From: Effrenium voratum
Lineage: Eukaryota > Sar > Dinophyceae > Suessiales > Symbiodiniaceae
Length of the DNA: 64,000 nt
Direction: 5' to 3'
Assembly: GCA_963377175.1 (NCBI GenBank)
Contig: CAUJNA010003816.1
Location: forward strand, 507,001 to 571,000
Shown in pieces: positions 1 through 64,000 of the stretch (position 1 is its first letter; each line of letters begins with the position of its first letter). The translations under genes and the position numbers were made by a program. The notes below the pieces were generated by a model. It had not been told where the DNA came from, searched no databases, and was given only the letters and a program-made list of their open reading frames with translations.

Positions 1-357
1 GATTGGAACACTTGGCGAGCTTTGTCTAAAGTGGAACAAACGACACCTGCCCACAAGCTAAACAAGTACCATACAGGCAACATATTAATATATATATATA
101 TATAATATATAAGAAAACAATCCTTTTTTGAGTGCAAGTCTTGCAATGTCCAAAGGCAAACCAAATTGTACATCCGAGCTCCGACCCCAATCCGCACCTG
201 CGCTGCCCAGGCGAGAAAGTCTTTGTGCAAGTGGCCTTTCGGTTTCCTGAGGGACCGAACAAACGGTCGTTGAGCGGACCATAATCCAAAGACAGGAGCC
301 CATGGTGAATGTGTTTTTGTGGCTAACCGAAGGCTTCGCAGAAACCTTACCAGCATG

Positions 358-450
358 TCTTTTTTCGAGGGTACCCCCTTTTGGGTTGGTTTTGAAGGGA
401 ACCCAAGAAGAACACCCAGCCATCTTGAGGTCTCCCTTAAAAAACAGACC
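358..450. repeat. M11 repeat
   Basis: TCTTTTTTCGAGGGTACCCC, GGTTGGTTTTGAAGGGAACC, AAGAAGAACACCCAGCC and GTCTCCCTTAAAAAACAG. The commonest filler in the window, seen in both directions. Confidence 0.65.
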
Positions 451-1047
451 CACCAACAGTTGGCAAGATCCATGTGAGCTAGTTTGAATGGTTGGAACAC
501 TGGATCCCATGAACCCTAGCAGCGCTTGATAGCACCCAAAGGCTTGAGGTTGATAAGTCTAGCGAAACGGTTAGCCTGGTGACCTTGACGTGTCTGGTAG
601 GGGCCCGGCAACGCTAAGATCCGTCCCAACTGATTCACCAACTGGGCACGCTTTGAGTTGACGTTGGTGTGGCAGAATGGTCATGCCTGAAAGACAGCCA
701 GTTGCTAGCATCAGGCATCTGGCATAGGAATACAAATTATTTAAATATTTGTTCTAAAGAAAAAAAGGACAGAAAAACAAAACAAAAACAAACAACGCAC
801 GTACAACAATAGTTTCCACAAGTCATCAAAGGAGAATTAAAAGGAACACCCGTTTCTTGGAAGTTCCGTATTTTCTCTGTCAAGGGCACCAAACAGGAAA
901 GGGGGCAAACAAGAAAGGGTTCCTTTAGACCCCGTTTTCAGGAATTTCCTCTTTGGTTCATGTCCCAAAATTATAAACCAAAGCAGCTGGAACTGCAAGC
1001 TGCATCTTTTGAGACCTCTGAAACATAGACCAACCTGGGGAAACTTG

Positions 1048-1162
1048 GATATGGGTCAAAACCGCGGTGCCCCGGTGAACACCCAGAACGCCCTCTAAAA
1101 AGACAACAGCGGAGTGGTGGCCATCCCCATTTTTGGCACCTTAGGTTTTGAGCCACAACCAC
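1048..1162. repeat. M2 repeat (TIR G-x-GGTCAAAACC)
   Basis: ATGGGTCAAAACCGCGG at the left, TTTTGAGCCACAACC at the right; about 115 bp with inverted ends. Confidence 0.75.
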
Positions 1163-1209
1163 TTAAGCTCAGATTCGGCCGCTTCGCTTGCCGAGAACTT
1201 CCCAGCCTG

Positions 1210-1378
1210 GGCCTGTCGCACCAGCCCCGGGGCTTCCACGCAACCGCCAGGTCTTTGCACCGCGCCAGCAGCGCTGGCGCCTCGCCAGCGACGGCACGGC
1301 GCGGAAGCTCCGCGCGGCGCGGAATTCGGGCGCGGGGCGTTCTGCCGGCGGCTGCCTCAGCCGGTGGCTCCAGCGGAT
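1210..1378 (-). CDS. GC-rich exon-like island
   Basis: The most GC-rich stretch at the left end. The minus frame reads GEAPALLARCKDLAVAWK preceded by an Arg/Pro/Ala-rich run, with GC3 bias. Several frames on both strands are open, so strand and frame are uncertain. Possibly a gene downstream of the protease. Confidence 0.35.
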
Positions 1379-1756
1379 GAAACGTAGCTGCAATCACAGC
1401 ATAGCTCAACCTGCACAAAGGGATCAGGAAGTAAACAAATGATGGGTCCCACTGGTTTAGATGGGTTTTGTGCCATTTACCTGGGAAACCCATCTATTTT
1501 CCAAAAGATAGAGCAAACAAAACAACCGGAAAAACTGAAGACTACGATTCCCAATTCCCAAGCCTCGATTTTGATATTTTGATGCCTATGGGCAACTTGT
1601 TCAATAGGAGCTCCCCGATCCCAACAGGGCCCTCTTTTTTTTGCGAGAAAGGCCTGATGGCTCAGAGGGTTGCTTGTCGCGGTTCTAAGGGGAAATCAGC
1701 AGAGGACAACCACCATTTTGTGCGCCCCGTAAAGAAAGCTCCCTGTAACAACCATG

Positions 1757-1852
1757 TGAGTCGTAATCGAAACCTGGCAATAAAATGTTCTACCCAGAAC
1801 CCAGTTTCAAGAATTAAAGAGCAGCGAACATCCACCCGGTTTTGATTGTGGA
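1757..1852. repeat. M9 repeat copy, internally deleted
   Basis: GAGTCGTAATCGAAACCTGG left and CCCGGTTTTGATTGTGG right. Confidence 0.75.
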
Positions 1853-2109
1853 GAGGCCAACCACCATTTTGTGGACCACCTTTAAATACGAAACACTCAC
1901 ATCTTTAATGTATAAGCCATTCCCTTGTTTCCAGAACACTCCCTCACCCCCCCCCCCCCGTCTTTATTCCTCACCGCCCTTCCTTATCCCTCAACCCCCC
2001 CATCCCTCACCCCCCCATCCCTTGTAGGGAAAGAAGACACTCCCCAGTTTGTTTCTTTGGACAGCCCAAAGTGGATTTACCTTGTAGTTGTCATACAGAC
2101 CCTCCCTTG

Positions 2110-2232
2110 CTTCCAAAATGCTTCGCCGCTTCGCTCCAAGCCGCCTGCGCCGCGCTGGGCCGAGACGCGCAGAGCCGCGCTGAGCGCCATGGCGGCGCTG
2201 AGCACGGCAGCGCCGACATGGGTGGAGGCTCG
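2110..2232 (-). CDS. GC-rich exon-like island
   Basis: Minus frame VGAAVLSAAMALSAALRVSA and then QRGAGGLERSGEAFW is hydrophobic and helical. The plus frame (SLQAACAALGRDAQSRAE) ends at a GT-AGGT donor-like site and is a real alternative. Unassigned. Confidence 0.35.
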
Positions 2233-4361
2233 GGTAGGTGTCTGTGCGTGTGCTTTTGGTGTAGTGTGTGTGCTTTGTCTGTGTTGTTTGCTTTGTCTGT
2301 GTTGTTTGCGTTTTATTTTTATTTTTATCTTTTTGTGTTTTTTGTTGTGTGTGTGTGGCTGTGTCTGTGTGCTTGGAGTGGTCCGAAATGGCAACTAGAA
2401 GGACAACTCCCAGTTTTGCGGGTCCAAAACGCGTTTTCGCCATATACCCATCTCTCATCTGGAATGTCCCCGGCTTTGAGATGAGACTTGGGGTGTGGCA
2501 GAGATTAGGCACCTATTTGGGATGTCCAGCGAGGGCCTGGTGATTTGTTGTTGGTAAGATTCCTTTTTGATTTTTTATTTTTATTTTATTTTTTTTTGGG
2601 GGGGGGGCGGGGTTTGGGGTGCGGGGGTGCTTTTAAGTGGCAGGGCCGTAACCTTGCTGTTAAACCCCTCCTGTACATTAAGCGGCTGTGGATAGCCTTG
2701 GTCTGCGGAGACATGTTAAACGAGTGGGCCAAGTATGGGAAGCGGTCGAAGTTGGCCGGCAGTCTGTCTGGTCAAGGAGATGCTTCAGAATCTAATGTAA
2801 CCTGGGGTACACTAAATATTGCTCTGGCTCATACCATCTCATATGATTTGTTCCTTGCGTGAGATTCGGCAAGGATTCTGTCATAGGGGCCCTCTCACTC
2901 ATGGCATCTGCAGTCAAAGGTTAGCATTTGACGCGGTCAAAGAGGTCAAAGGTTTGCTGCCGGGGGGGCGGGGCCAATCGCCTTTGCCGAAAAAAAACAA
3001 CAACACAGACAATGGCCACGAAGCTGCCACATATTCTCCTTCCAAGCAAGGTCTCCGTTGCCACAGAACATTCATGGCTGGCCGGCTTTGGTGAAAGGCC
3101 GAAAATACAGTGACTCAACTTGGTTGCCTTGACCCTTCAACAAAAGCTTGTCTGCCAACTCAACATGTAAGATGGAGGCCGCCGGAATTTTAGAAATCTA
3201 TTTGAAGTGACACAAATGTCGTCGCTTCAATTCGACCAACCCACCCCGCCGATGACGTGGAGGGACCACGCAAGACGAACTGCAAGTTTTGACCCAGGTT
3301 CACTGGCCCGGAACGCTTGCTTCCACTTACTTAAGTTTACCGAGAAAAAGTAAAATAGAATCCGGTAGTGATAGCTTCCCTTTAACACCAACAGGGGAAA
3401 ATAACAACACATTAACTTTAGCAAAGGGAAGCTTGGGTTGATGGAAACATGCTACCTGGGTTTGACGCGTTCCACTTAACTCCTTCGGGATGAGCGGCTC
3501 TGCTCGGCGTCATGTGGGTTCAGTGCGTTTCCATTCGAAACCACCCAAAGAAGGGTACCCTCCAAAAAATACACTCCCCAGCTCGAACCGATACCAAATT
3601 AAAGCCACGCAGTCTGCGGCACAATTATGTCAATGAAGTTGGAATACCAAACGCGTTGAACATGCCTCTCCATTCAAAACAACACAACAAACACACAGCC
3701 CAACGGAAACCACAAAACAAAAAAGGACACAAACTCGAAACGAAACACAAACTCGAGGAGAGAGAAGCCTCCAGCTCCAGCTAACTGGCCAAGCCTGTGA
3801 GCTCTCGTTGAGGTGTGGTTTGCTTTTCTGGTTTGCCACTTGTGGAAAACTGGCCCAGGGAAATGAAAGCATCTCTCAGCTTCATCTCGCTTGCGCTTGG
3901 ACGCTCTTTGTATAGAGCAACCCGCAAGCGCGATCGCCGCTTGGGCTTTTTTTTTCTGACGGGAAGGTATCTAACCTCTGTCCGTTTTCTGATCCCCTGC
4001 TAAAAAGAAAAGAAAAACACTTGCGGGTGAAACGGAGACCCCCACCAAACCCTAAAGCGCGACACAAAGCCTAAGGAGCCGAACCGGGAACCGAACCGAA
4101 ATCTGGTATGCACGTAGGTACGCCACGATCCCAGGTCCTGCAGAAGAAACAAAATCGGACGGAGGCCGATTTTCCCCAGCCTGACCTATGGGGAGCCAAG
4201 AATCATGTGCGGTGGTCCATTTTTCTGAACTCCTAGAAAGAAAACAACTAAAAAAACAACAGCTCACACAATGGGTGTGTCTTGTTTTTGAAGGGAACCC
4301 TTTCTGGCTAGTTTCAAAGGCGAACTCAAAGGAAAGCCACCATTTTGAGAGCGGTTCCAAA

Positions 4362-4434
4362 AAGACACCCCCAACTGCACTCCGCCTTTCCTGGCGTCGG
4401 GTCTTGGGCCGCGCGGGCGCCTTTTGCACGCAGG
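4362..4434 (-). CDS. weak GC-rich exon-like island
   Basis: Minus frame VQKAPARPKTRRQERRSAVG; plus frame WRRVLGRAGAFCTQEA. Only base composition supports it. Confidence 0.18.
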
Positions 4435-4905
4435 AAGCGGTGTCCAGAAAGCATCACTCACTTGGGCTTCTGAATGATGGGCAGAACCGTGTCCTTGCGG
4501 CTCAAAGCAGGCGCTTCGCGTGAACCTCTTTTCATGAGTGGCTCGTCTTCCTAGACGACCCCCCCCAAAAGAAACACACACACACACACAAAGGCAGTTG
4601 TCTGAATTGGTTTCCCTGCAACCCAACCTCCCCACAAAAAAAATCAGACCCAAAGAGCACACAAAACCACTCAGGACCTGAGTGGATGGTAAACGGTGAC
4701 TCCGCGCTCACTTTCGAATGTTCAATGCCCTCGATCCGCAGTTGAAGAGGATGCCAAACACAGCACAAAACAAACACACAACATTTAAGCAAAAGACCAA
4801 TGAGCAGGAAACCGGGGCAACAGGAAACAACAAACATTGTATATGAACGTTTCTCAAAATAGGGGTCACCTAAAAGTGCCAAAGTACTGGCGTGCTGTTG
4901 GTACT

Positions 4906-4928
4906 CGTAAAAAAAAAAAAAAAAAAAA
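4906..4928. repeat. poly-A run
   Basis: About 20 consecutive A; no accompanying retro-copy recognised. Confidence 0.85.
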
Positions 4929-5432
4929 CGGGTCAGTAGTTTTGAGAAACTCATCATTGTTGCGGGCAAGAACCATTTCTGTGACACCAATGTGGCTTCT
5001 TGTCTTTGCAACTACTTGGTCCCTAACCTTGAGAAACTCGCATATAATCAGTTTCCCTCAAATGGGTGGCTTAGCTTGGTGCTTGGATGCTTGGTAACCA
5101 CCACCTGAGGGCTTTTCTGATAGCAGAAGGGACTGTCTTTAAGTCTTCCCGGGTCTGGACACCTTCCCCCCTTTCCCAACCCCGAAGCCTTTGTTTGTCG
5201 TAAAAGACATGTCAGAAATCCACACGAAAAGCGCACAACACAACCAGCAAGCAATAAACAAGAACCACAGCCAAAGCATACACAAGGCACAATCCAACTC
5301 TGAGGTACACCCCAGAAACAGGGCTTGCTGAAATCTGATGGAACTCAAATTCTAGTCGGCGACCTTGCCACAAAACGCCTTCCACAACCAATCGACAAAG
5401 AGGTTCAGAGTTCAACACCCGAACCAAACCCC

Positions 5433-5663
5433 TTAAAATGCCAACCCTGGCCTCCCATCTGAACATCTCCCTACCTTGGACCCTGTCCTCCTTCCGGGCT
5501 CCCCCCTCCCTCCACTCTCTCCCCCCCCAAAAGCTCGCAAACTTTCCACTTTCGCTACCCAAGGCTCGAACAGAATCCCGCAGGTGCCGCAGACCTCCAC
5601 CGAGGCGGGGCCCTTGTCGCAGGTGGTGCCCAGCTGCGGCTGGTCGTCGTGGCCGCAGAAGGC
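5433..5663 (-). CDS. C1A peptidase exon 14: C-terminal CGTCGIL segment
   Basis: After GGAGCAG it reads AFCGHDDQPQLGTTCDKGPA and then SVEVCGTCGILFEP, a Cys-rich C-terminus I recall from dinoflagellate cathepsins. The frame runs on to a stop at 5433 through Gly/Arg-rich low-complexity codons. The true end may be a short further exon joined near 5560. Confidence 0.85.
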   Translation of the reverse strand, partial: AFCGHDDQPQLGTTCDKGPASVEVCGTCGILFEPWVAKVESLRAFGGGESGGRGEPGRRTGSKVGRCSDGRPGLAF

Positions 5664-8600
5664 CTGCTCCACCTATGGCTCGGGTGGCTGGCGGGCAGCG
5701 GGGCAAGGCGGGGGGCTCGGGCCCGCAGCCTCCCCGCGCCCTTTTTCGACATGAGCCAGGGAATCCGGATCACTGCCTGGGAAACTTGATTGATCCGGGG
5801 TTGGCATGACAGACATAGTCAACCCATGAGGCAAGTCCGCATGAAAGCTGCTTCCCTCGCTGTGTTCGGGTGACTTTTTTCCTAAAACCCTCTACCAGAA
5901 CCAGGGGTTCAAATCCCCCCGCCAACAAACCAACTAAGGGTTACCTGATTGGTGGACACCAATCGGGTCTATGTTGCACCTGTTGGATATTTTGGCTGCC
6001 ACATAGTCCATGGCACGATCTCTCAATATGTCCTACGGTTTTCCGTTGGTTCTCCTTTAAAGCCACCTCAACAAGCGCAAATCACTCGACCAAACAGGAG
6101 AAATGGGTTTGTTTCAAAAGCAGGAACCAACCAAAACTTGTGCTTTCTTTTTGGTGTCACCTGTGCGACTTCGATTGTTTCCTTGATAGCTTCCTTCCGC
6201 CTCCGGCGCGTGGCGTTTCAGGCGGAAGCGCCCATTCTCGCCCCAGGAAGAGCCCCAAGAGTTCTGCAGCAGCCAGTACTTCCTCAGTTGGCAACCAGGA
6301 AGGGATTTATACTGTGGATGGACCAAATCCTGGTGCAGGGTTGTGTGTAGGGCTTGGTCTGAAGGAGTCCCTCTTTAGTTCATGGGCTTCATGTCCTAAG
6401 AATATGAACCACTTGCCCAAAGGAGCTGGACATACAAGGCGCTCATCTGTGGGGGAAGGACAAGGAAAAACAAGTTGGGAACTTCAATAGCCGGTCGACT
6501 CGCTTGCAACTGAAGATCTCGAGCTGGGGAAACGCGGGAGCCCGTGTGTGGCAGGGAAAGCCGGCCATGCTGCACATGTCAAAAAGCGCGAGATGTGTTT
6601 GCATCTGTTGGAACAATCGCTTCCCATCATTCCTGTGCGCCCGCGCCAGGTTTGACTGCTTGAAGCCTCTTGCTTGGCCCAGGGTGTTGTCGAGGAATGA
6701 ACGCCTGCTAGGCACTGCTGGGCACTGCACACCTGCTGGGCACTGCACACACGCCTGCCAAACGACAAGCAGACCAGCTCAAGAGCATCTGCCCAGCGCT
6801 GCGCACACACGCCTGCTAAATGATAAGCAAACCTGCTCAAGCGCACCCTCTCAGCTGATAAGCACACCAGCTGCAGAGTATCCGCTCAGCACTGCACACG
6901 CCTGCCAAATGACAAGAGCCGCCGCGCCTTCCAAACGATAAGATTACCCCATCAAGAGCTTCTCCTCAGTTCTGTGCATGCCGACTGCTGCGCTGGCTTC
7001 TTGACGGACCGGCTTGGGGCACACAAAAAGGAACCCCGGCACCCGCAAAAAAGAAGGTCAGGAAGAAACAGCCAAGAACCGAGGTACAAGCGCACACACA
7101 AACACACACTGCATTTTGCGGTATCTTGTGCTTCTGGGACGTCTTGCGGGGAGCTGGAAACAGGATCGCACGCCTAATTACTGGTGGAAATATGCATTAA
7201 GCATGCAGCGATTATCTCTACTTTTGCGGTAAGGTGAAAAACATGTTAACTAGCAACTGGGCTGTCCTCAGATCCCCCACTAAAGGTTTAACTCTCAGTG
7301 GGTTAAATGAAACTCCAACCACTAAACACTAAACAGCTAAAAAGCTAAGGAACCGGATGGCTGGGAGCCACCAAGTAGTAAACAACTTTCCTTCGAGGGC
7401 TTTGAATGGGCCGTACCGGACACCGCCTCGCCCTTTGGGAGCCGAGCTGCATCGCCCGGTCGCCCCGAATCGTGGGATCCTCCCCGTAGCCGATGAGGAC
7501 CACCGAGTGGCCGATCACCGCATTCCTGCTTTAAAACGGCGCAGGGACCGTCGTGTTTTTGGGTGCTGTGCTTTTTGTTGATGTCCTTTTCCGCTTGTTG
7601 CTGGGGGAGATCCTGCTTTGTGTTTTTGCGTGTTCTGCTTTTTTTTTAATTTTTTCCCCCGTGTTGCTTTGGAGTGGGGAGCGGCTTTTGTTCCTGGACC
7701 TTCCAACGTACCTGCAATTTCTGCTTTCCTAGTCTATACTAGTCAATCGGTTGCTTTTTGGATTTCGTACTTTTTTTGGCTTGTCCTCTTTTTTGGACCT
7801 CGAGCAGTTTTTGGAGGCATGCGGGCTGTCAGGTCCTGATACCGCAAACGAGCGCAAATTTGCTCAGTTCTCAGTTGCAAATATCAACCTCAGGCACTTC
7901 ATTGCTCGGGCAGAAATTGAAGCATCGGGCACAAATCGTGCGGAGCAGAACAACTGCGAGCACAGAAGGTATCAATGGAAGGTCCAGGTTGGGGTTGACC
8001 CACCCGGGCTCGTGGTTTGGAGTTTGGTCGGTCTCCAAGGGTTCAAAGGGGTTTGCTGTTGGGGATATCACCCGGTCGCTTTGCTGATTCTTCTTTGCGA
8101 GTGTGGGGGGAAGGGGGGGCAACTTTCTAGCTGTACCTTCAAAAACTATCCTTGTCTGAATCAAGCCTCAACCACGAATAAAACCGTTGGTTGGCGTCAA
8201 CGCTCCTTGAGACATGTGACATGTCCCTTTTCGGTGGGACAAAAGTTGGGCCGCTGCTGTGAGTGTAATCACAGGGAAAGTCTTTACACCGAGCGGGGAA
8301 GAGGTCGGCCGTAGATCCAGTTGGATTGGATCAGAATCTCGCTCGGTCAGACTTCTCGCGACAAGAGTCCTCGATTTCCCGGTCAAAAGGGCTGTGCTTC
8401 CCGATCTCCCGATCGCAACGGGGTTTCGAATGGCAACCCTGAAAAGAGAAACACAAAGATGTCTCAAGATACCGGAGCGCCCCAAGCCAGCTGAATCCCT
8501 CTCCCTTTCAAACGCCAGCCAAACTGGGATCCCCTCAAAAAGATCGACACACCCTCTTGAACCCAACTGTCCCATGTCTTTGTTCAAGCCCTCCCCAGTT

Positions 8601-11133
8601 TCGAGTCAGCTTGCGGTCACGGCTCCCAGGTCTGAAAAAAAAACCTAACCCTCTTCCTGTCTCACTTCGCGCGTGGATTCCGCCCAAAAAACGTCCAAAC
8701 GGTTGGTACCACAAAGCTCTCAAAGTCCAGCAGCTTTTGGTTCCGGCAGCTTTACTCCAGGCCCCTGCCAGCCGAAACCAAGATCTGAGTTCGGCAGCTA
8801 GATGGCCATGGGAGTAGCTTGGAAGTTCGAAACGTTGACTTTTGGCGTGCAAAAGAAAGCCTTGCAAGGGCAAGGGGTACGTAGGCTTTGGCCGCATAGC
8901 CCCCGCACCCGACCTACAAACATGTTTTGCGACTTAAAGGACCTTACTCTCCAAAATGAACACGGCCAAGCGGAAGTCTAGGTCCTCCAGTAGAAAGGTT
9001 AGAATAAGGGCACCTTTTTTTCTGCAGTCTACTTTAGTATCCCCAAAAAAAGGGGTGAAAGGGTACTACTGGGGGATCTAGAAGTTCATGTTGAGGATCA
9101 GAACCCGTTAAACGAACTCGCAGGGGAATATGTTGTTTACGTAACGAACCCGCGAGGCGATGCAATCGGGGGAGCTCCCATTCGACCCACGCATGGCACG
9201 GGCTCACTTCCTGAGTGGATAAGCAAAACAAAAAAACTCTGCACCTCTTTGTTTTCCGCGAAAATGGAAGTTAGGAAAGTCCAGCAAACAAGTACAGAGG
9301 TGTCTTAAAATAGGAGTTCGAAGTTTCTGTGGCCCCAAAAAGTATAAAGTCCAGGAACTCAGGGAGTGAGTCGAGGTGTCTTAAAAAGACAATTGGAGCC
9401 ACAAAATTGCTCCCGGCTTTCCTTTTGATTTCCATCTAAAAAGCAACTAAAGTTCTCCCAAAAGGCAACATCATCAAGTCAAAAGAGCAAGCTAAGTCTG
9501 ATGGTTGGGAAACAAGCCCAGAACAATATCACAATTTGGGCAAAAATTGCAACGGCGTCCTGTTACTAAAAGGGGTCCACCATTTTGATAAACCTCCATT
9601 TAAGCGTTACCCCGGCCACCCTCATGTTCCCAGAGTCTTCCCTTGCAAAAGGGTTTAGGGATTCGAATCCAGTAGCCCTGCAGATCAAAAGTCAAGGCCC
9701 TCCGCTACCCAAAGGAAAGTTCACTTTGCACTGGCCGATTTAAGCCAAGCAGAACAATACTACAAACAACGACACCTACAAGGTGATGCGTAAAAACCCC
9801 ACCGCCAAACAAGTCATGGGCCCTACCAAGCGCTGCCTTAACAGGAGGGACGAAAACCTCGGCATCCTCAGCATCCCCCTCCTGCAAAGCCCAAGACCCC
9901 TACCCCCAAAGGAGGCTCCTGTACAGGATGTGCAAACACTACTTGGTATCTAGGTCGTTACAACCATAGCTGCAACTGAGGTTAAAAAAAGAAGCTCTAT
10001 GTTTACATATGTTTACCATGGCACGAATCGACTTAATAAGTCATTTAACCACAGTTACGGCGTTCGATCAGCACCCTTGCGCTCCCTTGCCCGCTGGATC
10101 CCTCTTGCCCAGCTCCTGCTGCTGCAGCCATCGAAAATGCCGCTGCCATAGATCTGGATGGCAGATGTAGGCGGAACAAAAATCAGGGCCAAGGGACGTG
10201 CGAGGTTCCAATGGACGTTCTGCTTGCACCAAGTGGGCAAAAAATGAGCGGGCAAATGGTGCTCCTTTTCCTGGCGCAATCTTGGTGGACTATTAATCAC
10301 CCTAATCGCACCTTAAACAAACGCAACACCCTGCCCTAACCAACGTCTTTGGGGTTTTCCGTTGCTTTGGCGCTTTTCATGGACCTTGTGGGGGCCATGG
10401 GGAGGTGGTCACGATTACTGTGTCCGAAACCGGCATTTACTGGGTTAGTGGGTAGTGGTATATCAGTGGGTTATAATGTATACAGTATATCAAACCGCTA
10501 AACCAACCCCAAACCTCACCCTAGCCCCCTCAAAACCAAAAAACAATCCCTAAACCAACACTACCCCCTCCCAACACTACCCCCCCCCAACCAACCCCCA
10601 AAGAAGTCTCTGAACCAACCCCCAAAACCCAAAACCAACCCCTAAACCAACCAACCCCTAAGCAAATCTCTGAACCCACCCCCAAAACCCAAAAACAACC
10701 AAACCGACCCCTAAACAAATCTCTAAACCCACCAACCCCTAAACTAACACTACCCCCCTCCCAACACTACCCCACCCCCCCACCCCCAAAACCCAAACCA
10801 ACCCCAAGCCAACACTACCCCTTCGCAACACTAACCTTCACAACCCTTGGTATGGTACTTGTAGCAAACAACTTTATTTTTTGCAGCCCCCAAGAAATGA
10901 ACAGCACCCAACAACAAAACCAACAAACACCTCAAACAACAGCGAAGCAACCCCCAACCCCAACCCCAACCCCACCCCCACCCCAAATCGGCCATCTTAC
11001 CTAGGTCCTCCAGTAGAGAGGTTAGAATAAGGGTACCCTTTTTGCTGGAAGGTCTATTTTAGTAGGGGAACCCAAACCCAAACCAAAAAAAGAATCGGGC
11101 ACCAATTGCTGGGGGACCCCCTTCCCACCCCCC

Positions 11134-11166
<33 letters not shown>

Positions 11167-14100
11167 ACCGGCTGTCTTGAGCCAGGCGAGCTGCCGTCCA
11201 GTCCGTGGAGATGGCCACAGCCACAGGGCCCTTCTCCGCCAGCGCGCGCATCAAAACCTCCCCGCGGTTCGCCCTCAGCCGCTCCCAGCCCACCTGGGCC
11301 GAATCCATCCGCCATGGCACCGAGAAAAGTCGACCATCCCAGCAGTTGACTCCATTTCCCTTCTTTTCAAGCATCGTTCTTTGCAACAACCAGCCGTTTC
11401 CCTGGGTTTCTGATGGTTTTCTAGAAAGAAGGATTCCTGGAAAGAATGAGGATGTGGATGGGCAAACTCCTCTTAGGCACCGTTCAGGCACCCTTGAATG
11501 ATCAATGATTCCCCTGGTACCGACCAACAACGTGGGGAAAGCCGTGGTTTCTTGGGTGCATTTCTGGATTTCGCCACCATCCACTGTATTTCTTATCAGC
11601 CCAGGTATCGGGACCCAGCCCCGATTCGATATGCCGCAACTTGTCGAGAACCTATCTGGGCAGAGATGATCATAGCTTCCGGCTGGGGAAAAACGCAAAA
11701 GGCCTGAAAGGTGATCACCTTTTGGGACCTGTTCAAGTGGGAAAAAGGGGGAAAACCGAAAGGTTGCAAGGTCGATTCGCTTTGAACTGAGACCCAGGAA
11801 TAGGAGGTGACCACCTTGAGGAAAACCCAAAGGTGACAAGGGCTTTTGGAACGGAGTGGTTCTATCATCTTGGTACTCGTTCCACCATTGACCTAGGTTT
11901 TCCAGGTGGTATTTGGTATCTTGTCTAAACAGATACCAGAACCAGCGGGTTCTTTGGGGCTCACTGCGCGACGGACACCAAGGAAACCAGAGGTTCCAAA
12001 CGGTTGATAGGCACCCGGGATTAATAACCACGGGGTGTTTTATTTTGGAGTGGATCCCTATCAATCAGCAAGCTTCATTGACCTAGGGTCAACATGTCAT
12101 CCTTTTTGGATGGCAGCCCTTTCATCCACGGCAAACCTAGCTTGAGAGCATAGAGGTAGAACTAACCAGATTGTTTTTGAACTTGCCAAACAGGGATGCT
12201 GCGAACGTGGCAAAACACTGGGAAGAACTGATGATACCCCCAGACTGGCCCAAACTATTTGGATATTGGCGCTAAGGCTTAAGCCCCTACACTCAGGGGG
12301 GTCCTTGGCGTCTTCGCGGATTTAAGGTCAAAGAGCACAACCGAAAAGTGAAACGCCAGAAGTGGCCAGTCCGTTTAAACACATGTTTAACACTTGGGGG
12401 TTGATCAAGCTGCCCTTTGGCCCCCAAATGACTAAGGGTAACTTTTCTCATTTAGTGGGAAGTATCATCTTTTTAGTAGTTTCCCCCAATGGTCATCTCA
12501 TGTAAAGGACCTTTTGATCAACACCCACCTGCTTAAACAACCTTCTTTAAGCTTTGCTTTGAGCACCCGGACCCGGGGAGTAGTTTTTCACACATTCTGC
12601 GGCCTGAAGTGCTGTTTCTTGCTTTGCCACCAAAGTAATTCTGACCCCACATATTCATTTTCAGGGACCTAGTCTCTAGCTTGGCCCAACCAGGCACAAA
12701 GCTATATTATTCAAATAGTTGGTCAACCTTACAAAATAATATTGAAGGAGATCCTAGGTAGGGTCCTAATCCACATTTAAACAATAACTGCAAAAAAGGG
12801 ATCGACCACCAAAGAACCTACATCATGAGTTCGTTGTCACCTGAGCTCACCAAAAAACATTCCGGCTCCATTGGAATGAACCGAAATTGGTGGAAGCAAA
12901 GGGAAGCTGAATAGTCAGCTTCTCAGAGTGGTGAACATCAACTTCCTTAGAGGCCAATCCTATTTCCTGTCTTCAAGCGCCCCCAAATGGGTGCTGCTGG
13001 CTTGGAGTTTGTGGGCGGGGCCGTATCTCCTTTGGTTTAAAGAGGATCTGGAGGTTCAAGTCCCCAAACCACCAATCCAAAGCAACAATTTATGGTTACT
13101 TGGGTGACCCCCAAATGGGTTCTAACTATCAAATTGGTTCCTTTCGGATGAGAACTGACCTATTGTCCTGTGGTGTAAGCAATCAGAACAAACTGTTTGA
13201 TAGAACCCATAAACACAGTCGCGCTGGTATTTGTATCAGAACAGGCCCTGTTCTGCATAACATGGGCAAATGCATGCCATGATCATGACTGCCTTGTGTC
13301 TCAAAGTAATGGAGAATTAAGCCCCGACAAAATTGATCCGGACGCCCGCTAAAATAGGACACCCCAGTATTAATCACAAAGGGGTGTGTGAATCCGTTTC
13401 CACATTGATGTTAACATTCTATATAATCCGTTTAATCTGAGGTTTGACCTTCTGATGGGTGGGAGGGGGGAAGGCTTATTAATCCGACTTTAATACCTAA
13501 GCATCATTCCAGGGTTTCTCAGGTGGTGCGAACTGGATTTCGAAACCATGCACAGCTTACATTTGCTTTAAGCCCCTGGAAAAAATGATAATATGTCCAG
13601 AAGTGAGATCGATTCCCTTCAAAATCAACAGGAGAAAATACAAACATGTGCTCTTCAGCAAATGGAAGTTTTGACCTCCCTCTCGAAACAAACCAGGAGC
13701 TGGTTGTTGACACGTTTTGCCCTGTGAAACCCTGAAATGATTCGATTCCCCTGCATGTTTTTCAACAAGCCGTGGTTTCCCACGGTTTCTGAACGGTGGT
13801 GCGAAATGGACTTCGCAACCATCCACAGCTTACATTTGCTTGAGCTCCTGGAAAAAAAGGAGACAACACGTCCTGTAGTGAATAGTTTCTTAGGCGGTGC
13901 GAAATGGATGTCGTCCACAGTATCGCCCTCGTGGAATTTTCTGTTCAACATAAATGACGTAGGTGGCCTTTTGGAAACATAGATGGGTTTCCCTGGTAAA
14001 TGGAAGAAACCCCACCTAAACCAGTGTGACCCTTCTATTTGTAGTCAAACTAAAAAAGGACACCCTGCTAAAAGTTGCTTTCTGCTCCCCTGCTAAAAGT

Positions 14101-17100
14101 TTGACTTTTAGCGATTTAATGGAAAACCCATTAGTTGGCAAAAAGTTAAAGTCCTAACATCCGAGCAAAATGCACCAAGGTGGAATCTTCTCTTCAAGCG
14201 TCCATGCCAAAGCTCCTGGCCGGACTGTCTGCCGCCGCAGCCCGCATGCCCGGCATCCACTCGTGGGGACTAGGCTCGTGGGGGTCCACGATAGCCTTGC
14301 CAGCGCCGCACTCCGCGACATCCTCCTTCTCACCTGCCATGGGTCTGTCCATGAATAGAGTTAGGCCTACTTATAGAATGTATATTTTGTTGCTTGCTTC
14401 ACTTGGAGTCACTGGAAAAATGTAAAATGTATCCTTAGTCCACTCCAGCGTCTTTTCTTGCTGGTGCGAGAGACGCAGGGAATGAGAAATGGAATGACCC
14501 TATGAACCATCCAACTGGTGGTTTCCTTTAAGGGAATTCCCAGGTTCATTCCCTGCGACCCTTACAAACCATCCGCGATTTGCTGTCCTTGAAGGGAATC
14601 GCAAGGTTTATTCCCTGCTGAGCACCAGCAAGTTCTTTTGAGTGCACCCTGCTTGGGGTTTAACTTACATCAAACCAGAAGGACGCCACCACTTTGGGAG
14701 GGCTCCCCTATTTTGAGACAAACCCATATCAGCACAAAACATGACGTCCATTTGTTCGAGTGCCCTTCACGAAAACGATGTATTTTGCAATGGTGATAGA
14801 TTCCCTTAAAACCAACAGAGGAAACTAAGAGAGATTCTTAAGCAAATGTAAGATGAAAGCCACCAAATAATACACTCACTTCCTAAATGGGCCAAACAAA
14901 GTCCAAAACTTTCGGTTGCCACTAAAATGGTCTTCCCAAAAGTTTAAAGTCCAGAACTCAGGGAGTGAGTACACACCACCCAAAGACAACCTCCCTCGCC
15001 ACCTATGCCGTTGACCAGGATGTTCTGCAGCGCCAGTTCCGGAGTGGAGCCCCCGCAGCCCCCAGTCCCCCCGCAGTTGAATGGGTCCTGGCAGCGAATT
15101 GCCTCTCAAACGAAGGGACGAAACCCCAAAAAGTGGGGTGGTGGTATGGGTGTGTCTCAAAATCACACTCAAACTTGGCGGCTCTCCTTTCAGTTCCCTT
15201 TAAACCAACCCCCAAAACGGTACCCGCAACAAGACAGACCCATATTCAAGCGTTGGAAGCTCGCAACTCCATAAGCATTGCTTGCCAGTGGAGTCCGCAT
15301 GGGACTCTGGCTTTTGTGGTTCCGTGAAAGTTTTCAGCCAGGGATCACATCAAATCAGGTGACCTGAAAACAATGCGACATCAAAACACATGAAACATGG
15401 AAACAAATAAGAAATGTTGATGTTCCGGAAAGCTGAGAAACATGAAACCATGGAAAAGCAGCAAAAACGTATTGCTGGAACATGGAGAAGCGTGCAGAAA
15501 CACACCGCCTGAGGAAAACAACATGGCGAAAAAAACACGTTTTTTAGCATGCAGATTTCAGAAACGTGTGTCCGCAATGCCTGAGGAAAACGACATGGCT
15601 GTGGCTCAAAAAACCGGTACTAAAATGGAACCCTGGTAAGTGGAAACATGGACCAAAACCTGCGTACCCCTCCTGGTTAGTTTTGAGCCACACCCACATG
15701 AACACACTTGATAGCCAAAGCAACGGCAACTCAGGGATCGGCTCCTCCGTACACTGCGTCACAGACTCCACGCTCACCGTACCTGGGCATCAGCCGGGTC
15801 CCCGGTCAATCGAAGCAAATCCCTTGTTTCCTTTGGGACAAATTCGGCGCATTCAAAGCAATATGTATTGCCCCCTGTTCAACCTCGGATCCCCCGCTAA
15901 AAGTTTAAGTTTTGCTGGGTTAAATGAAAATCCAACCACGAAACACTTCCAAACAAACCCCAGAAGCCACCAACCCAACATACCCACATTGACTTCAAGC
16001 GGTTTTCGCAGCACCGCTAAACACAGGCAAAACCCCAGCAAGACACTGAACAGCAACATGGCGCTGGCAAAACCCGGGGGAAAAAAGAAAAAAGAAAAAA
16101 ACACGATGCAGCGAGCACGAGAAGTTCTTGGCCCAAAGGATCTGGAGCTACCCTTCGGACCCGGGCAGAACAAATTCAAACCTCCGATGCTAAACCCATG
16201 AAACCACAATGTCTAGGTCCAGATTTGAGAGGTTCGAATAAGGGGGCACCCGTTTTTTTTGCTGTCTATTTTAGTAGGCCCCTTGGTGTTGAAACCCGTT
16301 TTGCCCAAGCCCTTTCGGTGTGATGACGAAGCCAATCCAAAACCAAGAGGTCACCTCGAATAAAGTTCGACCTGTACGTCCTGTTCTCCCCAAGAGCTGA
16401 AAGCTATGGGGTCGATAGGCCCAGATATGCTCTGGGGTGGTTTGGGCAGCTTGGGAGGGTTCAAAAGGAGGGGTTCAAAAGGAGCTGTTGGGGGTACCAC
16501 CTTGTTTCTTTCGGGGACTTCCGAACAACTTCTCAGGGGATTTGTGCCGCGCTCTGCAGGTTTGAGGCAAAAAACAAGCTGAGACAAAAAACAACAAAAA
16601 AGACATGGGATCCCATGGGTCAACACCGTTTTGGGATCCCATTTTGGGCTAGGTGAATTCACCACCCATTTTAGGCTTCCTATTTTAGCGGCGATTGAAT
16701 CGGATGTTCACTGGGGGCTAACCGATTTGGGTTTTGACCCATCGCCGCATGGCTGAGAACATGGAAAAGATCCGGTCCACAAGGGCACCCCCGACGAAAA
16801 TTCGTGGCTTCGCTACGAAAGGACATGGGACCCGCTGAAAACCATTGGGGGAGGTTGCATTCAGTGGCCGATTCAATGGTCTCTAGCACTTTAAGAACAT
16901 GGGCGCCGGAAGACAAGTTGCCTTCAAACAAAAATGCAAGTATTCAAGATTGCTTGTTCTTTTTTTGCAACACGAAAGGGTTCGCCCAAAGGCAACTTCC
17001 CCGCACTCGGTCAGCCTGGTGGAAAAGGAACCCGTGTGTAGTGGAGAGGCCAACAAACAATGGATTTGGAGGGTGGACTCCACTGAACAACTGCGTGCCA

Positions 17101-20100
17101 GGCATTTAGGAACTCCCTTCGATGGGCAAAGTAGGGGCCCTTTCCGATGCCTCCAATATCCCCCCTAGCTTGAGGCAGAGGGGGGACCCGGGCCCCCAAT
17201 TCTATTTATCCAGTATTCCCCATGGGGAACGTGGAATCGCAAATGGAGATCTGCCGGGGTCACCCCATCCCCCAATTCCAGTTTTAGAGGGGGGATCCTC
17301 CAATCATGGAAGCTGGGAACCGCCTACTGGGCGGGCCGTTTGCAGATCCACTGCTCAAAGTCAATCACTTTTTGTGGGTTAAATTTGGAAATCCAACCAC
17401 TAAACTAACCAGAAAGCTAAAAAGCTAAAAAGCTGAAAAGCTAAAAAGCTAGGGAACCGGATGGCTGCGAACCAAGTTACGATTCGCTCCGAAGTGGAGC
17501 TCGATGTGAAGCTCCATCAAAGTGGAAGTGGCAGCCGCCCAGCAGTTGGAACACCTGGCTCCGTCCAACAAAACGCCTCGCCGTCTTTGCTTGCTGGGGG
17601 TTCCTTCAAAGAGATATTACAAAAATACGTTGTAAGATTCAGTAGGTAACGTAGAGTACCTGTAAACCACCCATTTCAAGAGTAATCTGCTTTTGAGGGA
17701 CCCTCTTATCGGGCTCATCTTAGATTGCAGGGGAGGTCAAGAAGTGAAAGGTTACCGCGGTGAAAAGATTCACCCTCCCGTCACTAAACTCGAGTCGGAC
17801 GCAACAGGTCGTTGGAGACCAACCCTTCTCTTCCAAGACGAAGACCAAGGTGCGGAATCCACTGGGTTCAGTTCATGTTCCCTTTGCGCTGACAAATGCC
17901 CTCCCGAGAACTTCCACCAAACAAAGGAAACATGGGGCCGCTGAACAACTGCAATTTCCTTGCGTCTCTCAAAAACATCTTCCCCCCCAACCCCCCCAAT
18001 AAAAAAACAAACACAAACTCACGCACACACACACAAGAAATACACGGAGCCCCCCTCTATACCACCTGTCCCGGACTGCGCGGACGGCATCCGACGGCGC
18101 TCGGCGCCTCTGGTTCCTCACCTTCCCGGGCTGCGCGGCCCACAGATGGCCCCAGCTCACCTCCGCCGGAAGCTCCCGGTGCCTGAAACGCGTCGGGCGA
18201 TCGCTGGGAGAAGGGCCATTTGCGCAGGAGGTCCATGGAAAAAGTCAATCAATATGTCCGGTAGTGATAAACTCCCTTGAAAACCAACAAGGGAAAGTAT
18301 GAAAAACAGATTCTTATATAAGCAAATGGGAGGATACTGTAGGCAGGGAATGAGAACTGGAATGACCCCGAGATAAAACATCTCCGATTTGGTATCCTTG
18401 AAGGGAACATGGCGCGACTTGGACGAGCAACTTAGGGGTGCAGGAAAACCAACCGCATCGGCATTTTCGTGGGTTCTTGGCTCACAACATATTGAAGTGT
18501 TTTGGACTCCCCCTTTCGAGGGCGCGATGTTCGGCTCTGCTTGCTGCCAGCAGGGCACTGGAGACGTGCCGCAAATCTGGGCCTACGCACAGAGACTCCG
18601 AACCCTGCGGTGTTCCTGGCCCAACCCTGGGGTCCCGAAACCATTTTCCCCTCCCGCAAACTAGCAGGGAACCTGACAGGCGGTCCTTGAAAAGGAACAT
18701 GGTCTTCCACCCGCCCGAACGTCAGGTTCCATGTTGATTGGGAGGGCAAAATGGTGTTGGAGAAGTGCAAAAGGTGGTGGGGCCCCTGATCTTCAGGCTT
18801 GGGCAAGATGCATTGCAACCACCGGGGTGCGGTTGCCTTCAAAGCCAAGCCGCTTTAGAAGGATTCAACAAAAACGGCTCGGCCCAACCCTGTTGGCAGC
18901 TGGCTGTGGGTAGCTGGTTCTGCTGACCCGGTTTTTCCTGGCCCGACAAACTCACTGGCTGAGTGGATGGCCCAAAAAAAGTTCGAACTTCATATTTACC
19001 ACTGAAATGGTCCAAACCCAAAAAGTTTAAAGTTCATGAACTCAGGAAGTGAGTTTCCTGGCCCGACCATGCTTCAAGGCACGTGGTCACCGAGGCGCCG
19101 CGACCGCTCCAGGAAGGAGCCCGATGGCGAGGGCGCCATCGGCGCTAGAGCTCCGAGACCCAAGCGGCGGTAACCGTGGAGTTGGGCCACCTCCTGGCCG
19201 ACTCCCCCCGAAACATCTCACTCATGGCCCAAGAGTAGATGGTCCACCAAGGAAGTGATACTTTAGTGGCACACCCCCCCCAAAAAGGTCCAAACCTTTT
19301 GTTTACCTCTAAAATGATCTTCACAAAGAGCTTCAAGTCCAAGAACTTGGGAAGTGCGATACTCAACAGTGTCAGAGCGCAACAACTGCTTTTGGACACT
19401 ACAAACGGGGATCTGGGACATGAGGAAAAACTAGGTGGGGGTGGTATGGAGTTCATACTGTGATGGACTTAAATGGATTGAACGATGTATGTCAATGGGA
19501 TTCTAGCGGGATCCACTTTGAAGTTGTAGCTAATATTGGCGTTGGTGTCTTCTAAAGCCATTTCTGAGATGGGACCCTGGATTCACAAAGATAAAATAAA
19601 ACATCGTATGGAAAGGTCGGGAGTGAGCTTGATACCCTCCTGCCCACTAACATGGAACCCCCGAAAACATCCTTAAGGAAAATAATCAGGACGGGATTAG
19701 AAAATCTCAAAATGGTTAAAAGCCAAATCAAGACGAACTTGCGTGGTCCCTTGGCGGTAGGCAGTGGAGTGTCTTTAGGGACTCGTGGACAACTGGTTCT
19801 GGACAACTGGTTCTAAGAAGAACATGCACCATCCTCCTGGGTCCCTTAAAGTGAATGTTTTAGCGGCTCTGAAACTATTTTCAGGACCCAGCTATTTCCT
19901 CTTGCTAACCAATTTGCGAGGTTCGTCTTGTCATTGGGTCACGAAAAGGTGATATTGAAACCAACCCAACGAGGGGACAGAGGGAACCCATGCGAGTCAT
20001 AATCAAAACCTGGTATTAAAATGGCCTACCCAAAGCCACGAAAGGAATTGCAAAGGCGGCTGCACCCATTTATAGGTGGGATAATCCTTTACTAGCCTTC

Positions 20101-22666
20101 ATCTACTCGGGTTTTGAGCACATGGCTCATGTCCCCACCATAGGTGTCCAAATAGATGGCCCTGGTGGATGATGAAACCACCAGGTAAACCAGGCATCGC
20201 CCTCCATTTTTCCCGCAAAACCAGCAAGGACACAACCAAGGTCCCCACGTCTTTCTTCGCTTCGCCTCGGCCGTGCGGTCCGCCAAAAAGCTCACCGCCG
20301 CCCTCCAGGGCGAAGGCTTCGCGTTCTGGCGCTCCACGGCGCGCAGAGTCTCCGCGAAGAGGCGCCGGCGCCGCAGGAACTCTGAGCTGCCGGCCTGCGA
20401 CGGCGAGCGCTCGGCGAGTGAGCCACGGGCGCAAAACCCGGGAGATTGAGGCTTTGTAAGAGATACTCCCAAGCATAAAAATAGCTGGAATTCGCCTTCA
20501 TACTTCTTGAAGCATGGTTCAGGGTAGACCATTTTGATACCGGGTTTTGAGTATGACTCAAGTGGTTCCGAAGAGATGTGGGAATGTGGGAGTGAACCTA
20601 GTGCTTCCCTTAAAGGAAACCACCAGTTGAAAGGTTTATAGGGGTCATTCCTTCATTCCCAGCTGAGCACCAGCAAGACTACCTTTGAACTGGGGAATGT
20701 GGTACATGCCAATGGCTTTCCGAGCTCCGTCTTTGAGGTATGGCCGCTTCTAAAGGAATTGGAGCACAATTCAACCTGGGTATAGTGATCCGCTTGAATT
20801 TCCCCCTTCAGGGACCCTGCCTCCCGCCGCCCAACTCTGTGGTGCGGGAAACTCCGGGGACCAATACCCAGCTCCCGCCCAAGGGTAAGGCTTTAGAGAT
20901 CGAAGGCCTCGGCTCAAGCGGTGAGAAGCCTTTTCAGGCCTGAGAGCCACCATGGGATTCGGGTGCCCTTAAAACGTAAAAGGAAACAAAGGGACACCAA
21001 AAGAACAATACAAACCCATTTTGCAACGTCTTAGAAAAGCAAAGGATACATATTGGGGGCAAAACTTGGAACACCATATTTGGAGACGGCCTCATATTTG
21101 GGTTTCCAAGCTCGAGTTTGGATCTATAGGTCCTCATTTCGCTGGTCTTCTCAAAATTCGGGTAATGAAGCCATACACAAGTCCCCCCCTTCAGGAGGGC
21201 CCTTCTTGGCAAGAACGGCTTGGTAAGGCTGAATGGGGTTTCATAATTTCCGTGGATGGACAGAATCCTGCACCAGTTGGTAGGTTTCTCCCATTTGTCA
21301 TAGGGCTCCAGCCACCCGCCATCCCTGAATTCTCCCTGCCCCGGTGCAGCTCGTCGCGACATTTCAAACCACGGCCTGGACGCTCTAAAGCTCAAAGAAA
21401 GGCCCCCGGATGTTGCGGGAGGCCGGGGGGGAGGGGGCACCCCAAACAACTTGTGGCTTTCATGTTTGAACTGCCGGTTGGTTCTTCCTTAAAAGGGCAC
21501 CGAGCCGGAGACAAGCAAAAAGCCACACACACAGATCTGTAAGGGGCCACGCTTCTTTTAAGGTACCCAGATCCATCCGGGCCAAGATGCGCAACAATGT
21601 GGAAGAGTGACTGCAAAACACAGACAATCCACATCTCAATTGCCCCTAGAGAACCCAGAAAAGAACAGGTGATCACCTTCTAGGGCACGAAAAACTGACC
21701 GGCCGAACCGAACCATTACCTTGTGGATTGCCCTTCGAATTACTAAGAACTTGCGCAACCCAGGTTTCTTTTTGGTTTCCTGCAAACCCAGAAAAGTGCA
21801 ACGAAAAAAAACATGAACCGCCCAAATGTCCCCCCCCCCCTCCCGTGCCCCCGCGTCCGCTTTGTCCGACCTCGTAGCTGCGGTGGAATTTCTGCACAAA
21901 GCGCTGAAAGGCTTCCGCCTCCGAGCTGGACACTGCAGAGACTGAGAGCTCCTAGGATGCGAAATGGGGGGCCGACGGGATTCGCCCGGAATTGTCCATG
22001 CTCCTAGATCGAAAACCGGTAAGGAAGCATCAAGAGATGGCTTTGAGAAAGTTAGGAATGTGTCCTGGCCATATGACGTCCTAACCTCAGTCCTGTAAGC
22101 ACAAGCAGCTATGGCTCTCTTTTTCTACTCCTAGCTGGTGGCTGTCAGAATATACAAGAAGAGCCTTGAGCCCAGATGTAGAAGAAGATCAAGGTCGAAG
22201 CAAACAGAGCACGAAAACAGACACATGCTTCTTTTGATTCTCTGCGCTAAGTTATCCTCCGCCACGCACATTTCCAACGGACAACCGTGAGCGGTCACTT
22301 GCGGATCACGACGGTGTGAAACCCCGACCCGCATGTTCAAACTTCCAAGAGCAAAGCCAAAGATGGCGACAGCCCTCCAGAAAGATAGTTGAAATTTCAA
22401 GGGAGGGAAGCACATTGTTCGAACAGAAGGGCAGGGGGGAATATCGTTAAAGACATATGGTTAAGCTTAAACATACAATTTCAAATCGACCCTCAAAACC
22501 AAAATGGGCAAACAGATCGCTCCAAAAGGCGAGCAAAGTTGAATCCAACCATGTACACAACACAAGCGCTGCCATTGGCCAGCCGGGCTGCGTCTGCCTC
22601 GGCGCTGTTCCGCGCCGCTAGGGCGAAAGGTAGCAGACACAGCGCGGCGCTGAAAGATGGAACCAT
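5433..22666 (-). CDS. papain-like (C1A) cysteine peptidase gene, 14 exons, secreted preproenzyme
   Basis: A cathepsin L/papain-type endopeptidase, expected to act in the secretory or lysosomal/vacuolar route. Translating the GC-rich islands in descending coordinate order gives the family parts in order: hydrophobic signal peptide, I29 propeptide (FQRFVQKFHRSYE, then ERQNAKPSPWRAAVSFLADRT), LPAEVSW at the mature N-terminus, CSNCWAAAT with the nucleophile Cys, CGGTGGCGGSTPELA, GPVAVAIS, YGSGIFDGC, GHSVVLIGYGED with the catalytic His, YWLLQNSWGSSWGE with the catalytic Asn, and a C-terminal CGTCGIL segment that I recall from dinoflagellate cathepsins. Inferred phases fit at every junction, giving about 430 codons to the stop at 5433. 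It lies downstream of and in the same direction as the PP2C gene. Family assignment is firm. The exact exon edges, the start codon and the last ~40 residues are inference. Confidence 0.9.
6201..6278 (-). CDS. C1A peptidase exon 13: catalytic asparagine
   Basis: 26 codons, YWLLQNSWGSSWGENGRFRL and then KRHAPE. This is the YWL-x-x-NSWG-x-x-WGE-x-G-x-x-R motif with the catalytic Asn. The donor is read as GAG|GCGGAA, phase 0. One arm of an M7 repeat ends about 30 bp before the acceptor. Confidence 0.93.
6703..6945. repeat. ~70 bp degenerate tandem repeat
   Basis: Units containing CACACGCCTGCCAAACGAC, AAGCAGACCAGCTCAAG and CAGCGCTG recur three to four times with drift. In the protease intron between exons 12 and 13. 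Confidence 0.7.
7255..7373 (-). repeat. M3 introner-like repeat
   Basis: Minus-strand order: CTTGGTGGCTCCCAGCC, ATCCGGTT, AGCTTTTTAGC, AGTGGTTGG, a TTTAACC palindrome, then GGGGGATCTGAGGACAGCCCAG. It starts about 12 bp inside the donor of protease exon 12 and ends in a CAG that looks like an acceptor. Confidence 0.85.
7387..7525 (-). CDS. C1A peptidase exon 12: catalytic histidine
   Basis: After AAGCAG it encodes NAVIGHSVVLIGYGEDP, where the His of GHSVVLIGYG is catalytic. The GC-rich open frame continues with an Arg-rich stretch to RRK and a GT donor at 7386, phase 0, giving K-YWLLQNSWG with exon 13. A shorter form ending at 7462 with a GA donor is also in phase and closer to the usual family spacing. 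An M3 repeat begins about 12 bp past the longer donor. Confidence 0.9.
8977..9081. repeat. M1 repeat (TIR CTAGGTCCTCCAGTAG)
   Basis: Begins CTAGGTCCTCCAGTAG and ends CTACTGGGGGATCTAG, an almost perfect 16-bp terminal inverted repeat. The core carries AGGTTAGAATAAGGG, CTATTTTAGTA and an AAAGGGTGAAAGG-like tract shared by all M1 copies. About 105 bp, non-coding, MITE-like. Confidence 0.85.
10116..10153 (-). CDS. C1A peptidase exon 11: 38-bp micro-exon YGSGIFDGC
   Basis: After CATCCAG it encodes IYGSGIFDGCSS, the Y-x-x-G-I-F/Y-x-x-C motif ahead of the catalytic His. The GA donor AG|GAGCTG, phase 2, restores frame with exon 12. Confidence 0.88.
10500..10985. repeat. C-rich telomere-like minisatellite
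   Basis: Degenerate CCCCTAAACCAA and CCCAAAACC units, with AACACTACCCC variants, over ~480 bp. It resembles the complement of TTTAGGG but is irregular. No gene in it. Confidence 0.7.
11001..11117. repeat. M1 repeat copy
   Basis: Left end CTAGGTCCTCCAGTAG intact, core intact, right end TTGCTGGGGGACC before the poly-C run. It sits in the intron just downstream (minus strand) of protease exon 10. Confidence 0.82.
11121..11164. repeat. poly-C tract
   Basis: A run of C (broken once or twice at the left) ending at the edge of the exon 10 donor region; poly-G on the coding strand. Confidence 0.9.
11192..11293 (-). CDS. C1A peptidase exon 10: GPVAVAIS strand
   Basis: 34 codons after GGCCCAG: VGWERLRANRGEVLMRALAE and then KGPVAVAISTDWTA. 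This is the G-Y-x-x-L-x-x-N...L-M-x-A-L-A-x-x-GPV-x-V-x-I block. The frame stays open by chance far into both flanks, giving a spurious 336-codon frame. The likely donor is GCA|GCTCGC; a poly-C run (plus strand) and an M1 copy follow in the intron. Confidence 0.92.
12060..13005. other. intronic stretch, nothing recognised
   Basis: Within the protease intron between exons 9 and 10. No coding frame, no clear M-family copy (a fragment of M8 starts at about 13008). Unique or strongly decayed repeat. Confidence 0.5.
13559..13665. repeat. M5 repeat (CATTTGCTTAAGC ends)
   Basis: ACATTTGCTTTAAGCCCCTGG, then ATATGTCCAGAAGTGAGATCG, AACAGGAGAAAATA and a CAGCAAATGG right end: inverted ends and a diagnostic core. 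Confidence 0.72.
14278..14333 (-). CDS. C1A peptidase exon 9: Cys-containing linker
   Basis: After ATGGCAG it reads EKEDVAECGAGKAIVDPH, fitting the C-x(n)-K-A-x-I segment between the CGG loop and the GPVAV strand. Phase 1 in and phase 0 out (GA donor) agree with the neighbours. Assigned by position and phase as much as by sequence. Confidence 0.65.
14457..14632. repeat. M4 repeat (TIR CTTGCTGGTGC)
   Basis: CTTGCTGGTGCGAGAGACG with GGGAATGA at the left; TTCCCTGCTGAGCACCAGCAAG-type right end. The internal AACTGGTGGTTTCCTTTAAG is shared with the 44.2 kb copy. Confidence 0.8.
14871..14974. repeat. M6 repeat (TIR ACTCACTTCCTGAG-like)
   Basis: TACACTCACTTCCTAAATGG at the left and CCAGAACTCAGGGAGTGAGT at the right, inverted. 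The core ACTAAAATGGTCTTCCC with AAAGTTTAAAGTCC is shared by the family. Lies just past the donor of protease exon 8. Confidence 0.82.
15003..15087 (-). CDS. C1A peptidase exon 8: CGG loop
   Basis: After TGCCAG it encodes DPFNCGGTGGCGGSTPELAL and then QNILVNGI. The CGG-G-C-G-G-x-x-x-x-A signature is the conserved loop of C1A enzymes. Two GT donors in phase 1 are possible (15003, or 12 bp further, at 14991). An M6 repeat starts about 30 bp past the first. Confidence 0.92.
15594..15700. repeat. M2 repeat copy
   Basis: CATGGCTGTGGCTCAAAA ... TTTTGAGCCACACCCACATG: inverted ends including the flanking CATG. Lies in the intron just after protease exon 7. Confidence 0.8.
15745..15782 (-). CDS. C1A peptidase exon 7: 38-bp micro-exon
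   Basis: Encodes TVSVESVTQCTE, the L-S-x-Q-x-L-x-x-C strand that precedes the CGG loop. It is only 38 bp. The proposed donor is GA (GAG|GAGCCG), phase 0. Joined to exon 8 it reads QCTE-DPFNCGG, as the family expects. Confidence 0.82.
16211..16282. repeat. M1 repeat, truncated
   Basis: GTCTAGGTCCAG then GAGGTTCGAATAAGGGGGCACCC and CTATTTTAGTAGG; the right half is missing. Confidence 0.7.
16613..16752. repeat. M2 repeat copy
   Basis: CCATGGGTCAACACCG ... GGTTTTGACCCATCGCCG; internal AAAATGGG/GAATTCACCACCC block shared with the 33.9 kb copy in the opposite direction. Confidence 0.8.
17340..17475 (-). repeat. M3 introner-like repeat
   Basis: Same structure as the 7.3 kb copy, with AGCTTTTTAGC repeated several times. 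The minus-strand left end CTTGGTTCGCAGCCATCCGG is 5 bp past the donor GTAAC of protease exon 6. Confidence 0.82.
17481..17554 (-). CDS. C1A peptidase exon 6: catalytic cysteine
   Basis: After GAGCCAG it encodes CSNCWAAATSTLMELHIEL and then HFGANR. The second Cys of CSNCW is in the nucleophile position of the papain CGSCWA motif and is followed by the usual helix. The GT donor C|GTAACT, phase 1, joins exon 7 to read NR-TVSVESV. Five bases into the intron the M3 repeat begins. Confidence 0.92.
18066..18182 (-). CDS. C1A peptidase exon 5: mature N-terminus
   Basis: Encodes HRELPAEVSWGHLWAAQPGK and then VRNQ, matching the LP-x-x-x-D/SW start of mature C1A enzymes and the V-x-x-Q containing the oxyanion-hole Gln. 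Two donors restore frame with exon 6. A GC donor at 18108 joins VRNQ-R to CSNCW. A GT donor at 18066 keeps the GC-rich tail and joins AVRDR to CSNCW. The latter extent is given; which is used is undecided. Confidence 0.8.
18250..18332. repeat. M5 repeat copy
   Basis: AATATGTCCGGTAGTGATA, AACAAGGGAAAGTATG and TATAAGCAAATGG; the left TIR is missing. Confidence 0.7.
18947..19055. repeat. M6 repeat copy, downstream of protease exon 4
   Basis: AAACTCACTGGCTGAGTGG ... CATGAACTCAGGAAGTGAGT; core CACTGAAATGGTCC, AAAAGTTTAAAGTTC. Confidence 0.82.
19105..19193 (-). CDS. C1A peptidase exon 4: end of propeptide and linker
   Basis: Starts after GGCCAG and encodes EVAQLHGYRRLGLG and then a Pro/Ser-rich linker ending FLER. 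It continues the D-x-T-x-E-E...GYR pattern of exon 3. The GT donor (CG|GTCGCG, phase 2) gives FLE-R-HRELPAEVSW with exon 5. M6 repeat copies lie just outside both ends. Confidence 0.8.
19207..19357. repeat. M6 repeat copy, upstream of protease exon 4
   Basis: CGAAACATCTCACTCATGG left half with an internal insertion, CTAAAATGATCTTCAC core and CCAAGAACTTGGGAAGTG right end. Confidence 0.72.
19991..20130. repeat. M9 repeat (TIR GAGTCATAATCAAAACC)
   Basis: GAGTCATAATCAAAACCTGG, then TATTAAAATGG and a TGGGATAATCC block, then CTCGGGTTTTGAGCACATGG. Inverted ends. Confidence 0.8.
20266..20394 (-). CDS. C1A peptidase exon 3: I29 propeptide, ERFNIN-like helix
   Basis: 43 codons in phase 0, preceded by TCGCAG. 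The reading RRRRLFAETLRAVERQN is the ERFNIN-type helix and WRAAVSFLADRTAE is the usual N-x-F-x-D-like strand ending in the D-x-T-x-E motif. The donor is read as GAG|GCGAAG, a GC donor. Confidence 0.9.
20575..20677. repeat. M4 repeat copy, left end degraded
   Basis: AAAGGAAACCACCAGTTG core (inverse of the M4 core) and CATTCCCAGCTGAGCACCAG at the right. Confidence 0.72.
21871..21932 (-). CDS. C1A peptidase exon 2: start of I29 inhibitor propeptide
   Basis: Preceded by CTCTGCAG. It encodes SSSEAEAFQRFVQKFHRSYE, matching the opening helix of the I29 cathepsin propeptide (F-x-x-F-x-x-K-x-x-x-x-Y). The donor is GAG|GTCGGA, phase 0. Confidence 0.85.
22570..22666 (-). CDS. C1A peptidase exon 1: start codon and signal peptide
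   Basis: The frame from the ATG at 22666 reads MVPSFSAALCLLPFALA and then ARNSAEADAARLANG. This is a short N-region, a hydrophobic core and an A-x-A-like cleavage site, a typical secretory signal. The proposed donor is GC after GGCA, phase 1, which restores frame with exon 2. A TTTCAG just after the ATG could instead be an acceptor, with the Met further upstream. Confidence 0.6.
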
Positions 22667-23950
22667 CAGACTGACATGGAATGGACACACTCGCCTGGCT
22701 TAAAACGCTGCAGGTCGGAAGCGGCAGTTCTCCTATGCCAGAGGCGCAGAAAAACCTGGATATCAGCCATGGTCTATGGCTGCGCATCAATAAATCAGCT
22801 TTTGGGACATACTGGAGGTGGAATATGCTGCGGCAGTTGTTTGCTACAGGCTGAATGGTAGGGTGGTCCCACCTCGTTCTCCAACTCATTGACCTTGATG
22901 TCCAACGCATGTGTTTGTGATCTTGACCACCTAATTATATGTCATGGGCCTAGCTCGTTTTGGGAGTGTTGCTACCGCGGTTTTGCACCAAATTCAGTCT
23001 GTTCCCAAAACAACTTTCCACCTGGTCTTGCTTGTAGTCTTCTGCACAAGGGCAGCTACCAGGGAAAAAACTGCGTGGCACACCTTGCTGAGGGCCCCTG
23101 AGCAACAATCGATTCATGCTCAACTTGCCGGGTCCCGTACAGTGCCATCCTCAAAACTACCCCCAGATTTAGTCCCTAGCACAGGAAGGAGGCATTGCGG
23201 CTGCCTTACCCCTGATTGCACCAGTTCCGGCCGTACCCTCCGTTTCCATTCTCTCTAGGAACGCTTTCTCTTCCAACAACGGCCTTTATGCGGCCCCCAA
23301 ACCTCAAAACTCCAACAACTAAGGGGTGGCGCATGTATTCCGATCAAGAACCACTGGCACTTGCGAGACTTGTGTCCTTTGAACGAGCTGGAGACAGGAA
23401 GAAGCGAGATTTCTCGAGCCGAGGAGCCAAAGTCTGCTGGAAAATGCAACCGAACTCCCTCCCCTCTGGTTGCCCTGCGCTTCAGCGGTTTCACCGAAAC
23501 ACGTGAGCTAAAAAGATTCAGGAAGAGCGTCTCCGTTGCCTTTCAAGTTGAAGAGCCAAAAAGGTCAATTCCTGAACCAGACCTTGACTTCCAGAAAACA
23601 GCTGAGGACTTGCTTGTTTTCTGTCGGCTGGGTTTGATGTTGATTGTCCCATTTCCACACTTTGACAAGAAATGAACCACACAAAAAAAGGGGAAACCGC
23701 CCGTTGGAGGTCTGCGCCCTTGAGGGGTATTCTAGGGATGTCCTTTCCTCTTTCACAACACAATAGAAAAAAAACGGTGGCTTTGGGGGAAACGCAAGCA
23801 CAAAGAATCTTTCTCACAAACTGGAGGCTTCCCCAAAACCGAGCATTTGAAGCTCCGAAAAAAAGTCTCCCCCAAAAGTGAACATTTGAAGCTCCAAAAA
23901 AAGAGCGCGTGAAGCTCCAAACCTCTTCCTTCTGAACCAAAAGGGATACC

Positions 23951-24040
23951 CTCAGCCCAAGCGTCCAAGCCCGCGGCTTGCCTCTTTGCGGGGTTCGCCG
24001 CGGGCGCCATTGCAGCGCGTGCCATGGGCGAGTGGCGAGT
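23951..24040 (-). CDS. possible exon between PP2C and protease genes
   Basis: GC-rich island (minus: SPMARAAMAPAANPAKRQAA; plus: AACLFAGFAAGAIAARAMG). It could be a PP2C 3' exon, a 5' exon of the protease, or neither. Both strands read open. Confidence 0.25.
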
Positions 24041-24627
24041 GTCACTCGCCCCGCAAATCCGCGGAAGGGCTTGGTATGAGGCTCGGTACACTTTTTGGAG
24101 TTGGTTGGAAGGGGAATCAAAAGGAACACCAGGAAAGAAGGGTCTCCGATTTCAATACATTTCTGGAGCCCCGAACGGGGACTGCAACAAAAACGGGGTG
24201 CCACCCTAAGCTGATTTCGAGCGGCAGCTCGGCTTGGCCAGACTATGGTAGTTCAAACCAAAGGGAACCGCCCTCAAAACAACAAAAACAAAGGGGGCCA
24301 CCGGGTGTCTGTATGCGGCCTCACCGATGTTCACCATGCCAACATGGAAATCAGTTGATGGTTCCCCCTTACCACACGCTTTCCAGAACCAACATTTCAG
24401 CATAACAAGGGAGGTAGGGCAACAACCATGGTGCTTGGTATTGACCGCCCTGTGTGTAATGGTCAAGGCTAGCTCAAGGCTACTTTGGTGTAGGTTGGGG
24501 GGGTTAAGCCTTATTGGGGGAGAATAAGGCCACACAGCCTTGGGAAGAGGTACTCTTCGACAGCCAAACAGGGCACCTGTCTGTTGCTTGGTTGCATTGC
24601 ACCCACAAACACATTCCTTCCGACCTT

Positions 24628-24950
24628 GGAAGGTTGGTTGGTTGGTTGGTGGGTCGGTCGGTCGGTCGGTTGGTTATTGTTGCTTGCTTGGTTGCTCGGT
24701 TGCTCGGTTGCTTGGTTGCTTAGTTGATTGATTGATTGGTTGGTTGGTTGGTTGGTTGCGTGATTGCTTGGTTGTTTGCTTGCTTGCTTGGTTGGTTGCT
24801 TGTTTGCTTGGTTGCGTGATTGCTTGGTTGCTTGCTTGCTTGCTGGATTGCCTGGTTGTTTGGTAGCTTGGCTGCTTGGCTGCTTGGTTGGTTGCTTGGT
24901 TGCTTGTTTGCTTGCTTGGCTTCTTGGTTGCTTGGTTGCCTGGGAATTGC
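24628..24950. repeat. TTGG/CTTG tetranucleotide tract
   Basis: (GGTT)n passing into (GCTT)(GGTT) mixtures. All the long open frames here (Asn/Gln/Lys-rich on the minus strand) come from the repeat. Confidence 0.92.
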
Positions 24951-25984
24951 CGGTCCACTTCTGTGATACCACTGACTGGAACATGTAACAGATGTAACAT
25001 GTTCCAAACTCGTTGCTATCACAGCAGGAAGCATGCAACTTCCCACAACGCCTGGATCGACCCTCAACTTGTAACTTGCTGACAATGACCATAAACCCTT
25101 AAGCTAGGGGACCGGCTGTGAACCTGCATGTCTCCCCCTTTTGGGACCAACACCTGAACTTTTCGTTGGAGAGACCCGTCATTGCTATCCCAAGAAACCA
25201 TCACAGGTTTGGTCAATTATGGACTCTCGTTCACATGTACGTTTTTGATCAATGCCTTCTTGAAGAAATGCCAAAGCTTTCCCCAACATCGGCTTAAAGA
25301 ACGCCCTTGGGCTTTCTGTTGAATAACAGCAGAAGGAGTTTTTGGAGGGTTCCTGTGGTATGGCCTCCCTGGTTCAAACATGATCAGAGGAGTTGTTATG
25401 CCCCTTTTGGTGGTCTTCACGTCACTCCTTGGGCCATGATTGAGCTTCAGGACCTTGGGGTGACGTTACTGTCCTTAGCTGGTGTTGGGGCTCTTATGGA
25501 CACCAAATCTCCGAATGTTTACACAAATTGAAAGTACACAATAGCCCTCTTCTGCCAATTCTTGTTTTCTGGAAGGTCTTGAATAAGAATTTGTTCAGCT
25601 TGATAAACATGACGTATTCAGGAACAAACAGATATACAGAAGAAACCTAAATACATCCAGAATTTCTCGAAATCGTCAAACAACAATATGGATTATATAC
25701 ATCCCTTTTCCAAATAGGGTTCTCTGAAAAGGACAAGCCTGGTTCAAACCAGCTTCAGTGAGGCCAGCACAAGAGATTTGTTAAACCCCCTGCCTGAAAG
25801 TTCACGGAAGATACCCGACTACTACCATCGGGCAAGGAAGTCCAGTCGCCCAGATTTGAGGTGGCGTTCTTGGCCACTATCCAGTGATTCGGGTTGCTTC
25901 AAAGGATCCAGTGAGCGTGAAGCATCCACCAAACCAATTCCTTGGGGCTGAGGGGCAGATTCGTTGGGAGGTTCTAGACTGTTG

Positions 25985-26100
25985 GCTTGGTTGACGTTGG
26001 AAGGGGAGCAAAACATTAAATTTTAGCAGTTAAGTGGGGATGTCCCACTAAACCACAATAAGCAAAAATGTAAAATGTTTCCCAACAACAACCATGTTGG
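25985..26100. repeat. M10 repeat
   Basis: TTGGTTGACGTTGGAAGGGG, TTTTAGCAGTTAAGTGG, AACCACAATAAGCAAAAATG and TTTCCCAACAACAACCATG. No clear TIR seen. Confidence 0.75.
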
Positions 26101-26283
26101 CATGGTTTTGATTGTCAACCAACCCGGCTACGTTGGCAGATGGCAAGTATTCTAGGGCGGACTTCCCCATTAAGTGGCCCGGACCAACCTGGTCGACCAA
26201 CCTCACGGGTCGTTTGACCGCGCCCAAAAAAACTTCAAACTCTCCAGATTTGAGAGGTTTGCCAGTGGCCACAAATCGCTTCC

Positions 26284-26408
26284 CTTAACTGGGCTGTCCT
26301 CAGATCCCCCGCAAAGAGTTCAACGTTTAGTGGGTTGAATGAAAATCCAACCACCCAACACTAAGAAGCTAAAAATGCTAAGCAACCGGATGGCTGGAAG
26401 CCACCAAG
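26284..26408 (-). repeat. M3 introner-like repeat
   Basis: Minus-strand start CTTGGTGGCTTCCAGCC, 6 bp after a GTTAAC donor candidate beyond the PP2C VVSNVPDI exon; ends GGGGGATCTGAGGACAGCCC. Confidence 0.85.
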
Positions 26409-26463
26409 TTAACATTTGGCCTTCTGACCATGGCACAAATCGCTTCGCGAACCCGTCTCCTGC

Positions 26464-26522
26464 ATGGTGACATCAGTCGAGGTGATGTCTGGCACGTTGC
26501 TTACCACGTCGTTCGGCAGCAT
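26464..26522 (-). CDS. PP2C exon: VVSNVPDI
   Basis: After CTGGCAG it reads MLPNDVVSNVPDITSTDVT, matching the V-x-x-x-P-D-I/V strand after SRAFGD. The frame stays open to a GT donor near 26414, six bases before an M3 repeat, so the exon may end anywhere from 26478 to 26415. Confidence 0.72.
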
Positions 26523-29500
26523 CTGCCAGCGAAACCAAGCAAAACTGAGGGAGGAGCCCTGTTGGGTTGGTTTGCCTGGAATCCAAGGCGCACCAAAGCC
26601 AAATCATTTGGGTCTCCCTCTGTTTCGTTGGTCCTCGTGCTTTTTCGGGGGGGGGCGTTTTTTAGTTGGAACCCAAGGGAGCACCGAAGCCATTTGGGGC
26701 GGCGCACCGAAGCCTTGAAAAAGAAGAGCCGCCCATTTTGATTCCAAGCTTCTCTTACCTCGTTCCACTGGAAAGGATACGAACGCCTGGGACATCCATG
26801 GGGTTCACCCTCATGGTGAGACGTGGTTGGGGACATCAACCACTTATAACGAGTCCCCACAAGGATTAAATTGATGAAATGGTGATTGTCACAGACCAAA
26901 CATGATCGTTGCTGGCGGCGTTTCCATCCTTTTTGTTTTGGAGGTGTTGGGATGCCAAAATGGAGTTGATTTCCTTGCGGATGGACAAAAACACGATTGG
27001 GAAGATGAAGCCTTGTGAATGCGACAAAACACCGACCAACAAATTGTCCATCCAAAGTATGACTGCTTTGTGACTTTAAAGCGGGTTGCCAAGGTGTCAA
27101 ACAAAGTAGCCCTGGTTCCAAAGAACGCGTGACATCTGTTGCACACCCGGCCGCAAAACAACACCTCCAAAACAAACAGGGATGGTAAAGCCGCCAACAA
27201 AGATAACCTTTGGGGCTGGGACAATCCCCATTTAATCCTTGTTGGGGGGATCCTTCTAAGTGGTTGATATCCCCAGCAAAACTGTCCGTTACCTGGAGGT
27301 ATTGACCGGGGTGGTCGTCCAAGCACTGGGTAGGTTCATTCATGGGACTGTGAGTGAGACAAGCGGCGTTCGGCTTCTCATGCGCCTTTCCAATTCGCTG
27401 GCTTTTCTCGGGCCCCCGACGGGCATTTTGAGCACATGGTCACCAAGGGCCCGAGTCATTGCTAACCTCGGTCTGAGAAAATGGCTTTGTTTGGCCTGAG
27501 CTGCGCCCACTAAAAAGCTTGTTAACCTCGAACTCTTGGGGGTCTTGAGTTTCCAGGTTGTCCTCTTGGGGTCCCTGAAGCAATCCAATGCCCATAAGGA
27601 AAGGGCGCGGCATGCTCAAGCGCCACAAACATCTCAAAGAGGCTGCTGTCAAATAATTTGGCCCTGTCAATGGGCCCTTAGGTCTCTGATCTCTCCCCTT
27701 CAATACTAGTGACCTGCTGATGATGCGTTTCTCGGAAAAAGACAAAGAGGCTCTGCGAAACAGCCGGCAACTTGCTTAGGTTCCCTGCCGGCCAGGGGAA
27801 GACGACCCTGGCATTTGGTTGCATTTCACCTGAGGATCCTGCGAAAGTTTCGAACGATCACGATCCACCCGGCCGTCCCAAAAAACGTTTTATTCGGCCG
27901 CATGGTGCTTCGCCGAACGAGGCGACCAACATTTTCTGTGACGATGAGTTGGATATTAGGAAGGTTTTTCTTAATGCAGATTGGGGGAGGGAGCATGCTG
28001 AACCTAGCGTCTCAGTTGCTCTGTGAGAGCATGTTGTTTCCTTGTGGAAACATGTCGCAAGGTGGAAACCATACGTTGGTGAGGTTCGAAACCTGACGCT
28101 TCCGTCAAAGATAATGCTCTCTGAGGTCCGCATGTCCTTCAACAGGGTTGTCATAAAACTTCCGGCCCATGGAGAACTGTTTCTGAAGGAAAGCCAAGCA
28201 AAGCAAGTAAACCCAAAGAACACCAAAAGGAAACCACCGGAAAGTAAGCCGCCCTACCCATGTTTGTCAACCTTCTACACCCCTGCTCAATTGGCCGAAG
28301 CGCATGCCGTTGACCCGGTCGTTGATGATGTGACCACCTGCGTCGACCGGATCAGCTTCCCTCATGGTTTGGATTGGTGGTTTAGTGTTCCAGGGGTACC
28401 AGAACTCAGCTTGCCCTTCAATTCGTGGCGTGGATTGGTGGTTTGGTGTTGAAATGGGGTGGTTTCCCATTTATCCTCGGGGGGTTCAAATCCCCCAACC
28501 ACCAAGCGAAACCACTGGTTAGCGGTTACTCAAAAAACCAGGGGGTTCCAATGCACACCACAAATTCAAAGCACCAATTCAGGGCAATCTCCCCAAAAGA
28601 TCTGAGGCATGGTTGAGTGAAACGCTCGAAAACAACATCGACCCTTTCGATGAATTCGACCCCCGTGGCATCACAAGCCCTGAGAAAAAACAGAAGAAGA
28701 AGACAAAAAACACATCCCACAACTTGGCGCCCCAACCCAAAGCAACATGCTTGATTCTGGCATATACTTAGTAATCCTTCCGTAAACGCCAAATAGTTTC
28801 AAACGAATCTCAACCGACCAGCAGGAGTGGGCCAAGCCCTTGTTCAACAAAAACATGCTTCAACACCGATTGTTTGAGGTGCCCCTTTCAAGGCGACACG
28901 GGCTTCGTTGCTTAACACAAATTGCAACCTTCAACTCCCAATATGGGTGGACCCCCCCAATAAAAATTGTGGATTTCCCTGAAAATTCCCCTGAAAGCCA
29001 GCAAACATGAGGGGGGGGGGGCAGCCTCATACGCCCCGTGCACCCTTGGTACCCTACCAGGGACCCCTCGCCGATCGATCAGCCAGGAGCCGCACCAGCT
29101 TCGATGACCCTCTTCGCTTCCAGCGGATCTGTGGCCTGACGGATGGTCCGGAAAGAAAATACATGCAGCACGTGGATGCTTCTGCAAAAGCATGTCCATG
29201 TTGGTGATTGTTGTTTGTTTGTCTAACTTTTTTTTTTGTTTAACACCAACAATAAAATTACAAAATTACTGATTACACATCCCTGCCTTTGCTAGTCCCT
29301 GCTTCGTTGCTTCTCTGAACAAGGGTCAGCCCCCAAAACGAGCTAAGGGGCAGTGCTTTAAAAGCAAACAGAGTCATGATCATAGGAGCATAGTGTGAGT
29401 AAATATATAGCTCCTGACGTTTCCCCTGGAAATAACAACCAAACTGCTCCCTCAAAACATCCCCTCCCAACAAGCCCCTATTAAACCGAGGGGTCTTTGC

Positions 29501-32500
29501 GGTGGTTGTAAGGTTGATACATGGGCCCTTGCTCCGGCGAGAAGGTTCGACAAGAGTTGTTTCCCGTTCCTGTGACCACTTTGCACCATTGAAGGTATAC
29601 TTGGCATCTGTGCGTCTTCTGTTCTGGGGGGGGGGGGGTAGCGGGTGATAGGGTTTATATATGGGTCTCTCTCTCTTTCTATCTTTCTAAGATTTTAATT
29701 TTAAGGTTACCCTTTTCTGGTTAATTAGTTGAAAAAGAACTTCAAGGGGGAACGCAAATGTTGTTCCTTCCCCGAGTTTGAGAGAGACCCTGGTAAACCA
29801 ACAAGGGTTCCCCTTACAAACAAACTTATGGACCAAGGGGAAACCAAAGACACATCCACATGGACCTGTGGCGGGCCTTGTGGTCAGTCATCGAGGTCAT
29901 GCGAGTGGCGCTGCCGCTGCGCGCCAGCACCGCGCGACTGGGCGAGAGCCCGGCGCCGATCCGGACATCCCCCCTGACCATGAGGGGAGGGGGGTGGGGG
30001 GTCCCCAACTCCATATTTAAATAGTCTTCCCACACAAGGGAAAATGGATAAGTGGAATTCCAGGGGGCACCCCCTCCCCTAATTCCATCTTCTAACATTG
30101 TGTATATGTTACACTAAAAGGATCTAAGAATTGTTGAAGTCCAGGAACTCAGGCCGTGCGTTTCTGAAAACCATCTAAAAGGTTCTTAAACCCTATATTG
30201 AAAACACCCATACTGTAGAAGGGCAAACATCTGAATCAGTTGGTGCATGGCTTAGCCCATTTTTGCTTTGTAGCGGTTCATCCATCCCCTGGTGCAGGAG
30301 TCTGTCCACCTGCAGTGTTTCAGATTCTGTTTCGCAATTTAGACAATCTCAACGAGACCCCAGGTTGCGTTGGCCGCATTTTGCCGCCTTGGCCGCATTT
30401 TAAACGCCAAACAAGGACCCCTAATTTCACAAGGGTCGCTTTGCGAATGTTCAACCACGTCATTGAGGGGGAATAGTGGCAGTTGGCCCGTAGGCCGTCA
30501 GGGGCATCTTGACCACTCCGAGCTTCCAAGTTGCGAATCCGAGGCAGCCAGGAAAGGCCTCACTCACCCGAGCTGTGTTGAGCCCCCTGGGTGGCAGGGC
30601 AGACCAAAGAGGTACAAGATCTCGGATGCGCCCGTGTCAACCACGGCTCGCGCCGGCAGGCCACCAGCTTTGCGCAGGTCGCTGAAATTTGCTGGCGGGT
30701 GCATGCAAACTGGTGGCGTGCGCGGGGAAAAAAAAAAACGCTCAGCGTCGCTAGTGACCTTTACATTGCATCCAAGATTCAAAGGGATGTTTTGGTGGGT
30801 CTCACCCCTCCTTTTTGGCCTCGCTTTCCCCCCGATGAGGCTCAACACCCCAAACGGCTCTTCAGGCGAGGGGTCTTTAAACCAAAGTAGCCTTGACCTA
30901 GCCTTCACCATCCTTGTTATTGTTGGACACCTGGTACCCCCTTTGTTATCTCTTGGGGGAGGGGGCGGTTCCTTAATATGAACTTCCGAGGCTTTTCCCA
31001 TAGCCATCCATCGCGGAAGTGCGGCTCGCTGTTTGACCAAGTTCCTGGCGATGTTCCAGCTCGTTTCCTAGAAGGACCCCAAACTAAACTGGGCCGCAGA
31101 CAGTTGGTCGACATTACATAGGCTAACATTTTAAGCCTTTAAATCGGGTTCCCTAGATCGAAAAGTTAACTTTTTGAGGGGGTCTGAGTCTGGCCAAGCT
31201 AATGTTTCCCGTTTTGGATGAGTTGCCATTTGGTACCCGTGTTTGTTGCAGTCCATTATTTTGGGATTCTTTCTGAATTGAAACTGGGGCCTCTGTAAAA
31301 TGGTGGTGTTCCTTTGGGTTGCCCTTTAAACCAACTCTGAAAAGGGTACAGAGCGTTGCGGGGGAAAAAACTGCTGTAGATTTGCGGGGCGAGTGACTCA
31401 CCGCGGAAAAGTCAACCAGCCGCAACACGTAAATTCATCCCCACTAGCATGGGGCCCAACATCAACCATCATTTTCATGCAACCAACATACAAGGGAATT
31501 CCGCCTGGGAAATATCATGAAGCCCTACAGCGGTCCACTTTGATGCCTCCCCAGTGAAGCTAAGGATATGGGAGAACAGGGTCTCCAGAACCACAGTCTT
31601 CCTCCCCAAAATGTAGCACCTGTGGAAGGGTAACTGGAAGAACAGCTTCTTCTTGAAGGGACGCTTGGTGCCATGGCAACGTGGGATAGAACTAATTTAG
31701 GCCCTACTACTGCGGATGGACAAATTCCTGCACCAGTTTGGATGGATGGAAGCCTATGATTTCGACTGACTAATAACAGGCGCAAAGCGAATTTCAGGTA
31801 TCAATCAAGGTTCCCGTCAAGGAGCCCGCCTGTCCCCGAGGTGGGCCGTGTAGATCACGCGGCCACGGGCCTCATCCTGAAGATGCAGGCGTCAAACAGC
31901 GAACAGTTTCCCTCTTGCCAATCTAGCTCTACCTCCCAACCTTCTTTCCATAAGCCCTCCCTCTAAGTGGTGGTTTGGTTTGGTGGTGGTGTGGTAAGAG
32001 GGAGGTGTCCCATTTACCCTCTACAAGAACCAGGGGTTCAAATCCAAATGCAAACCACCAATCCAAACAACGAATTTCGGGTTACCTGATAGGTGGTGTT
32101 GAGCCCTCTGGTTTGTTTGGTCCCCTTCTCTAATTGACTTTACGTCCGAGTGGCTTGCCGATGTTTCCCTTGACAAGCTGAAGGGAAACAACAAGGAAAG
32201 GAACCAGTTGGGTGTCTCTTTTTTAGGGGAACCCACTTTTGGTTGGTGTTCAGGGGAAACCAAAAGGACGACCACCATTTTTTGGGGGTCCCCCAAGAAA
32301 GTCACGCCCGTTTGGGAGGGTCACTTTTCCAGGTGCCAAAGCAAGGCATCGACTTGGTCAGGACAACTCAACCAGCATAGTCTGGGGTTCGTCTCCTGAC
32401 ACAGACCGAGGGTCTGGAAAGACTAACAAAACATCTGTCCCATGCTTTCCTGCTTGGCTTCCTTTTGAGAAACAACAAACTGGCCCAAATATACATATAG

Positions 32501-35500
32501 AACTTGTACCCTTGGCCCCAAACTGCAAGGTTTAAAAATAACGTTTCAGATGCTGCTTAGCATAGTCATTTTTTAGGGGTTCTCAAATTGTGATGGTCCT
32601 TTTGGTTTTCCCTTAAAGCCAGCCAAAAGGGGGTACCCTCAAAAAAGACACACTCATTGTTAGTCCACCTTGGAAATAGGAGACCCCTGTCTTGCCTACC
32701 TTTTGGAAAGCCCGTGAATTGACGGACTATTTGGACGTGACTAAGCTCGGAATCGGTAAAGGAGTCTACCCAAAATGGCAAGGAAACGAGAAGGCAGACT
32801 GCTTTGCAAGGTCAACCCAGATTTTGATTGTGACTTGAAAATTGGCGAAGATGTGGAAGCGGCACAAGGGGATTTTGTTTTCTCATGAGTCCACAAGCGT
32901 CCAATCCTCTGCACTAAAAACTGCGGATTCGACCTCAAAAGGTGAGCAACCGTCCAATGATCTCTTTGCTGGCCCTGTGCGACGCTTCGCCAGTTGCTGG
33001 TGAAAGGCAATCAAGAAACGCACGACTCGCAATCGACTTTTAACCAACAAGGCAAGGATGCTGGTGCCTTCTCGGGTGTTGCACCTTCAATTTTTCGATT
33101 CTCCGGAGGTACTCTTTTGGGTCCTATCGGCCTCTTGATGCTGTACCTCAGCTTCCTTCCAATTGGTGGTTTGGTGGTTGGGTTTCCCAGTTGCCCTCCG
33201 CAAGAACCAGAGGTTCAACTCCAAATCCAAACCAGCAATCCATACCTGAATACCCGGGATACGACAACACCTTTGCATCACACAAACGACGCAGCGAATC
33301 TTGTTCATCTGCTTTCATGAAAAAAAATGCTCCCCGTTCGCGGGGCCCAACTATACTTCCCCGCGCATCACCCCACGATGAGGAGACTCTCATAGAATTG
33401 GGCCAACAGGTGCTGTGCAAGAAGCCATCGAAGGGGGAAATATAGGTATCCCGGTATCCCTGTTCGGCCATCCCCCCCAGATTCTTCGCCTGCAAAAGGC
33501 AGCAGCATGCCGTGCACCCCGAGGACGTAATGTTCCTGGCAGGTGCGGTGCTGTCATTTGCTAGGCAAAATCCAAATCTGGCTCCGTTCAGTATTCGAAT
33601 GGGATTGTGGGGTACTTTACGCCAAGTGGTCATGATCAAACGAGAATAATGAGTGTAAATATCTTGCCCCTCAAGAGGTGGAATCTACAGAACTCGCGTC
33701 CAAACCATTTTCCAGCGAGACGGCCTGAGAATAGACAGATCTCCTTGTCGAAAACATGGACGAGCGCACCCAATAGGAATGCTTTCGCCTAGCGGTCACG
33801 AGGTCGTGCAATGATCCAGACAGCCCAGGATGGCGACCCACTTGACTGCTTGCCTCTGTCCACATGTGGCTGTGGGTCAAAACCCTGTGCCCCTGGTAAG
33901 CATCCCAATCCCCACCCAAAATAGGTGCCAAAATGGGTGGTGAATTCACCTACCTCAAAATGGGGTCCCAAAACGGTTTTGACCCACAGCCATGTGGGTA
34001 GGGATCAACCCCACGGAATGTGCACGAAAGAAGGGGAAAACTCCGCTTAAGTCCGAAGTGACCCTACGGCATGCGGACTAAACTGCTTAAGTGGGGTCAT
34101 CCAAGAAGAGTCGCCCCTCTTTGCCGCTCAGCTTCTGTGCTGAAAAGGAGCGAGGGGTGGAACCTTTTGGAACCTGGACCAAAACAGGGCACAAGGTCGA
34201 TACAATTCAGCCCCGACATTTCCCAAAATTATCCCACCTCCCTAAAATATCCGACCTCCGAAGGACCGAAGGACTCTTGCTTAAAAGGAATGCCGAGGCG
34301 TTTTGTTCCTTCAGCAGACACCAGGATGCCTTTTCTGAGGGCTGTTGATCATGCACCAAAACCTCCTGTTCAGGGGGCGAAAGGGCCATCATATATTTCT
34401 TGCCTTTCTAGGTCCTCCAAAGAGAGGTTAGAATAAGGGTACCCCTTTTCTGTAGTCTATTTTAGTAGGGGAACCCTCCCCCAAAAAAGAAACGGTAAAA
34501 GGCCCCCCTCCTGGAAAACCTAGCCTGAGTTTTGCTCTGGGTGTTTTGAGACGGTCCCGCGGGTGCCTTGGACCCGGAAAACCAAACACCGGGAGAACAA
34601 AAACCACGGCCTCCGCAGCATGTCCTCGTCCGTCAAGCGGAAGGCCTGGCGAAAAGGTTCGCGCAAGGGGCTTGGCTGAAGCTTAGTGAGCCTGGTAGCC
34701 CCACACCCATAACCACGGCGTTGGTGGGTACTCGTGGATGCTAACTTGGCAAACTTCTGGATGTAAATGAAGTGCGGAACCTGAAAGAGTGTCCCTGGAG
34801 GAACACTGTCTTCCAAGGCCCCTGTTGCTGCAGTCATAGCAACAAATTGGTCGTTTGGCCAGGATCTTGATCCGTTTGCTGTCAGCAAAACCGTCTGCTT
34901 TGACCCAGTCAGCTTGCATTGGCAGGGTGGGAACCCAGATATGCAAGCACCTCCTGGTTGGTTCATAGGGTTATTCCCAGCCTTCACCTGGTGTCACCAG
35001 AAGTTCCGTCAAAATTTGGTGTTCACAGCAAGTACGCTTGAATTTAGAGAGTCCCCTATCGTTCTCCAGCGTTTGGTCTATAACACCAAGGTATTGTTGT
35101 TTTTGAGAGTCCCCTATCGTTTTCCATCGTTTCAAGCACCTTGAGCTATATGAATGTCCAAGTGTAGACTACTTCCCTTTTCGGTAAATTCTGACCGTGC
35201 CAGGTCCTGGGCCAAGGCCGCAGATGATCCGCATTGATGCGTTCGGTATCGCCATGATGTCTTGGAGACTCTGTGGTGCACCTCATTTCTGTGGATTTCA
35301 GCAGCCCATTTTTGAGGGTCTTCTTATCCGCTCCATGGTATTCTCCGTTTAACATCACCGTACAACAAGACCTGAAAGGCGATGTTTGAAACCATCGAGG
35401 GGGAAGTAGACAGAACCCTGGTTCAATTCGGGACTCTTTGGTGACCATCATGGAGATTTACCATGGAGATTTGCTGAGCATCAACTGACCATTTTTTTGG

Positions 35501-38500
35501 GCTGTTCTGCATTAAGCTAGATTTCCATGCTGATCCTCAGCCATTCTTTCTCTTCATCGATCGCACTCCTATAGGCAAAAGTCATGCTAACTCACATTCA
35601 TCCCCGGGAAGGGTAGGGAGTTGATCTATTTTTTTTGTTGCCGTTGACCCCCCTGCAAAAAGTTGACAACTTTTAGGGGGGTTGTCCAAAGATCCAAAGA
35701 TCCGTTACCAGTAGCAGTCACGTTTTCAGGCGTCGTCTGAGGGTCCTGAACCTCAGTCGCCTCGAATCGCCGAGCGAAAAGAGCGTGCAACGTGCCGTGG
35801 ATCCGCCTGGAGCAGGGAGTCAGCCGGAGATCCTGTCCTGCGGAGCTCCTCGAAAAGGAAAGCGCAGGGTTGACTCCCTGAGATCCAACCATGCCCTTTT
35901 GGTCTAAAATCAAGGGGTGCTCCCTGGTACCTGGAAGCCATCTAAACCAGTAGAACCCAGCTAGTTCTACTCAAAGCTATGGATCCAAGCTCTGTTGGGC
36001 TTAATTGGAAAGCTAGTTATGTCCAGATGGTCTGAAGAAATGAGGTCACGCCAAAGACCAGAAAGTGATTCTTGGTTCCATGTTTTACTTCACCAAGGAA
36101 GACCTAAACCCAGCACATAGGTGGTTTCCCCAAAAGGGGAACTCCTGGGTTTAAGTCTACCTTTGGGCAATCAAGCAATTGAACCTTAACACAAATCCCA
36201 ACGTAGTCCGACACAAACCTCGGCCCCTGGCCCCCGCCCCGGCCCCGAGCGAGCATTGGGTGTTTGTGGTTTCGAACAAGCAACCGTGGCTATGAATGAA
36301 CAAATCCAGATTCGACTGCCTTTTGGGGAATGGAAGGACCGGGCCAGTGCAAAAGAGCTTCTTCACTTGAAACGGGGGACCACCTGCAGACTGGCTGCCA
36401 GTTGATAGGGACACAATTTGGGTGGCGCGCCCCTTCCGGCATCCCGATTGAGAGGCGGCACCTTGGGCGGCCCAAGTGTCCAAGGAACCGGCCATATTCG
36501 AAAATATCCGGGTGACTTTTCAGACTTCATCCCAAAATAACGGGCCACAACCTCCCAACTTCCCCTTCCCAATAAGACATCTAACCTCTTGTAGGTTCCA
36601 TGGAAAATCACACATAGCGTTCAAATGCTTAGAAACAAGCAACCGGGAATTGTGTCTAGGAAATTTGCTACTGTTGGACAGATCAACGGTTCTCATCCTC
36701 CAATTGCTTAAGCCGCCTGGCAAAAAAAAAAAAAAAAACGAGAACATGTTTACAGCAGTGATAGATGTCCTTTCAAACCAGGGGAAACTAGCAAATGGGT
36801 GCGTCTTAATTCAGGGTGCCCCTAAATGGAGAGTTGTCTTTTGAGTTTCGCTTTAAACCAACCCCCTGTTGCGGGGATACCCTCAAAACATGACCCGACC
36901 CAAATTCCGAAACGCAAACGCTTCCCACGGACCCCCGCCACCCATTCTCCCGCAGCAAGTTCTCATGCAGCTCGCGGGTGACAAAGTCCACCTAACTCGG
37001 GACTCTTGCGGTGTCCCTGAGGCGAACGCACAGGGGCACCAGGTAGCTGTGGGTAAAAAATATGTACCCATTTTTGGAACTCTGGGAAGTGGAAACATGG
37101 ACCAAAACCTGCGGTCCGATTCCTGGTGGTTTAATTTTGACCCATACCCAGGTGACCCCTTCCCACGTTCTGATGTTGCGGATTGGCACAAACCAATCCC
37201 CAACTTGTTGCTTTTCAAACCCAACAAAGTGACTGAAGCGGGTCAGTCTGGAGCCTGTTGTTTGGTGGTTTTAAAGGAAAACCAAAGGGGCGCCGTTTTG
37301 GGGGTCCCTTTAAAAAATTGACATGCCTAAGTCCAGGAACTGGAGTAAGTAATTGGGGGGGAGTGAGGCGCTTTGTTCAGACCAACTGAAGCAAAAAGGG
37401 CCAAGAAGGGAACGTGAGCCTGGAAATTGGCGATGGTTAGGGGAGAACCCAAACTACTCAAGCTCACTTCCCCAGTAGACGGCACAAAAAAAACAACACT
37501 TGTTGTTTAGTCTTCCCAAAAAGTCGAGTCCAAGAACTCAGGAAGTGAGAAAGAGCTTCAAAGGATGCCACGGCACAACAGGACAACTCTGCTTGGTCTA
37601 CCAGTCCCGCCAATTCCGAAGTCTGCTCCCAACCTTCCATACTTAAGTGAACCTGAACATGTGCAACACATGTCAAAAGGTATCCCAGTTTGGGTATGAG
37701 TGTGTGTTGGACTGACCAGAAAGGGTGACTAAACTTGCTGCCTCGACAAAAAATGATGAAGGCACCAGCCAAAACAAGGCTGCTTGGCATTTGCCACAGG
37801 GTAAGTCGAGTTGGCACCTTGTTGGGGGGTTGTTTGCAAAGGATTCCAGCAGAAGCCCTTCAAAGTGACAAAACAGTCATAGGAAGTGTAAACGTCTTAT
37901 TGAAAATTGTACTTTTCTGAGGTGGCTGTCAACTGAAAAAAGGAAGCCAGCTCTTTTGGACGCAACCTCATCTCATGCTTTCTGCTTCCAGAATAGGGGT
38001 GCCAACAATGGCAACGGGTTCCTTGAATTGACCCGCAAAAACCTTCAAAAAATTGGCCTCCAACTTTTGCCCCTCCCCCGAACTAGCATTTTTGGGTGTC
38101 CCTCCCCATTCGCGCGGAAGCCGAGGCAGGCTAATTGCATTGAACACCATGTTCTTAAAGGGGACTACTGTGGGGTTCCAGAAAAGTGGGTATAAGGGTT
38201 ACCTGGTGAATGATAATCCCTGCGAAGCAAACCCTCGCAAAAACCGAGCTCGAAAACCCTTCTTAAAGGGTCTGGCTCTAGGTACGGGTCGTCGTGACCC
38301 CTCCACGCAAAACAAGACTCAAAGAACCCAGCGAACTTGCGCACCACTTCGGTTGAATTAACACGAAGCCACTGGGCCACTGGGCCAAGGTCCGACAGAG
38401 TCCGTGAACCTTTAAATGGGTTTTGAGGTACGACAAGATGTCCTGCAGCACCACACTGCACAACTCGCTTGTACATCATCAGAACGCTGTTCACCAGCAC

Positions 38501-41500
38501 ATCTGGAATGCGCACCAGATACCCCAATTCCAGCAAATGAAGTAGGACCCGGATTAACAGGAAACCCTTGCCACTTGAGAGAACTACTTAGAGAAACACC
38601 CATGCATAGGTGTGCTTTTTCGGTTTGTTTGGGAAAAAATAAATGGCTGCTGGTTCAAATGGGGGTTTTTATAAACCATGTGCCATCAAATGTTCCAGAG
38701 TACGCCTCGAGTGGCGGTTGTAAAGGGGAACCAAAACGAGAACTAGCATATATACATATAATTATTTATACATATAACTTTGGGGGGTCCCCAGGAATTC
38801 AAAACAATGTTCCGTCCAAACTTCTACTACATCCAAACAGCCATTAGTCTTCAGTCCAGCTGCCTATGGGGCCACACGTGGGCCCAACGCGGGCCATTAG
38901 CAGCATTATCACCCGCATTCGCATTCTAGATGCAAGCAATGAGAAGTACTTTATCACTGCCGGGTTCTTATTCTCTCGGCAGCAATTATCAGCCTCAGCG
39001 AGGGGGATTCGATAGCAATTCTTGTGATATTCAATGAGCTAAACAATTTGCCAAGGCGCCCAAATTAAACCGCTAGGGGAGTCAGGTCTTGAGATGGTCG
39101 GGTTATCAAATTTGTTCAGTACATGTCGGTGCACGCCACTCCAAAACCATATTTGGATCTGCTTAAAGTCTGAGTCGACCAAGAACTGGACGCTGATGTC
39201 TGTTGTGGCACCAAACTCTTTTCTTCCATTTGCTTAAGCCGCCTGGAAACAATGATAACATATTTCCAGTAGTGATAGATTCGCTTGGAAACCAACAAGA
39301 GTAGATTCCCTTTGAAACCAACAAGAGTAGATCCCTTTTGCATTCAACAAGAGAAAATAAAACATATTCATGTCCAGTAGAAAACACACATGGACGCACA
39401 TGGACTTAGCAACATATTCCAAGAGAAAACACACATGGACGCACGCAGATGGACTTAGCAACACACGTGGACGCCCTTTTGGGCCCACGCCAAAAAAAAG
39501 GACGAAAAGAGAAGATCGGTTGCTTTCTGCACCCCTGCTAAAAGTTTAACTTTTAGTTTAATGGAAAACAAGTCAGTTGGCAAAAAGTTAAAGTCCTAAC
39601 ATCCCGAAAGGCAAAATGCACCAAAGGCTTGGTTGCTGTTGACCCGTCTGCAAAATAGATTTTCCATTGGACACACAAAAAGTCAATTGCACCAAAGATC
39701 TTCTGAAACGACGGACGTTGAGCCCTTGGGGGCCCCCGGCCACCTGCCGCCCCCCGTGGCCGTCGTAGACCGCGAAGAAGGCGCTGCGCTGGGTGCCCCC
39801 GAACTCGCGCGCGCCGCGCGCGAGAGCCGCCGGGAGCGGCGCGCGGCTCTCAACGCGCGGAATGGAAAGGACCACGTGGGTAGGGGTGTCTTTTTGCCAC
39901 CCTTTGCGAGAAAATTGGCGACCCCCTCAACAAGGAATCCTTCACTACGAGGGGGTCGATCAATGTCTCACAAAAGGTGGCAAAAAGACCCCCTGCACAT
40001 GGGTATGTCTCGTCAAAAAAAAGGAATTGGACCACCTGACAAATGGGCGGGTTCCTTTTGGTGTCCCCTTAAACCAACTTGAAAGCGATCTCAACAAAAC
40101 CTCACCTTCTCCTTGCTGAATGTTCTCAATTTGCGGACGCATCTCTCAACGTCCTCACTTCCCACAGAGCCCAAGCCCTGACAACTGGATGTTCCCATGC
40201 CTGGTCAATGGTCTGGCCTCATCTTGTAGAGGGACCCAGTTGTGCGGTTGGTTGAAAGATAAAAGCAAAGGAAAACCACCAGTTGGGGGTTCCCCTAAGA
40301 AAAGACACACTGCGTGGCACTCCATATTCGATGGGACCATTCATGCAGCTGGATTGGCCCAAACGAGTCCAAACTTTTCCCACTTGGCACCCGAAACTAA
40401 AATCCAACTCAGAAAGTGGGAGCGCTATGGTTGGAGCAAACCTCCAGCTTCATTAGGAATAATTTGATGGACATTTCGGTGAGGATTCATGCCCACCAAC
40501 CAGTCGAGGTGCTTCCCTGTTAAAACTCACAGCCGACCACTGGTAAAGGTAAAAGAGAACTCCCCCCCATTTCTGATTTGCCTGTTGCTACAGTGGGTTG
40601 CCTGGGATCCTTTTGAGATTGTGTCGTGGCCACTTGACTGGCTGATTTCCCCCCACAAAACAACCAGCCCTTCTGAACGCTGCACATGATTGATCCACTG
40701 TTTAAACAGCGTCCTGCTTCCTTTTGATTTTCATATGGGTTTGGTTTGTGACCCACCGTTGATTGATATTCAATCAACAAACCTCCTTTTGATGTGCCTC
40801 AAGAGGCCCAAGTCGGTTTCAAAGGATGCCAAATCAGTTTCTACCAGGGAACTGATTCGGGAAAGCTTGTCCCAAATGTTCAGTGGCCCATGTTTTTGTG
40901 CCTTTTTAGGGACACCAAACGGAAAATCATCATTTGGGGGGGTGCCCGAACAAAAACCACCCCCATTGGTTGGCAGCTGTTGTTCAAGACGCAACAACTC
41001 ACAGGAAAAAAGAGAGAATGGAGCAACCCAATGAGACGTGGGTTGTCGAGACAATTTTCATTGTGAGATCCCTCCTCCCGTGCCTGGTCAACGAAGACAA
41101 AGCCGTCTTCCATTTCAGGCCGGCGTCCTCTTGCAGGCTGCGTCAAACCCTCTGAAACTAGCAGGAAACAAACTTGCTGTTTTTGGTGGGTGCGGGGGTA
41201 TGCTAGCAAACAGATGCTGGCCAGTCAGGAAAGGGCTTGATTTCCTCATGTAGTGAGGGTAGTGAGAGCAAAACAACTCTTGGCTGACTTAGTGAGGGGT
41301 TCATTTCCTCTGGTTCAGTGCGGTTCCACAAGAGCGAGGGCGACAAACAAAGCGAAAGAGTTGGACATTGGGCGCAGGACACCCCTCCTGGTTTAGCAGC
41401 GTTGCTCCGTATCTCCTGAACATGTCCTCTTTTAATAGCACCCCACCCCGTTGATCTAAGTGTACAATCACAGCGTGCCACACGTCGTACAGAAAATATA

Positions 41501-41742
41501 ATTCAGCTCAACAAAAGGAATTCGTACGTGTCGAAAGCATAGTCACGACATCCAAAAAAGAACAAAACTCACCCACCCACACACCGTATTTGCCATGACA
41601 AACAAATCCCACCAAATGAACATCCCAACAAACAACAGCTTCAAACAAGTAAACAAACGCAACGGAACTCGCAAGCCAGCATCCGAGCCTTGATCCTCGG
41701 CCCATCCAACCGCCTGCACCGCCACGGGATTGTGGGCGAAAC
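26464..41742 (-). CDS. PP2C-family (PPM) Ser/Thr protein phosphatase gene, at least 12 exons, partial
   Basis: A metal-dependent protein phosphatase 2C. In descending order the islands encode the PPM motifs: GRRPEMEDGFVF (metal-ligand Glu-Asp), FFAVYDGHGG (metal-binding Asp and Gly), VDFVTRELHEN, FEAFRLTDEDML, SSGCTACCCLLQ (the SG-S/C-TA motif), GRVIYTAHLGDS-RAVLARSG (the A-N/H-x-GDSRAVL motif), MTDHKAH-PLEAKRVIEAGG, IINDRVNG and VVSNVPDI. Phases agree at each inferred junction from 41.1 to 28.3 kb. The LAVSRAFGD strand, the L-x-x-DGLWD motif and the GS-x-DN terminus were not located; they should lie at 28.3-26.5 kb and 26.4-22.7 kb. Start codon unknown. Introns run to about 4 kb. Confidence 0.88.
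28304..28337 (-). CDS. PP2C exon: GGHIINDRVNG
   Basis: After GACGCAG it encodes GGHIINDRVNG, equivalent to the GG-x-V-x-x-x-R-V-x-G turn before the LAVSRAFGD strand. The 3' edge is uncertain because the following exon was not found. Confidence 0.82.
28372..28507. repeat. M8 repeat (GGATTGGTGGTTT ends, tRNA-like box)
   Basis: Repeated GGATTGGTGGTTT-type left ends, GGTGGTTTCCCATTTATCC core, GGGGGTTCAAATCCCCC hairpin and CAACCACCA right end. The GGTTCAAATCC resembles a tRNA T-arm/B box. Confidence 0.72.
29096..29128 (-). CDS. PP2C exon: 33-bp PLEAKRVIEAG
   Basis: After GCCACAG it encodes PLEAKRVIEA, the E-x-x-R-I-x-x-A-GG helix following DHK. The GT donor G|GTGCGG, phase 1, joined to the next exon completes Gly-Gly. 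Confidence 0.85.
29873..29937 (-). CDS. PP2C exon: RAVLARSG...DHK
   Basis: Starts T CGC GCG after CGCCCAG and reads RAVLARSGSATRMTSMTDHK and then A. It is the GDSRAVL-x-R-x-G-x-A-x-x-x-T-x-DHK block. Phase 1 out, with a GC donor inside the KARH codons. Confidence 0.88.
30601..30685 (-). CDS. unassigned GC-rich exon-like island (ARAVVDTGAS)
   Basis: Lies inside the PP2C intron between the GDS and RAVL exons. After ATTTCAG the frame reads DLRKAGGLPARAVVDTGAS and then EILYLFG. It contains a DTGAS string like retropepsin-type aspartyl proteases, and also resembles the RAVL-x-x-x-G-x-A segment of PP2C itself. Not in phase with the PP2C chain as drawn. Confidence 0.4.
31830..31876 (-). CDS. PP2C exon: AHLGDS motif
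   Basis: After CTTCAG it encodes DEARGRVIYTAHLGD plus AG. With the T that opens the next exon this makes Ser, giving GDSRAVL exactly. This junction is the best single proof of the exon chain. GC donor. Confidence 0.88.
31966..32065. repeat. M8 repeat copy
   Basis: GTGGTTTGGTTTGGTGG, TCCCATTTACCCTCTACAAG, AGGGGTTCAAATCC and AAACCACCAATCCAAA. Other copies near 5880, 13010, 33163, 41805 and (inverted) 60230. Confidence 0.75.
32207..32303. repeat. M11 repeat copy
   Basis: GGGTGTCTCTTTTTTAGGGG, TTTTGGTTGGTGTTCAGG, AAACCAAAAGGACGACCACC and TTTTGGGGGTCCCCCAAG. Confidence 0.7.
33490..33535 (-). CDS. PP2C exon: SG-C-TA motif
   Basis: After CTGCCAG it encodes NITSSGCTACCCLLQ, aligning with the SGSTA-x-x-x-L-I strand, with Cys for Ser and a run of three further Cys. 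The donor is CAG|GCGAAG, phase 0. Confidence 0.82.
33861..33996. repeat. M2 repeat, best-preserved copy
   Basis: GGCTGTGGGTCAAAACC at the left and its exact inverse GGTTTTGACCCACAGCC at the right, both flanked by CATG. 136 bp, no coding frame. Reference copy for the family. Confidence 0.9.
34408..34523. repeat. M1 repeat copy
   Basis: Left CTAGGTCCTCC, core AGGTTAGAATAAGGGTACCC and CTATTTTAGTAGGGGAACCC, right end GGAAAACCTAG. In the PP2C intron next to the LTDEDML exon. Confidence 0.82.
34611..34645 (-). CDS. PP2C exon: AFRLTDEDML
   Basis: After TTCGCCAG it encodes AFRLTDEDMLR, the A-F-x-x-x-D-x-x-x-L segment of PPM enzymes. The donor is AG|GCCGTG, phase 2, matching the 1-base start of the next exon. 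Confidence 0.85.
35761..35806 (-). CDS. PP2C exon: 46-bp linker to LTDEDML helix
   Basis: After CTCCAG it reads RIHGTLHALFARRFE and ends GAG|GCGACT, phase 0, so that the join reads RRFE-AFRLTDEDML. Another frame (LQADPRHVARSFRSAIR) is also open; phase favours the first. Confidence 0.6.
36957..36991 (-). CDS. PP2C exon: helix after DGHGG
   Basis: After GTTAG it encodes VDFVTRELHEN, the A/V-x-F/Y-x-x-x-x-L-H-x-x-L helix that follows DGHGG. The GC donor TT|GCTGCG, phase 2, is chosen because it restores frame with the next exon. Confidence 0.78.
37042..37154. repeat. M2 repeat copy
   Basis: AGCTGTGGGTAAAAAATATG ... TAATTTTGACCCATACCC; shares GGAAACATGGACCAAAACC with the 15.6 kb copy. Lies about 50 bp upstream of the PP2C VDFVTRELHEN exon acceptor. 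Confidence 0.78.
37466..37552. repeat. M6 repeat copy
   Basis: CTCACTTCCCCAGTAGACG ... GTCCAAGAACTCAGGAAGTG, inverted ends. Confidence 0.75.
39226..39370. repeat. M5 repeat copy with internal duplication
   Basis: CATTTGCTTAAGCCGCCTGG, ATATTTCCAGTAGTGATAG, then TTGAAACCAACAAGAGTAG repeated in tandem. Confidence 0.72.
39370..39480. repeat. ~55 bp tandem duplication
   Basis: GAAAACACACATGGACGCAC and GATGGACTTAGCAACA occur twice in tandem. Confidence 0.75.
39744..39803 (-). CDS. PP2C exon: DGHGG motif
   Basis: 20 codons, FGGTQRSAFFAVYDGHGGRQ, the unmistakable V-Y/F-DGHGG PPM signature. The donor is CAG|GTGGCC, phase 0. The frame is open upstream through an Ala/Arg-rich stretch, so the exon may start up to 40 bp earlier. 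Confidence 0.93.
41084..41137 (-). CDS. PP2C exon: R-x-x-MED motif
   Basis: 18 codons after GACGCAG: PARGRRPEMEDGFVFVDQ. G-x-R-P-x-MED is the first PPM motif, where Glu and Asp bind the metal pair. The donor is CAG|GCACGG, a GC donor, phase 0. Confidence 0.88.
41714..41742 (-). CDS. PP2C candidate N-terminal exon
   Basis: GC-rich island reading GFAHNPVAVQ up to CAG|GCGG, phase 0 out, which would precede PARGRRPEMED as PP2C N-termini usually do. The frame is open further on both sides, and the plus strand is also open. Confidence 0.4.
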
Positions 41743-42359
41743 CTCCGGCGGTCAGACGGAGGGTAACTGGGTTCATCTGAGTTCCGCAAACCAACTCCTA
41801 GGGCTGTGGTTTGGAGCTTTCCCGTTTACCCAGAAAGGCTGGAAATCGAAATCCCATGCAAACCAACTAAGGGTTACCAAACAAATCCTTCCCTCACCCA
41901 AAACACCTCCAGAACCATAGTGATTCCCCACGGTTGGCTGGGTACGTAAACATCGTCCATCTCTGGCAGCTAGGCGCCTCCAAAGCAGAAACCGACCCGT
42001 GCGACCCAAAAAACCAACAACGCGGGGGTACGTCCCCTAGGGTTGGTTTCCTTTTGGGTTTCCCTTAATTCACTGGGGTGCTCCCTGCGCCCAAACGAAA
42101 GTCGATCACCTTTGGTAGCTCTACTGGAAAAGCCAGTTGCTTCCAGAACAGGTCTCAGGCGATTTAGTCACACCAAAAACCAGTAAGGGGACGGTTGTGT
42201 GGTGCACCCCTTGGCCGGCTGAATCAACTTGCAGCCAAATGGGTCTGTGTAGTGAGGGTTTTAAATGGTTTTGGATTGGTGCAAATGCAAACCAAAGAGC
42301 CATTTTGGGGGTCCAAATTTTGATTTTGGCACAGATCCAACTGGTTTGGGGCAATCAAA

Positions 42360-42760
42360 CAAACAAACAAAGCGGTAAGCCTTTATCATAGCTTGCTTCT
42401 ACCATAATAAAACTTCTCAACACATATTCCTTCAAACTTATTTAAACAACTTACAAAACCATGTTTATCATACAGAACTTACCAAACTTAAAATGAACTT
42501 ATATCAATAAACATAAATACGACAACACATCCTCACCATAAAAATATCAACCTAAGATTAACACACCCCTATTACAAATATAGGGATGAACCTAATAGAG
42601 CTACTTCACCTCTCAAAAACACCCCCACATATCAATTAGCAACAAATATTGATTCAGGTTCAACATTACTCATACAAAGCCATAGCAGAGGTCATTGCGC
42701 CCTGACAATTAAAGTGACAGTCCAGTGTTCCACTCTTGAGTCTTGTCCGACAAAACGGAA
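42360..42760. other. AT-rich gene-free block
   Basis: Clearly richer in A+T than the rest (many AATAAA-like and TTTAT words), with no open frame, no M repeat and no exon. It ends the repeat-rich stretch upstream of the PP2C N-terminus. Confidence 0.6.
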
Positions 42761-42908
42761 CTCAGTTCCTGAGCAACTAGACTGGCCACGAAAAGTAACC
42801 ACCGCTATAAAATAGGCAAAGTCATAACGCCAATGGAAGTTGCGATAGGGCCCAACTGCTTGGCTTTGAGATCGCGAGGGCCAGGCCCATCTGGCACTAG
42901 ACCATCAG

Positions 42909-42960
42909 CCCACCCGCGTCGACATCCCATCACTCGCCATTGGCTCGAGCCCAAGGCCCT
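42909..42960 (-). CDS. possible exon (GLGLEPMASDGMSTRVG)
   Basis: Short GC-rich island after a CGCAG, reading GLGLEPMASDGMSTRVG. Both strands are open; unassigned. Confidence 0.25.
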
Positions 42961-43811
42961 GCGATGTGGGTCGCAGACCACCCCGCAAAGTCGCCTTATT
43001 TGGCCTTGTCTGGCCACTCAGAACAGATTGCGCCAAAAGGATGCAATACACCCAGAAATTGCATACATGACTGCACACAAACCAAGGGAATTGGTTGAAA
43101 AGAAGGATGTCAACCTATGGGGACAATACACCTTTTTGGAAGTACAGACGCAACTGGGGCAAAGGGGATGAGAAACACATCTCTGGGACGCTGATGGTCC
43201 GCCTTGGGGCTCCCTATATTTCACGTAGCCCGCTAAAAGGAAACTCACTTTAAATTGGCAAACCAAAAGGGATGCTTGCACCCACAGGCTCTGAGCCCCT
43301 GCGTTGGCTTAAGCGGCTCAAGGCAAGAGGGCATCGGGTGAACAAAAATGGAACCCGGGAGTAGAACCCAATGATCGATTTCGAGAGGAGGTGGTCCAAG
43401 AAGGAAATCCCCCCAATTTGGGAAAACAGCACCCATGTAGCGAAACCGAAGCCAACAGAATGCCCAAGCCCATTTTGTCCAATGAAAAGTAAGGTTCTTT
43501 CAAGAGTCCCCCACCTTCATTTTAAAGGAACTCCAGCTTGCACCAGGCTTGGGGGATGGTTCCAACCTCGGTTTCAACCAGCTCGCGAGGCTGTTTCAGC
43601 GACTTCCTGGGGGTTTTGGATCCTCAAGTTGGTGTTTGGCGCTAAGGTCGAAAATGACAACCAAAAGCGGATGGATTGCGTCCTCAAGCGACCCGGGAAT
43701 GCGGTCAAGAATACTTAGTGACACATGACATGGGGTCAGCAAATCGACCGTATCCGACCGGATCCGGTTGTCCACTGTGTCTTTGGTGAGACTTCCAAAT
43801 GGACCCTTAAT

Positions 43812-43880
43812 GTTCTTCTTGGGTGTTGTCAGAGGCCTTTCCATCCGATCGACGCGCGAGGGATTCGATGTTCCGCCGCT
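43812..43880 (-). CDS. possible exon (RRNIESLARRSDG)
   Basis: GC-rich island reading FERRNIESLARRSDGKA on the minus strand. Plus-strand reading FDVPPLETAAPVQLENR is also plausible. Edges unclear. Confidence 0.3.
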
Positions 43881-44164
43881 CGAAACGGCGGCACCAGTGC
43901 AACTAGAGAACAGATCTCAGGCGTTGGGACGTGCTTTGTGCGACATACAAAGTAGGGTGGCTAGAAACCATGGAAGAGGTAACCCCATCCCCTGGCTTCC
44001 TTTTGAGATAACCACCACACATGTGGTCACTCTATGTGGCACCCAGTGATACGCGGTCAAACAAGGAGTTGGCGACTCGCGCGAGGGCTTTCCGGGTGGC
44101 TATCTTGCTTCTCAGGGAAGTTCGACTTGGTCCTTTTGAAAAAACAAAAAACAACACTTGGCTA

Positions 44165-44280
44165 ACGCGAGGGATGCAGGGAAGGAGCCATGGAATGACC
44201 CCGAGAAAGACCATCCAACTGGTGGTTTCCTTTAAGGGGAGCCCTGGGTTCATTCCCTTTCCCTACTGAGCACCAGCAAG
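44165..44280. repeat. M4 repeat copy
   Basis: GCAGGGAAGGAGCCATGGAATGACC-type left half, AACTGGTGGTTTCCTTTAAG core, CTGAGCACCAGCAAG right end. Confidence 0.75.
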
Positions 44281-45696
44281 AGAGGATCCACAAAACCCAC
44301 CAGTTGAATGGCTCGGCAAGGGGGGAACTGCCGAAAAATGTCGGAGGCCGATCAGCAAGAGGAGTGTGTTGTGTCCTTTGCCATACAAATCACCCGACTC
44401 CCCGTTGGCTTCAACTGGTTTTCCCAACCCAAGACCCCTGAGGGGAGGGCATCACTTCGTGTCAGCGAGTATTTCGCAAAAAAAAGCTGCTTGAGGTGCT
44501 TCTGAAAACCGGGGGGGGAGGAAAAACCATGGTGGCTTCCGGATTGTTCTGAAAGGTCGAAGGGCCGTGCCGTGCGAGAGATCTGCTCTGATGATAACAA
44601 TGTGCTCCCTCAGAGAGCCGCCCAGCGGAAGTTTTCGCCAGGAAGGCCTTGCCAAACATGGGCGCAGCTCGCCAAAAACTCAGCTGGCTGCATGGCTGCG
44701 TCATTTTTATGGGACCCTCCAAACTCAAGACTTGGTTGTTTTCCCTTTGGTGTTCCTTACTAAAACCTACCAACTTCTGGGCGTGGAACCCCATGTCAGG
44801 TAGGTCATAATCATTGCAACTAGCCCGGTTGTCTCACTTGTAACTGGGCCGGGAAACCGCCACGACCCTCCCACGGCAACCACAAAGGGGACCCCCCGTT
44901 CGTAGTTCAAATAAGGGTTGATCACCTGAGTGATGAACAAATCGGCCGACCGGAGGCTTGGGATAGGACTCCCCAACAAAGCCTTGGGCTTTTGGTATAG
45001 GCTAATTGGTCCCATCCTTTCTTGTTCCAAGGGCCCACAGCAACATAGGCAGTCGAATTTGACCCTGCCATGGGGGACAATGGGTGTCGGTCTACCCAGG
45101 AACCGCACAGACCCTGATTGAAGCTGACTCCTCACGAAACAGCTGGCCCCAGCGCAAACACACATTTTCACCCGAATGAATCAAAGCTACCTTTCCTCCC
45201 ACTTGCAGACGGCTTTAGGGTACCTGGAAGATCAGCTTCAGAGACCAACGGAACCTGACACCTGAGTGACTCCAAAGCAAAATGGGTCAAAAACTCCAGG
45301 CCTAGACGACAGAAAACATCAGGTCGCTTGCTGGGGGGGGGGGCATCAATATACATGGTGTTGGGCCTTCCTTTTTCAACTCATTCCCACTGACACCTGG
45401 ACCTGGCCCTTGGAGCATTCTAACAAAAGTAGCCATCATTGTGCCTGGGCACATGACGACTTGGCCTTCGGAGCGCAGTTTCCTGGTACACCGCGGCGTT
45501 TCGTTTGATCGCGCCTGCTCCGGAGGGGTCCGGGCGTCAATCCTCGGGTTCCAGGCGACACAAAGCAAGGAGCCGTGGGTTCGAAGGAGCCGTGGGGCAG
45601 GACCCCCAGTAATCAGCTCACGCCTGAAGAAGTCGGTGTAACCGCCTCTTTGGGGGCCACGAGAAACACCCAAAGCCACGAAATCACAGGTCACCT

Positions 45697-45810
45697 GGCT
45701 AGGGGTCAAAACCCCGCGCCCCCAGTGAACTTCCGAATCCCCACCATATTGGACTAAAATGGGTGGTGCACCTACGCCAAAATGGTACCATTGGTGTTGA
45801 CCCACGGCCG
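45697..45810. repeat. M2 repeat copy abutting an exon
   Basis: GGCTAGGGGTCAAAACC ... GGTGTTGACCCACGGCC; its right end is one base from the proposed donor at 45811. Confidence 0.82.
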
Positions 45811-45811
45811 C

Positions 45812-45858
45812 CTCGATTGACGACTCGAAGCCATGCTTTGCACCAAATGCGACGAGTC
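45812..45858 (-). CDS. exon of an unrecognised gene, abutted by an M2 repeat
   Basis: 47 bp, ATTCAG|GA at the start, GAG|GCGGCC at the end. The phase-1 frame reads LVAFGAKHGFESSIE; other frames (RIWCKAWLRVVNR) are open. The M2 element begins immediately past the donor. Confidence 0.45.
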
Positions 45859-46261
45859 CTGAATCGATTGGAATGGATCGATCGAAAACGAGCGAGCCGA
45901 GTAGAGTCTCCGGAAAGGTTCTCAGACTGACATCTGGGTGGCTGCGAGTCGGATCCCTCTTCAGCAACCCATAGTGAGAGACCATAGGGGAAACCACTAC
46001 CATCTAGTAAGGATTTGTTTTGAACAACCAGATAGCCCAGATAATCCGGATCCCTTTTGAGGCTTTAGGGCCCATTACCGGGGTTCTCTAGCGGATCCCT
46101 GCGAGGAAAGCTTCTCACAGTGCGGCGCCTAATCCACATTCATGTGGTTTCGCTCTTGACCTCCCTCTAAGGCAACCCCTACAAAAGGATTAAAAAGGAT
46201 ACCCTCAACACAACACAGCCCCCAGACGCCCCCAATTTCCTCCCTCCCCTCACACATCCAC

Positions 46262-46325
46262 AACGAGGGATCCAAGGAGTCGGCGCGAAGAAAGCGCTCC
46301 AGCTTGGCACTGAGTTGTTCGCGAC
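46262..46325 (-). CDS. exon of an unrecognised gene (REQLSAKLERFLRADSLDPS)
   Basis: After CGCCCAG, phase 1, it encodes REQLSAKLERFLRADSLDPS, a clear helical coding frame. The donor is unplaced (a GA donor before GATCCC is possible). Confidence 0.55.
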
Positions 46326-46517
46326 CTGGGCGAGCATCCTTTTTTGGAGCACCCCTCTTAAAAGAAAGAATGGCGGTGTCCTGCTGGCTTCCCTTTCAAC
46401 CCCTCCATATGCGTTTTCGCCCCCTGGGAAAAATAGAAATGTTTAAAATGAGCAGGGGAAACCAAACAATATTCTTAAGTAAATAGAAGAGACCACGAAA
46501 AAATACAGTACCCTAGT

Positions 46518-46634
46518 CTTGGTTGATGTTGGAAGGGGAGCAACAATTGATCAATTTTTAGCAGTTCAGTGGTTGGATTTCAACCACTAAACCACAATAA
46601 GCAAAAATGTAAAATGTTTCCCAACAACAACCAT
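46518..46634. repeat. M10 repeat copy
   Basis: Nearly identical order of blocks to the 26.0 kb copy, with an extra GATTTCAACCACT. Confidence 0.78.
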
Positions 46635-46937
46635 GTAGTACCCTCCAAAGACGCACCCACGTATTTGATTCGCGATCATTTGGTGTGATTCCCTTAAATC
46701 ATAGAAACTTGCCCCACCCAATTCAACCATAACATTTAACCTCCGCATAAACCGCTTTCCAGGAAATGGTGCTTGCTCTAGCATGGTCTTGTGTCATGAG
46801 CCAAAGGGTTCCCTGAAAACCTTCCGGACCTTCAATAAACCAATGCTGAATCGCTTTGGACATCGGATCCCAGTGATGAAGCCACCGAAAAACGAGGCAA
46901 TTGGCTACCTTGTCATGGCAAGCAATCCTGATTGCAA

Positions 46938-47041
46938 TACTGCGGATGGACCAGATCCTGCACCAGCTAGGATGGATGAAGCCCCGCAAACATGGGGTGG
47001 AAAACCCACCAACTGGTACAGGATTTTGTCCATCTGCGAGT
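46938..47041. repeat. M7 repeat (TIR TACTGCGGATGGAC)
   Basis: TACTGCGGATGGACCAGATC left, ACAGGATTTTGTCCATCTGC right; inverted ends with CTGCACCAG/CTGGTACAG continuing inward. Confidence 0.78.
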
Positions 47042-47160
47042 TTGTCTAAGAGAGTCATAGCTGGTGTGCGTCGTGACCTGCGACTCACTACGTAGGGGTT
47101 GTCGCCCCACCAGTGCCTGAACCCCTTGTCAGGTTGGCACTTGCACCTGTCAGTCTAAGA

Positions 47161-47295
47161 GAGTCGTAATCAAAGCCTGGTATTAAAATGGTTTACCCAG
47201 AATCATGTAAAGAGTTAAAACATGCGGCTGCACTGATTTATGGTTGGGATTATCCCTTGCTCATCTTTATCCACCCGGGTTTTGATTGTGGCTCA
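47161..47295. repeat. M9 repeat copy
   Basis: GAGTCGTAATCAAAGCCTGG ... CCGGGTTTTGATTGTGGC; the interior matches the 20.0 kb copy. Confidence 0.82.
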
Positions 47296-48106
47296 AGTGC
47301 GTCATAAGGGAGCTGATCTCACTGAAGGTCCAGGTTGCTCCCCGATCCGGGAAGTATAACATAAGGGGCTACAGATACTAATGTTTTACTCCTGAAATTA
47401 CGACTAAATGTGTAGTTTCTAAGTATTCTAGGACCCCATTCTATTTTTGTTTGCCTTTACGCTACCTTTCTGACATATATTGAAATCAGCCACGCCTGTG
47501 ACTACTTTGTCACTTCAGGTGGCTCTGTTGTGTAGCCCGAGTGCCTCCATAACCATGTCGAAAATGCCAGTTAGGGGGGAATAGCAGGCAACCGTTGACA
47601 CCCGTTGACACCCGCCCGATTAGACCGTTTCTGGGGTTCTCAAAAATGGGTCGGAGGCCAAGGGGGGGGGGGTCTTATGTTTCAGGGTTTTCCATTGGAG
47701 GGCTCTTTGCAAGGGGTCTGCACAGGGACATGACCCGGAAGGTACTGAGTTCCACCCTCAAACATTTTGGTCACTTAAAGAAGACTTGGAGCAACTCTGT
47801 GCCTCTAACCGCTGCACACCAAGCTAAACTTCCGTGGGCAAACATCACCCAAGGAACATGGGCCCTTGAACTCCAACCGGGCTTCAAAGTCAACAAACAG
47901 CCTGTTTCCCAGGAGCAAGCGGCCGGCCTAACAGCTTGAGCAAATCCGAAGGGAAGGCTCAGGATGGCTTGGCTCAAAGGCATCAATTGGTCTACCCAAG
48001 AACGAATCTTCATCTACCCGTTGATGGCAGATGGGCTGGTCTCAAGAGTGGGAAGATACACGTAAGTTGCTGGTAGCCCTTTGGGTTTCTTTTCAACACA
48101 GCTCAC

Positions 48107-48229
48107 AAAACTGGGCTGCTCTCAGATCCCCTGCTAAAAGCTTAACTTTTAGTGGCTTAAATGGAAACCCAACCACTAAACACTAAAAGGCTAAAAAGCT
48201 ACGGAACCGGATGGCTGGGAGCCACCAAG
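48107..48229 (-). repeat. M3 introner-like repeat
   Basis: Minus-strand start CTTGGTGGCTCCCAGCC directly after the GTTTT donor of the 48.3 kb exon; ends GGGGATCTGAGAGCAGCCCAG. Confidence 0.85.
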
Positions 48230-48234
48230 AAAAC

Positions 48235-48358
48235 GAGGCACCCTCCAACACTTCACCGCCCTGCTCGAGCGCCGCCAAAATTTCGCAGCCCGAGGCGAGC
48301 GCATGCCTTTGGCCTGTCCGATGCAGGCTGATGCCGCGCCAGGTTTTGCTCCAGCACC
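48235..48358 (-). CDS. exon of an unrecognised gene (ALASGCEILAALEQGGEVLE)
   Basis: 124 bp after GTCCAG. The phase-1 frame reads CWSKTWRGISLHRTGQRH and then ALASGCEILAALEQGGEVLE, open throughout with strong GC3. It ends at a GT donor (GTTTTC), and six bases later an M3 repeat begins, just as at protease exon 6. Confidence 0.55.
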
Positions 48359-49488
48359 CTGGACGGGCGCGCTTAAGGCCCCGTCTGTGGACTTCTAGGG
48401 AACACTTCCCCATTCTTTCCAGGGATCCGGATCTTTCCAGAAAATCATCAGAACCCCAGGGGAAACAGCTGGTTTTTCTAAAGAACGATGGTTGAAGAGA
48501 ATGGGGAATCAACCCCAAGAATACTGGCCCCGTCTTTGCCGCAGGCTTGGCACGAAGGGGCGGACAAAACCACGTGCTTCGCGTGGAGGGCGGGTAACCA
48601 TCTCTTTCGATCCAACAAAGAACAATTGCCAACCAAATCACCTTCAGCTTCGAGTGGAGGGCGGATAACCATCTAAAACACAAAGCAAGTGCTCAATTCT
48701 ATAAGGGGCCCAATGACTAGAATGGGGTTGTGGGGTACTTCAAAACCAAACCGTGTCACGGTCATAGGGCAACACCGCGCGTCATTCATTGCATGAACCC
48801 CATTGCATCAATAAGCACAAAATTCCTGAGTCACTTTTTGAGCTGTTGGGCAAAAGAGGGTTGAAACCCGAATCTCCGACAACCGGGGAAACACGAAAAA
48901 CAAAAGCCAGCTCCCTTGGCCAACTCAACTGGCAAGGAAACAAACGGGTTCGATCGAATGTGTTGCTGTGAAACTGGCAACCCAGTCAATTTGATGTTCC
49001 AAAAAACCAGCAAAATCCGATTCCAGTTGAATTGGTTGCTGCGGAATCGGCAAACATCAAAGCTCGGCTAAGCTTGTTGCGGAGACGATCTGAGACCAAA
49101 GAGCGGATGAATTCTGCGACGAAACATTGGACAACAGTGTCCAAGCTGACTGGTTGCACATCGGCAAACGCCAGGTCCAATAGAGGTTGGGGCTCGTTGA
49201 TCCCTTGTCAATTCACAGGATTTCTGGCTGGGAACCGGAAGCAACAGGCTTCCGAAGCAAAGGGTGCGGGCCTTGGGATTGGCTCCTTGGGACATCGAAG
49301 GTGCATTAAAAAAAAAATACGGGCAAAGGTGGGTATAAGCAACCTTGACACATCAAGCATCAAACTGATGAGTCGAGGTTGACCCAACCGGGTTTTGTCA
49401 TGTGCTTGATACGTCTTGGCTGTTTTACTTGTGTTCAGATCCAAGAAACATATGCGCACTTGCAACCCTTCAAACACCAAGAGGCGAC

Positions 49489-49543
49489 CAGGCCGCCTCG
49501 GCCACATCACCGCTTCCCGGCGGAACTCCTGGCACGTGAGCCA
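49489..49543 (-). CDS. possible exon, frame ambiguous
   Basis: GC-rich island after GCTTCCAG and before CTG|GTCGCC. One frame reads WLTCQEFRREAVMWPRRP, another AHVPGVPPGSGDVAEAAW; both are protein-like. Unassigned. Confidence 0.35.
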
Positions 49544-50489
49544 CTGGAAGCCACAGGCGCTACGAAACGGAAGCTCGCTGGTTTGGTTTGCCCCCACGAG
49601 CACCCAGTGATCCCTCACTGGCTCCCAAAAACGGGGGGGGGGGGGTCCCCCTCAAACAAAAAAGGCAGCTAAATAATGATCTGGCAAAGTTAGCGGGGGT
49701 TGTATTCAAGAGAGCATCTGCATGACTTTGTCGTAAAGACTTTGGGTCCTTATTTCGGGGCAAACCTATTCACCAACCGAAACCAGACCCAACAGAAGGG
49801 AAGGTTTGCATCCACGAGCGGGCGCTGTTGAGCCTGTATTTTCCAGACGCAAGATGCCATCGAAGTTGGGGCGTCGAATCAACGACACAAAGGCAAACGG
49901 CTCCACGCTGTGCTTTCAGGCGAAGCTAAAGACTGGCGAAAGTTGGTGCGTCCCCAAGATGCGCTCATCTTGGGCTTTGAACCCAAGAGACCTACAATTT
50001 AGTTCAGACTTCTGGCAGCCAAAGAGCCAAGTCATCCTTGAGGGGGCCTGGTAGGGTTTCTGAATTTGCCTGGGATCTGGGACACCCCTGTTCCAACTAG
50101 AAACACTGGGTTGCCCCGTTGACACCCTTGCGGGGGGAATAAAAGGACTCCTTGCACAGGGTCCCTACATTTCTCGAAGATGCAAGAAGCGGGACGGTCA
50201 AAGACAAAACCCGGTCTTAAAAAAAAAGAAACATGCGGTCCAGGACTAGAGGAAACCACTCTCACTTTGAGGTGGGCAAGCAAAGGAACCGGACTGGGTA
50301 TTCCCCTACAGTTTAACAGGGAACCCCCAAAAAACGCTACATTTGTGGCGGAATCTCAATTTGGGTGACTCCCTTTTAGGGTTCCTTCCGTTCACTTGGG
50401 GAGAGAGATCAGGGGCGGCAAGCGCCGTGTCCCCGTGTCCCCGTCAAGTCTCCCTCATCTCTGTCTTGCCCTGTCCCGGCTTCTTTGCT

Positions 50490-50611
50490 GAGGTCTTCCA
50501 GCAGAGAGGTTAGAATAAGGGCACCCTTTCTTCTTTGGTCTATTTAGTAGGGGAACCGAATCTCCCCCCAAAAAAGAAACCGTAAAAGGGCACTACTGAA
50601 AAAAACCTAGG
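50490..50611. repeat. M1 repeat copy
   Basis: GAGGTCTTCCAGCAG at the left, the AGAGAGGTTAGAATAAGGG core, and CACTACTGAAAAAAACCTAG at the right. Confidence 0.82.
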
Positions 50612-50881
50612 CCCAGTTTTGACCCTCTCGTCTTACAGCTTAGCACAGCCTCGCACAGCCTCGCTCGCCATCTCAGCGCTTTGATGTGGGTAGCCCAGTG
50701 CCTCCAGCTACAACTAAACCATCCATGATAGAACCTCGAGGTAAGCATAGCGATGGGTCACCTCATACCACAGATTGAGCACATTTCTCCATAAGGTAGC
50801 TTGGTTTATAATACCCAAGCCCATTCCAATTGATCAGCCCCTATGTCTCTAACTGGAAGCACTAGGACCACCCCACGTGAC

Positions 50882-50960
50882 CCGACGGTGTGACGCGTCC
50901 TCAAAGCGCTTGGCGGGCGCACAACATCGGAGGGACGCCGCCTCGGTCGCGAAACCTTGC
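50882..50960 (-). CDS. exon of an unrecognised gene (GFATEAASLRCCAPAKRF)
   Basis: After CAGCCAG, phase 2, it reads QGFATEAASLRCCAPAKRF and then EDASHRR up to a GT donor CGG|GTCACG. GC-rich with AG|G at the start. An M7 repeat lies about 80 bp upstream. Confidence 0.5.
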
Positions 50961-51038
50961 CTGGCTGAACCACCTCGGTCCAACTCCCAAGTGTTCATTC
51001 CCGAAGGGGAGAAAGCTGTAGGAATTCCAAAGGGGCCA

Positions 51039-51168
51039 TACTGTGGATGGACAAATCCACTTCGCACCACCTAAGAAACCATGACACACCATTGTTTGTT
51101 GGTATTTACAAGGGAAGAATCGTTTTTAGGTTTCTTTGGATGGTGCAGGATTTCGTCCATCCACAGTA
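51039..51168. repeat. M7 repeat copy
   Basis: TACTGTGGATGGAC at the left and its exact inverse GTCCATCCACAGTA at the right; ACCTAAGAAACC/GGTTTCTTTGG also inverted. Single M7 arms occur at about 6308, 13900, 21251, 30286 and 31708. Confidence 0.82.
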
Positions 51169-51580
51169 GGGTATCCCTCTGACCAACCAGCTTTGCCTTC
51201 TTATGAACCCAACACCCTTGAGCTTTTGAGGGTTGTTCAACCATTCGCCCAAGTGGCGCTGACGGCCAGAACATCGGCAGCCCAAAAAACTTCGACCCGC
51301 GTTTGGTCAGAGCTCGTGGGAGGAAATGGCAACCGCTTATGATATGTTGATCGAAATTCCCACGACTCTTGCCTTGTAAACTTGTGACGTGCTTTGGCTC
51401 GCCGTGACCCATTTACCAACCGCTGATATGTTGGCCCCGTTGTTAAAATTCGCACCTCCTTAGTACTCCTTATATATACATATAGGGCCATGCTACATAA
51501 AGGGATCTGCAGAATTCCGACAATTCGCAAATTGAGCCTAGGACCTTCATAGGGAAACGCGCTTTTGGCCCCAAATGAGC

Positions 51581-51607
51581 TTCTTCTTCGTACCGGCGCA
51601 GGTGCTC
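51581..51607 (-). CDS. possible micro-exon (EHLRRYEEE)
   Basis: After AAGCCAG it reads EHLRRYEEEAHLGPKAR, charged and helical. A GC donor after GAA would make it 27 bp; it may run to about 51555. Confidence 0.4.
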
Positions 51608-51848
51608 CTGGCTTACCCGTCTGCCTTTGGGACCCCAGCGGGTCACGGGGCCCCAGTTGCGAACGGCACCATTTGGATGGAAACCATCCAGCAAATTGGA
51701 GGGTTCCGGAGCTATCAAACCAGCCGGTTCAATTCAAGGGAAAACCCGACTTGCCCTCCCCGGCCCACATTTGGGGGTAACCTCCCATTTCGGGACACAA
51801 CCTTTAAGTTCTGACGACCCCCTGCCCCAAAGAATTGGCCCAAGGCGC

Positions 51849-51893
51849 TATGAAGGGCCACATGGCCATGATACTCTCCACTGTGGGCCGCTC
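51849..51893 (-). CDS. exon of an unrecognised gene (ERPTVESIMAMWPFI)
   Basis: 15 codons after CAGCGCAG, ending ATA|GCGCCT (GC donor, phase 0). Good codon use. Contained in a chance 198-codon frame in a different phase. Confidence 0.45.
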
Positions 51894-52403
51894 CTGCGCT
51901 GGGCCCCTGTTTACTCAAAAGCAGCTGGGTCAATGGCACCCAAAGGCAAAAGACAGCCCTTTGGGGGGGAACTGAGCCAATTTTGTTTCTGAGACAAGTA
52001 GATGGGATATTGCAATTGGCCCCCCAAATCTTCTCGTCTTCAAGTGAACCACAGGCTCCCAAGTCTACCAACCTCGTGGAAGCCACATGCGAACCAAATC
52101 CATTCGAACCAAAAGCCACAAATCCATTTGATGGACTCGCTTCTTGTTTTTTGCAAAGAAGGAGGCGGCCATACTCCCCGACTGTTTGAAATGGAACTCC
52201 AAAACCTAGGATTCTTCGTAGTCTTAGCACCTTCTCGAAAGGGGTTCTGATCGATGGCTGAGAAGTGGCCTTATTGCCAGACGCCCCTTTTGACAACCTT
52301 CTGACAGGCACTTGTACATTCCAGTTTAGGTTGTTTTAGGAGTTTCGCTTTTTTTTACTACTCATCGTGATTGCAGTTAGAGGAATAAGAGGAAATTCTA
52401 ATT

Positions 52404-52514
52404 AGGTTGTTTTAGTAGAGAGGTTAGAGTAAGGGTACCCTTTTTTCTGTAGTCTATTTTAGTGGGGGAACCCTCCCCCAACAAAGGGTAGAAGGGCACT
52501 ACTGGGGGACCTAG
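52404..52514. repeat. M1 repeat copy, degenerate left end
   Basis: Left end reads TTAGGTTGTTTTAGTAG; core and the right end CACTACTGGGGGACCTAG are intact. Confidence 0.8.
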
Positions 52515-52740
52515 CCAATGTCCCTCCTTGCAGACAGCTCCAGACTTCTAGCCTTGGGAGGTTTGCTTCAGAAATGTGCCGTGCCATCCCCTTGAAGCTT
52601 GCAAACTGGTCTGATGTAGAACTTCTCAAAGACATTCTGGTCGCTGGGTTTTGTTGAACGTGAAAGGGGGGAAGGGGCGGGAGGGACAATTTAATTACCC
52701 TTCCCCGATTTACTGGCCATATTCCCTATCAGCACGTTGT

Positions 52741-52905
52741 AAACAAACAACCGAAACAAACAAACAAACAAACAAAGAAACAAACAAACAAACAAACAAG
52801 CAAACAAACAAACTAACAAGCAAACAGACAGACAAACAAACAAACAAACAAACAAACAAACAAACAAACAAACAAACAAACAAACACACAAACAAACAAA
52901 ACAAC
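52741..52905. repeat. (CAAA)n microsatellite
   Basis: About 40 units of AAAC with a few substitutions; the Cys/Leu/Val-rich minus frame is a by-product. Confidence 0.95.
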
Positions 52906-52943
52906 ACATTGGGCACACCCTCGGACCTCACTCGACTGGACCG

Positions 52944-53043
52944 GCCTTGGATCGACTCGAATTTGCTTCGTCCCTTCGCTCCTTGTCTGGGCAAGCCACG
53001 GCGGCGGCTTGGCAGAGTTGCGGCCACAGGTCCCTGGACGAAA
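52944..53043 (-). CDS. exon of an unrecognised gene (RDLWPQLCQAAAVACPDKE)
   Basis: After CTCTCAG the phase-1 frame reads SSRDLWPQLCQAAAVACPDK and then ERRDEANSS with high GC3. The other two frames are also open, so the frame choice is by codon use. It lies between the CAAA repeat and the foldback element. Confidence 0.45.
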
Positions 53044-53301
53044 CTGAGAGCTTGGGTTCTCGTCTTCAGTTTAAAAAGACAACAAAAAATGAGGGTCTCC
53101 TTTGACACGCACGTATATAACCATAGTTTTGGGCGGTGCTCGTCAAAGGGAGTTCCTGACCCGTTTTTCTTGCGTAAAGTTCTCCATCCTGGACGCACCT
53201 GGTTGGGGTTGGGCTCAAGAATTGAGACAAACCCGCATTGGGAACACACATGAATCCGAAAAACTTCGGAAGCGGATCTTTGGATTCACAGCATGTGTTG
53301 C

Positions 53302-54711
53302 ATGCATGCTATTCACTTTACTCAGCCAGGCCTTCAAGCATGTTCCAGGAAGCAATGCAACAAATAAACAGAAGCCATTCCAATGTTACTAGCCACCAAC
53401 TTGACACATGCAATAGCCACTGCTCAGGTACACCGAGGAATGATGACTTCTCAGTCGCATCACCATGCAGGTGCGGTTGTCTCATTTTGGCCCTGAAAAG
53501 TGCCTAAAGCACTGAAAAGTGCAAGTTCTTAAACAAAACGTGTTTCAATCTTAGTGGCACTGAAAAGTGCCCAATGCACTGCAAAGTGCAACCTTGCTTC
53601 CAGGTCCCTGGCCTCCGGGACCTTGGCACTTTTTGGGGGAGGGAGGGAGGGAAGGGCTGGGCCGTGACCTGCGTTACCACATGAAGCACACCCCGGAGGC
53701 CAGGGGCCCAGCTTCAGACGCATGGCGCACACATGCATGTTATGCAACATTAAATCATCTTGCATCCCATTTAGGTTACCCGCCCAGCCCTTTAGGCATG
53801 TTTCAAGAGCCAGCGCAACATACTACAATTATAAATGTGACTGCTTCTGAAGGGTTGTTGGCAACCAAATTGAGACACGCAGGAGGCACTTCAGGGGTAT
53901 TTTTCGTTTTGGGGCTGAACAGCGCAGTGTCTAAAGCAGTGAATCATACTCAAAGTTGAGGCTGCCTGACCATGGCACTCTTGTTTGGTCCCTGGCCTCC
54001 GGGACCTTGGCATTTCCTTTTGTGGGAGGTGGGGGGAAAGTGTCGGTGGGTCATGACCTGCGCATCAAGCTGGCCCCGGAGGTCAGGGGCCCTTTCAGAT
54101 GCACTCACAGCCATGGTCAAGCATGCTTCTAGATTTGTTTGTTGCAAGCCATCCGCATGACCTGACGCGTGTTCAACAACCAGTGCGACAAACAGTAAGT
54201 TGAAACATGACTGACCACTCCTGAAGGTGCATTGAACAACAGCCACTTATCAGGCGCATTGGGGGCAAAGGACTCATTCGCATCGTCCAGGCATGGTTCT
54301 CCTTTCAATGCTGAAAAATGTTTAAAGCACCGATTGAAGACTGACACAGTTGAAGTTGTTGCTTCCAGGTCCCTGGTCTCCGGGACCTTGGCATCTCTTT
54401 TTCTTTGGGGGGTGGGGGGGGGGGGGCTGGGAGGAAGAGGCTGTGACCGTCATCAGTTGGAGGCCAGGGGCCTAATTGTGGAAACATCTTTGCCATCGCG
54501 CACTGCACTACGCACTTAGGGCTCTGCAAGGCCACTGCCATGCATCAGCCTCAGGGCTGGTTTCATCAGGGCTGCACATTGGCACAATAAACATGTTCCA
54601 TGCCAACTCTCTCTTCCTTGCTCAGCAAATCAAAGCACTTTTCTCCACGCCAGGCACATCAAGATCTCCAATGGCATCTCCACCTGCCTGCGCAGGGCTT
54701 ACACAGAGGGA
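53302..54711. repeat. foldback left arm, ~380 bp tandem units
   Basis: GGTCCCTGGCCTCCGGGACC-type palindromes recur at about 53603, 53989 and 54368 (spacing ~380), each followed ~90 bp later by a CCGGAGGCCAGGGGCC-like copy, showing tandem units. Confidence 0.8.
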
Positions 54712-54723
54712 ACTTCTATATTC

Positions 54724-55400
54724 AAGGATCTGGACTCTGGAGGTGCCAAAAGTGCAAAAGCTGTTGGAATTTCAACTTCTAAATTCCCGACTGCTTGTGG
54801 AATGAAGGATCTGGACTCTGGAGGTGCCAAAAGTGCAAAAACTTCTATATTTCCGACTGCGTGTAGAATGAAGGATCTGGACTCTGGAGGTGCCAAAAAG
54901 TGCAAAAACTGCGGGAAATCTCACTTCTATATTCCCGACTGCGTGTGGAATGAAGGATCTGGAATCTGGCCCGAAAATCCCGACGGTTCGTGGAAGGAAG
55001 GGTTGGGAATGTAGAATAAGTCCAATTTCACATTTGTTTTTGGCACTTTTGGCACCTCCAGACTCCAGATCCTTCATTCCACACGCAGTCCCGCAGTTTT
55101 TGCACTTTTGGCACCTTCAGAGTCCAGATCCTGCATTTCACAAGCAGTCGGGAATATAGAAATTCAATTTCCCACAGTTTTGCCCTTTTGCACCTCCAGA
55201 ATCCAGATCCTTCCTTTCACAAGCAGTCGGGAATATAGAAGTGAGATTTCCCACAGTTTTTGCACTTTTGGCATCTCCAGAGTCCAGATCCGTCATTCCA
55301 CACGCAGTCGGGAAAATAGAAGTGAGATTTCCCGCAGTTTTTGCACTTTTGCTACCTCCAGAGTCCAGATCCTTCATTCCACAAGCAGTCGGGAATAAGG
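54724..55400. repeat. short tandem repeats arranged head-to-head in the spacer
   Basis: Units of ~65-80 bp with GATCTGGACTCTGGAGGTGC and GTGCAAAAAC run in the plus direction to about 55015, then the same unit runs inverted from about 55035 to 55400. So the spacer is itself an imperfect palindrome. Confidence 0.78.
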
Positions 55401-55639
55401 GCCTGAAATCCAGATCATCTGGGTTTTGGTTGGTGAATCCCGATCTGCAATGGCCAGAACGCAGGATCCACATCCCCCCCCCTACCCCATCACATATGGG
55501 TTTTGGTTTTTGGCCAGTGCAGATCGCGATTCACCAAGCAAAACCCAGATGTGAACAGGAGGGGGGTAGCGGGGGGGGGGGGTTGTCGGGATTTCAGAGG
55601 CCTCGCGACCTTCCAAACCTGTGTCCTGAGTCCTTGGCT

Positions 55640-56215
55640 CAGGTCATGTTTGGTGGCGCGCAAGGTCTTCCGAGTGCGCATTCTCAGAGGCCATCCCAAG
55701 GCGGGCGCACTGGTGATCCTTCTTGCTTCTTATCAGTGCGGCCTCACGCCCCAGCAAAGAAGAAGAAGCAGAAAACCAGATCAGCAATTTGGGATGCACC
55801 TACATTTTGGAAAGCAACGACTCGCAGGATGAAGACAGCAACTGGCCCGACTAATCTCACAGACTCATTGGCATGGACATTGGATGAGTCTCAAGGGCAA
55901 CATGACAAGGAGTTGGATCAGCAAGATGAGATCGACAGGCCTGCAGGCTTGCAGGCTTGCAGGCTTACAGGCTCTGCTGGCCCACAGGAACCTACGCTAG
56001 AAGGACTGCCTCCTGCGCAGCAGTGCAACAAGTTCATGCAATGGCAGTTGAAGAGTGGCGCTTCTTTGCAGGCTGCGTCCAGAGCATGGTCCCACCATCC
56101 GATAGTTGTCACGTGGAAGGAAATTGCTGCTGAGCGGAAGAAGCTTGCACAGGAGAGACAGTGCCGGAGAAGAAAAGCCTTAAAAGATGAAGACGCCAAG
56201 GAGATGGAGTGCTAA
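55640..56215 (+). CDS. hypothetical ORF in foldback spacer
   Basis: Open plus-strand frame ending at a stop at 56215. The last ~190 codons have protein-like, charged composition: an APAKKKKQKT basic patch, a TLDESQGQHDKELDQQDE acidic stretch and a C-terminal helix AAERKKLAQERQCRRRKALK. It lies outside the tandem units, which make up the frame's first 50 codons from 55241. No recognised family and no clear start. It could be cargo, a domesticated fragment or chance. Confidence 0.3.
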   Translation, partial: QVMFGGAQGLPSAHSQRPSQGGRTGDPSCFLSVRPHAPAKKKKQKTRSAIWDAPTFWKATTRRMKTATGPTNLTDSLAWTLDESQGQHDKELDQQDEIDRPAGLQACRLTGSAGPQEPTLEGLPPAQQCNKFMQWQLKSGASLQAASRAWSHHPIVVTWKEIAAERKKLAQERQCRRRKALKDEDAKEMEC

Positions 56216-56390
56216 AGAGCCTCCTCCACACTTTTGGAGAGGGGAAAAAGGGTGTGACAGTCTGTTGCTGCTTGGAGTGCACCGCTGGAAGTCTCAGGAA
56301 AGAGCACATAGACAAAGCTCTTGCTTCAATCATGATGCTTGTTGCTTGTCTTGGTGCATTGCAACTGCGCAAGGCGTTTGTTTGCTAGTG

Positions 56391-57807
56391 ACCCTCTGTG
56401 TAAGCCCTGCGCAGGCAGGTGGAGATGCCATTGGAGATCTTGATGTGCCTGGCGTGGAGAAAAGTGCTTTGATTTGCTGAGCAAGGAAGAGAGAGTTGGC
56501 ATGGAACATGTTTATTGTGCCAATGTGCAGCCCTGATGAAACCTGCCCTGAGGCTGATGCATGGCAGTGGCCTTGCAGAGCCCTAAGTGCGTAGTGCAGT
56601 GCGCGATGGCAAAGATGTTTCCACAATTAGGCCCCTGGCCTCCAACTGATGACGGTCACAGCCTCTTCCTCCCAGCCCCCCCCCCAACCCCCCAAAGAAA
56701 AAGAGATGCCAAGGTCCCGGAGGCCAGGGACCTGGAAGCAACAACTTCAACTGTGTCAGTCTTCAATCGGTGCTTTAAACATTTTTCAGCATTGAAAGGA
56801 GAACCATGCCTGGACGATGCGAATGAGTCCTTTGCCCCCAATGCGCCTGATAAGTGGCTGTTGTTCAATGCACCTTCAGGAGTGGTCAGTCATGTTTCAA
56901 CTTACTGTTTGTCGCACTGGTTGTTGGAACACGCGTCAGGTCATGCGGATGGCTTGCAACAAACAAATCTAGAAGCATGCTTGACCATGGCTGTGAGTGC
57001 ATCTGAAAGGGCCCCTGGGCTCCGGGGCCAGCTTGATGCGCAGGTCATGACCCACCGACACTTTCCCCCCACCTCCCACAAAAGGAAATGCCAAGGTCCC
57101 GGAGGCCAGGGACCAAACAAGAGTGCCATGGTCAGGCAGCCTCAACTTTGAGTATGATTCACTGCTTTAGACACTGCACTGTTCAGCCCCAAAACAAAAA
57201 ACACCCCTGAAGTGCCTCCTGCGTGTCTCAATTTGGTTGCCAACAACCCTTCAGAAGCAGTCACATTTATATTTGTAGTATGTTGCGCTGGCTCTTGAAA
57301 CATGCCTAAAGGGCTGGGCGGGTAACCTAAATGGGATGCAAGATGATTTAATGTTGCATAACATGCATGTGTGCGCCATGCGTCTGAAGCTGGGCCCCTG
57401 GCCTCCGGGGTGTGCTTCATGTGGTAGCGCAGATCACAGCCCTCCCAGGCACCTCCCTCCCCCTCCCCCAAAAAGTGCCAAGGTCCCGGAGGCCAGGGAC
57501 CTGGAAGCAAGGTTGCACTTTGCAGTGCATTAGGCACTTTTCAGTGCCACTAAGATTGAAACCCGTTTTGCTTAAGAACTTGCACTTTTCAGTGCTTTAG
57601 GCACTTTTCAGTGCCAAAATGAGACAACCGCGCCTGCATGGTGATGCGACTGAGATTTCATCATTCCTTGGTGTACCTGAGCAGTGGCTATTGCGTGTGT
57701 CAAGTTGGTGGCTAGTAACATTGGAATGGCTTCTGTTTATTTGTTGCATTGCTTCCTGGAACATGCCTGAAGGCCTGGCTGAGTAAAGTGAATAGCATGC
57801 ATGCAAA
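56391..57807. repeat. foldback right arm, inverted copy
   Basis: Mirror of the left arm: AAGGTCCCGGAGGCCAGGGA at about 56717, 57092 and 57480. Small differences only (for example GCAAACCAGCC beyond the outer end). Confidence 0.8.
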
Positions 57808-57879
57808 CCAGCCAACCCCCAATGCAAATCTAACAGCAATTTAGAACAGCTGGGTGACATGCACGCAGGCACCATGGCT

Positions 57880-58250
57880 GTCAGTCCATCGTGCGAAACT
57901 GGGCCCCTGGCCTCCGGGGCGAGGCTGATGTGTGGCCACCCCTCCCTTGTCCCCTCCCCTCCTCAAAAAGAAGCCAAGGTGCCCTCCCTCCCTGCACAAA
58001 AAGTGCCAAGGTCCCGGAGGCCAGGGGCCTGGAAGCAAGGTTGCACTTTCCAGTGCATAGGCACTTTTCAGTGCCACTAAGTTATGTTTAACAACTGCAC
58101 TTAGCATCAAACTTCAGTGCCAAAAAGAAATGCCAAGGTCCCGGAGGCCAGGGATCAAGGCACCATCCCTCCCAACAAACGCCAAGGTCCCGGAGGCCAG
58201 GGACCTGGAAAAAAGCTTGCACTTTGCAGTGCATTAGGCACTTTTCAGTG
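57880..58250. repeat. extra partial units beyond right arm
   Basis: Three more GGTCCCGGAGGCCAGGGACC-type palindromes (about 58008, 58133, 58185) with TTTTCAGTGCCACTAAG tails, without a counterpart left of the element. Confidence 0.7.
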
Positions 58251-58380
58251 CCATATATAAACTTGTTTTGTTTGACCACCCCCCGCGTTCCTGCACTTCC
58301 TGCATTCCTGAAGACCCTCATGAGGAGGCACCAACTGAGCGACTCTATAAACCTCCCATGAATCCCTATGTCGTATCAAG

Positions 58381-59050
58381 TTGCTTACGCGCGAGCTTGC
58401 GCTTTCCTTACGCGACCCATGTTTAGCTTACGCGGCAGTCAGCGAGCATGTTAAGCTTACGCATGGCTTGCGCGTGGGCGTTCTGAGCGTTTCCCCTCAA
58501 GAATTGCTTACGCGAGCTCCTCTTCTCATGCAGACGACGAAGAACTACCCCTACGAGTCTCAGCGGCTTGGCATTGTTGCTATTGCTGCAAGTCAAGAAA
58601 CGGGTTATGCGGCAGCGGCATCCATCGCGAGGGCTAGCGGGCAGCCCAGCTAGGCGAGCTTACGCGGACCTTGCGCGACTGCTTACGCGAGCTTACGCGC
58701 CCGAGCCCCTTTAGTTTTCCTAGAGCAGCGGTTTCAGAAGCCTTTGTTTGTCCTAGTCAAGGTTGCAACAGCACCTGGCATGAGCCCCAAGAGCTCCCAA
58801 TCAAGGTTCTGCTGGTTTTGTTTTCTTATTGATGTGCACAAGCGGTCTTAGACGACTTCCTGCAGCCAAAGTCTCCGGGCATGCAACAGCACAAGCCACC
58901 AATAATCTCATAAGCACAGCTCTTCCGAGCATGCTTACAAAGCTTACCAAGCAATCACGAAGAAGAGCTTACGCAGGTGCTTACGCAGCTTGTTTCCCCA
59001 AAAAGTGCTTACGCCGGCTTGCGCCTTGCAGGGTTTTGCTTACGCGGCGC
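58381..59050. repeat. cluster of GCTTACGCG motifs
   Basis: About twelve copies of (G)CTTACGC(G) in 670 bp, some paired (near 58680-58700 and 58970-58992), mixed with CTTGCGC variants. Irregular spacing, same orientation. A 90-codon plus frame (58381-58653) overlaps it but is probably a by-product. Confidence 0.7.
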
Positions 59051-59059
59051 CTTGTTATG

Positions 59060-59960
59060 ACACAACTCTTGCTTGGGATGTAACGGGGGGTTTTTAGAGC
59101 TGCTCAACTGCAAAGCAAACTCGCAAGCCAGACTAATGGCTCTCAAAACCTGTGACTCCATGTGATTCTTAAAACTACAAAGCATGAACTATAAATGCAA
59201 GCACTGCGGTAGAGGGAATTTAGGTTCCGTCCTCCCCCCTCCACCAAGGAGAAACCAATTGCCTTTAACCCAGGTGCCTGGGCAGAGTTGGTGAGTTGTG
59301 AGGCCTGAACCATAACCACAGTTTACAGGGGTAACACCAAATTCTGGTATCCTACTTTGTCTTGTCCTGTATCTTAGTTAGGCTGCTTTTGGTTTTAAGA
59401 TTGTTCAGGGCATGGGCATGGGCATGGGCTTGGATTAAGGGTTACCGGACATACTATAGCAGCCTAAATCATTAGAATGGGCCAATAAAAGGGAACAGTG
59501 AGAATAGGAACTCCAAAGGATGGGCCTACAAACGTGGCCATTCATGTTGGGTGCCATCAATTTACGTCGCCTTCAAGCGTCTGCTCTGACCCTTGAGGGC
59601 CCATGTATTGCATTTGAGGGGAACATAAAATAAAGGTCTCCTACTACAAGTGCAGAAACTCGATCTGGCTGCGCTAATAGCTGCAGCCAGCCACATTTGT
59701 CAACACAAGAACAGGGTTTTGCCAAGCCGTGCCGGGATCACTCGAAAGTGCCAAGAACGCCAAACTTTGTTGTCCGGCCCGAGTTCATGAGCACCAGCAA
59801 ACTTCTGCCAGTACAAGAACAAAGCCAAACCAGCAGGACGCACGATCCAGTTGCCTAACAATGCTTCTTTTGGGAGGAACGTCTAACTTCGTAAAAATGA
59901 TGGATGCCTACCGACAAGTGCCAAAGCCCCCGCCCAATCTGCTCGCTCTGGACACCTGCA
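59060..59960. other. non-coding stretch, nothing recognised
   Basis: No GC-rich island with splice-like edges and no recognised repeat apart from a short CATGGG tandem near 59408-59432. A 92-codon plus frame at 59729-60007 lacks support. Confidence 0.45.
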
Positions 59961-60110
59961 AGCAGCATCTACTCTTCTTCACAAAGGACCCGAAAACAAA
60001 GGATTAACCTTGTGGAGAAAGGAAAAACTGAAGGGGCACACTTGGTCGACTCACACTTTTTAGGGGGCCCTACTTTGCGACCCTCCCGTAAATGGGCTAA
60101 CGACCTGTGC

Positions 60111-60161
60111 CTCAAGCACGCAGCAGTCTCGGGCGTTATGCTGCCGAGGCTTCCCAAACTC
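60111..60161 (-). CDS. possible 51-bp exon
   Basis: CGCCAG|G at the start, GAG|GCAC at the end, 17 codons reading EFGKPRQHNARDCCVLE. Another frame (SLGSLGSITPETAACLR) is equally open, so only the splice-like edges support it. Confidence 0.3.
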
Positions 60162-60449
60162 CTGGCGACCAGGGTTGCGTTAACTTTCTGTTTGAGAGTC
60201 CGGTCAAGTTTCAGGCAACCCCTCATTGGTGGCTTGGATTGGTGGTTTCGGGATTTGAATCCCTTCTTGTAGAGGATAAATGAGAAACCACCCCGGAACA
60301 CCTCCAAACGGACATCGTCGTTAGATTGGAGCCGTTTCAAATCCCGCCTAAGTTGAACCTATCATGTTGGTTGCTAAACGAAGACAGCAACCAGTTCAAG
60401 AGCACTTAGGTTTTGGACAAAAGCTGCTTCGACTGTGACTTCCTTCCGC

Positions 60450-60610
60450 GAAAACGGCTCGGGACCTGTCAAAGGGAACCCATTCGCGTAATGGGACTTG
60501 AGCTTCCGGGGTGTCTAGGTTCAACTTGATCAAAACAAATCCCCGAACCGGGCCTCGACTGAGAACAAGATGGCCAGACTGACTCTGGGGGCCGGGGGAA
60601 CACATCTCGG
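60450..60610 (-). CDS. possible exon region (RGFVLIKLNLDTPEAQVPL)
   Basis: A 69-codon open frame with protein-like composition, including RGFVLIKLNLDTPEAQVPL, but lower GC than the confident exons and no clear boundary signals. Unassigned. Confidence 0.25.
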
Positions 60611-60647
60611 ACCTGGAATTTCAACAGAACCGGAAGAAATTCGCTTG

Positions 60648-60764
60648 CTTGGTTGACGTTGGAAGCCAAAATTTAAAATATTTTAGCAGTTCAGTGGTTG
60701 GATTCAACCACTAAACCACAATAAGCAACAATTTGTCAAATGCTTCCTAACAACAACCATTCTT
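60648..60764. repeat. M10 repeat copy
   Basis: TTGGTTGACGTTGGAAGCC, TTAGCAGTTCAGTGGTTGG, CACAATAAGCAACAATTTG, CTAACAACAACCATT. Confidence 0.75.
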
Positions 60765-61014
60765 GGGGCAAGGGAACATCGCGCTGGGTTTCCAGGGTTC
60801 CTGCGGACCGCTCTCAGTGGGTTTCAACCGCTCTTGGGGCGGGTTGATGAACCAATAACAAATCTAGGGAACCCCGTGAAGCCTGTGCAACTGAATAGTT
60901 GCACCCTCAAATTATATCCGTTGCAACGATAGGAACGACGGGGTTGGTTGACTACAGTACGTACTTAGTGGGATAAACATCCAAGTAGCGGTTGGGTCGG
61001 TCTCAAAATAGGGG

Positions 61015-61100
61015 TACCCCCTATTTACGAATGTTGCGTTCCTTTGGTTTCCCTTTGAAACCACCCCAAAAATGGGTACCCTCATAAGACACGCCCATTT
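61015..61100. repeat. M11 repeat copy, inverted
   Basis: GTTCCTTTGGTTTCCCTTTG, AAACCACCCCAAAAATGGG, TACCCTCATAAGACACGCCC. Further copies near 3540, 4270, 32590, 36845, 40260 and 63740. Confidence 0.68.
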
Positions 61101-61979
61101 GAATGTGGTTTCGCTTAGGGAAGCCGAGCTTTCCGGAAGCAGAGCTGAAATGCAGTCCCGGGGCTCGCGCTAAGCGTGTTTCTCAAAAATGGAGGACCCC
61201 CTTGTGATGGGCAAAGGAAAACCAGAAGGACGCAATTCCATTTTAGGGGACCACAATTTTGAGAAACATCCAGTGAGCTTGTCCAGACTCAGGCTGAAAA
61301 GAAAGCGGGGAGGGCCTGAAAGGGTGACGCTCTTCAAACCTTTCAGGGGTTGCCTGGAGGTGTGAAACTTGCACGAAGGGCAGAGCGCCATATTGTTCCC
61401 TGTGGCACATCTGCTCCAAACCCAAGACCCTTGAGCTGTGTGGGGCCTGTTCCCTACATATATAGATGATACAGCAGGATATGGAGGAAGCCAAAAGCCC
61501 CGCCTTCTACCTAGAAAATGTTCTTGAAGCCTTCTTAGAGTCCCCCAAGGGCGAAAGGGGTCCACAATCTCTCTCTCCTGAAAGAATCCATGATCAGAGC
61601 TGCACAGGGTTCGAATTGCATGCCAATCACTAAATCAAATCCTGTCAATGAAAGCCCGCATCGCTCTGCACATATCCTTAAAAAAACACCGTCACCGTGA
61701 ACTCAGGGTTGCTAAACCGGTTGCAACAGGCGGAACTTCCCCAACGACCGCAAGTTTGACCAAGGGTTCCTTGGGATCCCAAGCTAGACTTAAGGTGACT
61801 TCCCCGCAAGGAAGTTCGCTTTCTGTGTTTCAACAATTCTCCAAATGGACCGCTGGACGTAAGCGTGCAATGAAGTACATGACACAACTCCCTCAATTTG
61901 GGTTCTGAAAAGCGGACGACAAAAATCATGGGGCTCGAACTTGTGCCATCAGGTTTTTTTTTTTCCGGGCGAACCGCAC

Positions 61980-62072
61980 TCGCAAACGAGCGATTTCCAG
62001 GAGCCTTGGCATGTCCGCTTTGATCAGCTTCAGGATCTGGCTCTTCCGCAGCTCCAGTCGGTACACCACCGC
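61980..62072 (-). CDS. exon of an unrecognised gene (helical, VVYRLELRKSQILKLIKAD)
   Basis: 31 codons after GGATAG and before CGA|GTGCGG. It encodes VVYRLELRKSQILKLIKAD and then MPRLLEIARLR. Strongly amphipathic helix pattern, and the other minus-strand frames read poorly. Reminiscent of the end of a cyclic-nucleotide-binding domain, but too short to claim. Confidence 0.6.
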
Positions 62073-62872
62073 CTATCCGGGGGGAACATCGGATACGGGG
62101 GATGAGTAAACCAAGGGTCAAATTGTGCCATTGAGCGCCCTGGGGGTCTAAATCCTTTCAAAACAAAGAAAAAACCAATGGCTAGCTGGTGATCCGCTGG
62201 GTGATTTCTGTCCCTTTCGAGGACCGTCCATTTGGCCCAACCCCGCCGCGTCCCAGGGTGTACTCGCGTAACGCCCGAAAAGGATCTTTGAAAGGAAGAA
62301 TACCTGATCTTTTGGTGTGACCTGTGGGTTGATTTGGAGACAAAGGCTTTCAACTGCGCAGGCAGGGTGACAAAATCGTGTCAAACCTGTTTGGGCCAAG
62401 GTAGATCGAGCAGCTGCCTCAAAAAAGAGCTGGGAATTGGCGTCCTCGAGAAGGAAACTTCACAGCTATTGTCTCTGTAGCCGGCACGTTGCTCACCAAT
62501 AACACTGCCAGAAGCATATCGCGGAATCCCAAACCGATACCCGGTTTGACCTGCAACAATCCTTTGGGCCAGTACCCGAGACCCCGACCTTGGTGATACC
62601 TGCTCCGACTTTCGAGGAACGCCTTGTAAACTGGCCGGTGAAAATCAAACCCCGGCAACAAAGTGCACCGGTTCGATCTCCGGGGTACTTCCTTTGGACG
62701 ATCTCCTTGGTTGGTGTCCTCCAGCTTCCCTTGAAAAATATTATTCAATCTTGAGACAAGTCCCCCTCCCAATTGTTCAAATGAGCCGCGCCTGAAAACC
62801 CCCATTTTTCCGCACGCTGAATTCACCCAAACAAAAACCATTTAAGAGCTCGGCCGATTCGACGCGAAAAAC

Positions 62873-62926
62873 CGGTACTCGTTGCTCGCTCTGGCCTCCT
62901 GCAGGCTCAAGTTGATCTGCTCCGGC
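62873..62926 (-). CDS. exon of an unrecognised gene (PEQINLSLQEARASNEY)
   Basis: Starts after TTCCGAG and ends at a GT donor CG|GTTTTT. It encodes PEQINLSLQEARASNEYR with good GC3 bias. No family recognised. Upstream-most coding evidence in the window, so the gene probably begins beyond the right edge. Confidence 0.55.
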
Positions 62927-63007
62927 CTCGGAAGCCGTCGGAGTCGATGGAGTCGATGGCTACCCCAAGGAGCAAACGGCGCAAACGGCTTGGAGGGTAA
63001 GCTTTTT

Positions 63008-63129
63008 TAGGTCTCTAGGTTTTGCAGCTGAGGTTAGGGTTTAGGGTTAGGTCTATTTTGGGGGAACCGAATCTGCCAACCCAAAAAGGAAACGGTAAAA
63101 GAAACGGCACCAATTGCTGGGGGACCTAG
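63008..63129. repeat. M1 repeat copy with TTTAGGG core
   Basis: CTCTAGG...GCTGGGGGACCTAGG ends. The core contains AGGTTAGGGTTTAGGGTTAG, which coincides with the plant/dinoflagellate telomere unit TTTAGGG, here within an M1 element. Confidence 0.75.
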
Positions 63130-63435
63130 GTCTCATGTCAAGCCAGTGCTTCCAAAAGGCCTTCACCCGGCCAATGAGGCCCATTGGACCCGCCCGTGGA
63201 TTTGCCCTGGGGGTGGTGAAAGGGTGGTGTAGAGGACACAAAGCAAATCTAATTGTACGGGGTTGCTCACACAAACAAATGGCGACAATTGCAAACAGCA
63301 GAACCCTTCAAGAGGGGAATTGCTTCTTCCAAAGGCTCCTAAACTTCCTGAGTCCCTTCAAGGTGAAACACGCACCATAGGTATATGAGTGAAACCACAC
63401 TTCGATGTGTGAGCCAAGCTGATGCAGTGAGGACC

Positions 63436-63570
63436 TGAGTCAAATCAAAACCAAGTAGTAAAATGGTGAACCCAGAACCATGTAAAGAATTTGAGAGGCG
63501 GCCGCAACTATTTCCGGCTGGGACTGCCCCTTACTAACCTTCATCTACCCGGGTGTCGATTGTGGCTCAC
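63436..63570. repeat. M9 repeat copy
   Basis: TGAGTCAAATCAAAACCAAG ... CCCGGGTGTCGATTGTGGC with the CAGAACCATGTAAAGAATT interior of the 47.2 kb copy. Confidence 0.8.
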
Positions 63571-64000
63571 CTGTCCAGAAACTTTGGCAGTGCTTTCGTA
63601 ATACGTTCCTTTGCGTTGGGTCCAGACTGAGGCAGCAGCTGCCTAGGCACCTCTTTGGCGATCAAGTACTCCTCGCACCTGCGAAGATGTCCCCAACTCG
63701 AGCCGTGGATTTGGGCGTCCTTCTTCTAAGGGACCCCAAGATGAGTGGTTTTCCTTTTGGTTTCCCTTTAAAACCCATCAACAGGGGGGTTCCCGCAAAA
63801 GACACGCCAATTTGGATCAAACCCCAAACTGGGACCAGCAGTGGGGTGTTACGCTGTTCCCGTATCACGGCAAATCGCTAGTCGGATTCCCAAAAGGAAA
63901 CTGGTCCAAAACCCTCCGATCGTCAGCTTCCGTGACTCGAGGGATGGTAAGGCTAGCCAAGGCCCACTTTTGCTTTTTTGTACACGTACCATGCGCATCA

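Follow-up and report, generated by a model that had tools for sequence, protein, structure and literature searches.

The window analysed here is a 64,000-nucleotide stretch of the genome of Effrenium voratum, a dinoflagellate of the Symbiodiniaceae (contig CAUJNA010003816.1, positions 507,001 to 571,000), the minus strand of which carries a gene for a papain-type protease (Pfam PF00112; PDB dipeptidyl peptidase 1). Four homologues of this protease, 455-491 residues in length and taken from public sequence sets (two are EukProt transcripts), map piecewise to that strand from 20,391 to 5,541; 138 residues of the protease exons, used as a protein query, returned nothing at E 0.001. The homologous stretch of exon 6 lies at 17481..17556 (RCSNCWAAATSTLMELHIELHFGAN + C, minus strand) and that of exon 7 at 15748..15782 (GTACGGTGAGC..., minus strand, read as (R)TVSVESVTQCT); both extents are those of the homology, and the true 5' end of exon 6 and 3' end of exon 7 may differ. 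The spacing from CxNCWAAAT to (L/V)TxCT is 36 residues in 4/4 homologues, gapless as judged by eye. The missing second half of this stretch was sought from exon 6 as far as the following homologous exon (15,090); its best match was at 15,777, and joining AATC (17,481) to GTACGGTGAGC (15,782) gives ...HFGANRTVSVESVTQCT, with 36 residues; exons 6 and 7 joined read CSNCWAAATSTLMELHIELHFGANRTVSVESVTQCT, likewise of 36 residues. Since this join conserves both phase and spacing, intron 6 is placed at 17,480-15,783 (15783..17480, minus strand), a GT-AG intron of 1,698 bp that starts GTAA-CTTGG and ends GATGCCCAG, and homology together with the reading frame defines the junction as AATC/GTAA-CTTGG ... 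CCCAG/GTAC.

The CTTGG at the start of this intron is the beginning of a copy of a short repeat, here called M3, which occupies 17327..17476 on the minus strand (CTTGG...CGCCCAG, 150 bp) and is degenerate, with 81% identity to its best other match in the genome. The 4-mer GTAA before it (17477..17480, minus strand) stands at the position of the family's target duplication, and the exon homology supports reading the GT of this 4-mer, which abuts M3, as the donor of intron 6. The preliminary description had put the element 5 bp inside the exon 6 donor; the donor itself, at GAATC/GTAA-CTTGG, is upheld, and the offset is corrected to 4. The 4-mer after this copy is TAGG, without a match to GTAA. 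With 1,698 bp of intron against 150 bp of M3, the acceptor lies far beyond the element, and there exon 7 starts with GTAC, equal to GTAA at 3/4 positions, after a CCCAG that resembles an M3 end. A second, degenerate M3 is found within the intron near its 3' end (15883..15974, minus strand; model positions 45-108 match, the start being placed by eye).

M3 occurs at four places in the window, or eight if degenerate relatives are included, and all are on the minus strand, which bears out the earlier remark that the four copies share one orientation. The other three copies are in protease intron 12 (7257..7375, minus strand), near an exon of a PP2C-type phosphatase (26289..26408, minus strand, with an exact TTAA duplication), and at 48.2 kb (48111..48229, minus strand, with an exact TTTT duplication). 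A weak and degenerate M3 match lies at 3982..4083 on the minus strand. Two minus-strand relatives, M3b, one at 14075..14151 and one at 39518..39612, near a PP2C-like DGHGG reading frame, have the 3' half in common with M3 and a different start (CTTGGTGCATTTTGC or CTTTGGTGCATTTTGC); the copy at 39.5 kb has GCAACC on either side, beside that frame. The window also contains a near-perfect palindrome of 4.5 kb (53298-57806), with arms of up to 516 nt and internal tandem repeats, in which the four longest arm pairs are 97-99% complementary.

All four window copies had been proposed to sit at a donor, and of these only the one at exon 6 is supported. In protease exon 12 the likely acceptor CTGAG/GAAG requires a phase-2 donor, and by eye a GT in this phase occurs just once, at 7,423, 48 nt before M3, giving the join QRARRKYWLLQNSWG; this copy has no target duplication. 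The PP2C exon scores slightly below the Pfam cut-off (E 5e-4), and its alignment to a solved phosphatase, which is weak (E 0.022), ends at TDVTMQ, after which a GT is seen by eye at ~26,452, 44 nt before M3; the GT that adjoins M3 consists of a G and the first T of the TTAA duplication. Both readings consider GT donors, GC and GA donors also being possible. At 48.2 kb the element is flanked by TTTT, and no Pfam family scored above the cut-off for the exon there.

M3 is an element of 117 bp (model positions) that runs from CTTGG to CAGCCCAG, its typical 3' end. In the genome compared (1.156 Gb in 3,699 contigs) its exact 23-base start CTTGGTGGCTCCCAGCCATCCGG occurs 647 + 679 = 1,326 times. Two whole-genome DNA searches, in which 40 of 822 and 40 of 3,263 candidates were scored, gave identities of 74-96% among the scored matches, with the query's own place excluded. 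Mutually similar copies are therefore dispersed over many places in the genome, as the definition of an introner asks. No A-rich tail was seen in the aligned copies, the termini CTTGGTGGCTCCCAG and CTGGGCTGCCCTCAG are by eye alike only with gaps, and a scan of viral contigs with the M3 pattern gave 0 matches.

The 4-mers flanking M3 on its two sides are identical in 28/66 distinct copies, mostly taken from similarity searches with two window copies, against a mean of 1.8 and a maximum of 7 in 2,000 shuffles; at least three of four positions match in 43/66 copies (shuffle mean 8.8). In an earlier set an exact 4-bp duplication was present in 16/29 copies at offset 0 and in no more than 1 at any other offset tried. 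A duplication of GTNNN, 5 bp long, as the window copies had suggested, was ruled out by the larger sample, which gives 4 bp. A locus-specific 4-bp duplication thus abuts both ends of the element, as in DNA transposons with 4-bp targets. Where the base at -7 is A or T, the first 100 copies listed have an A+T content of 74-76% at each position of the duplication.

The general rule drawn from the window, that M3 begins 5-6 bp after a GT, has to be given up. GT is found equally often at -5 and at -4 among 200 listed copies, 21 times each; split by the base at -7, the respective counts are 14 and 8 in the 100 copies having A or T there, and 7 and 13 in the 100 having C or G. Over all 1,326 exact-start copies GT is at -4 in 145 (10.9%), where 9.7% is predicted from the base composition at these places in the 200 listed copies, so that GT at the target, an excess of which is typical of introners without defining them, is hardly above composition. 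GC and GA, which are also used as donors by dinoflagellates according to the part of PMC11453091 consulted, are at -4 in 1 and 5, respectively, of the listed 100 whose base at -7 is A or T. This lack of a fixed GT phase across the genome counts against the general donor claim by the test that the preliminary description had itself laid down.

We also looked at the flanks of 70 loci, 30 in which GT precedes the element by four bases and 40 in which it follows directly, a sample that includes repeated flanks (L132 and L093; L091 and L098). An assignable 3' copy of the target is present in 17 of the first 30 loci with GT at -4. A crude coding score based on base composition, applied to the joined flanks, did not separate 32 copies with a GT duplication from 42 others (p 0.22-0.41), and in an earlier form of the score no copy with GT at both ends ranked top. 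Because only ~11% of the copies have GT at that place, and because the coding score does not separate GT from non-GT copies, the majority of M3 copies, with or without GT, are probably not themselves introns; the majority probably also lie outside coding sequence.

One locus, L094, which lies on another contig than the window, has the arrangement that the preliminary description had proposed to look for, an intron consisting of M3 alone. Its layout is ...CACAGCTTTCAT / GTCA-M3-CAG / GTCAAGTGC..., and the predicted GT-AG intron is GTCA plus 107 bp, 111 bp in total, with the M3 end GGGCAGCCCAG. Unspliced, the reading frame stops inside M3. When the 111 bases are removed, a RING-H2 domain spans the joint (Pfam zf-RING_2 2.2e-12; PDB ZNRF3 3.5e-11), and all 148 residues of the product are matched, at 100% identity, by a public Effrenium voratum protein, a gene model (P0001) of 174 residues, the first 26 of which are outside the compared stretch. 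A homologue of 36% identity from the MMETSP transcript set aligns across the joint with no gap there. A single copy of M3 is thus well supported, from gene model and homology, as an exactly phased intron on its own, and L094 is the sole copy for which such support is good. The splice signals at this locus appear to be of two origins, the 3' one from M3 and the 5' one from the duplicated target, so that of the earlier suggestion that the element supplies both, the acceptor at the M3 3' end is supported here, the donor belongs to the target duplication, and the acceptors proposed in the window find no support. Three further loci, L114, L131, and, from an earlier sample, L054, look by eye as if they had coding sequence on both sides; a Pfam search of the products of L114 and L054 found no domain, and the L114 peptide matched only its own locus in the genome, with no empty paralogous site. 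L037 was set aside as an empty-site case, its coding status being doubtful. At about 1305-1335 of that locus there is a 29/31-base near copy of the surroundings of the M3 insertion, ~180 bases upstream and without M3, which may be an empty duplicate.

The uniform orientation seen in the window recurs in the copies sampled across the genome. With the window excluded, M3 neighbours at most 200 kb apart are on the same strand in 39/41 pairs, and with the window kept and pairs closer than 2 kb dropped, in 43/45; the underlying set is 270 pooled places among the matches listed, chosen by similarity or contig order. The 5' flanks of neighbouring copies differ by eye, except for one inverted pair on C50, and neighbouring copies are therefore mostly separate insertions and not one tandem block. 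Strand switches between neighbouring copies on a contig were of the form + then - (converging) in 11/12 cases; diverging switches are rare, perhaps owing to contigs breaking there.

A second family, GGTACCCTTATTCTAACCTCTCTACTGGAGGACCT, behaves in the same way. It has 2,509 exact matches in the genome and, on the minus strand of the window, six segments (8977-9039, 11001-11082, 34407-34534, 50491-50621, 52414-52516, and 63047-63101) with 10 direct and 0 inverted matches; neighbours are on the same strand in 53/55 cases among the first 100 of the 2,509 matches, and M3 has the strand of the nearest listed copy of this family within 200 kb in 20/21 cases. A control family that is present in both orientations in the window (2 direct and 2 inverted matches; 371 genome matches) is on the same strand in 2/5 pairs within 200 kb and 4/11 within 400 kb among the first 100 of its 371 matches, and agrees with M3 or the second family in 18/28 of the matches listed (p 0.18), the control being small in both comparisons. 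Other repeat families have only direct matches in the window and are candidates for the same lock; they lie at 1758-1799, 19994-20117, 47161-47295, and 63437-63569; at 3361, 13556, 18252, and 39223; at 25985, 46518, and 60647; and at 9334, 14887, and 18967.

In the flanks of 65 M3 loci, taken in the sense of the element, the AT skew is -0.059 (negative in 56/65) and the GC skew +0.037 (positive in 51/65), close to the values for the gene-sense strand of the window (AT -0.063, GC +0.037), and in 47/65 loci it is the M3-sense strand that has the higher of the two best coding scores. On the strength of these skews and the coding score, the sense of M3 is very probably the sense of transcription at most places, with the reservation that other locked repeats in the flanks may contribute to the skew. 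We put forward, as a tentative and still rather doubtful proposal, that the insertion of M3, and of one or more other families, has a constant polarity relative to transcription, so that nearly all copies lie in sense across multi-hundred-kilobase gene blocks. No description of a strand or orientation bias of dinoflagellate repeats was found among titles and abstract openings, with subscription journals outside this scope.

The reading that we prefer, with a probability of roughly 0.8, sees in M3 a MITE-like element, a DNA transposon that is short and non-autonomous and is able to act as an introner. L094 and the exon 6 donor that opens the 4-mer before M3 both support the core guess of the preliminary description, namely an introner family. 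M3, presumably moved by a DNA transposase, would insert at a 4-bp target and duplicate it; where it lands in sense within an exon and the target begins with GT, the donor GT would come from the 5' target copy and the acceptor CAG from the end of M3, and splicing would then remove one target copy together with M3 and restore the mRNA exactly. It is unlikely that M3 is just an ordinary MITE of AT-rich 4-bp targets, the copies at splice sites being chance and L094 a rare tolerated accident. The A+T content of the duplications, the lack of a fixed GT offset and of a coding excess at the GT copies, and the support for donor placement at just one of the four window copies are all consistent with such an element, but the M3 at L094 ends in a usable acceptor and takes its donor from the duplicated target, the exon 6 donor opens the very 4-mer abutting M3, and a locked orientation is not what a plain MITE predicts. 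Still less probable is a SINE-like retroposon, or spread of intron RNA through reverse splicing; either would account for the sense orientation (39/41 pairs, in agreement with the gene strand asymmetry) but not for a constant, locus-specific 4-bp duplication or for aligned copies that lack an A-rich tail. No such target duplication would be expected from reverse splicing.

For intron 6 itself, it is quite conceivable, if somewhat doubtful, that the intron is older than the element, M3 having simply inserted close to a donor already in place, as the length of 1,698 bp, with the acceptor far past M3, and the difference between the 3' flank TAGG and GTAA would suggest. Against such a late arrival, the 4-mer adjoining M3 on its 5' side opens with the donor GT itself, and the CCCAG/GTAC at the start of exon 7 is what a GTAC or GTAA target would give; a chance arrival at exactly that spot seems unlikely. 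We infer that an M3-type insertion gave rise to intron 6 and that further insertions later brought it to 1.7 kb.

Introners of several kinds have been described from related organisms, and the accounts cited here are compared by the parts of each source consulted. The closest in description is family 1 of Symbiodinium microadriaticum, from the same algal family and with the same architecture, the comparison being one of descriptions and not of sequences; introners of that species have 4-bp duplications, carry the 3' splice site, and obtain the 5' splice site from the duplication (Gozashti et al. 2022, PMC9860276). The published example of family 1 is 115 bp long against 117 bp for M3, and it has clear terminal inverted repeats, whereas those of M3 are at best imperfect (PMC9860276). 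Roy et al. 2023 (Curr Biol), as summarized in PMC11453091, report introners in five dinoflagellate genomes, including that of Polarella glacialis; these are recently active, with several families per genome, and make introns, as M3 can, and E. voratum is not named in that summary passage. For E. voratum itself, introner elements are reported in 5% of genes (PMC11114475), and section 14 of that source describes no M3-like family. Introner counts in related papers rely on inverted repeats of 8-20 nt together with direct repeats of 3-5 nt (PMC10666404), and the imperfect ends of M3 may escape such a definition. The introner elements of Amoebophrya resemble M3 as dinoflagellate intronic repeats with 3-5 nt direct repeats across the exon/intron boundaries, but they are defined as non-canonical (not GT-AG) and have inverted repeats of 8-20 nt, while the M3 intron of L094 is GT-AG (PMC7789003). 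As far as can be told from these descriptions, M3 is a new family of a kind of introner already known.

With M3, a free-living relative of the coral symbionts has a concrete introner family, one copy of which is exactly excised according to a published protein. Cut-and-paste transposition as usually pictured gives no reason to expect a strand lock in copies most of which are not introns. If the polarity proposed above is real, insertion, or survival, would be coupled to the transcribed strand; arrival in sense only would then account for the ready conversion of such elements into introns. The lock turns the way in which intron-forming elements come to lie in sense into a testable question, and the orientation of M3 may serve as an annotation-free marker of the direction of transcription in dinoflagellate contigs.
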